Source: Armatimonadetes bacterium 55-13 (GTDB taxonomy: Bacteria; Armatimonadota; Fimbriimonadia; Fimbriimonadales; Fimbriimonadaceae). Taken from it: a stretch of 64,000 nt of DNA. How positions within the stretch are numbered: the first letter of the stretch is position 1; every line of letters starts with the position of its first letter. The stretch covers positions 124,436-188,435 of the forward strand of contig MKRX01000006.1 of NCBI GenBank assembly GCA_001898035.1, read 5' to 3'. A program made the position numbers and the translations under genes. Shown here one piece after another: positions 1 to 64,000 of the stretch. The notes under the pieces were generated by a model, which worked only from the letters and a program-made list of their open reading frames with translations, did not search any database and was not told the origin of the DNA.

Positions 1-1461
1 TTCGCCGTGCTGCTGCTAAGGGGCGTCCTAGGTTGGTTCGGCGCTCACCGCCTGCGAAGACAGGGGCAGCCCACAGACCTTGAAGCGCCTTTCCCCGTTC
101 GCATCCATCCGAAACTCAAAACCCCCATCGCCATTGATGGCCCTTCTCCCACCATCGTCCTGCCTGAAGGGGCTCTGGACTGGCCCGCAGATCGCCTAAA
201 CGCCGTCATCCGGCACGAATCCTCGCACCTTCGACGCCGTGACGGCCTCTGGCTCATGTTCAGCCAATTCCTCTGCGCCGCCCAATGGCCCAACCCCCTC
301 GTCTGGCTCGTCGACCACAAACTGCGACAAGACCTCGAATTCCTCTCCGATGACGAAGTCATCCTTCTCGGCACTTCTCCGGCCACCTATGCCCAAAGCA
401 TGCTGGACCTCGCCGCCCCCCGCAGATTGAAGCGGCTGACCGCCGCGTCTCCTTTTGCCAAGCGGAGCGGACTCAAGGCCCGCATCTCCGCCATCGTCGA
501 TTCCCAAAGGTCACGTGAACCCATGTCAAAAACCACTCTCGCCCTCCCCATCGTCGCCGCCCTCGGCGCCACCGCCTTCGTGGGCCTCAGCTTCGCCCAA
601 GGTAACAAAACCGTCGCCAATCCGACCTCCTGGGATCCCGATGTCAAATCAGGCAAGACCGTCCCTGCTTCGCCGAGCAACGGATACGTCGGCATCCTGA
701 AGGACGGCCGAAAGGTCTTCATCGACCAAATCTCGATGAAGACTGACAAAGGAGTCATCGCCTGGCGCCCCGATGGAACCATCATCCCAACTGACAAGAT
801 CGAGAAGGTTGGGTATCCAAAGTCGCTTCCCCCCACTTGCCGCGTCATCCTCCTTCGAGCCGAAAAATCGAAGGACAACGTTGAGCCAATGCTCAGCCTG
901 GGTTCTGGCCCCTATGACGGCCCAAACCGGCCTACGTCGCTAGGCTTTATGGGGGGCGGGCTGCTAAAGGACCGTGGCGACAACTTCAACCGAGCCGTCA
1001 GCTTCATCGATGTTCCCAAAGAAGACGGTTCAATTTCCTCTTTCACCATGAGTATCAACGATTCCCCATGGAAGAACGATGCCGTATATCAAAAGGAAGC
1101 CATCAGCTTCAACGCAGGCAAGATCGATGACATAAAGATCGAGATCGGCCCCGACCCTAAAGACTCGATCCGCAAGTCATGGCTCCAGAGCAACCCCGGT
1201 CCCGTGCTCAAACTCACTTGGACTCGACTGCCCCAGTTCGCACAAGACGATGTCAAGGTTCTGGCGGATGTGAAGAAGGGAGACGACACCATCTCCATCG
1301 TCGAACCAGAAGGCAATTACGGAGGCTACGGACCCGGTGACGCCATGCTCAACCGCTACTACATTCCCGCCAAAGATCCGAAAGAAGTCACGCTCATCCG
1401 TTTCTTCTCCCGAAACAACTTCGGCGTCGAGCTTCTCGACATTAAGCTGAAACCCAACTAG
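1..1461 (+). CDS. BlaR1-like M56 family metallopeptidase sensor, 5' truncated by the window
   Basis: The frame is open from base 1, so the N-terminal membrane segments lie outside the window. The zinc site HESSH (about nt 211-225), followed by a downstream Glu-rich helix (DLEFLSDDEV), is the M56 signature. A membrane span follows (LPIVAALGATAFVGLSFAQ). The remaining ~280 residues, from NGYVGILKDGRK onward, are extracytoplasmic and match no penicillin-binding domain I know; the same domain plan recurs in the gene at 1962. In BlaR1-type systems, sensing activates the protease, which inactivates the BlaI repressor. It ends at a strong terminator, so it is a separate transcription unit from the BlaI gene downstream. 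The family call is secure; the ligand is unknown. Confidence 0.85.
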   Translation, partial: FAVLLLRGVLGWFGAHRLRRQGQPTDLEAPFPVRIHPKLKTPIAIDGPSPTIVLPEGALDWPADRLNAVIRHESSHLRRRDGLWLMFSQFLCAAQWPNPLVWLVDHKLRQDLEFLSDDEVILLGTSPATYAQSMLDLAAPRRLKRLTAASPFAKRSGLKARISAIVDSQRSREPMSKTTLALPIVAALGATAFVGLSFAQGNKTVANPTSWDPDVKSGKTVPASPSNGYVGILKDGRKVFIDQISMKTDKGVIAWRPDGTIIPTDKIEKVGYPKSLPPTCRVILLRAEKSKDNVEPMLSLGSGPYDGPNRPTSLGFMGGGLLKDRGDNFNRAVSFIDVPKEDGSISSFTMSINDSPWKNDAVYQKEAISFNAGKIDDIKIEIGPDPKDSIRKSWLQSNPGPVLKLTWTRLPQFAQDDVKVLADVKKGDDTISIVEPEGNYGGYGPGDAMLNRYYIPAKDPKEVTLIRFFSRNNFGVELLDIKLKPN

Positions 1462-1477
1462 ACAAGAAAAAAAACTC

Positions 1478-1507
1478 GGGCTCCGGCATGCCCGGAGCCC
1501 ATTTTTT
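1478..1507 (+). terminator. Intrinsic terminator after the first M56 gene
   Basis: A 9-bp perfect stem, GGGCTCCGG / CCGGAGCCC, with a 5-base loop is followed by ATTTTTT. An A-run precedes the stem. Confidence 0.9.
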
Positions 1508-1524
1508 ATCCTGCTTTCAATTAA

Positions 1525-1573
1525 TGCGAAAATTTTCACACCAGAAATCCAAAAAGGTGTTAATATTTTCGCA
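1525..1573. promoter_or_regulatory. Probable BlaI operator/promoter region
   Basis: Two 18-base arms (1525-1542 and 1556-1573) form an inverted repeat matching at 16 of 18 positions, separated by 13 bases. Each arm begins TGCGAAAAT and ends ACACC. It sits 12 bp before the BlaI start. BlaI/MecI proteins bind dyads in their own promoters, so autoregulation is likely (inference). Confidence 0.7.
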
Positions 1574-1584
1574 GGAACCAGGAA

Positions 1585-1962
1585 ATGAGCTCCAAATACC
1601 TCAGCAAACGCGAACAGCAAATCATGGAAGTGGTCTATCGCCTCGGCGAAGTCACCGCCCTTCAAGTCACCGAGGCCCTTCCCGGCAACGCCACCAACTC
1701 CACCGTCCGAACCCTACTCCGAATCCTTGAGGAAAAGGGCCAACTCACCCACAAGACCGTGGACGGAAAGTTCGTCTATCAAGCCGCCCACGCCCCGGAT
1801 CGAGAAGGCAAATCCGCCCTGGGCAAGGTCGTAGACACCTTCTTCAAGGGCTCCGTCAGCCAAACCGTCGCCGCCCTTCTCGACGATCAAGACCAACTCA
1901 ACCCTGACGAGATCGCCGAACTCGAACGCCTGATCGCCAAGGCCAAACAGGAAGGTCGCTAA
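1585..1962 (+). CDS. BlaI/MecI/CopY-family transcriptional repressor
   Basis: At 125 aa it has the usual length. The N-terminal winged helix reads LSKREQQIMEVVYRLGEVTA, then TNSTVRTLLRILEEKGQLTH, which is the BlaI recognition region. The C-terminal half holds the dimerisation helices, where BlaR1-type proteases cleave. It is preceded by AGGAACCAGGAA and the inverted-repeat operator. Its TAA stop shares one base with the ATG of the downstream M56 gene, so repressor and sensor are co-translated. The most likely job is to repress this pair until the M56 partner is activated. The regulated process cannot be read from the locus. Confidence 0.93.
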   Translation: MSSKYLSKREQQIMEVVYRLGEVTALQVTEALPGNATNSTVRTLLRILEEKGQLTHKTVDGKFVYQAAHAPDREGKSALGKVVDTFFKGSVSQTVAALLDDQDQLNPDEIAELERLIAKAKQEGR

Positions 1963-3725
1963 TGCTCGAAACAACCCACGCCTGGCTCACCGCCATCTTC
2001 CTCCCCTCCCTCACCGTCGCCACCGCGGGGGTCGTCCTCCAAACCCTTACTCGTAAGTCATCCGCCGCCACCCGCCACACGCTGTCCATCGCCACCCTTG
2101 GCGCCCTTGCCATCGTCGCCGCCGCCCCCTTCATCCCCGTCCGCTGGACGCCTCCGACCGAAGTCCAACCCTATATCCCGCCCCCCATCACCCTAAAGGA
2201 AGCCTCGCCCGCTATCACCACCGCCCCGGCAACCCAAGAGCTACCACCAACCCCAGATCCCATCGACTGGCTCCCCATCGTCTACCTTGCCGTCACCGGG
2301 ACCTTGCTGATCAAAGGAGGAGCTTCCGCTGCTATGGCCACCCGCCTCAAGAAGTCTTCAAGCCCAACCGATCTCCCAGCCCCCTATCCGGTTCGCTCAT
2401 CCTCCAAGATCGAAGTCCCCCTCGCCATCGGAGGCTTTCGCCCCTACATCCTCGTCCCCGAGACCTACGCCACCTGGCCCGCCAACCACCTCGCCGCCGT
2501 CCTCCACCACGAGTCCGCCCACCTCAAGAACCGGGACTGGATCTGGCAATCTCTGTCCGCCCTCACCTGCGCCATCCAGTGGTTCAACCCGTTCGCCTGG
2601 CAACTCCACCGATCCCTTCGCGCCAACATCGAGAAACTCGCCGATGATGCCGTCCTCCTCAACGGCATCCCCGCCAGCGACTACGCAACCGCCCTCATCG
2701 CCTTTTCCCGAAAGCCCCAACTCGTCATCACCGGAGCTCTCGGCTCCCCCATCTCCAGATCCCAAGGCATCAAGAGTCGTCTCATGTCCATCCTCAGCCC
2801 CCACCAACCCCGAAAGCAATCCTCCACCGCCCGCGTCCTCGCCATCACCGCCGCCGTCACCCTCGCCGTCGCCGTCCTCGCCGCCGCCCACCCGTCCGAA
2901 TTCGCCTTCGATAATTCCCCCCAAGAAAACCTCAAGAGCTCGATTCCCGCCAGCCGAGCAAACGGATACGTCGCAACCCTCCAAGACGGCCGCAAGCTCG
3001 AAGTCCTCCAACTCTCCTCCCGAGACAACCGAGGCGGAACCATGAGTTGGAAGCCCGACGGAACACCCATTTCCCCATCCAAGGCCGTCAAACTCCCCAC
3101 CCTTCCCGGCAAACCCTGGGTCCGAGCCATGCTCATTCGCTACGAGGCAAAGAAGGGCACAACCCCCTTCGATCTACTCGTCTTCCAAAAGCCCACAGAT
3201 GAAAAGGGATCCTTCCACTTCAACTATTCCGCAGGCAAACTCCTAGACATCCGCAACGGCTACCGCTACGGAATCCTCTACTTCGGCCTTTCAAACGCCA
3301 CATCGGAAGCCTCATTTAACGTTCATGTGGATGACTTCGAACAGACCCCAGTTTTTGAGTGGAATGCCAACGGTGAAACCAAGGTTCACAAACCATGGAT
3401 CAAGGACTTTAAGATAGAAAAAGTCCGCGGCGACCAGATCAAGGGCGAAGACCGCTTCTACATTCGCAATCCAAAAGACGCCGACAAACAAACCTTCCTT
3501 CGGATTAGCTACACGCAAGAATTCCCGAGGGACTACGTCCTCATCGACAACACCGTCACCGGAGACAAATCGATCATGAATCCCAACTTCATCATCCGCG
3601 TCCTCACCAGCCCCTCCCAACGAGTGATGTACTTAAGAAGTGAAGACATCAAGGGCTACTTGATAACCGGCAGCCCACGCCTGAGCTGCTCCCTTGATCA
3701 GGTCAGATTGGTCCCAAACAAGTAA
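1962..3725 (+). CDS. BlaR1-like M56 family metallopeptidase sensor
   Basis: This 587-aa membrane protein starts at the TAATG overlap with blaI. Two N-terminal spans, a third around residue 105-120 and a zinc motif HHESAHLKNRDW near residue 185 form the M56 peptidase; a fourth span (VLAITAAVTLAVAVLAAAH, around 290) leads to a ~290-residue extracytoplasmic region beginning NGYVATLQDGRKLEVLQLSS. That region parallels the one in the upstream M56 gene, so the two are paralogues sharing an uncharacterised sensor-like domain in place of the BlaR1 penicillin-binding domain. With BlaI it forms a two-gene signalling unit. The stimulus is unknown. Confidence 0.9.
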   Translation: MLETTHAWLTAIFLPSLTVATAGVVLQTLTRKSSAATRHTLSIATLGALAIVAAAPFIPVRWTPPTEVQPYIPPPITLKEASPAITTAPATQELPPTPDPIDWLPIVYLAVTGTLLIKGGASAAMATRLKKSSSPTDLPAPYPVRSSSKIEVPLAIGGFRPYILVPETYATWPANHLAAVLHHESAHLKNRDWIWQSLSALTCAIQWFNPFAWQLHRSLRANIEKLADDAVLLNGIPASDYATALIAFSRKPQLVITGALGSPISRSQGIKSRLMSILSPHQPRKQSSTARVLAITAAVTLAVAVLAAAHPSEFAFDNSPQENLKSSIPASRANGYVATLQDGRKLEVLQLSSRDNRGGTMSWKPDGTPISPSKAVKLPTLPGKPWVRAMLIRYEAKKGTTPFDLLVFQKPTDEKGSFHFNYSAGKLLDIRNGYRYGILYFGLSNATSEASFNVHVDDFEQTPVFEWNANGETKVHKPWIKDFKIEKVRGDQIKGEDRFYIRNPKDADKQTFLRISYTQEFPRDYVLIDNTVTGDKSIMNPNFIIRVLTSPSQRVMYLRSEDIKGYLITGSPRLSCSLDQVRLVPNK

Positions 3726-3761
3726 AAACAAACTCTGAATCCTCCACGTAGAACAGGAGGA

Positions 3762-3838
3762 AAGGAGATTGTCTCTCAGCCAACGCCTCTCCAACCCAGG
3801 GAGGCGTTTTTTCGTCGATTCCTCCCGACAATCTCCTT
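3762..3838. repeat. 12-bp inverted repeat enclosing a terminator
   Basis: AAGGAGATTGTC (3762-3773) and GACAATCTCCTT (3827-3838) are perfectly complementary. They flank the terminator at 3782-3812, and the right arm ends about 40 bases before uvrA. They could form a long-range stem or serve as a binding dyad. Confidence 0.6.
3782..3812 (+). terminator. Intrinsic terminator of the blaI-M56 unit
   Basis: Stem AACGCCTC / GAGGCGTT with an 11-base loop, followed by a run of T residues. Confidence 0.85.
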
Positions 3839-3875
3839 AAAAACGCATTTAACTTTGTCTACTAATTCATGTAAA

Positions 3876-6839
3876 ATGAACCTCATGTCGCAGGGCAAGA
3901 TTGTCGTCGTCGGTGCGCGCGAGAACAACCTAAAGAACGTCACGGTCGAAATTCCCCGTGACCAACTTGTCGTCGTCACCGGCCTCTCCGGCTCCGGAAA
4001 GTCCAGCCTCGCCTTCGACACCATCTATGCCGAAGGCCAACGACGCTACGTCGAATCCCTCAGCGCCTACGCCCGACAGTTCTTGGGTCAAATGGATAAG
4101 CCCGATGTGGACCACATCGACGGCCTCTCCCCCGCCATCTCCATCGACCAAAAGAGCGCATCCAAGAACCCTCGCTCCACCGTCGGCACCGTCACCGAGA
4201 TTTACGACTACCTTCGACTTCTCTACGCCCGCGTCGGCACCCCCTATTGCCCCAACGGCCACGGCCCCATCGAACGCCAATCCACCGACCAAATCGTCGA
4301 TGCCGCCAAGACCCTCCCCGAGGGCACCAAACTCCAAATTCTCGCCCCCCTCGTCCGCGGTCGAAAGGGTGAATACAAGAGCGTCCTCCAAGACATCAAC
4401 AAAGCCGGCTACGTTCGCGTCCGCGTGGATGGCGAGATGTACGAAGTCACCGATGACATTCCGATGGACCGCTACAAGCAGCACACCATCGAGGTCGTCG
4501 TCGATCGAATCGTCATCAAAGAAGGCATCGAACGCCGACTGACCGACTCCATCGAAGCCGCCCTCAAGATGGGAAGCGGTCTCGTCACCCTCAGCTCCCA
4601 GGAACCCGACGAAAAGGAAGCCAAGGACGTTCTCTTCTCCGAGAGCTACTCGTGCCCCGAATGCGGATTCTCCATGCCAGAGTTGGAACCCCGCATGTTT
4701 TCCTTCAACTCGCCCTTCGGCGCCTGCACCGAGTGCACCGGCCTCGGCACCAAAACCGAGTTCGATATCGACCTCGTCTGCCCCGATTTCTCCAAACCCC
4801 TCCGAGACGGCGCCATCGTCCCCTTCGTCTATAAGTCCGGCGAAGTCAAAGACTGGTGGCCAGAGATGCTGGACGGCGTCGGCCTCGCCTGCGGCTTCGA
4901 TTCCAGCCTCCCCGTCAACCAAGTTCCGGAAGAAGGCTTAAAGGCCGTTTGGTACGGCCTGGAGTCCCCCATCACCGTCGTCATGCACTACGGCAAGTCG
5001 GAGCGCAAGTTCCAAACCCAGTGGGACGGCGTCCTCGCCGCCCTCCGTAAGCGCTACGACAACACCGAGAGCGATTGGGTCAAAAACGACTTGGAACAGT
5101 ACATGTCCACCAAGCCGTGCCCCGTCTGCCACGGTCGCCGACTCAAGCCAGAATCCCTCAACGTCCGGATCGCCGATCACGACGTCAGCCAAGTCGCGAA
5201 CATGTCCGTGGACGATTCCCACGCCTTCTTCGCCAACCTCAATAGCAAACTAAACACCCGCCAACTCATCATCGGCGAGCGCGTCGTGAAGGAGATCCTA
5301 GAGCGCCTCCGCTTCCTTGAGGACGTGGGCCTCGGCTACCTCACCCTCGACCGAAACGCTCGAACCCTCGCCGGGGGAGAAGCCCAACGCATCCGCCTCG
5401 CCACCCAAATCGGTTCCGGCCTCATGGGCTGTCTCTACATCCTGGATGAACCCTCCATCGGGCTCCACCAGCGAGACAACCGCAAACTTATCGAAACCCT
5501 TACCCGCCTGAGGAACCTCGGCAACACCGTCCTCGTCGTCGAACACGACGAAGAAACCATGCTCGCCGCTGACTACCTCCTCGAACTCGGCCCCGGCGCC
5601 GGTGAACACGGCGGAGAAGTCGTCGCCCACGGCACCGTAGACCAGTTCCTCAAATCCAACTGCGTCACCGCCCAGTACCTCAATGGCTCGCGAGCCATCG
5701 AGATCCCCACCGAGCGCCGAGAGCAAAACGGAAAGGGGCACATCAAACTGCGTGGTGCCCGAGGCAATAACCTCAGGAACGTCGATGTCGATATCCCCAT
5801 GGGAATGTTCGTCTGCGTCACCGGCGTCTCCGGGAGCGGAAAATCCACCCTCATCCAAGACACCGTCTTCCCCCGCATGATGTTCGAGCTCCACGGCACC
5901 CGCACCGTCTGGGAGCCCCACGATGCCCTCGAAGGACTCGATAACTTCGATAAGGTCATCGACATCGATCAGTCCCCCATCGGTCGCACCCCCCGCTCCA
6001 ACCCCGCCACCTACACCGGCACGTTCGACATGATCCGCGAACTCTTCGCCATGACCCAAGACGCCAAGATCCGCGGCTACAAGAACGGCCGCTTCAGCTT
6101 CAACGTCAAGGGCGGCCGCTGCGAAGCGTGCAAAGGCGACGGCATCATCAAGATCGAGATGCACTTCCTCCCGGACGTCTACGTACCCTGCGAAGTCTGC
6201 AAAGGCAAACGATATAACCGAGAAACTCTCGAAGTCAAATACAAAGGCAAGAACATCAGCGAAGTCCTCGAAATGACCATCGACGAGGCCTGTGACTTCT
6301 TCAAACCCATCCCCAAGATCTACCGAAAGCTAGAAACTCTTCAGCAGGTCGGTCTCGGCTACGTTCGCATGGGCCAACCCGCCACCACCCTCTCCGGCGG
6401 AGAAGCTCAACGCATCAAACTCGCCGCCGAACTCAGCAAGCGCTCCACCGGCCGCACCGTCTACATACTGGACGAGCCCACCACCGGCCTCCACTTCGAA
6501 GACGTCAAACGCCTCCTCGCCGTCCTTCATAAGCTGGTCGAGCAGGGCAACTCCATGATCGTCATCGAGCACAACCTGGACGTGATCAAAACCGCCGACT
6601 GGCTCATCGACATGGGTCCCGAGGGAGGCTCCGGAGGCGGAACCGTCGTCGGCGTCGGCACCCCCGAAGACCTCGCCCAAAACCCCCGCTCCCACACCGG
6701 CAAGTTCCTCAAAGAAATATTCGACCGCGTCAAGCACCCCTACGAACGCCCCCAAACCGCCATTCTCATGGCTGCCGAAGAGAGGAATGGGTACGCCAGC
6801 GGAAAAGCGAAGAAAAAAGTCGCCGCGAAGAAAGACTAG
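3876..6839 (+). CDS. uvrA: UvrABC system protein A, excinuclease ATPase
   Basis: UvrA recognises DNA damage and loads UvrB in nucleotide excision repair. The protein has two ABC ATPase halves: Walker [10 protein letters not shown] near the N terminus and GVSGSGKST in the second half; signatures [12 protein letters not shown] and [12 protein letters not shown]; Walker [12 protein letters not shown] and [11 protein letters not shown]. Cysteine pairs CPECGF...CTEC and CEAC...CEVC mark the zinc modules. The start is taken at ATG 3876; ATG 3885 is equally possible, and an upstream TTG (3855) is less likely. No clear Shine-Dalgarno sequence is visible. At about 987 aa it is slightly longer than usual because of a Lys-rich C-terminal tail. 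Codons are strongly C-ending, like the neighbouring left-half genes. Confidence 0.97.
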
Positions 6840-6982
6840 TCGATCCTTCCTGCCGAACCATTCTTTTCCGAGTTAACAAGAGCGAAACATACGGGTAATT
6901 CAGGTTCAAATCCCCGTAATTTCACGTAATCGTATCGGGCAATATCCAAATCACCTCGGGCGGGAAGAACCTGGGCCTTGCT

Positions 6983-7020
6983 GTCAGTTGCGCAATATTC
7001 TTCGCCATTGCGCAACTGAC
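6983..7020. repeat. 14-bp perfect stem-loop upstream of the GGDEF-EAL gene
   Basis: GTCAGTTGCGCAAT (6983-6996) and ATTGCGCAACTGAC (7007-7020) are exactly complementary, with a 10-base spacer. No T-run follows, so it is not a standard terminator. It sits 46 bases before the start codon of the diguanylate cyclase/phosphodiesterase gene. The rest of 6840-7066 shows no gene. Confidence 0.75.
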
Positions 7021-7066
7021 GTTCGTGGAAATAAACCTTTGACCGCACCGCAAGGGGGCGAGCGAA

Positions 7067-9445
7067 ATGTTCGCCCCGGAGCGGAAGTTTCTTCGCAAAG
7101 CACCGGCAGAGGAGTCTTGCTTGAACCTGACCCCACCTAACCCTACAGCATCTCAAAATAGGAAACGGACTGCCGGTGGCCTCTTTCTGGTCCTCGTTTC
7201 CATCGGCATGGCTTCGGCCGTGCTCCTGGGTCTCCTCGGCCTCATGGCAAATTCCCGACAAAAGGCCAACACTCGGTCGATGCTCGCGGAACTACGATCC
7301 ACGGTCTTCGAAATCGCCAAACTTGAGTGGTCATGCTTGAATATTCCCCAGACCGCATCCCCTCAAGCGTCCCAGGTCAATGAGCTCTCAAAGCAAGCGG
7401 AGCGACAAACTCAAGAGATCATCGCCCAAGGAATGGGCGCTCCTCAATTTGAAAGACTCCAATCCTTAAAGTCCGACTACCTGAATGGCGTCGATCTGGA
7501 ACTCTCGTTGCTTGAAGAAGGAAACCCAAGGGCCGCGCTCCGGCAGCAGTCTCAAGCCACAGAACCCAAATTCAGAGCCTTGGTTGCCCAGATCGATCGC
7601 GAAATCGGCCACGCCCAATCCGCCGAAGAACAATCGCAATCCTTGGCCGTGTGGGGGAGCGCCTGCCTCCTCATCGTTGCTGGCCTCGCCCTCGGCTTGC
7701 TCTTCATCCGATTCATCGGCGCCGACCGACGTCAAACTCGAAACGAGGCAAAGGAAGAATTTGAATCGGCAACCGAACGTCGGTTGAGCCTTCTTCTCAA
7801 TCACGCTTCGGACGCCATCCTGGTCGCCAATTGCCACGGCAAGGTGATCTATTCAACGGACTCCTTCGCTCGCATCGCCTCCATCGGGGAATCCGTCTAC
7901 GAGGTGGTCCATCCAGAAGATGCTCCAGACTTCAATGTCGCATTCGCTAAAGCCGAAGAGGGTGCCGCTACCGTTGACGTGGAAGTGAGAGTACGCGGTC
8001 GGGACTGCAAGTACCGCCCCCACGCCTTGACCCTCGTAAACCACCTCGACGTACCATCGATCCGGGGAATCCAGATCACCTACCGAAACATCAGCGAACG
8101 CAGAGCGTTCGAAGAGGCCATGTCGCATCGTGACCTACACGATGCACTCACCGGACTCCCAAATCGGGCCCTATTTCTGAGCCGTCTCGAGCATTCCCTC
8201 GGGAGAAACCGACGCGCTGGCTCCCTTCTCGCCGTCCTCGTCCTCGATATCGACAATTTCAAGGTCATCAATGACGGCCTGGGCCACGCCTCCGGCGACA
8301 AAGTCTTGATCGAGGCTGGAAATCGAATCGTTTCTACAATTCGGCAGGGCGATACCGTCGCCCGCTTCGGCGGTGACGAATTCACCGTCCTTCTTGAAAA
8401 CGTCCAGACTCCTGCCGACGCCTACCGAATTGCTCAAAGGATTCTTGCCGCGTTCACCCCGGTCTTCGTCATAGAAGACCGAAGTGTTTTCGTGGGCTGT
8501 AGTCTCGGTATTGCCCTCAGCACGCGTTCAAAAGACGACTCCGCCACACTCCTTCGAGATGCCGATGCGGCGATGTCGAACGCCAAGCTAAACGGCAAGT
8601 CACGTATCGTCCTATTCCAGAACTCGATGCAGGAGCATGCCCTAGAGCGCCTGGAACTGGAAAACGACCTCCGACAAGCGATCGAGCTCGATCATCTGGA
8701 TCTTCAATATCAACCCATTGTCGATCTCAAATCCCAGAACATCGTCGAGATGGAAGCATTGGCCCGCTGGACTCATCCCACCCGCGGCGCCCTGCCACCC
8801 ATGAAGTTCATCCCTATTGCCGAGGAGTCGGGACTCATCGTGCCTCTGGGAGAATGGGTTCTCCGACATGCCTGTACTCAAGCCGTTCAGTGGATCGAAG
8901 AAGGGATCGCCGCACCAGACCTCATCGTTTGCGTTAACGTCTCCAGTCGCCAACTTGCCCAACCAAACTTCACTCACCTCGTCGCCGGAATCCTCAAGGA
9001 GACGGCTCTGCCCGCTCAAAACCTGAAGTTAGAAATCACCGAGAGCACCATGGTGCTGGACTCAGAGTCCACCATCGCCCAGCTCTACGGACTCAGCGAT
9101 CTGGGAATAAAGATCGCCGTCGATGACTTCGGAACCGGCTATTCCACCATGTCTTACTTGAACAGCCTTCCCGTGAACACGCTAAAAGTAGACGCAAGTT
9201 TTGTTTCTCGATTAGGGGGGGAAGGACAAGCCGAGGCTATAGTCCAGGCCATCATCGCCCTGGCCCAGTCGCTCAACCTGGAGGTCACAAGCGAGGGCAT
9301 CGAGACTGAATTGCAGGCTGACTGGCTCCGTGAGATGGGCTCCGACTTGGGTCAAGGCTTCCTCTTTTCGCGCCCGCTGAACATCAATGAAGCCAAACTG
9401 GCGCTCCTAAAAGCAAGAAAGGGCAATCAAGCAGAAGCCGCTTGA
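7067..9445 (+). CDS. Membrane GGDEF-EAL protein with PAS domain (c-di-GMP turnover)
   Basis: The 792-aa protein has a membrane span near residues 30-55, a ~130-residue extracytoplasmic helical sensor, a second span near 205-225, a PAS-like region (about 250-345), a GGDEF domain with intact ARFGGDEFTVLL, and an EAL domain with EMEALARW, NVSSRQL, EITES, DDFGTGYS and TSEGIE. Key residues for both diguanylate cyclase and c-di-GMP phosphodiesterase activity are present, so either or both may work. An AAGGGGG Shine-Dalgarno lies 8 bases before ATG 7067. It is monocistronic, ending in a hairpin that overlaps its stop codon, and is a plausible regulator of motility or surface attachment. Confidence 0.93.
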   Translation: MFAPERKFLRKAPAEESCLNLTPPNPTASQNRKRTAGGLFLVLVSIGMASAVLLGLLGLMANSRQKANTRSMLAELRSTVFEIAKLEWSCLNIPQTASPQASQVNELSKQAERQTQEIIAQGMGAPQFERLQSLKSDYLNGVDLELSLLEEGNPRAALRQQSQATEPKFRALVAQIDREIGHAQSAEEQSQSLAVWGSACLLIVAGLALGLLFIRFIGADRRQTRNEAKEEFESATERRLSLLLNHASDAILVANCHGKVIYSTDSFARIASIGESVYEVVHPEDAPDFNVAFAKAEEGAATVDVEVRVRGRDCKYRPHALTLVNHLDVPSIRGIQITYRNISERRAFEEAMSHRDLHDALTGLPNRALFLSRLEHSLGRNRRAGSLLAVLVLDIDNFKVINDGLGHASGDKVLIEAGNRIVSTIRQGDTVARFGGDEFTVLLENVQTPADAYRIAQRILAAFTPVFVIEDRSVFVGCSLGIALSTRSKDDSATLLRDADAAMSNAKLNGKSRIVLFQNSMQEHALERLELENDLRQAIELDHLDLQYQPIVDLKSQNIVEMEALARWTHPTRGALPPMKFIPIAEESGLIVPLGEWVLRHACTQAVQWIEEGIAAPDLIVCVNVSSRQLAQPNFTHLVAGILKETALPAQNLKLEITESTMVLDSESTIAQLYGLSDLGIKIAVDDFGTGYSTMSYLNSLPVNTLKVDASFVSRLGGEGQAEAIVQAIIALAQSLNLEVTSEGIETELQADWLREMGSDLGQGFLFSRPLNINEAKLALLKARKGNQAEAA

Positions 9446-9450
9446 TTGCC
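9422..9450 (+). terminator. Hairpin overlapping the end of the GGDEF-EAL gene
   Basis: GGCAATCAAGC (9422-9432) pairs perfectly with GCTTGATTGCC (9440-9450) across a 7-base loop. The stop codon lies in the right arm. No strong U-tract follows, so it is a likely but not textbook terminator, shared with the convergent gene. Confidence 0.6.
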
Positions 9451-9476
9451 AGGTAAGCGCTAGAAAGAGAGCGAAC

Positions 9477-10283
9477 TTACTTCTTGCTGCGTCGGCGGCG
9501 CAAAAGTGCTACCGCGCCTAAAGCTAGGGCCGCCATGGAAGCTGGTTCAGGAACCGCTGCCACCTTGTCCGTGCTGATCGTAAAGCTCTGACCGGGATTG
9601 ATGATCTTATTCCACTGGAATCCGTAAGCCGCGTCGCCCGAATAGTTCTGTCCGAGGCCATTGCCCGCCAGTGTGTCCAGGTTATATCCGCTCGTTCCTG
9701 TAATCGAGGAAGCGAATAGCGCCCCAACTTGGCTCCGACCAGGAACGGGAGTCGCTCCTTGATCCACCATGTTGAGAGAAAAGTCTCCATCTACTTGCGA
9801 CACCTGAGATGCGTTGACGCGGGTGACCGTATCGTTCGCGGAAGTGTTGTTCAAATCGAAGTCGTTGTACTGAAACAGCCGAAAATCGAGCGAGTTATTG
9901 CCGATGTTTCGAACGCGAACGATCTCCGCTAAATCGAAGGAGGTCAAACCGCCCGTCAAAACGTACGTGATATCGATGGCGAATCCCTTAACGTTATTCG
10001 TATAGGTCAGATCCAAAAAGCGATTGCCGACCTGGCTCGAATTGGTAAGAGTCAAATTCTGAATGTAATCGGCCGTACTGCCGTCGCCCACTCGCCACAT
10101 ATAGGTGTTCGAAAACACCTGATCGACACCCAAAATATTCCACTGGTCCAGCCCCATCGTGCTGTTCGCGACAATGCGAGCCGACGTATTGGTGTCGGTA
10201 AGAGTGAAAGTTTGTGCTGATCCAATTGCGGCGGCTACCGCGAACACCAGGAAGCCTGAAAAACGAAGCAAATTCTTACGCAT
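9477..10283 (-). CDS. PEP-CTERM sorting-domain secreted protein
   Basis: The start is set at ATG 10283, where GGAGAGG precedes a signal peptide (MRKNLLRFSGFLVFAVAAA); a longer open frame to 10388 lacks these. The mature region is Asn/Thr-rich and beta-like, typical of an exported surface protein. The C terminus VPEPASMAALALGAVALLRR plus basic tail is a PEP-CTERM signal: PEP motif, hydrophobic span, Arg/Lys tail. Such proteins are processed by an exosortase and are often linked to extracellular polysaccharide or surface structures. No exosortase is in this window. Substrate or partner is unknown. Confidence 0.88.
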   Translation of the reverse strand: MRKNLLRFSGFLVFAVAAAIGSAQTFTLTDTNTSARIVANSTMGLDQWNILGVDQVFSNTYMWRVGDGSTADYIQNLTLTNSSQVGNRFLDLTYTNNVKGFAIDITYVLTGGLTSFDLAEIVRVRNIGNNSLDFRLFQYNDFDLNNTSANDTVTRVNASQVSQVDGDFSLNMVDQGATPVPGRSQVGALFASSITGTSGYNLDTLAGNGLGQNYSGDAAYGFQWNKIINPGQSFTISTDKVAAVPEPASMAALALGAVALLRRRRSKK

Positions 10284-10389
10284 AGCGCCAACCTCTCCGA
10301 GCAAAAAAACATGCTCAATAGAATTTCTCATTGTATAGCCCGCTACCTCATGGATAGCCACGGCAAAAATGCGAGTTACACCCCTCATT

Positions 10390-11199
10390 CTAGCACGTTT
10401 CTAAACCCATCCGCAGCTGACTACACCTACTGACTCTTACTTGACGCCTCTCTGCCAGTTCGAGTTCAATATCCTCGTAAATTTTTATGTCGAGCACCAC
10501 CCTGGCAAGGGGACTTACGTGGGCCAAACGATCTAGGTCCACCTCCGTCACGTAACCCAACCGTGGATACCCACCCAATGTCGGACCATCTGGACCTATC
10601 GTAATTAACTGTCCGCTTGGCGTGATCTGAATCGTGCCCACGCAGCAAGGCTCACTCACAATCTCTGCCAATCCCAATGGCCCCATCCCATCCATCCGAA
10701 TCCCCATCCGACTCATCTTCGGATTGATCGTGAGTTCAAGTCGGCCGACTGATTCAAACCCCTCGGCGGGCAGATATCCAATCGGCCCCAATCGGAGCGA
10801 GCTAGGAGGATCTGCCAGCCTCGCCACCCGTCCTCTGCCACCAACCCCCCATCCGCCCGGCTCGGCCAAATAGACCGTTCCCAAGGTGCTCACCTGAACC
10901 ACCTCCCCCTCATAAACCTGGATCGCCGAGTTACCCACACGGGGTTGACCGTCCACCATCAATCCCTGCACCGATCCAACGTTGCTCAAAACCGTACTCT
11001 TGGTACAAACGAGCTCTGCGGTACCGCCAAATATCTCGAGCGCCGACTGCTCAAGCGAGTTCCCGACAAGGCACTGCGCAAGTTCAAAACTCTCGGAATC
11101 CAGCGGCCCTCCCGGCGGTACTCCATACCGACGGCGAGAAAGTCCTCCCTCCCGCACGACGGTTGCGATCCCAAATATGCGCTTGAGATCAAAGCTCAA
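10390..11199 (-). CDS. pxpC: 5-oxoprolinase subunit C (biotin-dependent carboxylase-like, KipA family)
   Basis: PxpC forms, with PxpA and PxpB, the ATP-dependent 5-oxoprolinase that converts pyroglutamate to glutamate. The N-terminal segment GLSRRRYGVPPGGPLDSESF is the hallmark of the family, followed by GGTAELVC and ITIGPDGPTLGGYPRLGYV. At 269 aa it is somewhat short for PxpC (around 310 aa is common). Translation starts at TTG 11199, whose TTGA overlaps the pxpA stop, so the subunits are coupled. The order B-A-C on the minus strand makes one operon transcribed away from dut. Confidence 0.9.
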   Translation of the reverse strand: MSFDLKRIFGIATVVREGGLSRRRYGVPPGGPLDSESFELAQCLVGNSLEQSALEIFGGTAELVCTKSTVLSNVGSVQGLMVDGQPRVGNSAIQVYEGEVVQVSTLGTVYLAEPGGWGVGGRGRVARLADPPSSLRLGPIGYLPAEGFESVGRLELTINPKMSRMGIRMDGMGPLGLAEIVSEPCCVGTIQITPSGQLITIGPDGPTLGGYPRLGYVTEVDLDRLAHVSPLARVVLDIKIYEDIELELAERRQVRVSRCSQLRMGLETC

Positions 11200-11948
11200 G
11201 CGCCGACCTCAAACCCTTCATCTTTTAGCGCTCTGTACACTAATTCTGCAAACTCTAAGCAGTCCGGCGTATCGCCATGAAGACATATCGAGTCCACTCG
11301 CTCTGCTAGCGATAACGCCTGTCGTCGTATCTGATCGGGGTCATCCAGAACCGCTCCTGGCTCGGATCGGGGGACCAACATGCCGTCGGGCTGGTAAGCC
11401 CGATCCGCGAATCCTTCCCGAATAAGGGTCGAATGAGATAGAGACGCAATCACTGAATGGGTGGTCCCCGCCAGACCCATCAGCGGCATCGCCGGGCCCA
11501 CCAAAGCAAATACATCGGCTGCCGCCGGGTTCACCTTCTCCAACCGACCGGGAATCGGATCGTAGCTGCTCCCCCGAGAGATTCGTTCTTCATGGTCACT
11601 CCATCCGTGAGGCAGCCTCTTCGCCGATTCGTTATACAGACTTCCGTGCGGCTTGACGTAGTCGAACCGCGCTTCCAGCAACACAAACATCATCTGCTCG
11701 GCCATCAATGCGTTTGCTTCGTCGGATTGCGGTCGGGGTCCTCGGCCCATCGTCGCCCGATCCGCGTAACCAGGATGCGCTCCCGTTCGAATGCCTAAAT
11801 CGCGGCAGAGCCAGTAGGTTTCCTCTGTCAATTCCCGGCTCCCGGCGTGGAACCCCAAACAAACGTTTGCCGAGGTCGCGAAGCTCAACAACTCTCGGTC
11901 GTAGGGAAATCCCTCTCCGATATCTACATTCAAGTCCACTCGCTTCAC
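11196..11948 (-). CDS. pxpA: 5-oxoprolinase subunit A (LamB/YcsF family)
   Basis: The family start VKRVDLNVDIGEGFPYDREL places translation at GTG 11948, overlapping the pxpB stop by GTGA and preceded by GGGGGGAGAGG; the open frame continues upstream to 12344 only as a shadow of pxpB. Family segments NVCLGFHAGS, GIRTGAHPGYADRATMGR, YVKPHGSLYN and SICLHGDTPD are all visible. At 250 aa the length fits. It supplies the catalytic subunit of pyroglutamate hydrolysis with PxpB and PxpC. Confidence 0.95.
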   Translation of the reverse strand: MKRVDLNVDIGEGFPYDRELLSFATSANVCLGFHAGSRELTEETYWLCRDLGIRTGAHPGYADRATMGRGPRPQSDEANALMAEQMMFVLLEARFDYVKPHGSLYNESAKRLPHGWSDHEERISRGSSYDPIPGRLEKVNPAAADVFALVGPAMPLMGLAGTTHSVIASLSHSTLIREGFADRAYQPDGMLVPRSEPGAVLDDPDQIRRQALSLAERVDSICLHGDTPDCLEFAELVYRALKDEGFEVGA

Positions 11949-12589
11949 AACCTCTCCCCCCTCAACCTCTCGAACTCTCTGGCATCGATACGTGTGAATC
12001 TCACTCGGTCCCCCGCCGAAAGCGGAAAATAGTCGTCTTCTACATCGACCATGGTCAAAGGGGTTCGCCCAATCATTCGCCATCCTCCTGGGGTCGCCTG
12101 GGGATACACCGCCGTCTGTCGTCCCGTAATCGCCACCGACCCCGGCTCCACGCGAGTCCGGGGCGTATCGAGCCGCCCCACTCCTGCAATCGCCTCCGGC
12201 AAGTATCCCAAATACCCAAATCCTGGGGCGAACCCCACCGCGAAGCAAAGGTATTCGACGCTGAGATGCACGGAAATCACTTCGTCCTCCGGAAGATCCA
12301 ACTGCTCCGCCGTGGCCCGCAAATCCTCTCCGAATTCGTAACAAACGGGAATGGTCCGCAGAACACCCCCTTCGTCGACTGTCTGGACAAGACTTAAAGC
12401 GTCAGAAAGCGTGCTCGTTACCTCCTGAACCGACCTAACCCGGTCGTAAAAATAGACGCCAACGGTCTCGTAACTCGCCACCGCTTCTTGAACCCCCGCC
12501 ACCTCCATCAAGGCATCGGCCGCCACATGGGGAGCTATTGGCAAATCCCGCAGAATCAAAGCCCGTTCGCCCAACCTTTCCGCCCGCAT
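11945..12589 (-). CDS. pxpB: 5-oxoprolinase subunit B (KipI family)
   Basis: The 214-aa protein from ATG 12589 has the KipI/PxpB core: IPVCYEFGEDL, VAFAPGFGYLGYLPE-type segment (here VGFAPGFGYLGYLPEA), LDTPRTRVEPGSVAITGRQT and YPQATPGGWRMIGRTP. Upstream codons to 12742 run into the divergently oriented dut gene and were excluded. It is the first gene of the pxpBAC operon, and the close divergent spacing to dut (about 40 bp) means the two promoters must overlap the opposite gene or be very compact. Confidence 0.92.
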   Translation of the reverse strand: MRAERLGERALILRDLPIAPHVAADALMEVAGVQEAVASYETVGVYFYDRVRSVQEVTSTLSDALSLVQTVDEGGVLRTIPVCYEFGEDLRATAEQLDLPEDEVISVHLSVEYLCFAVGFAPGFGYLGYLPEAIAGVGRLDTPRTRVEPGSVAITGRQTAVYPQATPGGWRMIGRTPLTMVDVEDDYFPLSAGDRVRFTRIDAREFERLRGERL

Positions 12590-12631
12590 ACCCAAAGTAT
12601 GAGCTTCCTCAGCTATCATGTCTGCCATCCC

Positions 12632-13066
12632 ATGCGCGTAGATATCCCAATTGCCGTCACGGAAGAAGCCCTCATCCCCTCCTATCAAACGGAAGGCTCG
12701 GCCGGTATGGATCTGCGCTCCGCTATCGAGTTCACCCTTCAACCCATGGAACGAAAACTCGTACCCACCGGATTACGCATGGCGATCCCCCCGGGTTACG
12801 AGGGCCAAGTCCGCCCAAGATCTGGCCTTGCCTATAAACACGGCGTCGGCATGGTCAACTCCCCCGGCACCATCGACTGCGATTATCGCGGGGAAATCGG
12901 AGTTTTACTGATCAATTTGGGCCAAGAAGCAGTCACATTCCAAAAGGGTGATCGAATCGCACAGCTCGTCATTGCGCAATACCAGCGCGCCGAGCTAACT
13001 GTTCATCCGACGTTGGAGGAGACCGAAAGAGGTGGCGGAGGTTTTGGGAGCACAGGGAAACAATAA
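12632..13066 (+). CDS. dut: dUTP diphosphatase
   Basis: Trimeric dUTPase hydrolyses dUTP to dUMP and keeps uracil out of DNA. The five motifs are visible: AGMDLRS, RPRSGLA, GTIDCDYRGEIGV (with the catalytic Asp/Tyr region), GDRIAQLV and the C-terminal P-loop-like RGGGGFGSTG. ATG 12632 gives 144 aa, the family norm; upstream in-frame ATG 12599 overlaps the pxpB 5' end and is less likely. The 3' end overlaps the next gene by 35 bases. Confidence 0.96.
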   Translation: MRVDIPIAVTEEALIPSYQTEGSAGMDLRSAIEFTLQPMERKLVPTGLRMAIPPGYEGQVRPRSGLAYKHGVGMVNSPGTIDCDYRGEIGVLLINLGQEAVTFQKGDRIAQLVIAQYQRAELTVHPTLEETERGGGGFGSTGKQ

Positions 13067-14132
13067 GGCGATCATCTGCGATAGATGTTTTGCCTCGGTA
13101 AAGGCAGGGTCGGATTTCTGTCCAGAATGCGGCGCCCCGCTTGGCAACGGCCCTACCGAAGGCAGCGATTCGGCTGTCTACACGGAACTCGCGCGCGCCA
13201 ACCTGCTCCGGATGCGTGGCGATTACACCGCCGCCCAAGAGCAGTGCCGAGCGATCCTCCACAAATTCCCCAATAACGTCTCCGCAAATCAGCTTCTTGG
13301 CGACATCTGCGTCGAAACCGGCGATCTCGAACAGGCAAAGGAATGGTACGAACTTGCCTTGGACATCGCCCCCGATTCTGAGTCCATCCGCCAGAAGCTC
13401 GAAATCACCCGCCAAAGAATTGAGCACAAGGAAACCGAGGGCCTTGTGGAACAGCTCGGACTCCCCCCGACCAAGCCCAGAAACGGTGCTTTCGCGCTCA
13501 CCCTGGCTGCCCTGGTCGTTTCAGTCGGATTCATCGCCTATCTCATCGGCTCAAACCGAAATAAGACCGCCACCAACGAGCCCACCCGAACTACCATCAC
13601 CGCCCCTGCCGAAAGACCAACCCAAACGACATCCAATCCCGGTCCGACTTCGAGCGATCAAACCGGACAGACGACCATCCAAAACCCACCGGTCTCTGCT
13701 AAGGGGGCTGCCGAAGATCGTGCCCTGGCTCAATTGATCACGCAGCGCAATCCTTACGGAGATCGCCTGATCAGCCTCACCCAAGACCCCCGTTCCGGGC
13801 TCGTCATTCTCACCTATTCGGTCAACGAGAATGAGGACGAAAAGCAAATCGGCGCCGCGCTTGCCGCTTCCGCGTTCGACAACAGCCTGAACGCCTCAAT
13901 CCTCACCGTTCGTGCCATCAGAAAGGATTTGCTTACTTACGTGGCCGATGCTCACCGCGCTGCTTACGAGGAAACGAAGTCCGAATCTTGGCAATCGCAA
14001 AATGCGAACGATCCCACCGCGCTGGGTCGCCATATCTTCGCTCAAGAGTGGACGCCAAACGGGACCACCACTCCCTCCAGTTCCACCCCAAACAACTCAA
14101 CCGATCCATCCGCGCAAGTACCTGGGCCATAA
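13032..14132 (+). CDS. Zinc-ribbon, TPR and single-span membrane protein of unknown function
   Basis: Starting at GTG 13032 inside the dut 3' end, with GGAGGA 12 bases upstream, the protein has a zinc ribbon (CDRC...CPEC, residues about 16-36), two or so TPR helices (about 50-125) and one membrane span (ALTLAALVVSVGFIAYLIGS, about 155-175). A Thr/Pro/Gln-rich linker follows, then a ~110-residue C-terminal domain facing the outside that I do not recognise. The overlap implies co-expression with dut, but a functional link is not evident. It may be a scaffold or sensor. Confidence 0.8.
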   Translation: MAEVLGAQGNNKAIICDRCFASVKAGSDFCPECGAPLGNGPTEGSDSAVYTELARANLLRMRGDYTAAQEQCRAILHKFPNNVSANQLLGDICVETGDLEQAKEWYELALDIAPDSESIRQKLEITRQRIEHKETEGLVEQLGLPPTKPRNGAFALTLAALVVSVGFIAYLIGSNRNKTATNEPTRTTITAPAERPTQTTSNPGPTSSDQTGQTTIQNPPVSAKGAAEDRALAQLITQRNPYGDRLISLTQDPRSGLVILTYSVNENEDEKQIGAALAASAFDNSLNASILTVRAIRKDLLTYVADAHRAAYEETKSESWQSQNANDPTALGRHIFAQEWTPNGTTTPSSSTPNNSTDPSAQVPGP

Positions 14133-14139
14133 TCAGCCC

Positions 14140-14877
14140 ATGCGCCTCTCAGTCCAGCTTTACACGCTCAGAAATCCTCTCGGCGAGAACTTCGCCGGCA
14201 CGCTCAAGGCCCTCAAAGCCATTGGCTTCGAATACGTCGAACTCGCCGGATATAACGGTCTATCACCTGCCGAGGTCAAAAAAATCCTCGACGACAATGG
14301 CCTCAAAGTCAGCGGCGCTCATTACGGCCTTGATGCCCTCAAAGATGTCGACGCAATTGTCGCCGACTCCCACACCCTAGGCAATGAAAACGTAATCCTC
14401 CCTTGGATCAGCGAAGAACAATACAAGAACGGCTGGGTCGAATTCGCCATGGAGCTAGAGCCCCTCGCCCGCGCTTACCAAGACAAGGGCCTCACCTTCT
14501 CCTATCACAACCACGCCTTCGAGTTCGAAAACCCCGTCCCCAGCACCTTCGCTGAAATGTGGGACAAGACCGAGCCCGATCTGATTCAGGCTCAACTCGA
14601 TCTTGGTTGGATCACCGTCGCCGGAGAAGACCCTGTCGCCTGGATAGAAAAGCTGGGTAAGCGCGTCTCCAGTGTCCATCTGAAGGACTACTCGGGCAAT
14701 CGAGAGCGTCATGACATCGAAGCCGGCAAGGGTGTGATCAATTGGGAACCCATCCTCCAAAAGTGCGAAGAACTGGGTGTTCCCTTTGGTTCCATCGAAA
14801 TGGACAACACCCCAGATGAACCCATCACCTCGGTCCGTCGATCCGCCGAGTATTTCTTTGGAAAGGGCCTGAAGTAA
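14140..14877 (+). CDS. Sugar phosphate isomerase/epimerase-like TIM barrel protein
   Basis: From ATG 14140 the 245-aa protein reads RLSVQLYTLRNPLGENFAGT, the start of the AP-endonuclease/xylose-isomerase-like barrel family. Metal-site segments include FSYHNHAFEFE, AQLDLGWITVAGEDP, VHLKDYS and a late GSIEMDNTPDEP. Substrates of this family are sugars or inositols (for example myo-inosose or 3-keto sugars), and the exact one cannot be told. It lies 7 bases after the preceding gene, so is probably co-transcribed. Confidence 0.88.
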   Translation: MRLSVQLYTLRNPLGENFAGTLKALKAIGFEYVELAGYNGLSPAEVKKILDDNGLKVSGAHYGLDALKDVDAIVADSHTLGNENVILPWISEEQYKNGWVEFAMELEPLARAYQDKGLTFSYHNHAFEFENPVPSTFAEMWDKTEPDLIQAQLDLGWITVAGEDPVAWIEKLGKRVSSVHLKDYSGNRERHDIEAGKGVINWEPILQKCEELGVPFGSIEMDNTPDEPITSVRRSAEYFFGKGLK

Positions 14878-14923
14878 AAATTCCTGGATCAACCTCCGCC
14901 ATTCGCGTCGTCAAATCATATCG

Positions 14924-15748
14924 ATGGAACGACGCAATGGCGGTTGCAACCCCCGGCTGGTCATCGGCCTCATCGTCGCCGTGATTTCCGTCATCGGCTA
15001 CTTCTCGTCCAGTTCCAAGAACGCCGTCACCGGCGAGACCCAGCACGTCTCCATGTCCCCCGACCAAGAGATCGCCCTCGGCCTCCAAGCCACCCCGCAA
15101 ATGGTCGATCAATACGGCGGCCAAGAAAAGAACACCGCCGCCGCCGAGCGAGTCCAAGCCATAGGCGCCAAAGTCGTCAGAAACTCCGACGCCAGCCAAA
15201 CCCCTTACGAATTCGACTTCCACCTCCTTTCGGACCGCCAAACCATCAACGCCTTCGCCCTCCCCGGCGGCCAAATTTTCATCACCCGAGCCCTCCTGGA
15301 TCGGCTGACCACCGATGGCCAACTGGCCGGTGTCCTCGGTCATGAAGTCGGCCACGTCTGCGCCCGCCACGGCGCTGAACACATGGCCAAGGCCCAACTC
15401 ACCCAGGGCCTTACCGGAGCCGCCGTCATCGCCACCTACGACCCCAATAACCCAAGTTCCCGAAACACCGCCGCCATCGCCGCCATGGTCGGCCAACTCG
15501 TGAACCTCAAATACGGTCGCGAAGACGAACTGGAATCAGACGATCTCGGCGTTCGCTTCATGTCTCAGGCCGGCTATGATCCCCGATCCATGATCGAGGT
15601 CATGAAGATTCTCAAACAAGCCTCCGGCAACGGCCGCCAACCCGAGTTCTTCAGCACCCACCCCAATCCCGACAACCGAATCGAAAAGATCCAAGCCGCC
15701 ATCCAAAAAAGATTCCCCACCGGCGTCCCCACCAACTTGACCCCCTAA
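14924..15748 (+). CDS. M48 family metallopeptidase, membrane-anchored
   Basis: The 274-aa protein has an N-terminal signal anchor (LVIGLIVAVISVIGYFSSS) and the M48 zinc motif GHEVGHVCARHGAEHMA, with a third ligand in ELESDDLGVRFMSQAGYDP and the family C-terminal FSTHPNPDNRIEKI. It resembles the periplasmic BepA/LoiP-type quality-control peptidases rather than the multi-span HtpX. A role in envelope protein turnover is the likely function, by family. Confidence 0.9.
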   Translation: MERRNGGCNPRLVIGLIVAVISVIGYFSSSSKNAVTGETQHVSMSPDQEIALGLQATPQMVDQYGGQEKNTAAAERVQAIGAKVVRNSDASQTPYEFDFHLLSDRQTINAFALPGGQIFITRALLDRLTTDGQLAGVLGHEVGHVCARHGAEHMAKAQLTQGLTGAAVIATYDPNNPSSRNTAAIAAMVGQLVNLKYGREDELESDDLGVRFMSQAGYDPRSMIEVMKILKQASGNGRQPEFFSTHPNPDNRIEKIQAAIQKRFPTGVPTNLTP

Positions 15749-15792
15749 TACCTATCCCCTAACACCTAACGCCTAACACCTCCTCGTCCCCA
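15743..15792. repeat. CCTAACACCT-type short repeats
   Basis: Four close copies of CCTAAyACCT/CCTAACGCC with related CCTATCCC run from the M48 stop codon to 15792. The same words occur before queF at 25284-25330, so this is a dispersed intergenic repeat family. Confidence 0.6.
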
Positions 15793-15834
15793 GGTATCCT
15801 TTCACTCGGCGCAGGGGCGCAAAAAGAACCTGAA

Positions 15835-17382
15835 ATGAGTGATCCAGGCAACACCACCGTTACCCCGACTAATGGTCCCGCGGTAGCAACGGCACACGCG
15901 CTCCAAACCCTGATCAAAGAGATTTCTGGGATCACCCAACCTGAGGAGCAAGAACAGCTAATGGCGAGTGGAAACTTCGACGCAGATATCGTTGTGATCG
16001 GTGCCGGCCCCGGTGGCTATGTCGCGGCGATTCGTGCCGCGCAACTCGGCGCCAAAACCATCTGCGTTGAGAAAGAATATTTGGGCGGCACATGTCTGAA
16101 CTGGGGATGCATTCCCTCCAAGGTCATGATCGCCAGCGTCGAGCGACTGAATCACGTCAAGCACGCATCGGCTCTGGGCGTAAAAGTTGAGGGAGAAGCC
16201 TCCATCGACTTCGATGCCTTCATGAAGCGCAAAGATAAGGTCGTTCTCGCCCAGCGAGGCGGCGTCGGCATGCTCTTCAAGAAGAACGGCATCCGCCACG
16301 TAGAAGGCTTCGCTTCCTTCATCGATGCGAACACCATCGAAGTCACCGGCAAGGACGGCAAGAAAGAGAAGATCCGCGCGAAGAACTTCGTCCTCGCCAT
16401 GGGCTCCTCGGTCATCCACATCCCGGTCCCCGGTCTCGAAGGCGGCCGTAAGGAAGGCGTTTGGACCTCTGACGAGGCCGTCACCGCCGACCGAATTCCC
16501 AAGTCCATGCTCATTCTGGGTGGCGGCGCCGTCGGCGTGGAACTCGGATACGTTTTCAACGGACTCGGTTCCGATGTCACCGTCGTCGAGATGATGCCCA
16601 ACCTCATCCCCATGATGGACAGCGACCTCGGTGTCGAGCTCGGCAAACTTCTGGGTCGCCAAGGCATCAAGATCCGCACCGGCGCCACCCTCGAAAAGGT
16701 CGAGAAGACCAAGGGCGGCTGGAAGTGCTACGTGAAGAAGGGTGCTGAGACCGAAGTTCTCGAAGTCGAAGTCATTCTCCTCGGTGTCGGACGAAAGGCC
16801 AACACCGACAACATGAACCTCGAAAAGATCGGCGTGAAACTTCACCGCCGAGGCGTCGAGGTCGTCGATGACTCCCTCATCACCAGCGTTCCCAATATCT
16901 ATGCGATTGGCGACGTTACCGGACGCATCCAACTCGCTCACGTGGCGTCGGCGGAAGGCATCCGAGCCGTCACCAACATCATCGAAGGCAAGAGCGAGAA
17001 GATGGACTACAAGGCCGTCCCGAACTGCGTCTACACCGTCCCCGAAGTCTCCAGCGTCGGTCTCACCCAGAGCGAAGCTGAAGCCAAGGGCTACGATGTC
17101 GTCGTCGGAAAGGCCAACTTCCGAATCTTCGGTAAGGCCATGGCCATCGCCGAGCAGGACGGTTTCGTCAAGATCGTCGCCGAGAAGAAGTACGGCGAAG
17201 TCCTCGGCGTCCACATGATCGGCCCGCACGTAACGGACATGATCGCTGCCGCCGTAGCTGCGCTCCGATTGGAAGCGACCATGGACTTCATGGCCGAAAC
17301 CATCCACGCGCACCCCACCCTGGCGGAAGCCATGATGGAAGCCTACGAAGACGCCACCGGCCACGCCATCCACAAGATGTAA
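15835..17382 (+). CDS. lpdA: Dihydrolipoyl dehydrogenase (E3)
   Basis: E3 reoxidises dihydrolipoamide in 2-oxoacid dehydrogenase complexes and the glycine cleavage system, passing electrons to NAD. Visible are the FAD fold VVIGAGPGGYVAAIRAAQLG, the redox disulfide GGTCLNWGCIPSK, the NAD fold LGGGAVGVELG, the FAD motif IYAIGDVTG and the dimer-interface HAHPTLAEAMMEA with catalytic His. The first ~42 residues precede the FAD fold and are not a lipoyl domain; ATG 15961 would give a normal ~473 aa protein. No E1 or E2 genes are adjacent. Confidence 0.95.
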   Translation: MSDPGNTTVTPTNGPAVATAHALQTLIKEISGITQPEEQEQLMASGNFDADIVVIGAGPGGYVAAIRAAQLGAKTICVEKEYLGGTCLNWGCIPSKVMIASVERLNHVKHASALGVKVEGEASIDFDAFMKRKDKVVLAQRGGVGMLFKKNGIRHVEGFASFIDANTIEVTGKDGKKEKIRAKNFVLAMGSSVIHIPVPGLEGGRKEGVWTSDEAVTADRIPKSMLILGGGAVGVELGYVFNGLGSDVTVVEMMPNLIPMMDSDLGVELGKLLGRQGIKIRTGATLEKVEKTKGGWKCYVKKGAETEVLEVEVILLGVGRKANTDNMNLEKIGVKLHRRGVEVVDDSLITSVPNIYAIGDVTGRIQLAHVASAEGIRAVTNIIEGKSEKMDYKAVPNCVYTVPEVSSVGLTQSEAEAKGYDVVVGKANFRIFGKAMAIAEQDGFVKIVAEKKYGEVLGVHMIGPHVTDMIAAAVAALRLEATMDFMAETIHAHPTLAEAMMEAYEDATGHAIHKM

Positions 17383-17395
17383 AACCCCCAAGGTA

Positions 17396-17433
17396 AGCGC
17401 CGTCGATTCTCAAGAATCGGCGGCGCTTTTTTT
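17396..17433 (+). terminator. Intrinsic terminator of lpdA
   Basis: A 14-bp stem (17396-17409 with 17414-17427, one G-U pair) with a TCAA loop is followed by seven T residues. Confidence 0.95.
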
Positions 17434-17538
17434 ATCCTCGAACCTTCTCCCTGCTGAGCCTGATGGCGTCTTTTCCGGCCCGAATCGAAGCCGAATAGAG
17501 CCCTTCATCGAAATCCTGGACACTTAACTAAAGAACTG

Positions 17539-17564
17539 TCTCAAATAATCTGATATATTTGAGA
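17539..17564. promoter_or_regulatory. Operator-like dyad before the lipoprotein gene (site 1)
   Basis: TCTCAAATA (17539-17547) and TATTTGAGA (17556-17564) are a perfect 9-bp inverted repeat around an 8-base spacer. The 26-base block matches 20 of 26 positions with 19895-19920, next to the GntR-type regulator, which suggests a common regulator. Confidence 0.65.
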
Positions 17565-17608
17565 GACTGGAGTCTCACCGTCAAGGGAGTTCGTCCAAAA
17601 GAGAGAAT

Positions 17609-17845
17609 ATGAAAGATTCACTGAAGACAATGATCTTGGCATCGTGCATTTTCGCCGCCGTGGTCCTCGTGGGTTGTGGGGAGAAGAGCGACGTGCCCAT
17701 CAGCCAACCGACCACGACTGGCCCGGGCGAATCGTCGAACGGACAAAGAGCCGGTACTCCCGGCGGACCACCCGCGACTCCAGACGCTCATCGAGAGAAA
17801 ATGGGCGAGTCTGGCGGACAAGCTGGCTCAAGACAAGGAATGTAA
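17609..17845 (+). CDS. Small predicted lipoprotein
   Basis: The 78-aa protein begins MKDSLKTMILASCIFAAVVLVGCGEK, a lipoprotein signal peptide with lipobox LVGC. The mature part is short, Gly/Pro/Ser/Thr-rich and probably unstructured. A GAGAG Shine-Dalgarno precedes ATG 17609, and a 26-base operator-like dyad lies 45 bases further up. It is convergent with the prepilin gene and shares its terminator. The shared operator motif ties its expression to the regulator at 18717. Function unknown. Confidence 0.75.
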   Translation: MKDSLKTMILASCIFAAVVLVGCGEKSDVPISQPTTTGPGESSNGQRAGTPGGPPATPDAHREKMGESGGQAGSRQGM

Positions 17846-17854
17846 ACAAAAAGG

Positions 17855-17888
17855 AAGGGCGCCCCTCAAAAAGGGGAGCCCTTCTTTT
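17855..17888. terminator. Bidirectional terminator between lipoprotein and prepilin genes
   Basis: AAGGGC-G-CCCCT (17855-17866) pairs with AGGGG-A-GCCCTT (17872-17883) with one internal mismatch. A-rich sequence lies on the left and TCTTTT on the right, so it can work for both convergent genes. Confidence 0.85.
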
Positions 17889-17901
17889 ATCGGGGACGAG
17901 C

Positions 17902-18720
17902 CTAGTCCTGAGCCGAAGTGAACATCGAAAGCGCCCCAAAGGTCGTGCTTCCAACTGTAGTGTTCTTCTTCAGAGCTTGACCGCCTGTGATCGATTTCGA
18001 GTGGCCATCGCAGAATCCAATGTTCGCGCGAGTGCCCGGATGCCGGAAAACGACCGCGCCTTCTTCTCGGTTAAACGTGCGAGTGTCTTGCCAACTCAGC
18101 GTGCCCGCGCCAGCATCGCCCGCCACCAACTTGGTCGGCTGCTCGGCGACGTTCTTCCAAGCGTGCTGGAATGAACCGTTGCCATCGGCAATCAGAACGG
18201 TACCCGCGACGTCTTCAACGGCGGTGGTATTCATCGCCCATCCGGTGCCGTTATCGGACGACGGGCTGCTGACTTGGTCGGCGCCGTCCCAATAAGAGCA
18301 GTTGAGGCCATAAGATCCCCATCTCTCGGTATTGGTTTGCCCCGTCTCCTTCAACACGTTCTCACGAGGAACGTAAATTCCTCGCTTATCCGGAATTGCC
18401 TGCGTCGGACAAGTGAAAACGTCTCGATTCTTAATGTAGGGTTGAACGCAGTCCAGCCACGTATAGCGGCCATTCGGAATGCTAATGTCCTGAGTTCCCC
18501 AGAGACCGACGAACCAGCCGCCGGTATATTGGTCGTCATAGTCGGCCGTGTACTGCACAATGGCGAGGCCGATCTGCTTAGTGTTGGAAAGACATGCCGA
18601 AGACTTAGCCGCCGCCTTCGCCTGTGCGAACACCGGGAAGAGGATAGCGGCTAGGATGGCAATGATTGCAATAACAACGAGCAGTTCGATGAGTGTAAAA
18701 GCTCTGCGAGGTAGTTTCAT
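17902..18720 (-). CDS. Prepilin-type protein with N-terminal methylation motif and H-X9-DG signature
   Basis: The 272-aa protein opens with [20 protein letters not shown], a type IV pilin-like cleavage site and hydrophobic helix, continues [19 protein letters not shown], and ends with the [17 protein letters not shown] block (His, nine residues, Asp-Gly). This is the DUF1559-like pseudopilin family expanded in Planctomycetota and Armatimonadota. Its ATG overlaps the stop of the upstream GntR/LacI regulator (ATGA), so regulator and prepilin are translationally coupled. A role as a surface or secretion-system filament minor subunit is inferred. Confidence 0.92.
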
Positions 18721-19853
18721 AGGTTTTGACCTTCGTTGGCCACGATCAGTTCACTGATGGACGGGGACGCGATCTCGCGGAAATCGGCGTCAAAGGGGAC
18801 GAGTTCTGCCTCGACGCGAACCACCTCATAGGGTCGGCTCGGGTTATGAAGGCGTTTAAGCAATAAATCTGCCGCTGCGCGCCCAATCTCGTATTTTTGT
18901 TGCGTTATCCTGCGAACGTTCCAAGGTTGAAGCAACGAGTTCGGATGCCAGTCGTTAAAGGTCGTGATTTCAAGTTCGGTTGGGAGAACGATGCCCAGCC
19001 GGGAGCAAGCCAGAACCGCGGCGCATCCCAAGCTATCTTCTAAACAGACTAAAGCGGTGATCGGACGTGAACCGCTCCGTAGACTCACGATCGAGTCCCG
19101 AACGATCTGGAAGGTCACTTTGGAGTCTGGACGCTCGTCTTCCGGAATCCAACGGAAAAACTCCTCCGCGTCCAGCCCCGCTTCCGCCATCGCGTCCTGA
19201 TATCCGCGCACTCGCTCTTGAACCGAGCTAAAGCTCGGCTTATAGGTCGCCAGAAAGCCAATGTGAACGTGCCCCTGTTCGATCAAACCCGCAACGACTT
19301 TGTGAATGGCCCCATAGTTTTCCGTGGTTACCGCGTCCATCTCGACTCCCGTGGGCAGTCGATCGAGCGCCACCACCGGAACCTTCTTCTTCAGTAAGGT
19401 TGCGATGCCCAGCGTCTCCTTGGGAGAACTCGGATAGAGCAGGATCCCGTCCGCTTCCATCGAAAGCCGAGCGAGTTGTTGAGCCTCCAGAGTCGGATCG
19501 TGCCGACTGTCGGCGATGATCAAATTGATCTCCTCGCCAAGTCGATCTTGAATCCCGCGAAGCAGATCGCCCGAAGGAAAGTTGTGAATCGCGCTATAGC
19601 CGTCTACCAGCAGCGCCACGCGACTCACCTGCTTGCCCTTTGCTTCGGCCACCACCGTGCCACTCCCCTGACGCCTCACGACGAGCCCACGTCGTTGCAA
19701 TTCTTCCAAGGCTCGGTGAACCGAATTTCGGTTCACGCCCAGCGAATCCGCCAACGCGTCGCCACTTGGCATTCTGCTGCCAGGTGCGAGTTTGCCGGAT
19801 GCGATCTGCGCCTCGAGCTCTTCAGCGATACTCTTCCAGGGTCTTTTCTGCAA
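18717..19853 (-). CDS. GntR-type winged-helix regulator with LacI-type sugar-binding domain (AraR-like)
   Basis: The 378-aa protein has a GntR winged helix (residues about 5-70: [32 protein letters not shown]) joined to a periplasmic-binding-protein-like domain (from [14 protein letters not shown], with [18 protein letters not shown] and [10 protein letters not shown]). This is the AraR architecture, in which a small sugar-like ligand relieves DNA binding. The promoter region carries a 26-base block (19895-19920) repeated before the lipoprotein gene at 17609. It probably represses itself, the coupled prepilin, the divergent halogenase-like gene and the lipoprotein. Ligand unknown. Confidence 0.9.
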
Positions 19854-19894
19854 AGGTGACTCTCCAGTGAATCGCTAACAGTCTAACACGATTA

Positions 19895-19920
19895 TCTCAA
19901 ACAATGAGACATTTTTGATA
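19895..19920. promoter_or_regulatory. Operator-like site between the GntR regulator and the halogenase-like gene (site 2)
   Basis: This 26-base block begins TCTCAAACAAT and ends ATTTTTGATA. It matches site 1 (17539-17564) at 20 of 26 positions. It overlaps a possible extended -10 (TGATACAAT, 19916-19924) for the gene at 19950 and lies about 40 bases before the regulator start, so it could control both directions. Confidence 0.6.
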
Positions 19921-19949
19921 CAATCTCTGGCAATAATATAGAAACAAAG

Positions 19950-21647
19950 ATGTGCGCCAAACATTTCGACGTAGCAATCGTTGGCGGGGGCCCTTCGGGC
20001 TCCACGACTGGGGCCCTGCTCAAGAAGTACGCTCCCAACCTTTCCGTGCTCATCCTTGAGCGAGAAACCTTTCCCCGTGACCATATCGGAGAAAGTCTGC
20101 TTCCCCCCATCGGCCCCATCCTTGATGAGATGGGAGTCTGGGACAAGGTTGAAGCCGCCGATTTCCCCATTAAAGTCGGCGCGACCTACCGATGGGGAAA
20201 GAATCCCGAACTCTGGGATTTCGATTTCCTGGCGTCCGAAACGTTTGTCGAACAAGAACGCCCCGGCAAGTTCGAGGGCCAACGCCGACGAACCTCATTT
20301 CAAGTCGACCGCTCGATCTACGACAAAATTCTTCTCGACCGAGCCGCCGAGCTAGGCTGTGAGGTTCGAGAAGCCACCCGAGTGACTCAAGTGCAGCGCC
20401 AAGCCAATAGAATTGAGGGACTGACGCTGAGCACGGGCGAAACCGTGACCGCTAACTACTATGTAGATGCGTCCGGCAATGCCGGCATCTTCGCCAAGGC
20501 CCTCGAAGTCGAGATCGATTGTCCCACCACCCTGCGGAACATCGCCGTCTGGGATTACTGGCAAAACGCCGATTGGGCCGTGCATATCGGCGTCGGAGGC
20601 ACTCGAATCCAAATCATGAGCCTCGGCTGGTGTTGGATCTGGTTCATCCCCATGGGCCCGACTCGAACCAGCATCGGCGTCGTCCTCCCCGCCTCGTACT
20701 ACAAAGAATCTGGACTGAGACCCGAAGAAATCTACACCAAAGCCATTGAAGAAGAGCCCCGAATAGCTGACCTCCTCAAGAACGCCACCAGCGAAAATCG
20801 ACTCGCCTCCACCAAGGACTGGTCCTTCTTAGCGCACAATCACTTCGGACCAAACTGGTTCCTGGTCGGAGAGTGCGCCGGCTTCGCCGACCCCATCCTT
20901 TCCGCTGGCGTCACCATGGCCCAGGTCAGCGCTCGTCAACTCGCCTATACCCTCGCCGAAATCCACCGGGGAGAACACGGCGAAGAGTGGCTCAAAGAGC
21001 AATTCGAACTCGGTCAAAAAGAGAGAATCAAAACCCACATCCGATTCGGCGACTTCTGGTACACCTCCAACGCTCAGTTCAAAGACCTCCAAGGATTCAC
21101 CGCCGAACTCGCAACTGATGCGGGTCTGGACCTCACCCCGGAACGAGCCTGGGCTTGGATCGCGCAAGGCGGATTCATCAGCCAAGACCTCCGCATCGGA
21201 ACCGGAGGATTTAGCATCACGTCTACGCTTAAGATGGGCGACTACCTCAGCGACTTTGTCCCCGAAACCGCCATCGAAAAGAACAATGTTCTCAAACTGA
21301 ACTACGAAGGCGCTCAACGAAAGAAGGTCGCCGTCTATCACAACGGCCGCGTCTTCAAAGAGGATTGCTATATCCGAGGGGAGAGAATGCTCCCTCTCTT
21401 CAGCCAAGTCCTCATGCTCCACGACCTCCTCTCAAAAAACCCCAGCTATCCCGCCCTCATGCAAACCTTGCAACAACTGGCTAAGACCAACCAATTCGTC
21501 CGCCAAGCCCTCCCCGAAGTCCCCGATACCCTCGACGCCATGATCAGCGACGGCTGGATCGAAGCCACCTACGACCCCACCAAACCCCTCATCAAAAGAA
21601 ACCGAGACATCCGAACCGTTCGCCAAAACCAAGACATGAAACGGTGA
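19950..21647 (+). CDS. Flavin-dependent halogenase-like FAD oxidoreductase
   Basis: The 565-aa protein has the FAD fold VAIVGGGPSGSTTGALL, then RDHIGESLLPPI and, at residue 75, a lysine in FPIKVGATYRWG, the position of the halogenase catalytic lysine in the CmlS/PltA group. WIWFIP near residue 230 fits the halogenase signature WxWxIP. GFADPILSAGV closes the flavin-binding region. A ~200-residue C-terminal domain follows, as in CmlS-type halogenases of similar length. Geranylgeranyl-reductase-like oxidoreductases share the fold, so halogenation is likely but not certain. No carrier protein or biosynthetic cluster is nearby. It is divergent from the GntR regulator and probably controlled by it. 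Confidence 0.82.
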   Translation: MCAKHFDVAIVGGGPSGSTTGALLKKYAPNLSVLILERETFPRDHIGESLLPPIGPILDEMGVWDKVEAADFPIKVGATYRWGKNPELWDFDFLASETFVEQERPGKFEGQRRRTSFQVDRSIYDKILLDRAAELGCEVREATRVTQVQRQANRIEGLTLSTGETVTANYYVDASGNAGIFAKALEVEIDCPTTLRNIAVWDYWQNADWAVHIGVGGTRIQIMSLGWCWIWFIPMGPTRTSIGVVLPASYYKESGLRPEEIYTKAIEEEPRIADLLKNATSENRLASTKDWSFLAHNHFGPNWFLVGECAGFADPILSAGVTMAQVSARQLAYTLAEIHRGEHGEEWLKEQFELGQKERIKTHIRFGDFWYTSNAQFKDLQGFTAELATDAGLDLTPERAWAWIAQGGFISQDLRIGTGGFSITSTLKMGDYLSDFVPETAIEKNNVLKLNYEGAQRKKVAVYHNGRVFKEDCYIRGERMLPLFSQVLMLHDLLSKNPSYPALMQTLQQLAKTNQFVRQALPEVPDTLDAMISDGWIEATYDPTKPLIKRNRDIRTVRQNQDMKR

Positions 21648-21666
21648 ACCAGTAAATTCCCTGCTA

Positions 21667-21689
21667 CCTCAACACTCGCAGTGTTGAGG
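21667..21689 (+). terminator. Hairpin after the halogenase-like gene
   Basis: CCTCAACACT and AGTGTTGAGG form a perfect 10-bp stem with a CGC loop, about 20 bases after the stop. There is no T-run, so it is a probable rather than canonical terminator. Confidence 0.55.
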
Positions 21690-21740
21690 CTAGTGGCTAG
21701 AACTGAGATTCCATGCCACCGCACCCTCGCCCTCCACAGA

Positions 21741-21783
21741 CTTCCCCCCTCGCCCCGCGGGAGAGGGGTCCGGGGGTGAGGAC
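21741..21783. repeat. GC-rich palindromic intergenic repeat
   Basis: The block CCCCCCTCGCCCCGCGGGAG with AGGGGTCCGGGGGTGAGG following is an imperfect palindrome. On the minus strand it reads as the CCTCACCCCCGGACCCC / CTCTCCCGCGGGGCGAGG pattern that recurs in intergenic spaces of many bacteria. It lies between convergent genes. Confidence 0.5.
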
Positions 21784-21818
21784 TCGCCCAATCACCGAGC
21801 GCAAGCCTGGGGTAAGGC

Positions 21819-22085
21819 TCAATCTTCCGGATCGTCGTAATGATAATGATCCTGGTGCGCCGAAGAAAAACGCGCGATGTATCCCGGCATCTTCTGCTCA
21901 TCCCTCTTGATGTTCAATCTCCCAGACTCTAGAAGCCAATCGTAAACCCCCGTCCCGAGCGGATACTCCGTCAACACCCCTCGAAGATCGTTCTCAACCA
22001 CCCACCGATCCCCTGCTTCCCGACTGCGAAACACTGCCCGAGGGAGAACTCCACGCCCCTCCTGGAAAACCCAGATCGAACTCAC
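21819..22085 (-). CDS. Small protein of unknown function, DUF7710-like (paralogue of next gene)
   Basis: This 88-aa acidic/aromatic protein starts at GTG 22085, overlapping the stop of the gene upstream by GTGA. Its plan IWVFQEGRGVLPRAVFRS, then A-WV, LRGVLTEYPLGTGVYDWLL, and a C-terminal HYHYDDPED resembles a family of small proteins of unknown function (I recall it as DUF7710). It is a diverged tandem copy of the upstream gene, sharing the VW/LFQ-F-A-W-LxGxL pattern. Its location in an array of small orphan genes suggests an immunity-type role (inference). Confidence 0.7.
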   Translation of the reverse strand: MSSIWVFQEGRGVLPRAVFRSREAGDRWVVENDLRGVLTEYPLGTGVYDWLLESGRLNIKRDEQKMPGYIARFSSAHQDHYHYDDPED

Positions 22086-22357
22086 GAGATCAACTCCCCA
22101 TCTCGAAATTCTAAAATCCCAAGCTCTTCCATCGAACGTCCGCTCGCCGCAACATAGCTGTCCAACTCATCCACCGAGAGCCCCCGGATTTCCGCCCCAA
22201 CTCCATCCGGCGCAAAGTCATACCGAACCAATAAACCCGAAAGCCCATGCTTCTGAATCCAAGCCTCCGCCTGAGCCACATCCACGAACGCCCCTGAAAC
22301 AAAACACCGCGCCCGAGCCTGAAACAACCACACACCCTTTGAAACATCCAAGGTCAT
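22082..22357 (-). CDS. Small protein of unknown function, tandem paralogue of the downstream gene
   Basis: The 91-aa protein reads VWLFQARARCFVSGAFVDV, AEAWIQKHGLSGLLVRYDF, paralleling the gene at 21819 (WVFQ, AVF, VVENDLRGVLTEY). The C-terminal half differs (an alpha-helical DELDSYVAASGRSMEELGI segment). The stop overlaps the next start, so the pair is co-translated. There is no signal peptide or membrane span, so it is predicted cytoplasmic. Function unknown. Confidence 0.7.
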   Translation of the reverse strand: MTLDVSKGVWLFQARARCFVSGAFVDVAQAEAWIQKHGLSGLLVRYDFAPDGVGAEIRGLSVDELDSYVAASGRSMEELGILEFRDGELIS

Positions 22358-22696
22358 TCACCTTTCCCAACTCGATCGTTCGCGGCGCCCGCGGCCGACA
22401 CCGATACGCCATTCTGCCGATCCAATTCCCGTTGGTTATGGCAACTCATCACCGAAAAACCATATTCATGACGAGACAAGACTTAAGTCGCGAGCACCCT
22501 CTCAAGGGCTCAGTACTCCGCACTAGCGCACCCAATCCGGCCACCGGCAGGTGTAGTCGGCGGTCCCCCCGGCGTGAGCGGAACCACCCGCAGAGCGCCC
22601 CCACCAAAACCCGCCCCTCAACGCGAAGCGTGCAACCGAGACCAAGCCATCCCGCTCTCCAAATAAAGGAGAATCATCCCCAAACCAGAACAAACC
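22358..22696. other. 339-bp gap without a recognisable gene
   Basis: I see no credible coding sequence on either strand; short open frames show no family features or start signals. The middle (about 22530-22640) is C-rich with small inverted repeats. It may hold the promoter of the two DUF7710-like genes or decayed sequence. Confidence 0.5.
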
Positions 22697-23029
22697 CTAT
22701 CCTTTCGCAAAGGATTCTGCCGTCGCGAGCAAATGAGCCAAGGCTCCAATCAAATCCTCAACCAAACGCCCATACTCGTCGACGCGGTCGTCTTTGACAG
22801 AAGCAAACTCGACAAACTCATCGTCCAGAACCTGAATAAGCTCTTCAACCAAACTCCGAGAAACCCTTCCCATACGCCGTGCCTCCCGGAACCGGCTGTA
22901 CAAGTCGTCATTCGTTCGAAGGACAATCGCCTTTAGCGCTCGATCATCCAAAACCCGACTCTCCATCTTCTCACTGGCTAAACGAAAATGGCGGATCATA
23001 GACCAGCCGCCATTCGTAAAGAAATGCAT
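22697..23029 (-). CDS. Hypothetical helical protein
   Basis: The 110-aa protein is mostly alpha-helical and charged (DDLYSRFREARRMGRVSRSL, LVEELIQVLDDEFVEFASV, LVEDLIGALAHLLATAESF). ATG 22997 (residue 11, MIRHFRLA) is an alternative start. It follows the 23060 gene by 30 bases in the same direction, so is probably co-transcribed. I do not recognise a family. The regular small size and company fit an immunity-protein-like array. Confidence 0.55.
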   Translation of the reverse strand: MHFFTNGGWSMIRHFRLASEKMESRVLDDRALKAIVLRTNDDLYSRFREARRMGRVSRSLVEELIQVLDDEFVEFASVKDDRVDEYGRLVEDLIGALAHLLATAESFAKG

Positions 23030-23059
23030 TCCAATAAGCTAGCGCCGGAACGCCCAGGC

Positions 23060-23587
23060 TCACCGCACACGCCAGCCAACCAACTCATTGTTCCTCAGCA
23101 TGAGCTCATGCAGTTCCCCCGCAGTACGGACAATCTGAGGCCAGAAGGAACTCTCCACACATTCCTTCCCGGTCAAATACCTGCGCCCCTCAAATGACTT
23201 CTCCAAGAGTTGAACAAGCTGTTTAGTCAGAGCGACCTCTGCTTCATCAATAAAGACCGACCAGATCTCAGACCCAATGAGGTCATCAATATGTTCCGAA
23301 ATCCCCCAATCGTCAAAGACGGTGTGGAGCACCAGCAAGAACATCCATTCCACATCTGGATCACTCGCTTTCCACTTCTCGGCCAATTCTGGGGAGACCA
23401 AGCTATCAAGGGACTCAATCAGATTGATACGTCCGTCAGACCTTGGAACATTCACACCACCATTTTTGCTCAATTGAGCCTTAACTTCCCTGTTGGAAGT
23501 TAGCTTCTCCCGCGATTCTAACAAACTGATCCATGAAAACTCTTCGAAAGGCAACTCAAACATCGTTTGCACGATGTATCCCGACAC
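23060..23587 (-). CDS. Hypothetical cytoplasmic protein, immunity-like
   Basis: The 175-aa acidic protein has MFELPFEEFSWISLLESREK, NLIESLDSLVSPELAEKW, WMFLLVLHTVFDDWGISEHI and ends LMLRNNELVGWRVR. There are no signal peptide or membrane segments. The start could also be the Met at residue 9. The pattern resembles uncharacterised small proteins that accompany polymorphic toxins, but I cannot name a family. It lies in a same-strand array with 18-30 bp gaps. Confidence 0.6.
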   Translation of the reverse strand: MSGYIVQTMFELPFEEFSWISLLESREKLTSNREVKAQLSKNGGVNVPRSDGRINLIESLDSLVSPELAEKWKASDPDVEWMFLLVLHTVFDDWGISEHIDDLIGSEIWSVFIDEAEVALTKQLVQLLEKSFEGRRYLTGKECVESSFWPQIVRTAGELHELMLRNNELVGWRVR

Positions 23588-23605
23588 CCTTTCCTAGATA
23601 AATCT

Positions 23606-23902
23606 TTACTTCTTCCAGATCGTCACTCGATTCTCAGCGAAAGGTTCCTTCAAGACTTCCTGCCTCCAATCCGCCCGAGATCCACTGAAGGCATCGATAA
23701 GGTCTCTCATGACTTCATTGAATCCCGGCGTGTCTTCACTAAAATATATCTTAGATTCCTTTTTGTGTACTTCTACCCAAATGGTGTCGATCGTGAAATT
23801 ATCCTCTTTATACGCGATGACCTCTTCCACATCTGAAAGAGCCATCTCATACTCGTTAAGATGGATTGCGCCGTCAGTAATCCAGACTCGAAATTTTTCC
23901 AT
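23606..23902 (-). CDS. Hypothetical small protein, immunity-like
   Basis: From ATG 23902 it is 98 aa (MEKFRVWITDGAIHLNEYEM); an upstream ATG at 23935 would add 11 residues. Sequence such as TIWVEVHKKESKIYFSEDTP and GFNEVMRDLIDAFSG suggests a compact alpha/beta fold. The region is AT-richer than the flanking housekeeping genes, suggesting acquisition. It is a member of the minus-strand array. Function unknown. Confidence 0.6.
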   Translation of the reverse strand: MEKFRVWITDGAIHLNEYEMALSDVEEVIAYKEDNFTIDTIWVEVHKKESKIYFSEDTPGFNEVMRDLIDAFSGSRADWRQEVLKEPFAENRVTIWKK

Positions 23903-23951
23903 TTGTTGACGTGATAATATTTGAATTACCGGCATATCTTGCCGTTCTGAA

Positions 23952-24158
23952 CTATTGCAAAAGACACCTTATCTCGGGCGGGTTCCCAGTGATGTCAGCA
24001 ATGACAAGACTGCCATCGAGCACACTTGGAGAGTGCTCGATGGTCTGAGCGATTATTGATTTGAGTTTGTTACTTAACGTTTCGCGAAAATCGCAAGAAT
24101 TCAGGAGGCTACGACAGCCAGACGGGTCATCCACCCAGCTAACGAGAAGCGGGCGCAT
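23952..24158 (-). CDS. Possible small ORF overlapping the 3' end of the upstream gene
   Basis: This 68-codon frame from ATG 24158 overlaps the stop region of the gene at 24139 by 20 bases. It encodes WVDDPSGCRSLLNSC, IIAQTIEHSPSVLDGSLVIA and similar. It may be a real small gene or a shifted continuation of its neighbour. No family recognised. Confidence 0.35.
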   Translation of the reverse strand: MRPLLVSWVDDPSGCRSLLNSCDFRETLSNKLKSIIAQTIEHSPSVLDGSLVIADITGNPPEIRCLLQ

Positions 24159-24573
24159 GAGGTTTGGGAATCATAAGCCAAATCCGAAGCTTTAACTCTT
24201 CAAATTCTTTAGCGCTAAGAGCATAGTCCTCAGCCCCCCGACGAACGTTTCCGTCACAATCGACCAGTAAGATATCCTTGGGGCCAATATCTAACCTTAG
24301 CCGAACCATATTACTAGAGAATTTTCCCTTCTTGGTAGGCCGTTGAAGAAGATCAATCACCTTTTTGAAATCACCCTTAACTAAGGACGAGATGTCATAG
24401 TGATTCTTAATGCTCTCGGCAGATACTCCGTACAGAGTATTCGCCTCAAACTCCAAAAAATAGACTTTCGCGGGCTTTCTTTCGCTGGTAGAAGGCGCCG
24501 CTACCGACGAACGTCCACCAAAGATCATACTCAAGCAGACCGCAAGCATTAGAGCCGATGTGAAATACTTCAT
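24139..24573 (-). CDS. Hypothetical secreted protein
   Basis: The 144-aa protein has an N-terminal signal peptide (MKYFTSALMLAVCLSMIFGG, cleavage near SVAAPS) and a ~115-residue mature domain with AKVYFLEFEANTLYGVSAES and DIGPKDILLVDCDGNVRRG. It starts 3 bases after the stop of the HELGH fragment upstream, so the two were likely one operon. An exported partner next to a metallopeptidase tip could be a periplasmic immunity protein or an accessory factor. The family is not recognised. Confidence 0.6.
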   Translation of the reverse strand: MKYFTSALMLAVCLSMIFGGRSSVAAPSTSERKPAKVYFLEFEANTLYGVSAESIKNHYDISSLVKGDFKKVIDLLQRPTKKGKFSSNMVRLRLDIGPKDILLVDCDGNVRRGAEDYALSAKEFEELKLRIWLMIPKPHAPASR

Positions 24574-24576
24574 GTT

Positions 24577-24871
24577 TTATTTTCCTCTATAATCGTTCCC
24601 GTCATCTTCTGCTCCAGTCATGAGATGCCCCAGTTCATGGGCAAGCATTCGTGTCCAATCGAATGGTATAAGTCCAGCCCGAGACATAAGCAAAACGTTC
24701 AGAGCACCTCTACGTAACGTAACTAATCCGCCGGACATGGTTATTGAAGGGCCCATGGATGAGCTAGTGCTATTGAACCCATCGTCTACGTCATTGATGA
24801 GGTATGTGCCCCACTTAAAAGCTCTCTACCCAGCCTTTGCCATGTTTAGTTCGGCCGGTTCCAAAAGCGCA
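24577..24871 (-). pseudogene. Broken metallopeptidase C-terminal fragment (HELGH), toxin-tip-like
   Basis: Translation of the minus strand from 24825 to 24577 gives 82 residues ending LAHELGHLMTGAEDDG plus NDYRGK and a stop: a zincin HExxH motif with a terminal tail as in C-terminal metallopeptidase toxins of RHS/polymorphic type. In this frame a TAG stop (24826-24828) lies just upstream. The preceding frame, 24871-24818, reads plausible protein (FGTGRTKHGKGWVESF) and ends in TAA, so one frameshift would join it to KWGTYLINDVDDGF. The rest of the gene is missing; the neighbouring lipoprotein gene ends at 24879. It is most likely a degraded or displaced toxin tip. Confidence 0.6.
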
Positions 24872-24878
24872 TCCCTCT

Positions 24879-25220
24879 CTAGTCCCTCTCCTGACTTTCA
24901 GCCGTGATCTTAACGGCAAGCTTTTCGCCGTCATCCACCCTATTCAAGTCTTCGGAATAGAAGTTCCTTGAATAGACGATCTTATGGTCGCCCTCACGTC
25001 TGGCAAGGATCCGCATCGCTCCTCCGCGAAATACCTTCTCCGAAAGCTTAGTCACCTTGCCGGGATTGATAAGCTCACGGAACTCTTTGGAGTCGATTTC
25101 AACGAGAATGCCCCAAGGAGTTGAATTCTCAATTTTGACTGTCCTAAGCTGACTACGGCACCCACCGGCCATAACAAAGCAAGCAGCAAAGATCAACCGC
25201 CCGAACGCTCTATCCATCAT
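24879..25220 (-). CDS. Small lipoprotein of unknown function
   Basis: Starting at ATG 25220 (preceded by GGAAGG), the 113-aa protein has a lipoprotein signal (FGRLIFAACFVMAGGC) and a mature domain with IENSTPWGILVEIDSKEFRE and VTKLSEKVFRGGAMRILARR. No family recognised. It is the first gene of the minus-strand accessory array. The promoter is probably just upstream, within or beside the repeat cluster before queF. Confidence 0.65.
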   Translation of the reverse strand: MMDRAFGRLIFAACFVMAGGCRSQLRTVKIENSTPWGILVEIDSKEFRELINPGKVTKLSEKVFRGGAMRILARREGDHKIVYSRNFYSEDLNRVDDGEKLAVKITAESQERD

Positions 25221-25283
25221 CCTCGACCTTCCAGTATGTCGGCTCTGCTTCAAGTCCTCTTATGGAGAGCCTACACGCGCAGC

Positions 25284-25430
25284 ACCCCTAACACCTAGCG
25301 CGAAGCGCCCTAACACCTCGTCCCTAGTCCCTGGTCCCTGCGGCGAAGCCGCGTAGTCCCTCGTACCTGCCGCAAAGCGGCGCAGTCCCTGCCGCAAAGC
25401 GGCGAAGTCCCTGGCGCGAAGCGACGAAGA
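25284..25430. repeat. Cluster of short repeats and small palindromes upstream of queF
   Basis: Units CCTAACACCT (two), TCCCTrG heptamers (several from 25321) and spacers containing CGGCGAAGCCG (25341-25351) and GCCGCAAAGCGGC (25369-25381 and 25391-25403) alternate through 147 bases. CCTAACACCT also occurs at 15760-15780. This looks like a short tandemly repeated repetitive element. Confidence 0.8.
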
Positions 25431-25450
25431 AGTAAAATCAAAGTCTCGCC

Positions 25451-25789
25451 ATGACCATCGAGACCTTCCCCAACCCGGCCCCCCATCGGAATTACTCCAT
25501 CACTCACACCTGCCCGGAGTTCACTTCGGTGTGCCCCAAGACCGGCCAACCCGATTTCGCCACGATTGAGCTTGAATACATCCCCGATCAGCTCTGCATC
25601 GAACTCAAATCGCTAAAACTGTACTACTACTCCTTCCGAAACGAGGGCATCTTCTACGAAGCCGTGACGAATCGACTTCTCGAAGAACTTGCCGCCGCCT
25701 GCAGTCCTCGATACATGAAGGTCACCGGCAACTTCGCCGTCCGGGGCGGAATCAGTTCCGTGATCGTCGCCGAAATCGGTTCCAAGTAG
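25451..25789 (+). CDS. queF: PreQ1 synthase (NADPH-dependent 7-cyano-7-deazaguanine reductase)
   Basis: QueF reduces preQ0 to preQ1 in queuosine biosynthesis. The family block [19 protein letters not shown] holds the catalytic Cys, followed by the [20 protein letters not shown] nucleobase/NADPH motif. At 112 aa it is slightly shorter than the unimodular (YkvM-type) QueF of about 140-165 aa. It stands alone here; queC, queD and queE are not in the window. It has a long repeat-filled upstream region and a strong terminator. Confidence 0.95.
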
Positions 25790-25802
25790 CCACCTCCCAA
25801 AA

Positions 25803-25842
25803 TTTAAGAGCGCAATCCACCAATGGGGATTGCGCTCTTAAA
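25803..25842. terminator. Strong bidirectional terminator between queF and the convergent gene
   Basis: A 16-bp perfect stem (25803-25818 with 25827-25842) starts TTTAAGAGCGCAATCC and is closed by an 8-base loop. The A/T ends supply U-rich tails in both directions. Confidence 0.9.
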
Positions 25843-25864
25843 CTTTCCAGATCCCGTCGGAATA

Positions 25865-26584
25865 CTATTCCGAGGTCTCTTGCAACACAAACATGTTGCT
25901 CAGGCGCCTAGCCGTCCCGATGACCATCTTGCCCCGATAGTAGAGGCAAGTCGAACCGCCGCCGTCCATGCTGATCGCATCAACCACGCCGCGAGAAAGC
26001 ATCGCCTTCCCAAGCTGACTCAGGGTCACATTGTTCTTGGTTGCCACCAAGAGCAGCTTGCCGGATTTGGTCAACCCAATCGCCGTACGAGAAGCCTTGC
26101 CCCAGATCCGAGGATCTTTGAATTTTTGTGCCTTGGGATTAGGACACACCTTGCCTCCGGAAATAAGCCGCACGGCGCCTCGAAGGCCCCACTTATAGTT
26201 GGACCAGTCGTATTCCTTGCGGAAACGAGTGTCAAAAATGTCCACACTGCCAAAGTGATCGACCCCAATTGCCGATCCACGATTCCCATGGACCTTCAAT
26301 TCTCCGTCGATCAAAACGTCGCCGACTGGATATCCACTGCCCGGCGCAAAAAACGTACCCGTAATTCCAACCGTCGCGTTGGCCGAGGTCACAAGTTTCC
26401 AAGTAGAAACCAGTTGGGGCCGATAAACCGTCACTGGATTCACTCGCCCAGAATCCAAATCCGCCTTGACGACGTGATACAAAGCCTTGTCTCGAATGAA
26501 CGAGGTATAGGCGATCGGCTTGGCCGCTGCCACATGCGTCGGCGCCACTGCCGAAGCTAACACGATACTCGCGAAGAGGTTCAT
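25865..26584 (-). CDS. Secreted phosphodiester glycosidase family protein (NAGPA domain)
   Basis: From ATG 26584, behind GGAAGG, the 239-aa protein has a signal peptide (NLFASIVLASAVAPTHVAAA). The domain matches the phosphodiester alpha-GlcNAcase-like family: GITGTFFAPGSGYPVGDVLI, RTAIGLTKSGKLLLVATKN and VVDAISMDGGGSTCLYYRGK. Bacterial members are exported and thought to act on glycan phosphodiesters or spore/cell-wall polymers; the substrate here is unknown. It is single, convergent with queF. Confidence 0.88.
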   Translation of the reverse strand: MNLFASIVLASAVAPTHVAAAKPIAYTSFIRDKALYHVVKADLDSGRVNPVTVYRPQLVSTWKLVTSANATVGITGTFFAPGSGYPVGDVLIDGELKVHGNRGSAIGVDHFGSVDIFDTRFRKEYDWSNYKWGLRGAVRLISGGKVCPNPKAQKFKDPRIWGKASRTAIGLTKSGKLLLVATKNNVTLSQLGKAMLSRGVVDAISMDGGGSTCLYYRGKMVIGTARRLSNMFVLQETSE

Positions 26585-26740
26585 TTCATACCTTCCAATT
26601 CCTAGAACCGGAAGAGCGCTAAAGACCTGCGCCAAAAGAGAAAGGCGCGGAACTCCAACGAATCTTCAGAACGACATTGTTCATCGACAGGAAGCCTGCG
26701 CAGCTAGATCGATAACTTATATGTCGTCAAATGGCTCTCA

Positions 26741-26757
26741 TTTAACGAGGTGTTAAA
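26741..26757. promoter_or_regulatory. 17-bp inverted repeat in the gap 26585-26860
   Basis: TTTAAC-GAGGT-GTTAAA is a perfect dyad, immediately followed by the palindrome CAAACC-A-GGTTTG (26758-26770). The 276-bp gap holds no gene. These may be operators for the glycosidase gene, about 160 bases downstream on the minus strand, but nothing proves it. Confidence 0.35.
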
Positions 26758-26809
26758 CAAACCAGGTTTGCCCGATACCAAGCAAAAAAACCTGTGCCCT
26801 CAAAACACC

Positions 26810-26858
26810 GACGTTCGAAACCTCTATAGGTTTCCTTTTGATCATAGGGTATCCGATT
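26810..26858 (+). repeat. Dispersed repeat, copy 1 (direct orientation)
   Basis: The core 26820-26854 starts ACCTCTATAGGT and contains TTTGATCATAGGGTATCC. It recurs in inverted orientation at 34690-34724 with two substitutions over 35 bases. The flanking GACGTTC word is also shared. Confidence 0.85.
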
Positions 26859-26860
26859 GA

Positions 26861-27574
26861 TCAGATCGGCACAACCCACAAGTGCCGCCCAACTTCCCGC
26901 CCGACCGTCACATCCCGGTCCCCAATCTTGAGGTGGATCAAAGAGTCAATCGGAGTCCCCCCAACCGCCTCAAACTCCGCGCCAGGCTTCAGACCGAGAT
27001 CCTCCAAATACTGAAGAAACTCAATCCGCTCATCCGTAATCTTCCGAACCCGCAACCGCCCCAACCGCGCCGCCTCCAACCGAATACTCGGATCAGGATC
27101 GTCCGCATTCACCGGATTCCCATGGGGACAAAACTCCGGATGCCCAATCTTCGCATCGATCCGATCAATGATGTCCTCCGAGATATAGTGCTCCAGCTTG
27201 CAAGCGAGCTCGTGAACATCGTTCCAAGGCAAACCCAAGTGATCGACCAAGAACACCTCAAGGATCCGGTGCGCCCGCGTCAACTGCTTCGCCACCTTCT
27301 CCCCAAACTCCGTCAGCCGGATACCCTGATAAGGCGTGTGGTTCACCAACCCCAACTCCGCCATCTTCTTAATCATCGTCGTCGCCGACCCCGCGCTGAC
27401 GTACATGTAAGTCGCAACCTCACCCGTCGAAACCCGATCGACCTCGTTCTGAAGACGATAGATTCCATCGATGTACTCTTCCACGCTCTCGCTAAAAGCC
27501 CGCTGAGTCTTATGCTCATCCCCCGGACGACAAGAGGCAGGCACGCGAAGAGAAATCGTTTCTTTAGAGGCCAT
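26861..27574 (-). CDS. DtxR/MntR-family metal-dependent repressor with FeoA-like domain
   Basis: The 237-aa protein starts with an extra ~28 residues, then the DtxR winged helix (SESVEEYIDGIYRLQNEVDR, VSAGSATTMIKKMAELGLV). The metal-binding and dimer domain has HRILEVFLVDHLGLPWNDVH, CKLEHYISED and GHPEFCPHGNPV. The C-terminal ~75 residues are an SH3-like FeoA domain (LGLKPGAEFEAVGG). With Fe or Mn bound, such proteins repress uptake genes. A DtxR-box-like site lies in its own promoter (27587-27605), consistent with autoregulation. No metal transporter lies beside it. Confidence 0.93.
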   Translation of the reverse strand: MASKETISLRVPASCRPGDEHKTQRAFSESVEEYIDGIYRLQNEVDRVSTGEVATYMYVSAGSATTMIKKMAELGLVNHTPYQGIRLTEFGEKVAKQLTRAHRILEVFLVDHLGLPWNDVHELACKLEHYISEDIIDRIDAKIGHPEFCPHGNPVNADDPDPSIRLEAARLGRLRVRKITDERIEFLQYLEDLGLKPGAEFEAVGGTPIDSLIHLKIGDRDVTVGREVGRHLWVVPI

Positions 27575-27586
27575 GTGTCAATTATG

Positions 27587-27605
27587 AAAGGTCAGGTCAA
27601 CCTTA
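27587..27605 (-). promoter_or_regulatory. DtxR-box-like operator upstream of the metal repressor
   Basis: Read on the minus strand, TAAGGTTGACCTGACCTTT matches the known DtxR/IdeR consensus TTAGGTTAGCCTAACCTAA at 13 of 19 positions, with AAGGT/ACCTT arms. It ends 13 bases before the start codon. Confidence 0.55.
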
Positions 27606-27612
27606 TCCTTAT

Positions 27613-28263
27613 CTACTCCAACCGAGAACGAAGCTCATCGCCCTGCTGTTCATTCTTCTCGCTGCCCTCATAAGCGTCAACAATGTCCTTGGCATCCCTT
27701 AGATCAACCCCGAGCGATTCCCGAATCTCTTTGATCGCGTTCAGCTTTTCCCCAGGGTGAGCCGCAAAGAACTCATCCAAGATAGGCTCAGCCCGCACCA
27801 TCATCTCATCCGTTCCCATCCTTCGGTGCCGCCGCCGAACCCATCGCCGAAACTTGGCTTCATCGTCTGGTGCAACAAACGTGCTGAAGAAGTCGGTAAT
27901 AACCCCAATCCCCCAACAAGCCAAAACCCATCCCGGCCAGAAGTAATGTCGCCCCGTCATCCACCAGATGCCAACAAGGACCGCGTTCGTGGCAAAGAAT
28001 GTAGAGAGATCGTTAAAGAAGTTCTTCCGCTTACTCTGCCGGTACTCCTTCCGCAGCTCCTGCTCCTCTTGCTCAACGCGATCAGCTTCGCGCTTCTTCT
28101 GCAGTTGAGATTCCGCCCGCAACACCGCGTCCGGCGAGATCCCAAGCTCCGCCGCCGTCTGAATCAACTTCTCACGGCTCATCCCACCCGATAGAGAGTC
28201 ACGGGAAGCCAAACGAAGAATCTCCTCGGCGTCGTGATCGTTATAGAATTGCTGGTCGCTCAT
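27613..28263 (-). CDS. Two-span membrane protein with ribosomal-L7/L12-like C-terminal motif
   Basis: The 216-aa protein has an N-terminal helical part (DAEEILRLASRDSLSGGMSR, LGISPDAV) of the kind found in short-helix oligomerisation domains, a charged coiled-coil (residues about 60-95), a 2TM block (FFATNAVLVGIWWMTG, FWPGWVLACWGIGVITDFF), then a basic RRWVRRRHRRMG stretch. The C-terminal GEKLNAIKEIRESLGVDLRD-AKDIVDAY resembles the bL12 C-terminal domain pattern (K-IxxIRExxGxxLxxAKxxV). Function unknown. It is convergent with nothing; mntR-like gene follows 38 bases downstream, so the two may share a transcript. Confidence 0.75.
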   Translation of the reverse strand: MSDQQFYNDHDAEEILRLASRDSLSGGMSREKLIQTAAELGISPDAVLRAESQLQKKREADRVEQEEQELRKEYRQSKRKNFFNDLSTFFATNAVLVGIWWMTGRHYFWPGWVLACWGIGVITDFFSTFVAPDDEAKFRRWVRRRHRRMGTDEMMVRAEPILDEFFAAHPGEKLNAIKEIRESLGVDLRDAKDIVDAYEGSEKNEQQGDELRSRLE

Positions 28264-28308
28264 CCGCGCTTCTAGTTTACGAGCAACACAAGCCCAAATA
28301 TTCGCAAC

Positions 28309-29475
28309 CTACCGAACATCCCGCCATAGCCACTTCAGTGAATCGGAAAAAATCGCTCGTCCATGCTTATCGCTATGAAATCCCTTCGCGCCCACGAACT
28401 TGTAGTCGTACTTCTTAAACTTGAACGCCGACTCCATCGATAGATTGCACAGCCACCAGTTTCCGAACTGGTTGTCAACATCATGAGTGCCGTCCTGAAG
28501 AAACACTCTAATGGGCTTTGGATCATTCCGCCTTATCAGCGCCGGATAGTTATGCCCACCCGCAATTCCACTTTCGCCACCGGCGATGTTCGAGAAGCTG
28601 CCAACCCAACTCAAGACCTTGCTAAACTTGTCCGGCCGTTGCCATGCGGCCGTGAAGGCGCAAATTCCGCCGCTGCTAATCCCCGCGATCGCCCAACTCG
28701 CGGCATCTTCCCTCAGATTCACTTTCTTCTGAGTCTCGGGAATCATCTCTTCAAGTAGAAAACGCACGTAAGTGTCCGATAAAGTGTCGTACTCACGGGA
28801 CCGATTTGATTTCCCGTCCGCAAATGTCCCCGGAGCAATGAAAATCGCCACTGTCACCGGCATCTCGCCCTTAGCAATCAGGTTGTCCAACACGACCGGC
28901 GAATAGCCATGAGACCACTGCCCATCTTGGAACACCATCAAACATGCAGGTTTCTCTGCCGAATATTGAGCAGGCACATAGATCCACCAATCTCGCTCCG
29001 TCCCCGCATAGATTTGGCTTGACCACTTCAGTTGGGTGACGACACCTTTGGGCACATCAGGATTGGAAACACTATATGGGTCGGGTCGATAAACCTCTAG
29101 CGGTCGATCAGGGCCAACCTGCTTTCCATCCACTTCAAAGTGCCAAAGAAATCCGCTTGAGTCAGGAAGCTCCAGGACCAAAGCAAACGCATTGGTTGAC
29201 CCAATCCTCTTAAGCGAGAACGACTGTTCATCGTCTGTTACAACCGCCACTTTCTTCGCTCCAGGCGCATCAATTGCCCATGCCACATCAAGGCCATCGG
29301 CTTTGGAATCGGCTCCAGTTGAAAAGTCCTTGCCGAACCACTTGGCTAGTCGATCGACGAGCCCAGCCTTATCGCCGCGGGCCTTTAGCTCAGATCGCAA
29401 AGTCTTGGGACTCAGGGATTGGGGCATGGCCGAACAAACGAGAAGAATCAACAACAGACAACTGGAGAATCTCAC
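28309..29475 (-). CDS. Secreted alpha/beta-hydrolase esterase (enterochelin-esterase/Fes-like)
   Basis: GTG 29475 gives a signal peptide (RFSSCLLLILLVCSAMPQSL); the longer open frame upstream overlaps the divergent flavoprotein gene and is rejected. An N-terminal CBM-like/early-set region (about 60-130) precedes the esterase D-type domain: RDWWIYVPAQYSAEKPACL, nucleophile elbow GISSGGICAF, acid in LQDGTHDVDN and His in GFHSDKHGRA. These exported esterases cleave acyl or siderophore-like esters; the substrate is unknown. Proximity to the metal repressor hints at, but does not show, an iron link. Confidence 0.85.
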   Translation of the reverse strand: MRFSSCLLLILLVCSAMPQSLSPKTLRSELKARGDKAGLVDRLAKWFGKDFSTGADSKADGLDVAWAIDAPGAKKVAVVTDDEQSFSLKRIGSTNAFALVLELPDSSGFLWHFEVDGKQVGPDRPLEVYRPDPYSVSNPDVPKGVVTQLKWSSQIYAGTERDWWIYVPAQYSAEKPACLMVFQDGQWSHGYSPVVLDNLIAKGEMPVTVAIFIAPGTFADGKSNRSREYDTLSDTYVRFLLEEMIPETQKKVNLREDAASWAIAGISSGGICAFTAAWQRPDKFSKVLSWVGSFSNIAGGESGIAGGHNYPALIRRNDPKPIRVFLQDGTHDVDNQFGNWWLCNLSMESAFKFKKYDYKFVGAKGFHSDKHGRAIFSDSLKWLWRDVR

Positions 29476-29560
29476 GGATGTTATATTCGACGTCACCCGC
29501 CAAAGTCCTGTCACCGCGCTCGATATCGAATAAAGCCTCTTCGGAGGTACAACATCAAGG

Positions 29561-30847
29561 ATGGTTAAGCCGGTTGTAGTTGTTGGTGCTGGACTTGCGG
29601 GTCTAGCTTGCGCACGCAAGCTATATGAATCTGGAGTGCCCGTGATTGTCGTAGATGCCGACGATCGACCAGGTGGACGCCTCAAGACAGACAAAGTAGA
29701 AGGCTTTCAGCTTGACAGGGGCTTCCAAGTCTTCTTCACCGCCTATCCCCATGCCAAGCGTCAGCTTGATCTGGAGTCGCTCAACCTGAAGAGCTTCAAG
29801 AACGGCGCCCAGGTTTACTTCGACGGCAGCCTCCATAAGTTGGAGTTGCAGACGTTCAAAGAACTCCTCCTTTCCAAGTTTGAGTTACTCAGAGACAAAA
29901 CCATCCCTCTCGCTGATAAGAAGAAGTTGGCAAAGCTCTGTAACGGTATTGGCAGCATGTCACCCCGGGAAATCTCACGACTTGAGCCAATGACCACGCT
30001 TGAGTACCTTGAAGACTTCGGATTTAGCGACGAGGCGATCGATCGATTTTTCCGACCATTCCTCGGCGGAATCTTCCTTGATCGGGACTTGAAAGTTGAT
30101 TCTCGACAGTTTGCGTTTGTATGGAGCATGCTCCAGCAGGGACAAACCGTTGTTCCTAACGCCGGAATCGAAGCGATCGCAACCCAAATCTCCGCAGATA
30201 TACCGAGATACCTCTTTAGATTCGGAAACAAGGTCTCCGAGATCATTCGAGATGATTCGGGCCATCCTTGCGGCGTTCGTTTTGACACAAGCGAAGAAAT
30301 AGCAGCCAGCGCGGTGGTTCTGGCGACCGAGGCTCCCGAAGCAGCGCGACTCTCGGGCCATGCAACCGTAGAAGGCGCAAAATCCTCCACTTGCCTGTAT
30401 TTCGAAACAGGTTCACCCTGCGTCGACGGAGCTTATCTCGTCCTCAATGGAACTGGCCAAGGCATCGTGAACCATGTAGCCCCGATCTCAAACGCGGCTC
30501 CTAGCTATGCGCCAGCGGGTAAGTACCTTGCCTCGGTGACAATCCTGGGCAACCCGGCTGAGTCCGATCAAAATTTGGCGGAAATCGCAAAAGCTGAACT
30601 GACAAACTGGTTCCCAGACAAGGGGGCGAACATGTGGCGATTTATTCGTGGATATCGTGTTCCTTACGCTCAAATGGCCCAGCCGGTCGGTTTCATGGAG
30701 AAGGCGCCTGGAAACGCGGTCGGAACGCCAGGTCTTTATCAAGCTGGTGAGTTCACGGAAAACTCGAGCATCGACGGTGCGATCCGAAGTGGCGTTGAGT
30801 GCGCTGCCCTTCTTCTTTCTGAGAGAGAGGCTACGGAGGCGGCTTGA
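29561..30847 (+). CDS. FAD-dependent amine-oxidase/desaturase-like flavoprotein
   Basis: The 428-aa protein has VVVVGAGLAGLACARKLYES, VVDADDRPGGRLKTD and LDRGFQVFFTAYP, the flavin-containing amine oxidase/phytoene-desaturase fold, with a C-terminal FAD motif (GLYQAGEFTENSSIDGAIRS, SGVECA). An AAGG/GGAGG Shine-Dalgarno precedes ATG 29561. It overlaps the next gene by TTGA. No carotenoid genes lie nearby, so the substrate is open. It heads a four-gene run ending in dapB. Confidence 0.88.
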   Translation: MVKPVVVVGAGLAGLACARKLYESGVPVIVVDADDRPGGRLKTDKVEGFQLDRGFQVFFTAYPHAKRQLDLESLNLKSFKNGAQVYFDGSLHKLELQTFKELLLSKFELLRDKTIPLADKKKLAKLCNGIGSMSPREISRLEPMTTLEYLEDFGFSDEAIDRFFRPFLGGIFLDRDLKVDSRQFAFVWSMLQQGQTVVPNAGIEAIATQISADIPRYLFRFGNKVSEIIRDDSGHPCGVRFDTSEEIAASAVVLATEAPEAARLSGHATVEGAKSSTCLYFETGSPCVDGAYLVLNGTGQGIVNHVAPISNAAPSYAPAGKYLASVTILGNPAESDQNLAEIAKAELTNWFPDKGANMWRFIRGYRVPYAQMAQPVGFMEKAPGNAVGTPGLYQAGEFTENSSIDGAIRSGVECAALLLSEREATEAA

Positions 30848-31827
30848 GGGTAGCCATCGTCGGCGCAGGCATCGCTGGCCTGGCCGCTGGCCGAACCCTC
30901 CAGAAGTCAGGCGCCTCAGTTGTCCTTTATGACAAGGCACGGGGCGTAGGAGGACGGCTTGCCACCCGACGTGTACAAGACTTCGTCTTCGATACCGGAG
31001 CTACCAGTATTGCTCCTCGCGGTTTGGGCATCGAAACAGCGATGCTGGCAGAGCTTGATCAGTCAGAGCTCATCCAGATTCAAAAGCCAATCTACACGCA
31101 CACGAATCTGAGAGTCAGTCCCGGAGATACTGCCAGAAATAGCACGCCGAGGTACACCTACCGCCCAGGCTCGAATCATCTTGCCAAACTCCTTGCCGAG
31201 GGGTTGGATGTTCGATTGAACACCCAAGTTGACACACTCAAGCGTGACGGACAAACATTTGAAGTAGAGGGTTCAACATTCGATGCGGTTATTCTCACGC
31301 CGCCGATTCCTCAAGCATCTCTTCTCTTGTGGTCACTCGGAGAGAGCCGCCCGGTTGCCAACGCTCGATATCGTTCCTGCATCTCAATCATGCTAGGCTT
31401 TGATCAGCCGACACCTGACATTCCCTACCACGCCCTAATCGATGTTGAGCAAAGGCATCCTTTGACGTGGATCAGCGTCGAGAGCGCGAAGTGTCCGGGG
31501 CGAGCTCCCGAGGGCAAAACCGCGATGGTCCTTCAAATGAGCCCAACCTACAGCCACGATCACTACCAAACGTCGGATGAGAGGATCATTCCGGATGTCC
31601 TGGGCTATGTTCAGGACCTCTTCGGATCCGAGTTCAACTCTCCGGTAGCCATCGATACCAAACGCTGGAAGTATTCGCAGCCGGAGACCGTTGCCGTTTT
31701 CGAGACCGTGAATAACAACCACAACGGCGTGATTTTGGCTGGCGATGGCTTGGCGGCAGGAAGGGTGGAAAGAGCTTATGAATCGGGCTTGATGGCAGCG
31801 CGTCTGCTTCTTGAGGAATCCAGTTGA
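30844..31827 (+). CDS. Renalase-like FAD/NAD(P)-binding oxidoreductase
   Basis: The 327-aa protein starts at TTG 30844 within the TTGA overlap. Motifs RVAIVGAGIAGLAAGRTL, YDKARGVGGRLATRR and DTGATSIAPR are those of bacterial renalases, which oxidise aberrant dihydro-NAD(P) isomers; ILAGDGLAAGRVERAYESG is the C-terminal flavin motif. Two flavoproteins in tandem, coupled by overlapping codons, suggests a shared pathway or protection role. The substrate is inferred by family only. Confidence 0.87.
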   Translation: MRVAIVGAGIAGLAAGRTLQKSGASVVLYDKARGVGGRLATRRVQDFVFDTGATSIAPRGLGIETAMLAELDQSELIQIQKPIYTHTNLRVSPGDTARNSTPRYTYRPGSNHLAKLLAEGLDVRLNTQVDTLKRDGQTFEVEGSTFDAVILTPPIPQASLLLWSLGESRPVANARYRSCISIMLGFDQPTPDIPYHALIDVEQRHPLTWISVESAKCPGRAPEGKTAMVLQMSPTYSHDHYQTSDERIIPDVLGYVQDLFGSEFNSPVAIDTKRWKYSQPETVAVFETVNNNHNGVILAGDGLAAGRVERAYESGLMAARLLLEESS

Positions 31828-32471
31828 AACAGTTCTTATCCATCCTTGGGCTAGGGTTGGTAGCCATCTCTGGGGCACAGGTCAAGATGTCCATTGAGGT
31901 TGGTGGCAAGGTCCTAGGAACCGCTTCCGTCACTCAACAAGTCAAGTCCGATGGTAGCAAGTTCCTCGAATACCGAATGGATTGGACATCTGGTCAAACC
32001 AAGATGACTCTTAGGTCTCAAAACACCTACGACAAAGAGGGAGCTCCTATTCGGAAGTTTATGGAGGCAATCATCCCAGGCGGGAAGATGCAACGTCAAA
32101 TCGTTGCCACCTTCGACAAGGAGGGAGCGAATCTGGTGATTCTCGACGGTGGAGATCGCAAGACAAAGCAGGTCCCCCTCACTCAAACCGCCCCTCGAAA
32201 GAACAAGAGCGAGTTTTGGTTTCTCAGAGACAAACCGAAGGTGGGTGATAAAGTAGACAGCTATGTCTTTAACATGGACTCATTACAGTGGGAACTCCAA
32301 ACCGCAACCTTTAAGGGAACGAAGAGCATTGAGATTGGCGGCAAAAAGATACTGGCCCACGAAGTCGAAACAACAGGAAATCGAAAGGCCACCGCATTCC
32401 TTGACGATCATGGGTTACCATGGCTCATTGAATCGGGATCGATGACGATGCGGCGTATCCCGGAGAAATGA
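31824..32471 (+). CDS. Hypothetical secreted protein
   Basis: Starting at TTG 31824 in another TTGA overlap, the 215-aa protein has a short signal peptide (KQFLSILGLGLVAISGAQV) and a mature beta-rich domain (LEYRMDWTSGQTKMTLRSQN, FWFLRDKPKVGDKVDSYVFN, FLDDHGLPWLIESGSMTMRR) reminiscent of DUF3108-like periplasmic proteins. One base separates its stop from dapB. No function assigned. Confidence 0.78.
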   Translation: MKQFLSILGLGLVAISGAQVKMSIEVGGKVLGTASVTQQVKSDGSKFLEYRMDWTSGQTKMTLRSQNTYDKEGAPIRKFMEAIIPGGKMQRQIVATFDKEGANLVILDGGDRKTKQVPLTQTAPRKNKSEFWFLRDKPKVGDKVDSYVFNMDSLQWELQTATFKGTKSIEIGGKKILAHEVETTGNRKATAFLDDHGLPWLIESGSMTMRRIPEK

Positions 32472-32472
32472 A

Positions 32473-33285
32473 ATGGACGAAAACGGAATTATTAAGGTTG
32501 CGGTTATTGGTGCGGCTGGGCGTATGGGGCAAGAAGTCTTGCGAACCGTTAGTCAAGAGCCAGGAATCGAAATCGTCGTTGCATGCGATCGGGAACATGT
32601 AGGAGAAAACTGCCGAGATTTTGCTGGGGGAAGGGCTCCTGATCTTATTGTTTCCGATAAGCTGGGCGCATCGCTAGATAATACGAAGGTTGACGTATTG
32701 ATCGACTTCAGCCACGCCTCCGGCGCGGCTTCTCACTCAGAATCTGCGGTCAAACGTGGGATCTCTCCCATCATCGGGGCAACAGGTTTAAGTGACAGCG
32801 ATTCTCGCGAGATATTCCTGCGCTGCAAGGAAACCGGTGTGCCAGGAATGTATGTTCCGAACTTTGCTATCGGTGCAGTTTTGATGATGCGATTCTCTGA
32901 AATGGCAGCACGATGGATGCCGGATTGCGAGATCATCGAGCTCCATCACGATCGCAAGGAAGATGCCCCAAGTGGGACGGCCATGCGCACGGCGGAGATG
33001 ATTCAGGAAGCGAGGCAGGATTCGCCTACCCGCAAACCCCGTACCGCTTTTAAAGTTGAAGGGGTGCGTGGTGGCACGTATAAGGACGTCGTCCTACATT
33101 CTGTACGACTGCCTGGCCTTCTAGCTCACCAGCAAGTCATGTTCGGCCGTCCGGGCGAGTTGCTGACGATCAAACACGATTCAATGGATCGTACTTCTTT
33201 TATGCAGGGCGTGGCGCTGGCGGTGCGAGAAGTGCGGGGTCTGCAGGGCTTTGTCGTTGGGCTCGACAAGATCCTTTTCAGATAA
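32473..33285 (+). CDS. dapB: 4-hydroxy-tetrahydrodipicolinate reductase
   Basis: DapB catalyses the NAD(P)H-dependent step of diaminopimelate and lysine synthesis. VAVIGAAGRMGQEVLRTV is the nucleotide-binding site, IDFSHASGA and the family signature ELHHDRKEDAPSGTAMRTAE (catalytic His, Lys/Asp and dipicolinate-binding SGT) are intact. At 270 aa the length is typical. It is the last gene of the run beginning at 29561; no other lysine genes are in the window. Confidence 0.97.
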   Translation: MDENGIIKVAVIGAAGRMGQEVLRTVSQEPGIEIVVACDREHVGENCRDFAGGRAPDLIVSDKLGASLDNTKVDVLIDFSHASGAASHSESAVKRGISPIIGATGLSDSDSREIFLRCKETGVPGMYVPNFAIGAVLMMRFSEMAARWMPDCEIIELHHDRKEDAPSGTAMRTAEMIQEARQDSPTRKPRTAFKVEGVRGGTYKDVVLHSVRLPGLLAHQQVMFGRPGELLTIKHDSMDRTSFMQGVALAVREVRGLQGFVVGLDKILFR

Positions 33286-33407
33286 TGGTAGCGGGCCGCC
33301 TATGAGACTTGCGACTTCTTTGTCGAGTCTAGCGGTGAAGATACTCTTGTCAATCGTTTAGAACCGATGGTCAAGGCGCTCGGTGTCGAAAAACGGAAAT
33401 AAGATTG

Positions 33408-33442
33408 TCCCCTGGGAGCCTCTGGTTGAGGCTCCCAGGGGA
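33408..33442. terminator. Bidirectional terminator between dapB and the aminotransferase
   Basis: A 15-bp perfect stem (CCCCTGGGAGCCTC paired with GAGGCTCCCAGGGG plus T-A) with a 5-base loop lies between the convergent genes. Confidence 0.9.
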
Positions 33443-33448
33443 ACTTAT

Positions 33449-34672
33449 CTAGATCATTGGGTCCAGCACTTGGATGAGGCGGTTGATTTCTTCCATGGAA
33501 TTGTAGTGGGCGAAACTTGCTCGGGCCACGCCTTCGTTGGGATTGATTCCCATTCTCTCAAGCAGTCGGACAGAGTAGAAATTCCCTGCCCGGATTCCGA
33601 TTCCGGCGGCCATGGCGACTTCGGCAATTTCTCTTGGCGACTTTGAGTTATGTCGAAAGGCGATGGTGGGGACTCGGGATGGGGTTGCTTGAGGACTTCC
33701 GATGACCTTCACAGATGGTTTGGACGCCAGGAATTCAAGAAATTTGGAAGTCAGTGAGGTTTCGAGGGTTTCCATGATCTTCCAAGCTTGCGTGACTGAG
33801 TCTCGCGAGTAGCTGGTGACTCCCGTGAGCCAGGCGAGATAGGGTTTGAGGCCAAGGAGGCCGGCGCATGATTCGTGATTCGCGCCACCGAGCTCGAACT
33901 TGCCTGGAAGATAGTCTTTGGCGAGGAAATAGTGGTTGGGGCCGGTGAGTTCGGCGAATGCCTCGTGCTTTCCAAACATCGCGCCGATGTGGGGGCCGAA
34001 GACTTTGTAGCACGAGAAGACGTACCAATCTACGTTCCATTTTTCGACATCGATCAGGAGGTGGGGAGCGTAGGCTACTCCGTCTACCACCACTCGGGCT
34101 CCGGCGGCATGGGCGGCGTCGATGCAGGGTTGGATGTCTTCGACTTGGCCGAGGATATTTGAAACTTGGACGAAAGCGACGAGTTTGGTTTTGGGGCTGA
34201 GGAGAGCTTGGAGCGTTTCGAGTTCGCAGACCCCGGTTTCGGGGTTGGCGGGCCAGATTTTGACGGTGAATCCTCGGTTGGCGAGGCTCATCCAGGGGCC
34301 GACGTTGGCTTCGTGTCCGCTTTCTCCGACGATGATTTCGTCTCCGGGTTGGAGGGCGTTAGCGTAGCAATCGGCGAGCATCCGGCAGAGGGTGGAGCTG
34401 GAGGAGCCGAAGATGGTTCGGCCGACGTTATCGCCACCCATGATGGTGTTGACCATGGCGTGGGCTTCGGCGACGGTTTGGGTGGCTTTTTGGGAGGCGG
34501 GATAGTCGGCTCCGACTTGGACGTAGCTACTCGTCATGTAGGTGTGGATAGCGTCGGGGACGGAGAGAGGGACTTGGGAGCCGCCGGCGTTGTCCATGTA
34601 GACGAATCCGTCTTTGAGGGCGGGGAACTGGGAGCGGATTTCGGAGAGGGACGGCGTTGCCGGAGCGACCAT
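33449..34672 (-). CDS. Class V aminotransferase, cysteine-desulfurase-like
   Basis: The 407-aa protein has the PLP fold of the NifS/SufS superfamily: YMDNAGGSQVPLSVPDAIHT, ESGHEANVGPWMSLANRG, HAAGARVVVDGVAYAPH and the Schiff-base lysine in FSCYKVFGPHIGAMFG. Features match the cysteine-desulfurase-like subfamily rather than IscS; no active-site Cys loop or Fe-S assembly genes are apparent. The actual substrate may be another amino acid. Single-gene unit with a strong terminator; a 35-bp dispersed repeat lies just before its start. Confidence 0.88.
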   Translation of the reverse strand: MVAPATPSLSEIRSQFPALKDGFVYMDNAGGSQVPLSVPDAIHTYMTSSYVQVGADYPASQKATQTVAEAHAMVNTIMGGDNVGRTIFGSSSSTLCRMLADCYANALQPGDEIIVGESGHEANVGPWMSLANRGFTVKIWPANPETGVCELETLQALLSPKTKLVAFVQVSNILGQVEDIQPCIDAAHAAGARVVVDGVAYAPHLLIDVEKWNVDWYVFSCYKVFGPHIGAMFGKHEAFAELTGPNHYFLAKDYLPGKFELGGANHESCAGLLGLKPYLAWLTGVTSYSRDSVTQAWKIMETLETSLTSKFLEFLASKPSVKVIGSPQATPSRVPTIAFRHNSKSPREIAEVAMAAGIGIRAGNFYSVRLLERMGINPNEGVARASFAHYNSMEEINRLIQVLDPMI

Positions 34673-34689
34673 TTGGATAGCTTACCAAT

Positions 34690-34742
34690 GGATACCCTAT
34701 GATCAAATGGATACCTATAGAGGTGGTTTTTTACGGAACGTC
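34690..34742 (-). repeat. Dispersed repeat, copy 2 (inverted relative to copy 1)
   Basis: Reverse complement of copy 1 at 26810-26858. The core 34690-34724 contains two direct GGATACC words 20 bases apart. It sits between the aminotransferase start and the flagellin terminator. Confidence 0.85.
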
Positions 34743-34760
34743 AATTGGGGGTCGATAGGA

Positions 34761-34793
34761 CAAAAAAATAAGCCCCGGGGGTTAGCCCGGGGG
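34761..34793 (-). terminator. Intrinsic terminator of the flagellin gene
   Basis: On the minus strand, CCCCGGG and CCCGGGG pair across a 6-base loop and are followed by CTTATTTTTTT. Confidence 0.9.
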
Positions 34794-34824
34794 TGATGTT
34801 TACGCGCTCTCGAAGGAACGACGG

Positions 34825-36252
34825 TTATCGAAGGAGAGAAAGAACAGCCTGGGGAGCCGAGTTTGCTTGGCCCAAGACCGAAAGACCGGCCTGCTGCAGG
34901 ATCTGCTGCTTTGTGAACTGGGTCATTTCAGCAGCAACGTCGGTATCGCGGATGGTGGATTCACTGGCCGCGAGGTTCTCTCGAGAGGTTCCGAGCGATC
35001 GGATGTTGGACTCGAGAACGTTGCGCTGGAAGTTACCGATTTGACCTCGGCTCTTCGACACCTGCTCGATGGCCGCGTCGATGACTTTGAGGGCATCGGC
35101 GGCACCGCTTGCGGTGGTGAGGTCGAGGTTTGACAGGTTCTTGCCGGAAACGGCGCCCGCACCAAGTTGGCTTGCGGCGAAGTTACCGAGCGAAAGGGTG
35201 GTCGATTGACCCGCGTTCGCACCGATCTGGAACGAACTGGATCCCACGATGACCTGACCGACGGTGGCATTCTGGACCGAAGCGGTCACGTTGCCAGCCT
35301 GAGTGAGGCGGATCGTGTTGCCATCGGCATCGCTCAAAGTCAGACCGTCGTTTCCGTTCTGGCTCGAAGTGAACAGAGCGGTCGCGGTTCCAACCTGGAC
35401 GGTTGCCTGAGCATTCACACCGGCGGCAGAAGTCGAGCCGGCACCACCTGATCGGACGACGCCATTAGCGTCAGCCAGTTCGATCTTAGCGTTCGAACCG
35501 TAGGCGGTGGAGTTCAGCACGATGTTTGTACCGTCGTGGGAAGCGGCGACGCCCGTCTGGCCCTGAGAAGCGTTGATCTTATCGATCAGCTCTTGGCCGG
35601 TCGTGGTCGCATCAGCGGTGAACGTGACGCCGTTGATCGAGAACGAACCGGCGGACACGGTCTGGCCGAGAGTCACGGCAACACCGGTTACGGATGCCTG
35701 AGTCGCGGCTTGAGTCAAGGTCGCAACGACCGAGGTGTTTGCGGTCACAGCGGCGCCAGCGAACTGACCACCGATGTTGATTGCACCCACCAGGGTACCG
35801 TTGGTAACCGAAGCGTTTACGCCAGAGCTACCATCCAAAAGCTTCTTCGTACCGAACTGCGTCGTTTGAGCAATTCGAGTGACGGAAGAGACGATGGAAC
35901 TAAGCTGGCTCTGGTTTGCTTGAATAGCCGAGGAGCTAAGGGTACCGGTGTTACCTGCGGCAACAGCAAGACCTCGAGCGTCTCGGAGAAGTCGGTTTAC
36001 TTCGTCAAGAGCGCCTTCAGCGGTCTTGGCGTAGTTGATAGCATCCTGGCTGTTCTTTACAGCCTGGTCAATACCAGAAAGTTGGGCTCGGAAGTTCTCC
36101 GAAATGATGAGACCCGCAGGATCGTCAGCCGCATTGTTAATGCGAAGACCCGTAGACAATCGGGTAATCGACTGGTTAAAGTCGGTGTTCGTCTGGCTGA
36201 CGTTTCGAAGGGCGTTCATCGCCGCAACGTTCGTATTTACGCGAAATGACAT
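34825..36252 (-). CDS. fliC: Flagellin
   Basis: The 475-aa protein starts at ATG 36252 behind GGAGG. The N-terminal D0/D1 region (SFRVNTNVAAMNALRNVSQT, STGLRINNAADDPAGLIISE) and C-terminal D1/D0 (RGQIGNFQRNVLESNIRSLG, LQQAGLSVLGQANSAPQAVL) are classic, with a Thr/Ala/Gly-rich surface domain between (residues about 165-370) that includes a flagellin hypervariable TSVNGVTF-like repeat segment. No other flagellar genes are in this window. The long leader contains candidate RNA structure (36269-36338). The GGDEF-EAL protein at 7067 could influence motility, by general knowledge only. Confidence 0.97.
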   Translation of the reverse strand: MSFRVNTNVAAMNALRNVSQTNTDFNQSITRLSTGLRINNAADDPAGLIISENFRAQLSGIDQAVKNSQDAINYAKTAEGALDEVNRLLRDARGLAVAAGNTGTLSSSAIQANQSQLSSIVSSVTRIAQTTQFGTKKLLDGSSGVNASVTNGTLVGAINIGGQFAGAAVTANTSVVATLTQAATQASVTGVAVTLGQTVSAGSFSINGVTFTADATTTGQELIDKINASQGQTGVAASHDGTNIVLNSTAYGSNAKIELADANGVVRSGGAGSTSAAGVNAQATVQVGTATALFTSSQNGNDGLTLSDADGNTIRLTQAGNVTASVQNATVGQVIVGSSSFQIGANAGQSTTLSLGNFAASQLGAGAVSGKNLSNLDLTTASGAADALKVIDAAIEQVSKSRGQIGNFQRNVLESNIRSLGTSRENLAASESTIRDTDVAAEMTQFTKQQILQQAGLSVLGQANSAPQAVLSLLR

Positions 36253-36268
36253 TCGTTCCTCCATGAAA

Positions 36269-36338
36269 CTGCCGCAAGCGGCAGACTAAACCGGAGCTCG
36301 CCTCTATGGCTCGCAAAGTCTTCCTGACTCTTTCCGGT
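36269..36338 (-). promoter_or_regulatory. Structured 5' leader of flagellin mRNA (candidate regulatory RNA)
   Basis: On the minus strand, ACCGGA/TCCGGT (36333-36338 with 36290-36295) encloses two hairpins: AGTC/GACT with loop AGGAA (36317-36329) and GCGAGCC/GGCGAGC with loop ATAGA (36296-36314), the latter having tandem G-A oppositions. A second stem, CTGCCG-CTTG-CGGCAG (36269-36284), stands right before the ribosome-binding site. It does not match a riboswitch class I know. Confidence 0.45.
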
Positions 36339-36484
36339 AAGCTAGATGCTAGGCAATTCGCCCAACACCTTCGCTGTTTGTTGTACGGGGACTTTCACAT
36401 CCCAGCACGTTTGCTATGTTCCGCACGACCGGCTTGTGGCACTTAGGTATTTTCACCAGGTTGAGGGCCCGGTAGACTTTGTTT

Positions 36485-36901
36485 ATGACTCTGAACGCCT
36501 ACGCCGCCGCTAAGCGCCTCGCCATCTTCGATGAGCTCCAGGCTGGCCATGAGCCCAGCGAAGGCCTTTTCGATCACGCGATCTTGGAAGAAGGCAGGGT
36601 CAAGGGCCATCCGCAAATGGGTACGACCACTTACGAGCCCAACTGCATCTCACTCGAATTCATCTATCCCGATCCATCCACTTCCGCAACGGTGCTTTCG
36701 GTCAAGTTGACTCCTCCCGAACGAATCGTGTTTCTTCCGGTGCCGGAATGGGTTGTGGAGTCCATTTGGCAGGGTGAAATCTCGGGCTCCTTCCACTTCG
36801 AGAGCGACGCTCAAAAGCTGTACGAGGCTCTAGGGAGCGAGATAACGGCGGAGAACAACAAGAAGTGGTTTGGCCCCCAGATGGCCAAGCGTCGAGAGTA
36901 G
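36485..36901 (+). CDS. Hypothetical protein
   Basis: The 138-aa protein from ATG 36485 (MTLNAYAAAKRLAIFDELQA) has no signal peptide or span. Segments such as ISLEFIYPDPSTSATVLSVK, RIVFLPVPEWVVESIWQGE and ISGSFHFESDAQKLYEALG suggest a mixed alpha/beta fold. It precedes purM by 43 bases in the same direction. I do not recognise the family. Confidence 0.75.
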   Translation: MTLNAYAAAKRLAIFDELQAGHEPSEGLFDHAILEEGRVKGHPQMGTTTYEPNCISLEFIYPDPSTSATVLSVKLTPPERIVFLPVPEWVVESIWQGEISGSFHFESDAQKLYEALGSEITAENNKKWFGPQMAKRRE

Positions 36902-36944
36902 GTCGTCCTCTCTTTCCGGGGCTCCTCCCGAGTACAATTTTTAA

Positions 36945-37985
36945 ATGCGTGCCGACCCCTTAACGTACAAAGACGCCGGTGTGAATATCGACGAGGCGCA
37001 GCGAGCGCTTCGTCACGTGGTGGGAGGGATTCAGTCCACCTATACGGGCAACGTGATTTCGGGTGTCGGCGGGTTCGGTTCTCTCTTTCGAGCTTCCTTC
37101 GAGGGAATTTCCAATCCGATCCTGGTTAGCTCGATCGATGGCGTGGGAACGAAGACAAAGGTTGCGGCGATGGTTGGCCAGTATCGCAATCTTGGACTCG
37201 ACATTGTGAATCACTGCGTCAACGACATCCTTTGCCAAGGCGCTCGTCCTCTTTTCTTCATGGACTATTACGGTTGCTCTCGGCTGGAAGGATTGATGTT
37301 CGAGGAAGTCCTGCAGGGTTTGATTGAGGCCTGTTCGAGCGTTGGCGCTTCCCTAGTCGGTGGTGAGACAGCGGAAATGCCGGGGGTGTACCACGATGGA
37401 GAAATCGATTTAGTCGGCTCGATTGTGGGTGTGGTGGATTACGAGAAGCGACTCCCTCGCGGCAAGATGGGAGCGGGCGACGCAATCGTGGGCATCATGA
37501 GCAACGGGCTTCACACGAACGGCTACTCCTTGGCCCGCCGGGCTTTGTTCGAGTTCGGAGGGCTCTCCACGAAAGATGAAGTGCCGGGGACGGGCAATAG
37601 CATTGGCGATGAGCTTTTGAAACCGCACAAGTGTTACTTCAATTCCATTTTCCCCATTATCCAGGATACAGACGGGGTCTATGCGGCGGCTCATGTTACT
37701 GGCGGTGGCCTCTATGACAATCTTCCCCGCGTGATGCCTTCGGACGTCCGCGCGGTAATTGAGCGCCATTCCTGGCCCAACCTCCCGCTTTTCACCTTGA
37801 TTCAGACGGTCGGCAATGTTCCCGACCACGAAATGTATCGCGCTTTCAACATGGGTATTGGCATGGTGCTGTTTTGCGATCGGTTCGCGGCCCCCACGGT
37901 GGTTGAGCGGCTGAATGCAGCGGGCGAGACGGCGATGGTGATCGGCGAAGTTCAGCCGGGTCCGCACGACGTGCAAATCGTCTAA
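36945..37985 (+). CDS. purM: Phosphoribosylformylglycinamidine cyclo-ligase (AIR synthetase)
   Basis: PurM makes aminoimidazole ribonucleotide in purine synthesis. Visible are the start [17 protein letters not shown]-site [67 protein letters not shown] and [17 protein letters not shown]. The 346-aa length is standard. No other pur genes are adjacent. The family assignment is unambiguous. Confidence 0.98.
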
Positions 37986-38035
37986 GTCGGAACGTTTTGC
38001 AACCAACCTGCGTAGCCTGCTTCAGAGGTTGGGTT

Positions 38036-38848
38036 ATGAGGAATGGGTTTCTTCGCTCCCGGGCGTCTGGATTTACGCTGATCGAGCTCCTTGTCGTGAT
38101 CGCCATCATCGCGATTTTGGCGGCGATCCTCTTCCCCGTTTTTGCGCAAGCTAAGAACGCGGCGAAAGGGGCCGTTTGTATTAGCAACATGAAGCAGCTG
38201 GCGGCGGCTTCACTCATGTACACGACGGATTACGATGGGATCTGGTATCCCTTGGCTCGCTACGAACCGCTCGCGGGATTTGCCGATCAGGCGACTTGGC
38301 TGGGTTACGACAACAATAACGACGTTTCCACCACCGACGGTTACTGGGGGCGGGTGGACAAGCCAGCTCTTCATCCCATTCGGCCCGGATTTCTGGATCC
38401 CTACCTGAAGAACGACGGCATCAAACGATGCCCTAGCATGCCGGGAGAATGGCAGATGGCGATTGCGGCCAACGGGTTTTCGCCCGCCTTTCCTTCCGCT
38501 TACTATGCGGCCCATCCGGAGGTTGAAGGCAATGAGTATGGGCCGGGCGCGAAGACCCAGGTCATGGTCAACGGCACGTTCGACTTTACGGGGGCGTCTG
38601 AGTCGGAGATCGAAGAACCCGCCGACACTTTGGCGGCCTGGGAACACCACGCGAGCGTTCCGCTCTGCAATTTCCTTCAACCGGTGGATTGGTTTAGCGG
38701 ACCTCCCCCGGATGAACTGCTCAAGGATCACTTCAACCTGCTGCATGTAGGGGGTACCAACACCTTCTGGTGCGATGGACACGCCAAGCGACTGGGTTAT
38801 GGGGCGTTGAAGCGACCGATGTTCTCGGTTCGCAAGGATATTTATTGA
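38036..38848 (+). CDS. Prepilin-type protein with N-terminal methylation motif and DG-containing C terminus
   Basis: From ATG 38036, the 270-aa protein has [60 protein letters not shown] and ends [19 protein letters not shown], the His-X9-Asp-Gly signature. Apart from the leader it differs from the prepilin at 17902. It follows purM by 50 bases with no regulator attached. The role is inferred as a pseudopilin-like surface or secretion protein. Confidence 0.9.
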
Positions 38849-39091
38849 TTTGTAGGGCTGGTTGGGTTGGTCTTGGCCCGTCGCTGCTCTCGCGATGGAG
38901 ATAGAGCCGGGTTTGGGCTCTGGACCAAGTTTGTTGAAGCAACCCGCCTTCGAGGGTTGTCGGGTTCGCGGGCTTGCGACCTTTGGCTGTTTTGCGGAAT
39001 TTCGCCGATGGGTGATTGGGATTGGTTTGGTTTTCTTGTCTCGGGGAGTAGGTGGTGTGGGTGAATGCGTTCTGATGGTTTGAGCGCGTAC

Positions 39092-39120
39092 GACGGTAGG
39101 ACCGTCGGCTACATTTTGGG
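39092..39120. repeat. REP-like palindromic repeat, copy 1
   Basis: GACGGTAGGACCGTC (GACGGT/ACCGTC around AGG) is followed by GGCTACATTTTGGG. It is repeated 115 bases further on. Confidence 0.75.
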
Positions 39121-39206
39121 TTTGGGGATTGCCGAGGGTTCTCTGGTGATCGAGCGAGATGTGTCGTCCGCTTGGGGGGTTGCGTTCGGTCATTGATCGC
39201 GCTCAG

Positions 39207-39235
39207 GACGGTAGGACCGTCGCCTACATTTTGGG
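39207..39235. repeat. REP-like palindromic repeat, copy 2
   Basis: The same GACGGTAGGACCGTC palindrome followed by GCCTACATTTTGGG; it differs from copy 1 at one base. Confidence 0.75.
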
Positions 39236-39316
39236 GTTGGTGTTTGCTCAGTTTATTTGTTGGACGAGCGAAATGTGGGCGACGGGCGTTTTGGGTGAGT
39301 GTGCTTGGTCTGAAGA

Positions 39317-41356
39317 TTAGTCGTTGACGTAGTCCTTTGAGAGGCCCATGCCTTCGGGGGCGTGGAGGCGGAGCATTTTTACTCTTACGTTGGCGGGTAT
39401 AGAGCCAGCGGTGGCTTTCGAGACCACGACCATGGTGAGGAGCGAGAAGGGGACGGCCCAGATGGCGGGTTGCTCCATGAGGGAGCGAATCAATGGGGAG
39501 ACGTTCCAGGTGAGGACCTTCTTGTCCAGAAGCATCGAGCAGATGATGGCACCGACGGAGCAGAGACCTCCGAGGAGCATGCCCGCACCCGCGCCGTAGC
39601 GAGTGAGGCCCCGCCACCAAGATCCCAAAAGGAGTAGCGGGAAGTAGCTAGCAGCGCCGATGGCGAAGGCCCAGCCGACCATGGTAGCGATATCGAAGGT
39701 CTCTACGAGGAGGCCGAGGACGATGGAGAGGAAGCCGACACCGATGGCGGCGATCTTAAAGGCCTTGAGTCGGCTATCGGCAGAGGCCCCTGGGCGGATG
39801 ATCTTTCCATAGATGTCGTGGGCGAAGGCTCCCGACATGGAGACAAGGAGTCCGGAGAAGGTGGACATGAAGGCGGCGAAGGCTCCGGCGCTGGTGACGC
39901 CGCTGAGCACTTGGCCGAGGACCTTGTTTTCGAGGAGCGTGGGGAGTTTGATGACGGCTGAGTCGGTGGCTCCGTTTGCGTAGAGCACTGGCATGAGCGT
40001 TCTCCCGAGAACACCCCAGATGGGGGTGAAGAAGTAGAACGCGCCGAGCATGACCATGACCCAGAGAGTGGTTCGCTTGGCGGCTCGGCCGTCCGGGTTG
40101 GTATAGAAGCGGACCAAGATGTGGGGGAGGCCCGCGGTGCCGCACACCAACGCGATGATGAGCGAGTAGGTGTAGAGCATGGGGTAGCCCCATTTGCTGG
40201 TCATGGCTCCGAAGGGGTTGAGCCACTTTCCATTGGGCGAGGTGTTGGGAGCGAGCGCACCGGCTTCGGGGTCTGACGCATCGGTGACCTCACTCTTTAG
40301 TCCGGGCTTGATGAGGCTTACGACGGCGGGTTGATCGAACTCGATCTTCGCGGAGGTTTTGACTTCCTTGCCGTCTTTCATCACAGGTTGACCGCCCTTG
40401 GTAACGGTGACGGTCTTAGTGATGAAGACCGAACCGGGCTCGCAGGTGTAGCCTTCGGCGTTGCCGGGGATGGGCGGAGCGGTGGCGGAGGCCTCGTATT
40501 GGAGGCCGGGAAGGTGGCCGACGAGGGCGTCGGCGGTGATAGGATCTTCTCCGGGTTCAGGCTTCCTGGCCGGGCCTATTTTTGAGAGGATGGCTCCCTT
40601 GGGAAAGGTTATGAGGGTCGGTTCACTGGCGGCAAAGCTCATGGCATTTGCGGGGACCGCAGCTTTGCCTTTGATCTTGATCTCGGCCCCTGGGGTGATT
40701 CGGGGGGTGACGGCGGGGTCTCCGAACGTCTTGGCGGCATCGAGACCGGTGTGGCCGGTGAGGGCCATGATGACGAAGACGGGGGCGGAAATGGCGAAGA
40801 GCTTGACCCAGTATTGGAAGGCCTGAACGATGGTGATGCCCTTCATGCCGCCGATGGCGACATTGAAGGTGATGACCGCGCCAACGACGACGATGCCGGC
40901 CCAGTAGGGCCAGTTGAGGATGCTGGCCATGGTGACGCCCGCGCCCTTCATTTGAGGCATGGTGTAGAAGAAGCCGATGAAGAGAACGAAGGTGACGGCG
41001 ACCTTTCGGAAGGTGGGGCTATCGAAGCGGCCCTCGGCGAAGTCGGGAATGGTGTAGGCGCCGAAGCGTCGCAAGGGACCGGCGATGAAGAGCAGCAGAA
41101 AGAGGTAGCCCGCGGCGTAACCGACCGGATACCAGAGGGCATCATAGCCGTTCTTCATGATGAGTCCGGCAACACCCATGAACGAGGCGGCGCTGAGATA
41201 CTCACCGGAGATGGCGGAGGCGTTCCAGAAGACGCTGACGGAGCGACCGGCGACGAAGAAGTCGGAGGCGGTTTTGCTGCGGCCGGTGGCCCAGATGCCG
41301 AGGCCGATGGTGGCGAGAACGATGACGACCACGAAAATGAAGGGGATCAGTTCCAT
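39317..41356 (-). CDS. Sodium:solute symporter, acetate permease (ActP)-like, with large insertion
   Basis: The 679-aa protein begins with the SSS-family signature (FFVAGRSVSVFWNASAISGE, YLSAASFMGVAGL) and about 13 membrane spans. Its partner DUF485 protein is encoded directly upstream (TAATG overlap), as in yjcH-actP. It is about 130 residues longer than ActP because of a hydrophilic insertion (residues about 205-375) rich in Pro/Lys, between spans 6 and 7. Likely a Na-driven uptake system for acetate, pyruvate or a related monocarboxylate; no acs gene is nearby. Confidence 0.92.
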   Translation of the reverse strand: MELIPFIFVVVIVLATIGLGIWATGRSKTASDFFVAGRSVSVFWNASAISGEYLSAASFMGVAGLIMKNGYDALWYPVGYAAGYLFLLLFIAGPLRRFGAYTIPDFAEGRFDSPTFRKVAVTFVLFIGFFYTMPQMKGAGVTMASILNWPYWAGIVVVGAVITFNVAIGGMKGITIVQAFQYWVKLFAISAPVFVIMALTGHTGLDAAKTFGDPAVTPRITPGAEIKIKGKAAVPANAMSFAASEPTLITFPKGAILSKIGPARKPEPGEDPITADALVGHLPGLQYEASATAPPIPGNAEGYTCEPGSVFITKTVTVTKGGQPVMKDGKEVKTSAKIEFDQPAVVSLIKPGLKSEVTDASDPEAGALAPNTSPNGKWLNPFGAMTSKWGYPMLYTYSLIIALVCGTAGLPHILVRFYTNPDGRAAKRTTLWVMVMLGAFYFFTPIWGVLGRTLMPVLYANGATDSAVIKLPTLLENKVLGQVLSGVTSAGAFAAFMSTFSGLLVSMSGAFAHDIYGKIIRPGASADSRLKAFKIAAIGVGFLSIVLGLLVETFDIATMVGWAFAIGAASYFPLLLLGSWWRGLTRYGAGAGMLLGGLCSVGAIICSMLLDKKVLTWNVSPLIRSLMEQPAIWAVPFSLLTMVVVSKATAGSIPANVRVKMLRLHAPEGMGLSKDYVND

Positions 41357-41655
41357 TAAAATTCACCCTCGTGCCGATGCTCGATGGACTCGCTCTGCTT
41401 GACAAAGACATAGGAGAGCACCCAGGTGAGTGGGTAGAAGAGGATTCCCAGGATCAACCACGTCAGGGTCAAACCTCCGACTTTGGAACCCATGAGGTCC
41501 GGCAGGTAGAAGTTTCCGAGCGGGAGTCCGACGAGGAGGAGAATGAAGACTGCGGCCACCTTTAGGCTCAATCCCATCTGCTCGCGCATGACGGTACCTA
41601 GAAGGCGTTCTTGTTCTTCCTCGGACAAGTGAGTGATCTCATGAGGATCGTTCAT
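41356..41655 (-). CDS. DUF485 membrane protein, symporter partner
   Basis: The 99-aa protein has two spans (LKVAAVFILLLVGLPLGNFY and LTWLILGILFYPLTWVLSYV) and the DUF485 layout. Its stop shares a base with the symporter ATG (41356), so the pair is translationally coupled. In other bacteria DUF485 proteins (YjcH) accompany acetate permeases. It is the first gene of the pair. Confidence 0.93.
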   Translation of the reverse strand: MNDPHEITHLSEEEQERLLGTVMREQMGLSLKVAAVFILLLVGLPLGNFYLPDLMGSKVGGLTLTWLILGILFYPLTWVLSYVFVKQSESIEHRHEGEF

Positions 41656-41715
41656 TGTGCGGAGGATTCGCCACCGGGGGGCAATCTCCTGCCAATTTGT
41701 TTCGGTTTATGAACG

Positions 41716-41750
41716 AAAAAGGGCGGTAAGACTTGTGGTCTCACCGCCCT
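41716..41750 (-). terminator. Intrinsic terminator of pyrG
   Basis: On the minus strand, AGGGCGGTGAGAC pairs with GTCTTACCGCCCT (one mismatch) and is followed by TTTTTCG. It lies just beyond the pyrG stop. Confidence 0.88.
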
Positions 41751-41764
41751 CTGAATGGGTGCGA

Positions 41765-43384
41765 TTAGGCGACGGGAACGGACGTGCGGCGCTTGACGGC
41801 GGCGGCGACCAATCCGGTGAAGAGGGGATGCGGGCGATTCGGTCGCGACTTGAACTCGGGGTGAGCTTGGGTGGCGATGAAGAACGGGTGGGTGGGGATC
41901 TCGACCATCTCGACGAGTCGGTAGTCGGGCGAAACGCCGGAAATGACCATGCCGTGCTCTTGGAGCTTCTCGCGGAAGTCGTTATTGACTTCGTAGCGAT
42001 GGCGATGGCGCTCATCGATACGGGTGCTTCCGTAAAGCTGGTGGGCGAGGGTTCCGTTTACGACATTGCAGGGCCAAGAGCCGAGTCGCATCGTGGCGCC
42101 CTTGTCTACGACGCCCTTTTGCTCGGGTAGCAAGTGGATCACGGGGTACGGTGCGGTGGAAGTCATTTCTTCTGAGTTCGCGCCGGTGAGGCCGCACTCG
42201 TGGCGAGCGAATTCGATAACCGCCATTTGGAGGCCGAGGCAGATTCCGAAGAAGGGGATTCCCTGCTCGCGGGCGTACTCAATGGCTTCAATCTTCCCTT
42301 CGATTCCTCGACCACCGAAGCCGGGGGCGACGACGAGGGCGTCGATCTCGCCGAGGACTTCTTGGGGGGGGAGTCCGTGCTCCAACGAGTCGCTTTCGAT
42401 CCACTTGATGTTGACCTTGGCGTTATTGGGAATACCGGCGTGGATGATCGCTTCACCGATGGACTTGTAGGCGTCGCCGTTGCTGGTGTACTTGCCGACG
42501 ACGGCGATGGTGCATTCGTGCTTGGGGTTCTTGAGGGTATCGACCAGGGACTTCCATTCGGCGAGGTTGACGTTGCGCGCTTCGAGACCGAGTCGCTTAC
42601 ATACAAAGTCTCCGAGACCGGCATCTTCGTAGGTGAGAGGGACTTCGTAGATCGTTTCGACGTTCATCGACTCGATAACGGCTTGCGGGGGAACGCCGCA
42701 GAAGAGGGAGATCTTGTCTTTCACGTCCTCCGGCATTGGGACTTCGGTTCGGCAGACGAGCACGTCCGGGGAGATGCCGATTTCGCGAAGTTTGTAGACC
42801 GAGTGCTGGGTGGGTTTGGTCTTGACTTCGCCCCAAGGTCCGACGGTGGGGACCAGGGTGACGTGGACGTACATAGTGTTCTCGATGCCAACGTCGGTTC
42901 TCATTTGTCGGATGGCTTCGAGGAACGGGAGGGATTCGATGTCACCGACGGTGCCGCCGATCTCGGCGATCACAACATCGGCCTCTTGCTCTTTGGCGAG
43001 GGCGATGATGGAGCGCTTGATTTCGTTGGTGACGTGGGGGATGACTTGAACGGTGCCACCCAAGTAGTCGCCACGGCGCTCGGCGTTGATGACGTTTTGG
43101 TAGACCTTGCCGGTGGTGACGCTGGAGCCTGCGGAGCAGGAGACGTCCATGAAGCGCTCGTAGTGGCCGAGGTCGAGGTCGGTTTCCGCACCGTCATCCG
43201 TGACGAAGACTTCACCATGTTGGAACGGGTTCATGGTGCCAGCATCGACGTTAATGTACGGATCAAGCTTGAGGGGGGCGACGGTATAGCCGCGGTTTCG
43301 GAGGAGTCGGCCAAGGCTTGCGGTCGTAATTCCTTTTCCAATCGAGCTCACGACGCCGCCGGTCACAAATATATATTTCGTCAA
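41765..43384 (-). CDS. pyrG: CTP synthase
   Basis: The 539-aa enzyme converts UTP to CTP with ammonia from glutamine. The synthetase half has [40 protein letters not shown] and [18 protein letters not shown]; the amidotransferase half has the nucleophile Cys in [17 protein letters not shown] and His in [12 protein letters not shown]. Length and motifs are standard. Single gene with its own terminator. Confidence 0.98.
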
Positions 43385-43592
43385 GATCCGTTCCTCCTAA
43401 GGCACCCCAAGCAACCGCAATTTCACCGGGCACAGGAAGACCCGTTCGAAACCGTTGGGGGGTTTTGAGAATTATACTGCCTGCCGCTTTGTAAAGAGGG
43501 TGTTAACTTTGGAACACCGGGCATTTCGTCGTAATCTGATTCTTGTATTCCTCTAGGGATATAGGCAAGTTTGCGAGGGAGAACACTGTCCG

Positions 43593-44522
43593 ATGAGTAT
43601 CACAGGCGAACGCTCGAAGGCGGAGTGGCTGGATCAAGCCGAATACCCGTTTGAATCTCGATACGTGCAAGTCGACGGGGGTCGAATGCACTACGTGGAC
43701 GAGGGGCAAGGGGAGCCCATCGTCTTCGTTCATGGCTTCCCCACCTGGTCGTTTATGTGGCGCGGCCTGATCCGAGATCTATCGGTGAAACATCGCTGCA
43801 TCGCGATGGACCACATCGGGTTCGGGCTTTCCGACAAGCCTGAGCACTGGAGCTACACGCCCGAGGCGCATGCGAGGAACTACAGGAAGCTACTGGAGCA
43901 TCTTGGGATTGGGCGGTTTAGCCTGGTTGTTCATGACTTAGGTGGTCCCATTGCCCTTGCCCACGCAGTAGAGCATCCGGAAAAGATTGCGCGGATTTCG
44001 GCGGTGAACAGCTTTATGTGGTCGGTGAAGAACGATCCTTTATTCGTGAAGTTCGATCACAAGGTGAACGGTCCGATGGGCAAAATGGCGCTCACGACCA
44101 CGCCCTTGGGACTGAACAAGATGCTTCACGACATGGTGGAGCAAAAGCAGAAGGTGAACAGCCGAATCTTTCCGCAGTACTCGGGGCCCTATGCGAAGGC
44201 ATCGGACCGGCAGGGGCCGTACGGGTTGGCGAAGGGTTACGTGGGTTCGAGTCAGTGGTTGTACGACATTTGGGCTCACCGGGAGGCGTTAGCAGGAATT
44301 CCGCTTCAGGTGATCTGGGCGATGAAGGATTCTCTCTTCACCAACGAACATCTGGATAAGTGGCGGCACAACTGGCCGAATGCGGAGATCGTGACGTTCC
44401 CCGATTGTGGACGGCTCGTGGTAGAAGAGTGCGCGAAGGAATATGAGGCGGCGGTGTACATGTTCATGGATGGACACTCGCAGTTGAACGACCTTCAAGC
44501 GGCGATTCATGCCGACTTCTAG
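43593..44522 (+). CDS. Haloalkane-dehalogenase-fold alpha/beta hydrolase lacking key catalytic residues
   Basis: The 309-aa protein has the HLD fold: [40 protein letters not shown] and [20 protein letters not shown], with Asp115 at the nucleophile position. The halide-binding Trp normally after that Asp is Leu116, the oxyanion/halide Asn of HGNPT is Phe, and the catalytic-base His position (GH-F/L-E) reads DCGRLVVEE with Arg274 (codon CGG, 44412). So it is unlikely to be a standard dehalogenase; it could be a lyase-like or inactive relative. Single gene. Confidence 0.85.
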
Positions 44523-44590
44523 GTTTTCACAGGCTTTTGGCGAGAGAAATTCCGGTTGGGAAACCAAGCGGTAAACTCTCGCCCAATCAT

Positions 44591-45991
44591 ATGGACTACC
44601 GGCGAACCTATGTCCGCGACCTCTTTAAGTTAGCTCCCCGCACTCAGACCTCCGCTTACGGGTGGGTCAAGACGCGACGGGACAGTAAGGGGATTTCCTT
44701 TGTTCAGTTGAGCGACGGCTCGTGCTTTAAGGACCTTCAAGTCGTGGTGAACGAAGGAGTTCTTTCGGCCGACGTTCTCCGACAGATCACCACGGGCGCA
44801 TGCGTTCGGTTTGATGGTGAGATTGTGGAATCGCCCGCGGCGGGTCAGGCAGTCGAGCTGTTGGCCACCGGTGCGGAGATCTATGGCGCAGCCGACCCAG
44901 AGAAGTACCCGCTTCAAAAGAAGGGGGCTACGATGGAGTTCCTGCGAGAGATCTCGCACCTTCGCGTTCGAGGCAACACCTTTGGCGCGGTATTTCGCGT
45001 TCGAGCACAAGCGGCGTTTGCCATTCACAAGTTCTTTTACGACCGGGGATTCCACTACATCCACACCCCGATCATCACGGCAAGCGACTGCGAGGGCGCC
45101 GGGGCAATGTTTGCGGTCTCGACGGCTTTGGAATCGGCAGGGCACGAGAATCCGGCCTATCAGCTCAAGACCAAGGACCCGGCCGAGGACTTCTTTGGCA
45201 AGCCCGCGTTCTTGACCGTGAGCGGCCAGCTTGAGGGCGAGACGATGGCCCTGGGCTTGACGAATATTTACACGTTCGGCCCAACCTTCCGCGCGGAGAA
45301 CTCGAGCACCAGTCGACACCTGGCGGAATTCTGGATGGTGGAGCCCGAGATGGCGTTCTGCGATCTGGAAGGCAATATGAACTGCGCCGAGGAATTCCTG
45401 AAGGAAGTCATCGGGCACATCCTTGAGAACAGTGCGGCGGATCTGGAGTTCTTCAATCAGCGCATCGAACCCGAATTACTGAAGACGCTGAATCACGTGG
45501 TGGAGAGTCCTTTCGAACGACTTACCTACACCGAAGCGATCAAGATGCTGGAAGGGAGCGGAGAGACGTTTGAGTATCCCGTCTTCTGGGGCGCGGATTT
45601 GCAAAGTGAGCACGAACGGTGGCTGACCGAGGTGAAGGTGGGACGACCGGTGATCTTGACGGACTATCCAAAAGAGATTAAGGCGTTTTATATGCGCGAG
45701 AACGAGGACGGCAAGACGGTTCGGGCGATGGACGTTTTGGCACCCCGAATTGGTGAGATCATTGGGGGTTCGCAACGCGAAGAGCGGCTGGACGTACTGG
45801 AGAGAAAGATTCAGGAGTTTGGATTGCCGCTGGAGCCGTATTGGTGGTACTTGGATCTCCGACGATACGGATCGGCTCCGCACGCAGGGTTTGGTTTGGG
45901 CTTCGAAAGGCTTCTGATGTACGTGACCGGGATGAAGAACATTCGAGACGTGATTCCGTATCACCGCACCCCCGGCAACGCGGAGTTCTGA
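44591..45991 (+). CDS. asnS: Asparagine-tRNA ligase
   Basis: The 466-aa class II synthetase starts at ATG 44591; an upstream TTG frame to 44537 is not needed. An N-terminal OB-fold anticodon domain ([20 protein letters not shown]) precedes the catalytic core: [40 protein letters not shown] (motif 2), and [20 protein letters not shown] (motif 3) with the AsnRS-type dimer interface. It is followed by an ABC exporter with almost no gap. Confidence 0.96.
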
Positions 45992-46061
45992 CCTGTCATT
46001 CAACCTTTTTAAGAAGTTCGATCGACGGCTCGCGGCGGATCTGAAGACGCAGCGAAAAACG

Positions 46062-48002
46062 ATGGCGATCGGCATTGGTTGCGTGCTCGTCACCACTGCC
46101 CTCACAACGGCTTCCATTCCGCTGATGCGGAACGGCATTCAGGCGATTACCGATGTCGCAGGCTTTACCGAGCAAAAGATTTTCTCTTCGGGAGAGATCG
46201 ATCGAATCTCTCAAAGGACAGGAAAGACGACGCGGGAGGTAGTCCTGGCTCTGTCTCCGATTCAGCATCAGCGGGACCTTTCCGGGGTGGTGCTGACGGT
46301 TGAAGAGCAAAAGAAAATTGCGGATTCGTTGGGAGTCAAGTCCGAGCAGCTTTCCTCGATCATTCAGGATGCCCGGGAACATGCGACGCCGAGCCCGACG
46401 CCAGCGGACGCCCTGCGGCAACTGGGGTTGACCTGCCTTTTTGTGGTGGGAGTTTATGGGCTCAAGTATTGGTTTACGCGCGGGCAAAGTTATTACCTAG
46501 CGAAGGCGGCCTCTCGTCTCGCGAGCGATTTGCGCATTCGGCTTTATGCCAAGTTACAGCGGCTTCCGATTAGTTACTTTGGGAGTCGGCGGTCGGGTTC
46601 GATTCAGAGCGTTTTGACGAACGACGTCGGGGTTTACCAGGCGGCGGTGACGATCATTAAGGACAGCATTGACGGTCCGCTGAAGGCGATTGGATCCTTC
46701 GGATATATCTTGTGGACCCAGTGGCAGTTGGGGGCATTGACGCTTCTCTTTTTGCCGCCGATGGTGATTGCGATTCAGCGCAATTCCAAGAAGATGAAGT
46801 CCGCACAGGCCAACGTTCAGAACGATTTGGCGATTCTGAATGGGATGACTTTGGAGTCTTTGCAAGGGACCCGCGTGGTGAAGGCATTTGCGGCGGAAGA
46901 TCGGATGGAAGAGGAGTACCGCGGGTTGGTTGAGAAGACCTTTAGCAGCCAGATGCGGGCGGCTCGGCGGAATGCGACTTTACGGCCCTTGGTCGAAATG
47001 ATCGGCGCTTGTGCGTTAGCGGCATTTCTGTATGCGTCGGGCATATTGGCGTTCCATGGGAATTTGCAGGTGGCGGATCTGGTCGCGTTGGTTTATGCGC
47101 TGGATGTCATCAACCAGGGGTCCAGAAACATCGCCTCGGTGAACAACACCTATGCTCAGGTTCAAGCGGCTTCCGAGCGCATTTATTCGGAAGTTTTGGA
47201 CGTGCCAGAAGAGCATCACGAATCCCTGGGCGCGAAGACGTTGGCGACTCCGAAAGGGCGGATCGAGTTCCAGGGCGTTTCCTTTGCCTATCCCGATGGA
47301 ACGCAGGCTTTGGAGAAAGTCAATTTTGTGCTGGAGCCGGGGACGAGTTTGGCGTTGGTGGGGCCGAGCGGGGCGGGAAAGAGCACCATCGCGGATCTGC
47401 TGCTTCGTTTTTACGATCCTTCAGAGGGAGTGATTCTCTTTGACGGGGTCGACATTCGGGAGTTGGATCTGGCTTGGTTACGGAAGCAGATTGGCGTGGT
47501 TCCCCAGCAAACCTTTCTCTTTGCGGGAACGATTGCGGACAACATTCGCATGGGTAAGCCGGACGCTTCGGCCGCCGAGATCGAGGAGGCGGCGATTGCG
47601 GCACATGCCAGTGTGTTTGTGGACACTTACGAAGAGAAGTACAACTATTTGATTGGCGAGCAGGGTGGCGGGTTGAGTGGGGGAGAGCGTCAACGGGTGG
47701 CGATTGCGCGTGCTCTGGTTCGGAAGCCGACCTTGCTTTTGCTCGACGAGGCGACTTCGGCGTTAGATGCGACGAGCGAGAAGGCGGTTACCGAAGCCTT
47801 GGATGAGATCATGCAGCAGCGGACGACTCTGTTTATCGCGCATCGACTTACGACGGCGGCGAGGGCGGATAAGATTTTGGTTCTGCGTCGGGGTGAGATT
47901 GTAGAGCAGGGTACTCACCGCGAATTGATGGACGCCAACGGCGCTTATGCCGGGTTGTTCCGCGCGTTTTCGCAGGGGGTCCTTGAGGATGGACTCGGGT
48001 AG
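46062..48002 (+). CDS. ABC exporter (fused permease and ATPase), with inserted domain after the first span
   Basis: The 646-aa half-transporter has six predicted spans and an ATPase with Walker A GPSGAGKSTI, signature LSGGERQRVAIARAL, Walker B LLLLDEATSALD and H-loop FIAHRL. Between the first span (residues 2-22) and the second (about 108-130) lies a ~85-residue soluble insert (GEIDRISQRTGKTTREVVLA, LTVEEQKKIADSLGVKSEQL), unusual for this class. The usual elbow helix (FNLFKKFDRRLAADLKTQRK) is encoded upstream of ATG 46062 in frame, so translation may start at CTG 45993. Lipid or drug export is likely, substrate unknown. Confidence 0.9.
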   Translation: MAIGIGCVLVTTALTTASIPLMRNGIQAITDVAGFTEQKIFSSGEIDRISQRTGKTTREVVLALSPIQHQRDLSGVVLTVEEQKKIADSLGVKSEQLSSIIQDAREHATPSPTPADALRQLGLTCLFVVGVYGLKYWFTRGQSYYLAKAASRLASDLRIRLYAKLQRLPISYFGSRRSGSIQSVLTNDVGVYQAAVTIIKDSIDGPLKAIGSFGYILWTQWQLGALTLLFLPPMVIAIQRNSKKMKSAQANVQNDLAILNGMTLESLQGTRVVKAFAAEDRMEEEYRGLVEKTFSSQMRAARRNATLRPLVEMIGACALAAFLYASGILAFHGNLQVADLVALVYALDVINQGSRNIASVNNTYAQVQAASERIYSEVLDVPEEHHESLGAKTLATPKGRIEFQGVSFAYPDGTQALEKVNFVLEPGTSLALVGPSGAGKSTIADLLLRFYDPSEGVILFDGVDIRELDLAWLRKQIGVVPQQTFLFAGTIADNIRMGKPDASAAEIEEAAIAAHASVFVDTYEEKYNYLIGEQGGGLSGGERQRVAIARALVRKPTLLLLDEATSALDATSEKAVTEALDEIMQQRTTLFIAHRLTTAARADKILVLRRGEIVEQGTHRELMDANGAYAGLFRAFSQGVLEDGLG

Positions 48003-48765
48003 TTCGCTTTGGTGCGAGGGTCTGGCCTGCGGGTATGGCGGGCGAGAGGTTCTTCGCGATGTCTCGCTTTATTTTGAACCGGGGGCGGTGACGGCGGTTC
48101 TGGGCCCTAATGGGTCGGGGAAATCTACGCTGCTCAAGACTCTTGCTCGACTGATTCCGGCTTTTCGGGGATCGGTTTCTTTGGGTGGGAAGCGGATATG
48201 GGAGTTATCGATTCGGGAGGTTGCTCAACACTTGGCGGTGGTGCCCCAGGGTGAGGTGATTCCTTTCCGATTTACGGTTGAGGAAGTGGTGCTGATGGGC
48301 CGGATTTCGCGTTCGGATGGACTGGCGGATACGGCGGAGGATCGGCGGGTTGCTCGTGAAGCGATGGAGTTTGCGGATTGCTTGGCCTTTGCGGAGCGTC
48401 CGGTTAACGAGCTGAGCGGAGGGGAAAGGCAGAGGGTTCTTCTGGCGCGGGCGTTGGCGCAGCAGACAGATGTGCTGCTTTTGGATGAGCCGACGACTCA
48501 TTTGGACTTAACGCATCAGATTTCTTTCAACCGTCTCTGTCGGGAATTGGCTTCACGAGGGAAAACCGTGATTGCGGCGTTACACGACTTGACGATGGTG
48601 GGAGCCATGGCGGATCGCGCGATCCTCTTGGGGGATGGGACGGTGCGCTTGGATGACACGGTTGGCGCGGTGCTTTCGTCTTCCGAACTGGATCTCGTCT
48701 ACAAAGTCGCTTTCGAGCGCATAGAAAGGGGCGGAAAGACGCTTGTCCTTCCGCCCCTGAGTTAG
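47989..48765 (+). CDS. ABC transporter ATP-binding protein, FecE/hemin-type, without partners nearby
   Basis: The 258-aa ATPase starts at ATG 47989, overlapping the exporter stop by 14 bases. Walker A GPNGSGKSTLLKTLARL, signature LSGGERQRVLLARALAQQ, Walker B VLLLDEPTTHLDLTHQ, H-loop ALHDLTMVG resemble FecE/FhuC/BtuD iron-siderophore, heme or cobalamin importers. The matching permease and binding protein are absent from the window, so it is an orphan or serves a distant permease. A stem formed by its last codons acts as terminator. Confidence 0.9.
   Translation: MDSGSSLWCEGLACGYGGREVLRDVSLYFEPGAVTAVLGPNGSGKSTLLKTLARLIPAFRGSVSLGGKRIWELSIREVAQHLAVVPQGEVIPFRFTVEEVVLMGRISRSDGLADTAEDRRVAREAMEFADCLAFAERPVNELSGGERQRVLLARALAQQTDVLLLDEPTTHLDLTHQISFNRLCRELASRGKTVIAALHDLTMVGAMADRAILLGDGTVRLDDTVGAVLSSSELDLVYKVAFERIERGGKTLVLPPLS
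48727..48758. terminator. Bidirectional terminator overlapping the ABC ATPase 3' end
   Basis: AGGGGCGGAA (48727-48736) and TTCCGCCCCT (48749-48758) pair perfectly with a 12-base loop, inside the last codons. The convergent gene ends at 48776. Confidence 0.7.
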
Positions 48766-48775
48766 TGGAATCTGA

Positions 48776-49138
48776 CTACTTCCTGGTCTCTTCGTTGTAC
48801 CACTGAGTCGAGATACTCGAATCGTTGGGCTTGGGTTTATAGTTCTGCTGCTTTGGAACCGCGATCGACGGCTCATTCGATTCTTCACCCGGCCTGGTTG
48901 GCATCGCGCGTTGCGGCGATCCGGGAGCGGCGCTGGTCTTCATGGCCGAGCTATTGATACCGGCAGCCTGCTGTGGCGTCATCTTCGGTCGTTCCGGTTC
49001 GGGTTGGTTGGCAGCAGGTTGCTCCTGCTCGTGGTCGTGATCACCAGGCGCGCCTTGGGGCTTGTAAATGATGGCGGTCGCAATCACCATAATGACAAGC
49101 AATGTTCCAAGCACGATCGGGGGTTTTCGTTTCTTCAT
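48776..49138 (-). CDS. Small membrane-anchored protein, low complexity
   Basis: From ATG 49138, with AAGGAAC upstream, the 120-aa protein has a single N-terminal span (PPIVLGTLLVIMVIATAIIY) and a His/Glu/Pro/Gln-rich exposed region (HDHEQEQPAANQPEPERPK) that is likely unstructured. The His/Asp/Glu cluster near residue 35 could bind metal, but that is speculative. Function unknown. It is convergent with the ABC ATPase and divergent from the glycosyltransferase. Confidence 0.75.
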   Translation of the reverse strand: MKKRKPPIVLGTLLVIMVIATAIIYKPQGAPGDHDHEQEQPAANQPEPERPKMTPQQAAGINSSAMKTSAAPGSPQRAMPTRPGEESNEPSIAVPKQQNYKPKPNDSSISTQWYNEETRK

Positions 49139-49223
49139 CGGTCTTAGTTCCTTGCAGTATGAGTGCTCAATACTTGGTAATAAGTTTAATGGTAGCAGGA
49201 TTCGGGCCAAAGGACTCTCGTCG

Positions 49224-50285
49224 ATGAGTGGTCAGACGGTCGCCATCGATGCCCGATTGGTGGCGGGAGCGAGTACGGGCGACTCCAGCTACTGGTCGGG
49301 ACTCATCTATGGCCTCGAACGAATCGAGACGACCCTGCGGTTCCTGCTCTTTTCTAACGCCCCCCGCCCGGCGGGGATTCCCGAATCGGAAAGATTTCAA
49401 TGGATTCATCTGCCTGCGCCCCATTCACGGTGGTGGAGTTGGGTGGCTTTTCCGCTGCGGGCCCGCAAGTTGGGGGCCCGGGCGATCCATACACAGTACA
49501 ACCTGAGTCCATTGGCGGGCGCCTACGGAATCACGACGGTTCACGATGTCTCTTTCTTTATCGGCCCCGAGTGGTTCCAGCCGAAAGATCGGATGTTGTT
49601 ACAACGAATGGTCCCGTCCTCAGTTCGGCGAGCGAAGCGAGTGATTGCGGTCTCGCATACCTGTCAGGGCGAGATTGAGCGCTATATTCCCGAGGCGAAG
49701 GGCAAGACGAGAGCGATTTACAACGGTTTGCCTCCGTGGGTCAAGCGAGTGGACGATCCGACGCCGGTCTTGCAGCGTTTAGGAGTAGAGGGCCGGTATC
49801 TCTTGACCGTGGGAACGCGGTGGCCAAGGAAAAACATGGGGCTGGCGGTGCTGGCGGCTGGACTTGCGGGCCAGAAGTTGGTCGTCACCGGAAAGGCGGG
49901 GTGGGGAGATCAGCCGGAGGGCGCCCATATCCAAGCGGTTGGGTACGTCAGCAACGACGACCTTTGCGCCTTGTACAGCGGTGCGGCGCTCTATCTGGCC
50001 CCTAGTCGGCATGAGGGGTTTGGGATTCCGGTGATCGAGGCATTTGCCTGCGGTTGCCCCGTTCTTTGCAGCACGGGAGGGGCGCTGCCTGAAGTCGCTG
50101 GCGACGCGGCGGTGGTGGAACCCACTTGGGAAGCAGCCCACTGGGGGGAGACGATTCGGGAAACGCTTTCCAATTCGAGTAAGATTGAGGGGCTGCGTCA
50201 GAGAGGACTCGCACGAGTTCAGCAATTCGATTGGGTCGACTCCGCGCGCCAGACGGCTGAGATATACCGGGAAGTCCTCGATTGA
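49224..50285 (+). CDS. Glycosyltransferase family 4
   Basis: The 353-aa enzyme from ATG 49224 has a GT-B fold: TVAIDARLVAGASTGDSSYW near the start, the acceptor-domain VIAVSHTCQGEIERYIPEAK and donor-domain LAPSRHEGFGIPVIEAFACG with the E-x7-E catalytic motif (HEGFGIPVIEA), then CSTGGALPEVAGDAAVVEP. GT4 retaining enzymes use NDP-sugars. The product is probably a lipid- or polysaccharide-linked glycan. It overlaps the next gene by TTGA. Confidence 0.92.
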   Translation: MSGQTVAIDARLVAGASTGDSSYWSGLIYGLERIETTLRFLLFSNAPRPAGIPESERFQWIHLPAPHSRWWSWVAFPLRARKLGARAIHTQYNLSPLAGAYGITTVHDVSFFIGPEWFQPKDRMLLQRMVPSSVRRAKRVIAVSHTCQGEIERYIPEAKGKTRAIYNGLPPWVKRVDDPTPVLQRLGVEGRYLLTVGTRWPRKNMGLAVLAAGLAGQKLVVTGKAGWGDQPEGAHIQAVGYVSNDDLCALYSGAALYLAPSRHEGFGIPVIEAFACGCPVLCSTGGALPEVAGDAAVVEPTWEAAHWGETIRETLSNSSKIEGLRQRGLARVQQFDWVDSARQTAEIYREVLD

Positions 50286-50476
50286 TCGATAAAGATTTAC
50301 TCTCCATCCTTGCCTGCCCCGTCTGCGACGGGCGCCCCGCCCTCCGTGAAGAGGGCGACTATCTGGTTTGTTCGCAAGAAGGGCATGGATTTCCCGTAGT
50401 CAACGGAATTCCTCATCTGCTCCCTGAGAACGTCATCGATGCAGCGAAATTGAAGGAACTCCTTAATGAACGCTAA
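50282..50476 (+). CDS. Trm112 family protein
   Basis: The 64-aa protein starts at TTG 50282 overlapping the glycosyltransferase stop. ILACPVCDGRPALREEGDYL, VCSQEGHGFPVVNGIPHLLP is the Trm112/YcaR pattern: a CxxC zinc knuckle, a third Cys and, instead of the usual fourth Cys, a His four residues on (CSQEGH). Trm112-type proteins bind zinc and in eukaryotes/archaea stabilise methyltransferases; bacterial roles are little known. It overlaps aroQ by 11 bases. Confidence 0.88.
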   Translation: MIDKDLLSILACPVCDGRPALREEGDYLVCSQEGHGFPVVNGIPHLLPENVIDAAKLKELLNER

Positions 50477-50921
50477 TCCGATCAAAGTTTTGGTTCTCCA
50501 CGGACCGAATCTCAACATGACCGGCTTTCGCGAACCGGACGTTTACGGCAAGAAACCGCTCGAAGAAATCGACGCGGAGATCAAAGCGGCCGCAGACCAG
50601 ATGGGGATCGAAATACGAATTTTGCAGTCGAACTCTGAAGGGACGTTGATCGATACGATTCAGGAGCATCGCCGATGGGCGAATGCGGTCGTGATCAATC
50701 CGGGCGGACTTACTCACTATTCCATTGCATTGCGCGACGCTCTCACGAGCGTCCGATTGCCCATCATCGAAGTTCACCTGAGCAACGTTCACGCACGTGA
50801 GGAGTTCCGACGGCATTCGGTCATCGCGCCGATCACGTTGGGACAGATCGTGGGTTTTGGCGGATTCGGGTACGTGATGGCACTTCAGGCCATTCAGAAC
50901 GTGGAACGTGAGGTCGTTTAG
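50466..50921 (+). CDS. aroQ: 3-dehydroquinate dehydratase, type II
   Basis: AroQ catalyses the third step of the shikimate pathway. The 151-aa dodecameric type II enzyme shows VLVLHGPNLNMTGFREPDVY (catalytic Tyr), LQSNSEGTLIDTIQEHRRWA, VINPGGLTHYSIALRDAL and EVHLSNVHAREEFRRHSVIA (catalytic His/Arg). It overlaps the Trm112 gene and abuts the Xaa-Pro peptidase gene directly, an arrangement often seen in bacteria. Confidence 0.97.
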   Translation: MNANPIKVLVLHGPNLNMTGFREPDVYGKKPLEEIDAEIKAAADQMGIEIRILQSNSEGTLIDTIQEHRRWANAVVINPGGLTHYSIALRDALTSVRLPIIEVHLSNVHAREEFRRHSVIAPITLGQIVGFGGFGYVMALQAIQNVEREVV

Positions 50922-51995
50922 ATGACGAATTTGGATCGATTGAGAATTGCAATGGCAGAGGCGGGCATCCCGGCCTTGATCGTAAGCGACCTGGGCAGCG
51001 TGAACTGGCTGACCGGCTTCACGGGAACGTTTGGCATCGCGGTTGTATCTGGCGACGCCGCTCAGTTCATCACCGACAGCCGTTACGCCATTCAGGCAGG
51101 AGAGCAGGTGAAGGACATGCCTCACTCCTGGTTCCAATCCCCCGTCAATGGGGACGAGTATTTGGCGCAGAAGATCAAGGAAATGGGAATCCAGCGGATT
51201 GGATTCGAGGGGGCGAGCGTGACCTACGCGAACTTCGAGCGATGGCGCGATAAGTTGGCGGGGATCGAACTTTATGGGGCGCCCGATTTGGTCAGCGACT
51301 TACGCATGGTCAAGAACGAATCAGAGATCGATCGGGTTCGAGCCGCGTGCGGCATCGCGGACGCCTGCTTTGAGCATGTCCAGCGATTGATTCAGCCTGG
51401 GGTAACCGAGTACGACATCAACCTGGATATCGAATTTTTCATCCGTCGCCAGGGCGCAGAGATCGCTTTTCCGCCGATTGTGGTGAGCGGAGAGCGCAGC
51501 GCACGTCCACACGGGAAAGCGAGCGAGAAGAAGCTGGAAGTGGGCGACTTTTTGACGATGGATTTCGGGGCGAAAGTGGAGGGTTACTGTTCCGACATCA
51601 CCCGGACCGTCGTGGTTGGCGAAGCGACGGACCGCCATCGAGAGATATACAATCAAGTTCTGAAGGCGGAAGTGGAGTGCATCAACGCGATCAAGCCGGG
51701 GGTTCGGGCAGCGGATGTGGACACCTTGGCCCGCACCATTCTGGACGAGAAAGGGCTTGCCCAATACTTCGGGCATGGCCTGGGGCACGGTTTAGGCGCC
51801 CTTGTTCATGATGCGGGTCGAATGAACAAGACCAGCCAGAACGTATTTGAACCCGGTCAGATTTGGACGGTGGAGCCCGGAGTCTATATTCCTGGGTTCG
51901 GCGGCGTCCGAATCGAGGACGACGTATTGGTCACTGAGAACGGGGTGGAGATTCTTACCAAGTCTCCCAAAGACCTTCTCGTACTCCCCGCCTAG
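50922..51995 (+). CDS. pepP: Xaa-Pro aminopeptidase, M24B family
   Basis: The 357-aa metallopeptidase has a creatinase-like N domain and the pita-bread catalytic domain with ligands in TMDFGAKVEGYCSDITRT (two Asp), FGHGLGHGLGALVHDAGR (His), WTVEPGVYIPGFGGVRIEDD (two Glu). It removes the N-terminal residue before proline. It starts one base after the aroQ stop, and the pepP-efp order common elsewhere is absent; efp is not seen here. Symbol by family. Confidence 0.92.
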   Translation: MTNLDRLRIAMAEAGIPALIVSDLGSVNWLTGFTGTFGIAVVSGDAAQFITDSRYAIQAGEQVKDMPHSWFQSPVNGDEYLAQKIKEMGIQRIGFEGASVTYANFERWRDKLAGIELYGAPDLVSDLRMVKNESEIDRVRAACGIADACFEHVQRLIQPGVTEYDINLDIEFFIRRQGAEIAFPPIVVSGERSARPHGKASEKKLEVGDFLTMDFGAKVEGYCSDITRTVVVGEATDRHREIYNQVLKAEVECINAIKPGVRAADVDTLARTILDEKGLAQYFGHGLGHGLGALVHDAGRMNKTSQNVFEPGQIWTVEPGVYIPGFGGVRIEDDVLVTENGVEILTKSPKDLLVLPA

Positions 51996-51997
51996 CT

Positions 51998-52855
51998 ATG
52001 CTCAAGCGTCGCGCTCGAAAGGTCGATTCCACGAATCTGGCTTTCGAGCACCTCGCCTTACTCGACAAAGGGTCAACTCTCACTTTGGCGGTTCCGGCGG
52101 GAAGTTCGGTTGCCATCATTGGTCCCACCTGCGCGGGGAAATCTCGACTCCTCAACGTCGTGATCGGGAATGAGAAACCAACGCGAGGCGAGGTATTTCG
52201 ACCGGCGGAGGTTTCGGTTATCGACGGCGAGGGGATTACACGCCGCGATAAGCCGGGGGCGCTGGCCAAAGACAGCTTGAGTGAAAAGGACTCGACCCGG
52301 GTGGCCGAAGTTCTCTCGGCTCTCGGCCTATGGGAAGTACGAAATCGAACGATGGCCAACTTAGGGGCGGGGCAGCAAGTGGCGGCACGGTTCATCGAGG
52401 CACTGGTGGCGTCTCCATCACTCATCCTTACCGATGGAGAAATGGATCTCCTCGATCCTTGGACTCGGGACCGGCTTTGGCAGATCCTCCAGACTCGACT
52501 TGCGGAGGGCGCAACGCTGGTGTTCACCACCAACATCGCGGCGCTCGCCGAAAAGGCGGACTTGGTGATTGTGCTCAAGGATCAGCAAGTGCTCTTTTCC
52601 GATACCCCTTCCGCGCTCACCCGATCCTTCTCTCCGAGCACCGTCACGGTAGCGACGCACGACCATCCCGGGACGCTTGCCCTCGCAAGCCCGTTCGAAG
52701 TGGAGGTGACCCAGGTGGACGGGGGGACGCGTTTTGAGGCCAGCGAAGGACAGCAATTGGCGGCAAAGCTGCTTTTGGAAGGCTACGGGGACGTTCGGTA
52801 CATTATCTTGAAAGCTCCTACCTTCGATGAAGCCCTCCGGCGACTGGTTGGTTAG
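51998..52855 (+). CDS. Degenerate ABC-type ATPase domain protein
   Basis: The 285-aa protein has a good Walker A (GPTCAGKS, residues 42-49) but a weakened signature (NLGAGQQVAARF instead of LSGGQ), Walker B with TDGEMDLLDP in which the catalytic Glu position (residue 147) is Gly, and Asn179 where the H-loop His belongs. The C-terminal ~75 residues form an extra domain, as in ABC-2-type (bacitracin/Nod) ATPases. It may bind but not hydrolyse ATP. No permease is adjacent. It lies 2 bases after pepP. Confidence 0.85.
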   Translation: MLKRRARKVDSTNLAFEHLALLDKGSTLTLAVPAGSSVAIIGPTCAGKSRLLNVVIGNEKPTRGEVFRPAEVSVIDGEGITRRDKPGALAKDSLSEKDSTRVAEVLSALGLWEVRNRTMANLGAGQQVAARFIEALVASPSLILTDGEMDLLDPWTRDRLWQILQTRLAEGATLVFTTNIAALAEKADLVIVLKDQQVLFSDTPSALTRSFSPSTVTVATHDHPGTLALASPFEVEVTQVDGGTRFEASEGQQLAAKLLLEGYGDVRYIILKAPTFDEALRRLVG

Positions 52856-53616
52856 TCGGGAGCGATGGTTCGGTAGTCGTCATCACGAATGGTGAATCCC
52901 TGCTCGTCCAAGTATTCCAAAAGGGGGATCACGTAGCGGCGGCTCGCGCCAAGGGCGTCTCGCAGCTCGCCCGCCGTAAAGGGCTTCGCACCGAATAACT
53001 CTTTGATCTTGGCCTGGATAGCCACGATCTGGTCGGCGGCGTAGAGGACGCCATCCTCAAACACAAGTAAATCGCCCGCCTGCGCTCCCAGTCGGACCAC
53101 CTCTTCCACGGCCTGCTTGGGCACCCGAAGAATTTTCGCAATCTCGTAGGCGTTGGGCGTGGCAACGAGATGGGTTCGGAGTTCCGTCAAGACTCTATCC
53201 AAGAATTCTTGCTGACGACGGGTCAGGAGGAGACGAAACTCGCGGCTCCTCACCAAGCCGCCTGCGACTTCGACTTTGTCCTCCTCTTCCAAATAGGTGA
53301 GAATTCGATCTAAATTCTTGCCCGCCCACGACAAACCGGCATCGTTGACAATTCTTTCACGGGGGTGAGCGGCGACCTTTGGTTTGGCTTTGTGGGCCGC
53401 ATCAAGCGCCGTCATGAATTGTTCAGATGCAGCCTCGAAGGTCTCAGGCGTAAACCAGAGTCCGGCGAACCCCAGGAGTTCATCGTTTTCCAGCAGACGC
53501 TCGAAGACGTCGCCCAGGTCTTGTGGCGACTTCTCGACTCGGCGGCAGATCTCCTCAGTGGCAACGCCGCCAAGCGATTCCGCAACGACTTTCAGTACGG
53601 CTTTCTCGATGGACAT
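52852..53616 (-). CDS. Stand-alone SelB-like winged-helix protein without GTPase domain
   Basis: From ATG 53616, 254 aa contain winged-helix repeats like the C-terminal part of selenocysteine elongation factor SelB: SIEKAVLKVVAESLGGVATE, LLENDELLGFAGLWFTPETF, LTRRQQEFLDRVLTELRTHL and the final AKPFTAGELRDALGASRRYV-IPLLEYLDEQGFTIRDDDYR, close to the SelB SECIS-binding wing (FRDxLGxSRKYxIPLLEYxD). No EF-Tu-like domain is encoded upstream; the ATG overlaps the stop of the asparaginase gene. Its end overlaps the convergent ABC-type gene by 4 bases. The role is unknown. Confidence 0.82.
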   Translation of the reverse strand: MSIEKAVLKVVAESLGGVATEEICRRVEKSPQDLGDVFERLLENDELLGFAGLWFTPETFEAASEQFMTALDAAHKAKPKVAAHPRERIVNDAGLSWAGKNLDRILTYLEEEDKVEVAGGLVRSREFRLLLTRRQQEFLDRVLTELRTHLVATPNAYEIAKILRVPKQAVEEVVRLGAQAGDLLVFEDGVLYAADQIVAIQAKIKELFGAKPFTAGELRDALGASRRYVIPLLEYLDEQGFTIRDDDYRTIAPD

Positions 53617-54509
53617 CAAGCGACGTCTTCCGCGCGGTAGACAACCAACTCTTGAACTCCGTCTTTGGAAATCCAAAGAGGAAATTCACCTTGGGTGGTG
53701 GCGGCTCCAAAGGTTCCGTCCTTGCCGAGGGCGAGAACGACGCAGGGCATATCGGTGGCGTGTTTTTGGCGACGCTTCATGTGGCGCACGGTGTCTTGGC
53801 ATGCCTCCAGTGGACTTAGGCCACGGCGCATTCCTTCGACCGTTCGGAAGGAAGCGCAGGCTTTCCAGAGTTCCTCGCCCAAGCCAGTGGCACCGGCGCA
53901 CCCCACTTCGTCATCCGCGTAGATACCTGCACCCACGATGGGGGAGTCTCCGACGCGACCGGGGAGTTTCCACTGGAGCCCACTCGTGGAGGACGCGGCG
54001 ATCATGTGGCCGGTGGAATCGAGCCCAAGCATGGTGACGGTGTCGCCGTGGTTGTTGCCATCGACGGCATGGTGGTAGGAGTCGGTAGTTCCCTCCGGCG
54101 TTTTTTGCCATTCGGCGAAGCGGCGGCAGTTCTCCGTGGTCATGAGGTTCTGCGGGCGAAGTCCTTTTGCGATCGCAAATCGGCGGGCTTGGTCTCCCGC
54201 CAACATGACGTGCCGGGTCTCTTCCATGACTTTACGGGCCACCGAGATGGCGGGGACGATTCCTCGCATGGCGCAGACGGCTCCGGCGGAGAGATCAGCC
54301 CCGTCCATGATGGCGGCATCCAGTTCGAGTTCGCCATCCGCATTCGGAAGCGCTCCGAGACCGATAGCGAGGAGTTCGGGATCGAGCTCGCAGGCGGCAA
54401 GGCCGAGTTCAATGATGGTTTTGAGGTCGGCGCCGGATTCTTGGGCTTGCCAGGCGGCATCGACCGCGACTTTACCGGGTTCACGCCAGGTGGCGAGAAT
54501 AGTCGTCAT
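53616..54509 (-). CDS. Isoaspartyl peptidase/L-asparaginase-family Ntn hydrolase
   Basis: The 297-aa precursor belongs to the glycosylasparaginase/asparaginase-2 family: self-cleavage before Thr157 in NNHGDTVTMLGLDSTGH gives an N-terminal nucleophile, and SSTSGLQWKLPGRVGDSPIV-GAGIYADDEVGCAGATGLGE is the substrate-binding core. It would hydrolyse the beta-amide or glycoside bond of Asn derivatives or isoaspartyl peptides. It overlaps the SelB-like gene at one base (TGATG), so the two are co-translated. Confidence 0.9.
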   Translation of the reverse strand: MTTILATWREPGKVAVDAAWQAQESGADLKTIIELGLAACELDPELLAIGLGALPNADGELELDAAIMDGADLSAGAVCAMRGIVPAISVARKVMEETRHVMLAGDQARRFAIAKGLRPQNLMTTENCRRFAEWQKTPEGTTDSYHHAVDGNNHGDTVTMLGLDSTGHMIAASSTSGLQWKLPGRVGDSPIVGAGIYADDEVGCAGATGLGEELWKACASFRTVEGMRRGLSPLEACQDTVRHMKRRQKHATDMPCVVLALGKDGTFGAATTQGEFPLWISKDGVQELVVYRAEDVA

Positions 54510-54581
54510 ATCCTATAAGGTTACCGGCGATGGGACCGCTGTAGAGAAGCTTTTCAATCTGGTACCATATCCGGCGCTGGT

Positions 54582-54658
54582 GGGCTGATAGCTCAGTCGG
54601 TTAGAGCAACGGCCTTTTAAGCCGTGTGTCCTGGGTTCGAGTCCCAGTCGGCCCACCA
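54582..54658 (+). tRNA. tRNA-Lys (anticodon UUU), CCA encoded
   Basis: The acceptor stem GGGCTGA/TCGGCCC, D arm GCTC-AGTCGGTTA-GAGC, anticodon arm ACGGC-CTTTTAA-GCCGT with TTT at positions 34-36, and T arm CTGGG-TTCGAGT-CCCAG all fold correctly. The terminal CCA (54656-54658) is encoded. Confidence 0.98.
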
Positions 54659-54744
54659 CTCCTCCCTTTTTTCCTCTCCGCTCGTCCTAATTTGATAGGA
54701 TCTCGCAACCGGAGGAGGCTCCCCGCGTATAGGAGCGCAACACC

Positions 54745-55836
54745 ATGGAATCGTTTGTTCCCCGCTATCGCTATCTGGCCTTTTTCGTTTTGACGGCCCT
54801 TGTGCTTGTGGGAAGCGTGGCGATGCTTTTGCCGTTCGTTCCGGCATTGCTGTGGGCGACGGTGCTTTCGGTCCTGATGTATCCGATTCATCGCAGGTTT
54901 TTGAAACGGTTTGAAAGGTTGCGGTTGCTCAAGGGAGACCGCGCGGGGAGCGTGGCGAGTTTCTCCACGGTGGTCGCGACGATGCTGATCGTGCTCATAC
55001 CGCTTGCCTTGATCGGGCTGGGCTTGTTCGCTCAAGTGGGGGGCGTTTCGACCAATTTAGCGGGGGAAGCGGGCAAACCTTCCTTCGAGAAAACTTTGGA
55101 GTCCGTGGACGACGCGCTCAAGCCACTTATGGACAGCGTGGGTGGGACTTTTAGTGTGAAGGAATACGTTCTGGAGCATCAGCAAGAGATCGTGCAGGGG
55201 CTTCGAACTCCGGTGGTGAAGTTTGCGAGCCAAGCAGGATTTACGATTCTCACGCTGGTGATTGCGCTGCTCACGATGTTCTTTATGCTTCGGGACGGCG
55301 AGCGGCTGCGAAAGCCTGCGTTGGACTTGATTCCTCTCCCCCATGAGAAAACCAACGAAATCTTGGCGAAGGTGGCGGATACGATTCGCGCCGTTTTTAT
55401 CGGGACGGTGTTGGTGGCGTTGATTCAGGGGCTGGTGATGGGAATAGGCTACTGGATTGGCGGGGCTCCGAGTTCGCTGATGCTGGCGGTGGCGACGGCG
55501 GTCTTGGCCGTCATTCCGCTCCTGGGCCCCCCGGTGGTTTACATTCCGGTGGGCGCGATGTTGTTCTTGCAAGGCAAAACGACGGGCGCGTTGGTCGTTT
55601 TAGGGTTTGGCTTCTTGATCGCGAGCCAAATCGATAACTTGCTGAAGCCCTTGTTTATTGGTGGACGGACGAATTTACATCCCTTGGCGATTTTCTTCAG
55701 CATCTTGGGCGGCGTGCTCATGATCGGGCCAATTGGGATTATGGCGGGGCCGATGCTGCTGACGATCTTGTTGGCGCTGATTGAGGTTATTCGGGCTTGG
55801 ATGGGTAACCCCGAGTCGGCAACGGGGACGCAATAA
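54745..55836 (+). CDS. AI-2E family (PerM/YdiK-like) membrane permease
   Basis: The 363-aa protein has 7-8 spans with the family motifs: LLPFVPALLWATVLSVLMYP, RTPVVKFASQAGFTILTLVI, PLPHEKTNEILAKVADTIRA and IGGAPSSLMLAVATAVLAVI, PLLGPPVVYIPVGA, IFFSILGGVLMIGPIGIMAG. Members export or pass AI-2, Na/H or unknown compounds; the substrate is not deducible. It stands alone between tRNA-Lys and a terminator. Confidence 0.93.
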   Translation: MESFVPRYRYLAFFVLTALVLVGSVAMLLPFVPALLWATVLSVLMYPIHRRFLKRFERLRLLKGDRAGSVASFSTVVATMLIVLIPLALIGLGLFAQVGGVSTNLAGEAGKPSFEKTLESVDDALKPLMDSVGGTFSVKEYVLEHQQEIVQGLRTPVVKFASQAGFTILTLVIALLTMFFMLRDGERLRKPALDLIPLPHEKTNEILAKVADTIRAVFIGTVLVALIQGLVMGIGYWIGGAPSSLMLAVATAVLAVIPLLGPPVVYIPVGAMLFLQGKTTGALVVLGFGFLIASQIDNLLKPLFIGGRTNLHPLAIFFSILGGVLMIGPIGIMAGPMLLTILLALIEVIRAWMGNPESATGTQ

Positions 55837-55872
55837 AAGGGGGCCAGAACTCTCCTGCCCCCCTTTATTTCT
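55837..55872. terminator. Bidirectional terminator between AI-2E and FHA genes
   Basis: AAGGGGGC (55837-55844) pairs with GCCCCCCTT (55857-55865) with one bulge, followed by TATTT; the A-run on the other side serves the convergent gene. Confidence 0.85.
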
Positions 55873-55875
55873 GTT

Positions 55876-56316
55876 TTAGAGCGTGTGGAAGACGAAGCGA
55901 GCGTTTCCAAGGGCGATTTCGTCGCCATCGTTGATCTCTGCTTCATCGACTCTCTCGAAGTCCGAGCGTAACACGAAGGTGCCGTTTGAGGAGCCGAGGT
56001 CGGCAATCTTCCAAACGCCTTCATCAAGCCATACCTTGGCGTGCTTACGTGACACGTAGGAGCCTTCGGGAAGATCAGCGAGATCGACGTCGATGGGACC
56101 GACGGCGGGATCGAAGCGACCAATGATGGCGGTACCCGTGAAGGTGAATTCGGTGTCGGTTTCCACTCCGCCACGCTTGACGGTGAGTTTGGCATTACCC
56201 GAGACGGGCTCGACCTCGGCGGGCTCTTCGACTACAGCCTGCCCATCTTCGACGGCTTCCGGGGCTTCGATTACTTCTTCTTCGACGGTTTCCACTACGT
56301 TTTGATCATCAACCAT
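55876..56316 (-). CDS. FHA-domain protein
   Basis: The 146-aa protein has an acidic, low-complexity N-terminal half (EEEVIEAPEAVEDGQAVVEE) followed by a single FHA domain with GRFDP, YVSRKHAKVW and LGSSNGTF, the phosphothreonine-binding residues (Arg, Ser, His, Ser, Asn). FHA proteins bind Ser/Thr-phosphorylated partners; no kinase is near. Its start overlaps the symporter stop by 8 bases. Confidence 0.93.
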   Translation of the reverse strand: MVDDQNVVETVEEEVIEAPEAVEDGQAVVEEPAEVEPVSGNAKLTVKRGGVETDTEFTFTGTAIIGRFDPAVGPIDVDLADLPEGSYVSRKHAKVWLDEGVWKIADLGSSNGTFVLRSDFERVDEAEINDGDEIALGNARFVFHTL

Positions 56317-57805
56317 GCTTTCCAGTCCTCCACCCGGTTAATTTACCGAGCCCGATGACGCACGCGGAGATTACCAACCCGGGGGCGAGCGTGCCAAGTC
56401 CGACGACCGTGGCGGAGCCCAGTTTCCCGGCATTCACATCCGCGTCGGTCGGTAAAAACCACCGACCGTCTAAAACAGCGACATTCAAATAGGCATTATT
56501 GGTTCGATACGCGAAAATTAACCAGGAGAATGCGCCAATAAAGGCAATTACCATGGAAGCGACGATCCAGTTGCGATGAATCGTGTCTTTCTTCCCCAGG
56601 TAACCCATCACCACCGGGATCAGCAATGCGCCAATGACGCAACCACCCCACTGGTACCAAAGATTGACGACGCTATCGATTTCAAGGGCGAGGACGACGG
56701 CGACGAGGCAGGCGAGCGCGAAGCCGACGCGTGTCCAAAGCTTTATTCGGGAATCATCCGCCCAGTTTTTGAGTCTGGCCACGAATTCTCTCCCCACAGT
56801 TGCGCCGCCGACGAGCGTGTAGCCAACCATTGCGGACAGGATGGTCCCGAGCATGCCGCAGAAGAAGATGGCTTTCAATCCGGACGGGAGGACTTGCTCG
56901 CCGAAGGCCGGGAAGAGGTGAAGCCCCGATTCGGGCGGAGATTTTAGCAGGGCGAAGGCGTAGAGGCCGGTTCCGATACTGAGCATATCAAAGAGGAACC
57001 AGAAGCCAATGGAGACGAAGACGCCTTTTTGCCCCGTTTGAGGGTCCTTGGCGCTTGCTACACGCTGATGAAATCCGGGATCGACGAGCGTCCAGGCACC
57101 GAGGATGAAGAAACTCACGATGGCGATAGGTCCTTGACCACCGGTCAGAGTGAGGAAGGACTTGGGTTCAATTTTGGCCAGCGTTTCACCGAGGGGATAG
57201 TTGGCGAGGCACCAGAGAAGCATGACGGCAAAGCCGACGTACATCATGACGAAGGCGAGCATGCCGACTCGGACATCGGCGAGGAGGCCGCCTTTGTAGA
57301 GAAACGCCGTTCCGACAAGGCAGGCAACGATGACGCTGGGAACGATTCCCCACCCCGTCAGCCCTTGGGCAAGGATGCCGAGCATGAGGACATGGGCCGC
57401 CGGGACGGCCATGAGGAAAACGAGGATGGCTCCGATGAGTCCGGCAGTCTTTCCCCAGCGCATGGCGAGGCGTTCCGGGATGCTGATCTGATCGACTTCA
57501 CGGACCTTTTTGGCGAGCCATAAGGCGTAGATCAGCGCGAAGACGTAGTAAGGGACGCCAAAAAGGAGCCAGGTCCCGAATCCGTAGTAGCTCACGGACT
57601 CTCCGATCCCCAAGATGCCTCCGTACCATGTGCTCACCAGGGTAGCCACAAAGACAGGGAGAGTGAGGCTTCGGCCCGCCGTGATGAATTGGAGCACGGA
57701 GTTGTCGCGCAGTTTGGCGGAGAAGCCCAGAGCAAGGATGAGGGCGAGGAAGAGGCCAATCACCGCATAGTCGATGACCGAAAAATGCAGGATGGGGCCG
57801 TTCAT
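56309..57805 (-). CDS. Sodium:solute symporter
   Basis: The 498-aa protein has about 13 spans and SSS motifs (GLFLALILALGFSAKLRDNS, FITAGRSLTLPVFVATLVST, IPERLAMRWG, VRVGMLAFVMMYVGFAVML and late GATVGREFVARL). It lies between a thiamine pyrophosphokinase gene (10-bp gap) and the FHA gene. That position suggests uptake of thiamine or a thiamine precursor (inference from operon context only); otherwise the substrate is unknown. Confidence 0.9.
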   Translation of the reverse strand: MNGPILHFSVIDYAVIGLFLALILALGFSAKLRDNSVLQFITAGRSLTLPVFVATLVSTWYGGILGIGESVSYYGFGTWLLFGVPYYVFALIYALWLAKKVREVDQISIPERLAMRWGKTAGLIGAILVFLMAVPAAHVLMLGILAQGLTGWGIVPSVIVACLVGTAFLYKGGLLADVRVGMLAFVMMYVGFAVMLLWCLANYPLGETLAKIEPKSFLTLTGGQGPIAIVSFFILGAWTLVDPGFHQRVASAKDPQTGQKGVFVSIGFWFLFDMLSIGTGLYAFALLKSPPESGLHLFPAFGEQVLPSGLKAIFFCGMLGTILSAMVGYTLVGGATVGREFVARLKNWADDSRIKLWTRVGFALACLVAVVLALEIDSVVNLWYQWGGCVIGALLIPVVMGYLGKKDTIHRNWIVASMVIAFIGAFSWLIFAYRTNNAYLNVAVLDGRWFLPTDADVNAGKLGSATVVGLGTLAPGLVISACVIGLGKLTGWRTGKHG

Positions 57806-57815
57806 TGGTGAAGGA

Positions 57816-58454
57816 TTACCAGATTGGTTCGGTGGAATCTCGCTTGACGATCAATATTCCGGCTCCTTCGGTGAATTGGATGGACACTTCCTCCCCTTCG
57901 GCCTCGTTCGAGATGCTAGTGGCCCCGAGGGGGGAGAGGGTCGGTTCAGGCTGCCAGCGAACGCCGGTCATGACGACGTTATGGCACTCGGTCATGGCGA
58001 TGAAGGAGACGATTTGGCCGGGGTTCGTCTCTAGTTTGGTCAATTGACGGGCGTGAACGATGAGACCGAGGCCGTGCCGGAGGACCAAGCGAAGCGGGAC
58101 GGGGCTCCGGAGAGCGCTTTGGGTGGCGGCGAGGACGTGATCGAAGCGATCACCTTCAAGGGCGGCGATGGTGAGCGACTCGGCTCCCTGAGCAACGGCG
58201 AAGGCGATGAGTTTGTCGCAATCGGTGGTCAATTGGTCTTCGCTTTCGATGATTTTGGGAAGGACGGCGCGGATATTTGGGTCCAGGGAGTCCATGTCAC
58301 CCACGACGACATCGGGAACGATATCTTGACGGATAAGCATGTTGGCGGCGCCATCGGCAGCGATGAGGAAGTCGGCCGATTGGCACCAGGCGGCGAGGAC
58401 GTCCGGGGGTAGGTCTTGACCGGCCAAAACGCCTAGGAACCGTCGAGAAGCCAT
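57816..58454 (-). CDS. thiN: Thiamine pyrophosphokinase
   Basis: TPK makes thiamine diphosphate from thiamine and ATP. The 212-aa protein shows LIAADGAANMLIRQDIVPDV, VVGDMDSLDP (metal-binding DMDS), QLTTDCDKLIAFA, LEGDRFDHVLAATQSAL (catalytic GxRxDH-type block), and a C-terminal beta domain. It heads the unit thiN-symporter-FHA and is divergent from dnaA. Confidence 0.93.
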   Translation of the reverse strand: MASRRFLGVLAGQDLPPDVLAAWCQSADFLIAADGAANMLIRQDIVPDVVVGDMDSLDPNIRAVLPKIIESEDQLTTDCDKLIAFAVAQGAESLTIAALEGDRFDHVLAATQSALRSPVPLRLVLRHGLGLIVHARQLTKLETNPGQIVSFIAMTECHNVVMTGVRWQPEPTLSPLGATSISNEAEGEEVSIQFTEGAGILIVKRDSTEPIW

Positions 58455-58598
58455 GCCAAGAAGTTACTCCAAACCTGAAGCCCTTTCCGTAGACAGGTGT
58501 CCATTGAAAAAGGTCTTTTACTAGAAAAACGATGATTTTAGGCGAAAAAAGGCGAGAAATCATCTTGATTAAGAAATCAAGCACCCCTTAATGTTTTA

Positions 58599-58615
58599 TT
58601 GACATTAATTGTCAA
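58599..58615. promoter_or_regulatory. Perfect palindrome upstream of dnaA
   Basis: TTGACATTAATTGTCAA is a 6-bp dyad (TTGACA/TGTCAA) with a 5-base centre, in an AT-rich stretch between thiN and dnaA. It could be an operator. No consensus DnaA boxes (TTATCCACA) are seen in this 250-bp gap. Confidence 0.45.
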
Positions 58616-58658
58616 AGAATGGCACTTCGGGTCCTGGTTCTTTCGCGGGTCCGGTGTG

Positions 58659-58664
58659 TATAAT
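58659..58664 (+). promoter_or_regulatory. Likely -10 element of the dnaA promoter
   Basis: A consensus TATAAT lies 41 bases before the dnaA ATG. The -35 region around 58636-58641 is weak, so an activator may be needed. Confidence 0.55.
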
Positions 58665-58705
58665 CCGAGTCCCCGGGGCCGCCTTTGGCCCTTGTAGGCT
58701 TTGCA

Positions 58706-60079
58706 ATGAATGACCAGTATTCGCTTGAGGACACAGATGATCATATCCGTCTACAGACTGCTTGGAACCAGGTCACAAAGCGAATCAGCGCTGAATTTTC
58801 CGGCCCTTCTTTCGAACGATTTATCCGCCCACTAAAGGCTGTCAGCATCAGCGATGATGCGGTTTCCGTGGTGGCGCCCGGCCGGTTTGTTCATGAGTGG
58901 GTTTCCGCTCGCTGCCTCTCGATGATGGAGGCGTATTTATCGGATGAGCTTGGACGAGTGGTCCGAGTCGATATCACTTGGGAGGCTCGCGAAAAACCGG
59001 AGCAACCCAAATCGCAGGAAGTGCTGATTACGCCGGCGGTGCCGGATCCGGTCGCGTTTAGACCGTATGAGAAATTCTCTTTTGATAGTTTTGTGGTTGG
59101 ACAGAGCAACCGCTTGGCCCATGCAGGCGCCAAGGCGGTGGCATCTGAACCGGGCCGCAAGTTCAATCCCTTGTTCATTTATGGGCAATCGGGATTGGGC
59201 AAGACTCACTTGATGCACGCCATTGCCAAAGAGGTTTTGGCGCGCAATCCGAAGTATCCGCTCGTTTATGTGAGCGCGCAGCAGTTCGCGGAAGAGTTCG
59301 TGAACGCGCTCCAGAACAACCGGGTGGAGCAATTCCGCCGTGCCCAGCGCAATGTGGGTATGTGGCTGGTGGACGACATTCAGTTCATCGCGGGCAAGGA
59401 CAAGACGCAGGAAGAGGTCTTCCACACGTTCAACCACCTTCACTCGTTGGGCAAGCAGATCGTGATCTGTTCGGACCGCCCGCCGCGCGACCTGCACCTG
59501 ATGGATGAGCGACTTCGCTCTCGATTCGAGGCCGGGCTGGTGGCGGACGTTCAGATGCCGGACACCGAGACGCGGTGCGCGATCTTGCAGAGCAAGGCGC
59601 AGCACGATTCGGTCTCGCTGGGCTACGAAGTGGCGATGTACCTGGCGGAGAACGTACCGGGCAACATTCGTGTTCTGGAAGGCGCTTTGACCCGCTTGGC
59701 GGTGCAGGCGAGCTTGGAAGAGCGAGGGTTGGAGTTGGACCTGGCGGAAACGATGGTGGAGCAATACTATCGCGGAACGCTAGCCAAGCCGGACTTCCGC
59801 AAGATCGTCGAAGCGGTTGGGAAGCTCTATAACATTTCGCCCGACGAGATTCGTGGCACCTCAAGAAAGGCGCCGATCGTCCATGCTCGACACGTGGCGG
59901 TGTTTGTGACTCGCGAGATCACCGGCGACTCTTGGAAGCACATCGGAAGCCTGTTTGGCGATCGCGATCACACTTCGATGATGCATGGGTACCAGAAGAT
60001 TCATGAAATGATGCACCAGGACAAGGACCTTCGGGTGACCGTTAAGTCTCTGATGCGCGACCTTTATCCGGAGGGCTAA
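58706..60079 (+). CDS. dnaA: Chromosomal replication initiator protein DnaA
   Basis: The 457-aa protein from ATG 58706 has the N-terminal helicase-loading domain (AWNQVTKRISAEFSGPSFER), AAA+ core with Walker A GQSGLGKTHLMHAIAKEVL, Walker B WLVDDIQFIAGK, sensor RDLHLMDERLRSRFEAGLVA, and the C-terminal DNA-binding domain with DRDHTSMMHGYQKIHEMMHQ. dnaN and recF are not adjacent; thiN and a creatininase-family gene flank it. Rightward transcription fits the G-rich strand as leading strand. Confidence 0.97.
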   Translation: MNDQYSLEDTDDHIRLQTAWNQVTKRISAEFSGPSFERFIRPLKAVSISDDAVSVVAPGRFVHEWVSARCLSMMEAYLSDELGRVVRVDITWEAREKPEQPKSQEVLITPAVPDPVAFRPYEKFSFDSFVVGQSNRLAHAGAKAVASEPGRKFNPLFIYGQSGLGKTHLMHAIAKEVLARNPKYPLVYVSAQQFAEEFVNALQNNRVEQFRRAQRNVGMWLVDDIQFIAGKDKTQEEVFHTFNHLHSLGKQIVICSDRPPRDLHLMDERLRSRFEAGLVADVQMPDTETRCAILQSKAQHDSVSLGYEVAMYLAENVPGNIRVLEGALTRLAVQASLEERGLELDLAETMVEQYYRGTLAKPDFRKIVEAVGKLYNISPDEIRGTSRKAPIVHARHVAVFVTREITGDSWKHIGSLFGDRDHTSMMHGYQKIHEMMHQDKDLRVTVKSLMRDLYPEG

Positions 60080-60081
60080 CC

Positions 60082-60825
60082 GTGAAATTAGCTGAAATGA
60101 CCTGGCCCGAGGTGGAGCTTCTGTCTCGGGACATTGTGGTTGTGATTCCTACCGGCTCGTTGGAACAACACGGGCCGCACCTTCCCTTGTTCACCGACTC
60201 GATTTTGGCGACGGCGGTGAGCGAGGCGGTGGAGGCTCGGTTGGGCGAAAAGATGCTGCTTACCCCGACGCTTTGGCTGGGGGCGAGCGGTCACCATTTG
60301 AAGTTTGCGGGGACGCTGAGCGCGAAAATGCAGGCTTACTTGGGAGCGGTCGAAAGTGTGGTGGAGTCCCTGATTCCTCACGGATTTTCGAAGTTCTTCA
60401 TCGTGAACGGACACGGTGGGAATAGTGAGCCCAACGGGGTGGCGATGCGGATGCTGAAGGAGAAATATCCTAACCGCCAGTTCGGGCATAGCGGTTACTA
60501 CACCTTTGCGGAGGAAGCCTCTCGAGACGTTTTGACGGGGCCGTTCAAGGGAATTCGTCACGCTTGTGAGGCGGAGGTGAGTTTGATGATGCACGTTAGG
60601 CCCGAACTTGTTCGGCAATCGAAGTTGCGGGATGACGGACTGGCTCCTGAGCCTTCGGTGGTGGGAATGGTTCACCACTTCGACGAGGTGACGGAAGAGG
60701 GATCGTTGGGTTACGCGACGTTGGCGACCCCGGAAAAGGGAGCGGCGATATTCGAGGCAGCGGTTAAGGGGTTGGTTCAAAACATTTCGGCGATTGCGGA
60801 CGGATACGTTTTTAAGGGTTTGTAA
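60082..60825 (+). CDS. Creatininase family protein
   Basis: The 247-aa protein shows the family's metal sites: VVVIPTGSLEQHGPHLPLFTD (Glu, His, Asp), SGHHLKFAGTLS and FIVNGHGGNSEPNGVAMRML. Members include creatinine amidohydrolase and pterin or FAPy deformylases; substrate is unknown here. It starts two bases after the dnaA stop and so is probably co-expressed with dnaA, an odd pairing. Confidence 0.9.
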   Translation: MKLAEMTWPEVELLSRDIVVVIPTGSLEQHGPHLPLFTDSILATAVSEAVEARLGEKMLLTPTLWLGASGHHLKFAGTLSAKMQAYLGAVESVVESLIPHGFSKFFIVNGHGGNSEPNGVAMRMLKEKYPNRQFGHSGYYTFAEEASRDVLTGPFKGIRHACEAEVSLMMHVRPELVRQSKLRDDGLAPEPSVVGMVHHFDEVTEEGSLGYATLATPEKGAAIFEAAVKGLVQNISAIADGYVFKGL

Positions 60826-60871
60826 GGTACGGTAGCTTGCGTACCTTTCTGCGAATTGGGACGGTGGAGGA

Positions 60872-61459
60872 ATGAAGATGTTTGTGAAGAAATGGGCGAT
60901 GTTGGGCTTGGTAGCGGCGATGGGCGCGAGCGCAATGGCCCAGAGTGACCAGGAGAATAAGAAGGACGAGGGACGGGGTCGAACCTACCTCGGGGTCAAG
61001 GGTGGCCTTTATCTCCCGACGAATGGCGAGATCCGAGATATCTTCGGTTCTAGCATCGTGGTCTTCGGCCTTTCGGTCGACGACATCACTCGTCAGGCGG
61101 ACAAGTGGCGACTTACCGCGGACTTCGACTTCATCACGGGCAAGAAGGATGGAAACAAGTTCTTCGCGGCGCCGGTGACAGCTTCCATCGGTAAGATTTT
61201 TGGAAACCGGGGAGATAACACCCGGCCTTATGTTCGGTTTGGCGCGGGTGGCGCTTACTACGATTACAGCATCACTCGGCCAGGAACGGGCGAGCGGTTC
61301 TCCACGAAGCGATTTGGGGCGAGTGCGGATGCCGAGGTTGGCGTGATTATCGGCGAGCGGTTCCGCGTCTCAGCGAAGTATCAGTGGCTTTCCAAGGCGG
61401 ACGACTTCGATTTCAGCGGTTTCCAGATCGTGGCGACCTATCAAATCGTTAAGTTCTAA
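60872..61459 (+). CDS. Predicted outer-membrane beta-barrel protein
   Basis: The 195-aa protein has a signal peptide (KKWAMLGLVAAMGASAMAQS) and alternating beta-strand pattern (TYLGVKGGLYLPTNGEIRD, RPYVRFGAGGAYYDYSITRP, RFRVSAKYQWLSKADDFDFS, GFQIVATYQIVKF) ending in a C-terminal aromatic (KF), typical of OmpW/OmpA-like small barrels. This supports a diderm cell envelope. Function unknown. Confidence 0.85.
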   Translation: MKMFVKKWAMLGLVAAMGASAMAQSDQENKKDEGRGRTYLGVKGGLYLPTNGEIRDIFGSSIVVFGLSVDDITRQADKWRLTADFDFITGKKDGNKFFAAPVTASIGKIFGNRGDNTRPYVRFGAGGAYYDYSITRPGTGERFSTKRFGASADAEVGVIIGERFRVSAKYQWLSKADDFDFSGFQIVATYQIVKF

Positions 61460-61469
61460 ATCCGATTTT

Positions 61470-61506
61470 GGGCGGGGCTTGGACGTAAGTTCGAGCCCCG
61501 CCCTTT
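61470..61506 (+). terminator. Intrinsic terminator after the barrel protein gene
   Basis: GGGCGGGGCT pairs with AGCCCCGCCC, with a 14-base loop, and is followed by TTTGTTATTT. Confidence 0.9.
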
Positions 61507-61573
61507 GTTATTTAGACCCTATTGCAGGACGGAACCGACACAGAAAGGATTGAGTCCTGCATCATAGAGGCGA

Positions 61574-62839
61574 ATGCCAAAGGGAACCGTATCTTTGGAG
61601 CCGGAGATCGAAAAGGCCGTTCTGGTGGTCGTCAATCAAGACGAAAGCGAGGACGACATTGTCGAGAACGAGCTTGAGGGGCTTTGCGAAGCGGCAGGGG
61701 TGACTCCCCTGGCGACCATCCGCCAACGCCTGGACCGGCCTTATAAGGGCACGTTTGTGGGCTCAGGCAAGGTTGAGGAGATAGCCTCCCTTGCCAAGGA
61801 GACCAAGGCCGACTTGGTCTTGATCGACGGCGAGGTGAGCGGCATCCAGCAGCGCAACCTTCAAGAGGCGTTTGGCCGGAAGGTGATCGATCGGACGCAG
61901 TTGATTTTGGATATCTTCGCTCGTCGGGCGCGGACCAAGGAAGGCATGCTCCAGGTTGAGTTGGCTCAGCTGACGTACATGATGCCGAAGCTGATGTCGG
62001 TCTATACGAAGTTTGAGCGGCAGAAGGGTGGCATCGGCATGCGTGGGCCGGGTGAGACGAAGCTGGAATCGGACCGACGCATGGTGAAGGACCGGATTTC
62101 CCGGCTTAAGGGTGAGATCGAGGACGTGAAGCGCGTTCGGGATCAGCAGCGGGCGAGTCGACGGAAGCATCCTTTCCCGTTCGCCTCGATTGTAGGCTAC
62201 ACCAGCGCGGGTAAATCGACTCTGATGAATCGACTGGCAGGGACGGAGCTTTTGGCGGATGCGATGCCATTTGCCACGTTAGACCCGACGACGCGAAAGA
62301 TTGACTTGCCCGATGGGTATGCGCTCTTCTTGACGGATACGGTGGGATTTATTCGGAACTTGCCTACCCACTTGGTCGCGGCGTTCCGATCCACGTTGGA
62401 AGAGGTGACCCATTCCGACTTCGTGATTCACCTGATCGATGTGAGTACCCCTGCGTGGGAGATTCAGCGGGATGCGGTCATGGAGACGCTGCAGCAGCTC
62501 GACGCCAGCGAGAAGCCGATGCTGACGGTTTTTAACAAAATCGACGCTTTGGATGACCCTCACATGGCGACAGAGTTGGTGGCGGCTTGGCCGAACTCGG
62601 TGGCGATTAGCGCCACGACCGGCAAGGGAATGACCGATCTGCTCGATGCGATCAAACGGCAGGTGCAGGACTTGCTGGGATCGGTTCAGGCGCTCGTTCC
62701 CTACACCGAGTCGGGATTGGTCCAGGATTGCTACGACTACGGGCGCGTGCTGAAGTTGGACTACCGCGAAGACGGCATTTATTTGGAGGCCGAACTGGTG
62801 GCGGAGATGCGCCAGAAACTGCAGAAGTACGCGGTTTAG
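61574..62839 (+). CDS. hflX: GTPase HflX
   Basis: HflX binds the ribosome and splits or rescues stalled 50S/70S particles under stress. The N-terminal HflX domain (DLVLIDGEVSGIQQRNLQEA, VIDRTQLILDIFARRARTKE, QLTYMMPKLMSVYTKFERQK, GGIGMRGPGETKLESDRRM) precedes the G domain: G1 GYTSAGKST, G3 DTVGF, G4 FNKID, with LATLDPTTRK-like switch (FATLDPTTRKIDLP). The 421-aa length is standard. It runs into prmC after 3 bases. Confidence 0.96.
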   Translation: MPKGTVSLEPEIEKAVLVVVNQDESEDDIVENELEGLCEAAGVTPLATIRQRLDRPYKGTFVGSGKVEEIASLAKETKADLVLIDGEVSGIQQRNLQEAFGRKVIDRTQLILDIFARRARTKEGMLQVELAQLTYMMPKLMSVYTKFERQKGGIGMRGPGETKLESDRRMVKDRISRLKGEIEDVKRVRDQQRASRRKHPFPFASIVGYTSAGKSTLMNRLAGTELLADAMPFATLDPTTRKIDLPDGYALFLTDTVGFIRNLPTHLVAAFRSTLEEVTHSDFVIHLIDVSTPAWEIQRDAVMETLQQLDASEKPMLTVFNKIDALDDPHMATELVAAWPNSVAISATTGKGMTDLLDAIKRQVQDLLGSVQALVPYTESGLVQDCYDYGRVLKLDYREDGIYLEAELVAEMRQKLQKYAV

Positions 62840-62842
62840 GCG

Positions 62843-63658
62843 ATGACGGTTCGCGACTGGATTCGAGAGGCGACGGAACGATTTGCTTCGGCGGGCTTTG
62901 AAAGTCCTCGCCTTGAGGCAGATATGCTGGCGGCGCACACCTTGGGAGTGGAGCGCGTTTGGCTCGTTACTCATCCGGAAGCAGAGTTCCCAGAACTTGC
63001 CGGCGAAACGTTGGTGCAGCGGCGCTTGCGGCATGAACCCTTGGCCTATATCTTGGGATGGCGCGAGTTTTACGGTCGGCGGTTCTTGGTCCGGCCGGGG
63101 GTGTTGATTCCTCGGCAAGATACGGAGACATTGATCGAGGCAGCGCTTCCCTACTGTCACTCGCGCTCCGTGTTGGATATTGGGACGGGGTCTGGTTGTA
63201 TTGCGATTACGCTGGCCCTCGAGAGTTCCGCTTCGGTCACGGCAGTGGACCTTTCCGACGTGGCCTTGGACGTGGCTCGACAAAATGCGGTGGAATTGGG
63301 CGCGCACCTTGAGATCGTAAGATCAGACCTGTTCGAGAGGTTGGGCGGGCGAATGTTCGACCTTATCGTCAGCAATCCGCCTTACATTGCCGATTCCGAG
63401 AAGTTGATGCCGGATGTGGTCGATTACGAGCCATTGATTGCCCTCTTTTCGGGGCCAACGGGTTTGGAGGTCTATGAACGAATCGCAAGTGAGTCGGGAG
63501 CCTATTTAAATCCGGGAGGCCTGGTGTTGGTGGAGATCGGTTACACCCAAGCGGGGGCGGTATCCGAACTGTTCAAACGCGAAGGATGGGTTCACGAGGA
63601 GACAATCAAAGACATGAGCGGGAACGACCGGGTGATGCGGTTTTCCCGGGCGAGCTAG
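62843..63658 (+). CDS. prmC: Peptide chain release factor glutamine N5-methyltransferase
   Basis: PrmC methylates the GGQ glutamine of release factors. The 271-aa enzyme has an N-terminal helical domain (WIREATERFASAGFESPRLE, LEADMLAAHTLGVERVWLVT), GREFYGRRFLV-type segment (GWREFYGRRFLVRPGVLIPR, RQDTETLI), SAM-binding VLDIGTGSGCIAITLALES and the catalytic NPPYI (SNPPYIADSEKLM). It is in the hflX-prmC-def run; prfA is not visible. Confidence 0.95.
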   Translation: MTVRDWIREATERFASAGFESPRLEADMLAAHTLGVERVWLVTHPEAEFPELAGETLVQRRLRHEPLAYILGWREFYGRRFLVRPGVLIPRQDTETLIEAALPYCHSRSVLDIGTGSGCIAITLALESSASVTAVDLSDVALDVARQNAVELGAHLEIVRSDLFERLGGRMFDLIVSNPPYIADSEKLMPDVVDYEPLIALFSGPTGLEVYERIASESGAYLNPGGLVLVEIGYTQAGAVSELFKREGWVHEETIKDMSGNDRVMRFSRAS

Positions 63659-63684
63659 TTAGGCTCTGCCATAATCTTCAATCT

Positions 63685-64000
63685 ATGGATGTCGTTGTTC
63701 CGGACGAGTTTAAGTATCTGTACGTCCAGAATAAGGAAAAGCCGGTGGTCAAGATTCCGGCAGAGGTTCTTCGTCAGAAGGCGGCGGAGGTGGTCAAGGT
63801 TGCCCGAAAGCACTCTTTGCTGATTGACGACATGATTCGGATCATGAAGCAGGCGAACGGAATTGGACTTGCCGCGCCGCAGATCGGAATTGGTCAAAGA
63901 ATTTTGGTGATGGCTCCCCAAGGGATGCGCGCAACGGGGTTTATCAATCCCGTGATTGTGAAGGCCGAGGGCGAACAAGTGGGGCAAGAAGGTTGTCTTT
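63685..64000 (+). CDS. def: Peptide deformylase, 3' truncated by the window
   Basis: From ATG 63685 the frame is open to the window end (105 codons). MDVVVPDEFKYLYVQNKEKP leads to the deformylase motif 1 GIGLAAPQIGIGQRIL and the start of motif 2 (GQEGCL, with the metal-binding Cys of EGCLS). Motif 3 (HExDH) is beyond the window. It removes the N-formyl group from nascent peptides. It follows prmC by 26 bases. Confidence 0.95.
   Translation, partial: MDVVVPDEFKYLYVQNKEKPVVKIPAEVLRQKAAEVVKVARKHSLLIDDMIRIMKQANGIGLAAPQIGIGQRILVMAPQGMRATGFINPVIVKAEGEQVGQEGCL

What the first reader, a model, noticed from the sequence alone, without database searches (positions are those of the whole stretch)
28300..33400. 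GC-skew sign change: possible replication origin region
Sample lines counted by hand show C>G on the given strand up to about 29 kb (for example 5341-5400: 26 C, 15 G; 10861-10920, a minus-strand gene: 25 C, 9 G) and G>C beyond about 32 kb (40981-41040, a minus-strand gene: 13 C, 26 G; 47401-47460: 12 C, 18 G). The sign is independent of gene strand, so it is a replication-strand effect, not codon bias. The lines between about 29.4 and 31.8 kb are mixed. A left-negative, right-positive change is what an origin gives. dnaA is 28 kb to the right.
Basis: partly seen in the sequence, partly recalled or inferred. Interest (0 to 1): 0.68.

Follow-up and report, generated by a model that had tools for sequence, protein, structure and literature searches.

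The report
Likely replication origin far from dnaA
DNA composition flips sharply at one spot in this bacterium's chromosome, as it does where copying starts, about 27,000 bases from the usual landmark gene dnaA, but the genome shows other flips too, so this is a good candidate for an origin and not a proven or only one.

Summary
The skew sign change is real. The best single change point is 29,542 (28,879-32,033 within 10 lnL), the cumulative minimum 31,725; it is the largest upward step on the 956-kb contig. At fourfold sites the replication-strand part R goes from about -0.41 to +0.36 while the transcription part stays near -0.18, so independence from gene strand holds. A recent inversion junction is unlikely: the divergent order 2TM gene | AO1-AO2-hyp spanning it is kept in a same-genus relative and two other genera. 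No DnaA-box cluster lies at the change; dnaA has mostly one upstream box and no sign change beside it. Best reading: a dnaA-remote initiation site in a genome with jagged skew (Armatimonadota, Fimbriimonadales). Sampled contigs suggest a sawtooth, as several origins would give, but the asymmetry is not significant on the one contig held nearly whole (75 of 500 mosaic shuffles reach it). About 2.66 of 4.53 Mb was not read.

The parts
28879..32033 (.). interval of the GC-skew change point (within 10 lnL; best 29,542)
31725..31725 (.). minimum of cumulative GC skew in the window
27613..28263 (-). 2TM-domain gene, left side, R -0.66; adjacent to AO1 in three relatives
28309..29475 (-). esterase-family gene, R -0.42; not between 2TM gene and AO1 in three relatives; start GTG near 29,475 read by eye
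29476..29560 (.). short divergent intergenic stretch at the best change point; no DnaA box
29561..30847 (+). amine oxidase AO1, R -0.01
30844..31827 (+). amine oxidase-like AO2, R -0.08
31824..32471 (+). hypothetical gene kept in the operon, R -0.16
32473..33285 (+). dapB, R +0.26
58655..58663 (-). exact DnaA box TTATACACA upstream of dnaA, conserved in position in many relatives
58685..60079 (+). dnaA

Best explanation
Forks start within about 29-33 kb and leave in both directions, so the strand that is leading changes here; long-term mutation bias has recorded this as the sign change. Shown: the strand-specific composition change, its independence of gene strand, its place inside an old conserved gene order. 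Inferred: that the cause is initiation of replication, and that it happens at this site. How the initiator recognises the site is not known; the usual DnaA-box cluster is absent.
For: Same replication component in plus genes, minus genes and intergenic DNA, with opposite sign on the two sides and an unchanged transcription component. Sharp, and the largest step on the contig. Negative for the whole 156 kb to the left and positive for about 130 kb to the right. Gene order across the change is shared with G002 (same genus), G008 and G016, which speaks against a junction made by inversion.
Against: No DnaA-box cluster, no long intergenic stretch and no strong AT-rich element at the change. Right of about 300 kb of C6 the sign turns negative again, which a lone origin here does not explain. 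Five family relatives show no comparable sign change at the same operon, though their skew is weak so this test has little power. dnaN, parB, parS, rpmH and 16S rRNA are all elsewhere.
Confidence: 0.6

Rival explanations
1. Rearrangement mosaic: a single origin lies elsewhere and the change here is one of many block borders left by inversions and transpositions.
For: C6 has other sharp steps in both directions, including downward ones near 603, 697 and 812-816 kb; gene order in the family is scrambled beyond operons; a shuffled-mosaic null reaches the observed step asymmetry in 75 of 500 trials.
Against: The change lies inside a gene order shared with relatives, so a border would have to be older than the family and still be sharp at full amplitude.
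Confidence: 0.22
2. Several origins on one chromosome, of which this is one, with broad termination zones between them.
For: R falls about linearly from C6:156 to 450 kb (-0.365 per 100 kb, zero at 302 kb), and genes in the zero zone are unimodal around zero and not a mix of flipped genes. Samples of C1 and C2 fall slowly in the same way, and C2 rises from -0.41 to +0.44 between the samples at 200-220 and 250-270 kb. An octamer picked on C6 alone agrees on C1 and C2.
Against: Three plateaus with two steps fit the C6 decline as well as the line (793.4 against 792.6); asymmetry not significant on C6; the sawtooth was noticed after the fact on sparse samples; no natural bacterial chromosome with several working origins is established (PMC4403523 states no current evidence, as of 2015).
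Confidence: 0.13
3. The origin is beside dnaA and an inversion of the 27 kb between moved the sign change.
For: AT-rich 100 bp and an exact DnaA box just upstream of dnaA.
Against: The inversion end would fall inside the conserved order; relatives show no clear sign change at dnaA and mostly only the one box.
Confidence: 0.05

Closest known systems
Fimbriimonas ginsengisoli Gsoil 348 chromosome (PMC4072686)
   Same: Same order; authors report a jagged GC-skew map, replication genes scattered, few DnaA boxes, an origin predicted by skew about 100 kb from dnaA
   Different: That genome is closed; whether its predicted origin lies at the same genes was not tested here
Bacterial oriC remote from dnaA (general knowledge, not looked up)
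   Same: Skew change away from dnaA
   Different: Known cases have DnaA boxes at the site; none clustered here with the E. coli consensus
Multi-origin archaeal chromosomes, e.g. Haloarcula hispanica (PMC3936714), and mammalian N-domains (PMC3320577); both known here from title and abstract only
   Same: Several skew rises with slow falls between them, if the sampled pattern holds
   Different: Those origins rest on experiment; here there is only composition, on part of the genome

Membership tests
bacterial oriC | sharp change of replication-strand skew, minus to plus | tested here: met
bacterial oriC | cluster of DnaA boxes | tested here: not met
   E. coli-type consensus, up to one mismatch; window count at chance level; none clustered at 28-33 kb
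bacterial oriC | AT-rich unwinding element in intergenic DNA | tested here: not met
   none of the lowest-GC stretches of C6 lies at the change; intergenic gap about 85 bases
bacterial oriC | neighbouring replication genes (dnaA, dnaN, rpmH) | tested here: not met
bacterial oriC | global minimum of cumulative skew | tested here: inconclusive
   not the minimum of C6; contigs unordered and most others only sampled
bacterial oriC | initiation in the cell | not testable with these tools
   needs sequencing depth or marker frequency
multi-origin chromosome | upward steps sharper than downward steps | tested here: inconclusive
   C6: 75 of 500 mosaic shuffles reach the observed third moment

The most novel reading that the evidence does not exclude
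The chromosome is replicated from several origins with diffuse termination, giving a sawtooth of replication-strand skew, and this site is one of them.
Probability: 0.13. Interest if true: 0.93.

Novelty: new member of a known kind. Interest (0 to 1): 0.5.

Why it matters
Where Fimbriimonadales start replication is unsettled; this gives one precise place to test. If several such places proved active, a rule about bacterial chromosomes would need an exception.

Tried and rejected
Origin at dnaA: no sign change there and mostly one box only. Recent inversion junction: gene order conserved across the change. Shared sequence between the change here and the other steps on C6: two 27-28-base matches only, not followed.

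Full report
Place. The window is C6:124,436-188,435 of a 4,525,422-base assembly in 27 contigs; C6 has 956,117 bases. The nearest dnaA relatives in named genomes are Fimbriimonadaceae and other Armatimonadota.

Observation. Skew is negative left and positive right of about 29-32 kb, with the best change point at 29,542 and the cumulative minimum at 31,725. To separate transcription from replication I used fourfold-degenerate third positions of ORFs called by a simple codon-usage script (no standard gene finder was available). Plus and minus genes then give a replication part R and a transcription part T. Left and right of the change R has opposite sign and T is alike. I set T to -0.175 from those strong blocks and used it everywhere afterwards, so later R values depend on that choice.

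Gene by gene, R is -0.88, -0.66 and -0.42 up to the esterase, -0.01, -0.08 and -0.16 in AO1, AO2 and the hypothetical gene, +0.26 in dapB and +0.50 in the next gene. The change is thus spread over about 4 kb.

Inversion. In G002 (same genus) the 2TM gene lies divergent to AO1 with about 155 bases between, followed by AO2 and the hypothetical gene; G008 and G016 show the same order, with the 2TM match weak at 30-32% identity (nucleotide match in G002). So the segment from 27.6 to 32.5 kb, which holds the change-point interval, is old. The esterase is not between them in these three. My esterase query was out of frame by two bases, so its lack of hits says nothing; the short gaps do.

Origin features. 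No DnaA-box cluster at the change, chance-level count in the window, seven exact boxes on C6. Upstream of dnaA a TTATACAC(A/G)-like box recurs at about -30 to -65 in many of 30 relatives' loci, and the flanks of dnaA there have the same sign or skew close to zero; I read that box as self-regulation of dnaA, an inference.

Rest of the genome. R on C6 falls from about +0.37 right of the change through zero near 302 kb to about -0.5 at 406-452 kb, stays negative to 511 kb, then is near zero with shorter blocks. Sampled 20-kb stretches of C1 and C2 fall in the same slow manner, and C2 rises sharply somewhere between 220 and 250 kb. The octamer GATGGCGG, chosen on C6 only, is oriented likewise by my count of the listed places: C2 5-51 kb 13 plus to 1 minus, 125-176 kb 1 to 11; C1 up to 30 kb 0 to 5, 45-105 kb 11 to 3, 248-343 kb 6 to 15. 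That is what a sawtooth would look like. Against it, C6 also has sharp falls, a two-step model fits its main decline as well as a line, and the asymmetry test is not significant (75 of 500). I ran the segmentation with three penalties; the largest step is at this change in all three, and the total number of steps varies from 11 to 34 with the penalty. The sawtooth idea came from looking at the samples, before any test was set.

Coverage. 1,863,889 bases of the genome were held and unmasked. Most of C5, C15, C16, C26, C27 and several smaller contigs is unread, so the statement about the genome as a whole is a sampling result.

Relatives. Around the same operon in G011, G008, G012, G004 and G005 there is no change of the size seen here. 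Their skew is mostly below 0.08 in size, so absence is weak evidence.

Literature. F. ginsengisoli has a jagged skew map and scattered replication genes (PMC4072686). Gao 2015 (PMC4403523) discusses several origins in bacteria as an open matter and warns that local skew minima need not be origins.

Noticed in passing
C6:852072-853839 (L038): Two parS-like palindromes, one exact, just left of an upward half-step of R near C6:856 kb; parB is on another contig (C10).
   Followed up: partly
window 58655-58663; L107, L114, L120 and others: A TTATACAC(A/G)-like box at a near-constant distance upstream of dnaA across many Armatimonadota.
   Followed up: partly
window 22000-25400: Low-GC stretch (down to 0.44 per kb) of small ORFs with no clear Pfam match, ending in short tandem repeats near 25,276-25,429.
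   Followed up: partly
C6:512000-680000 and 856000-956000: Long stretches with R near zero and sharp borders to strongly skewed DNA; cause unknown.
   Followed up: partly
window 28309-29475: Esterase-family gene sits between two genes that are neighbours in three relatives: gained here or lost there.
   Followed up: partly
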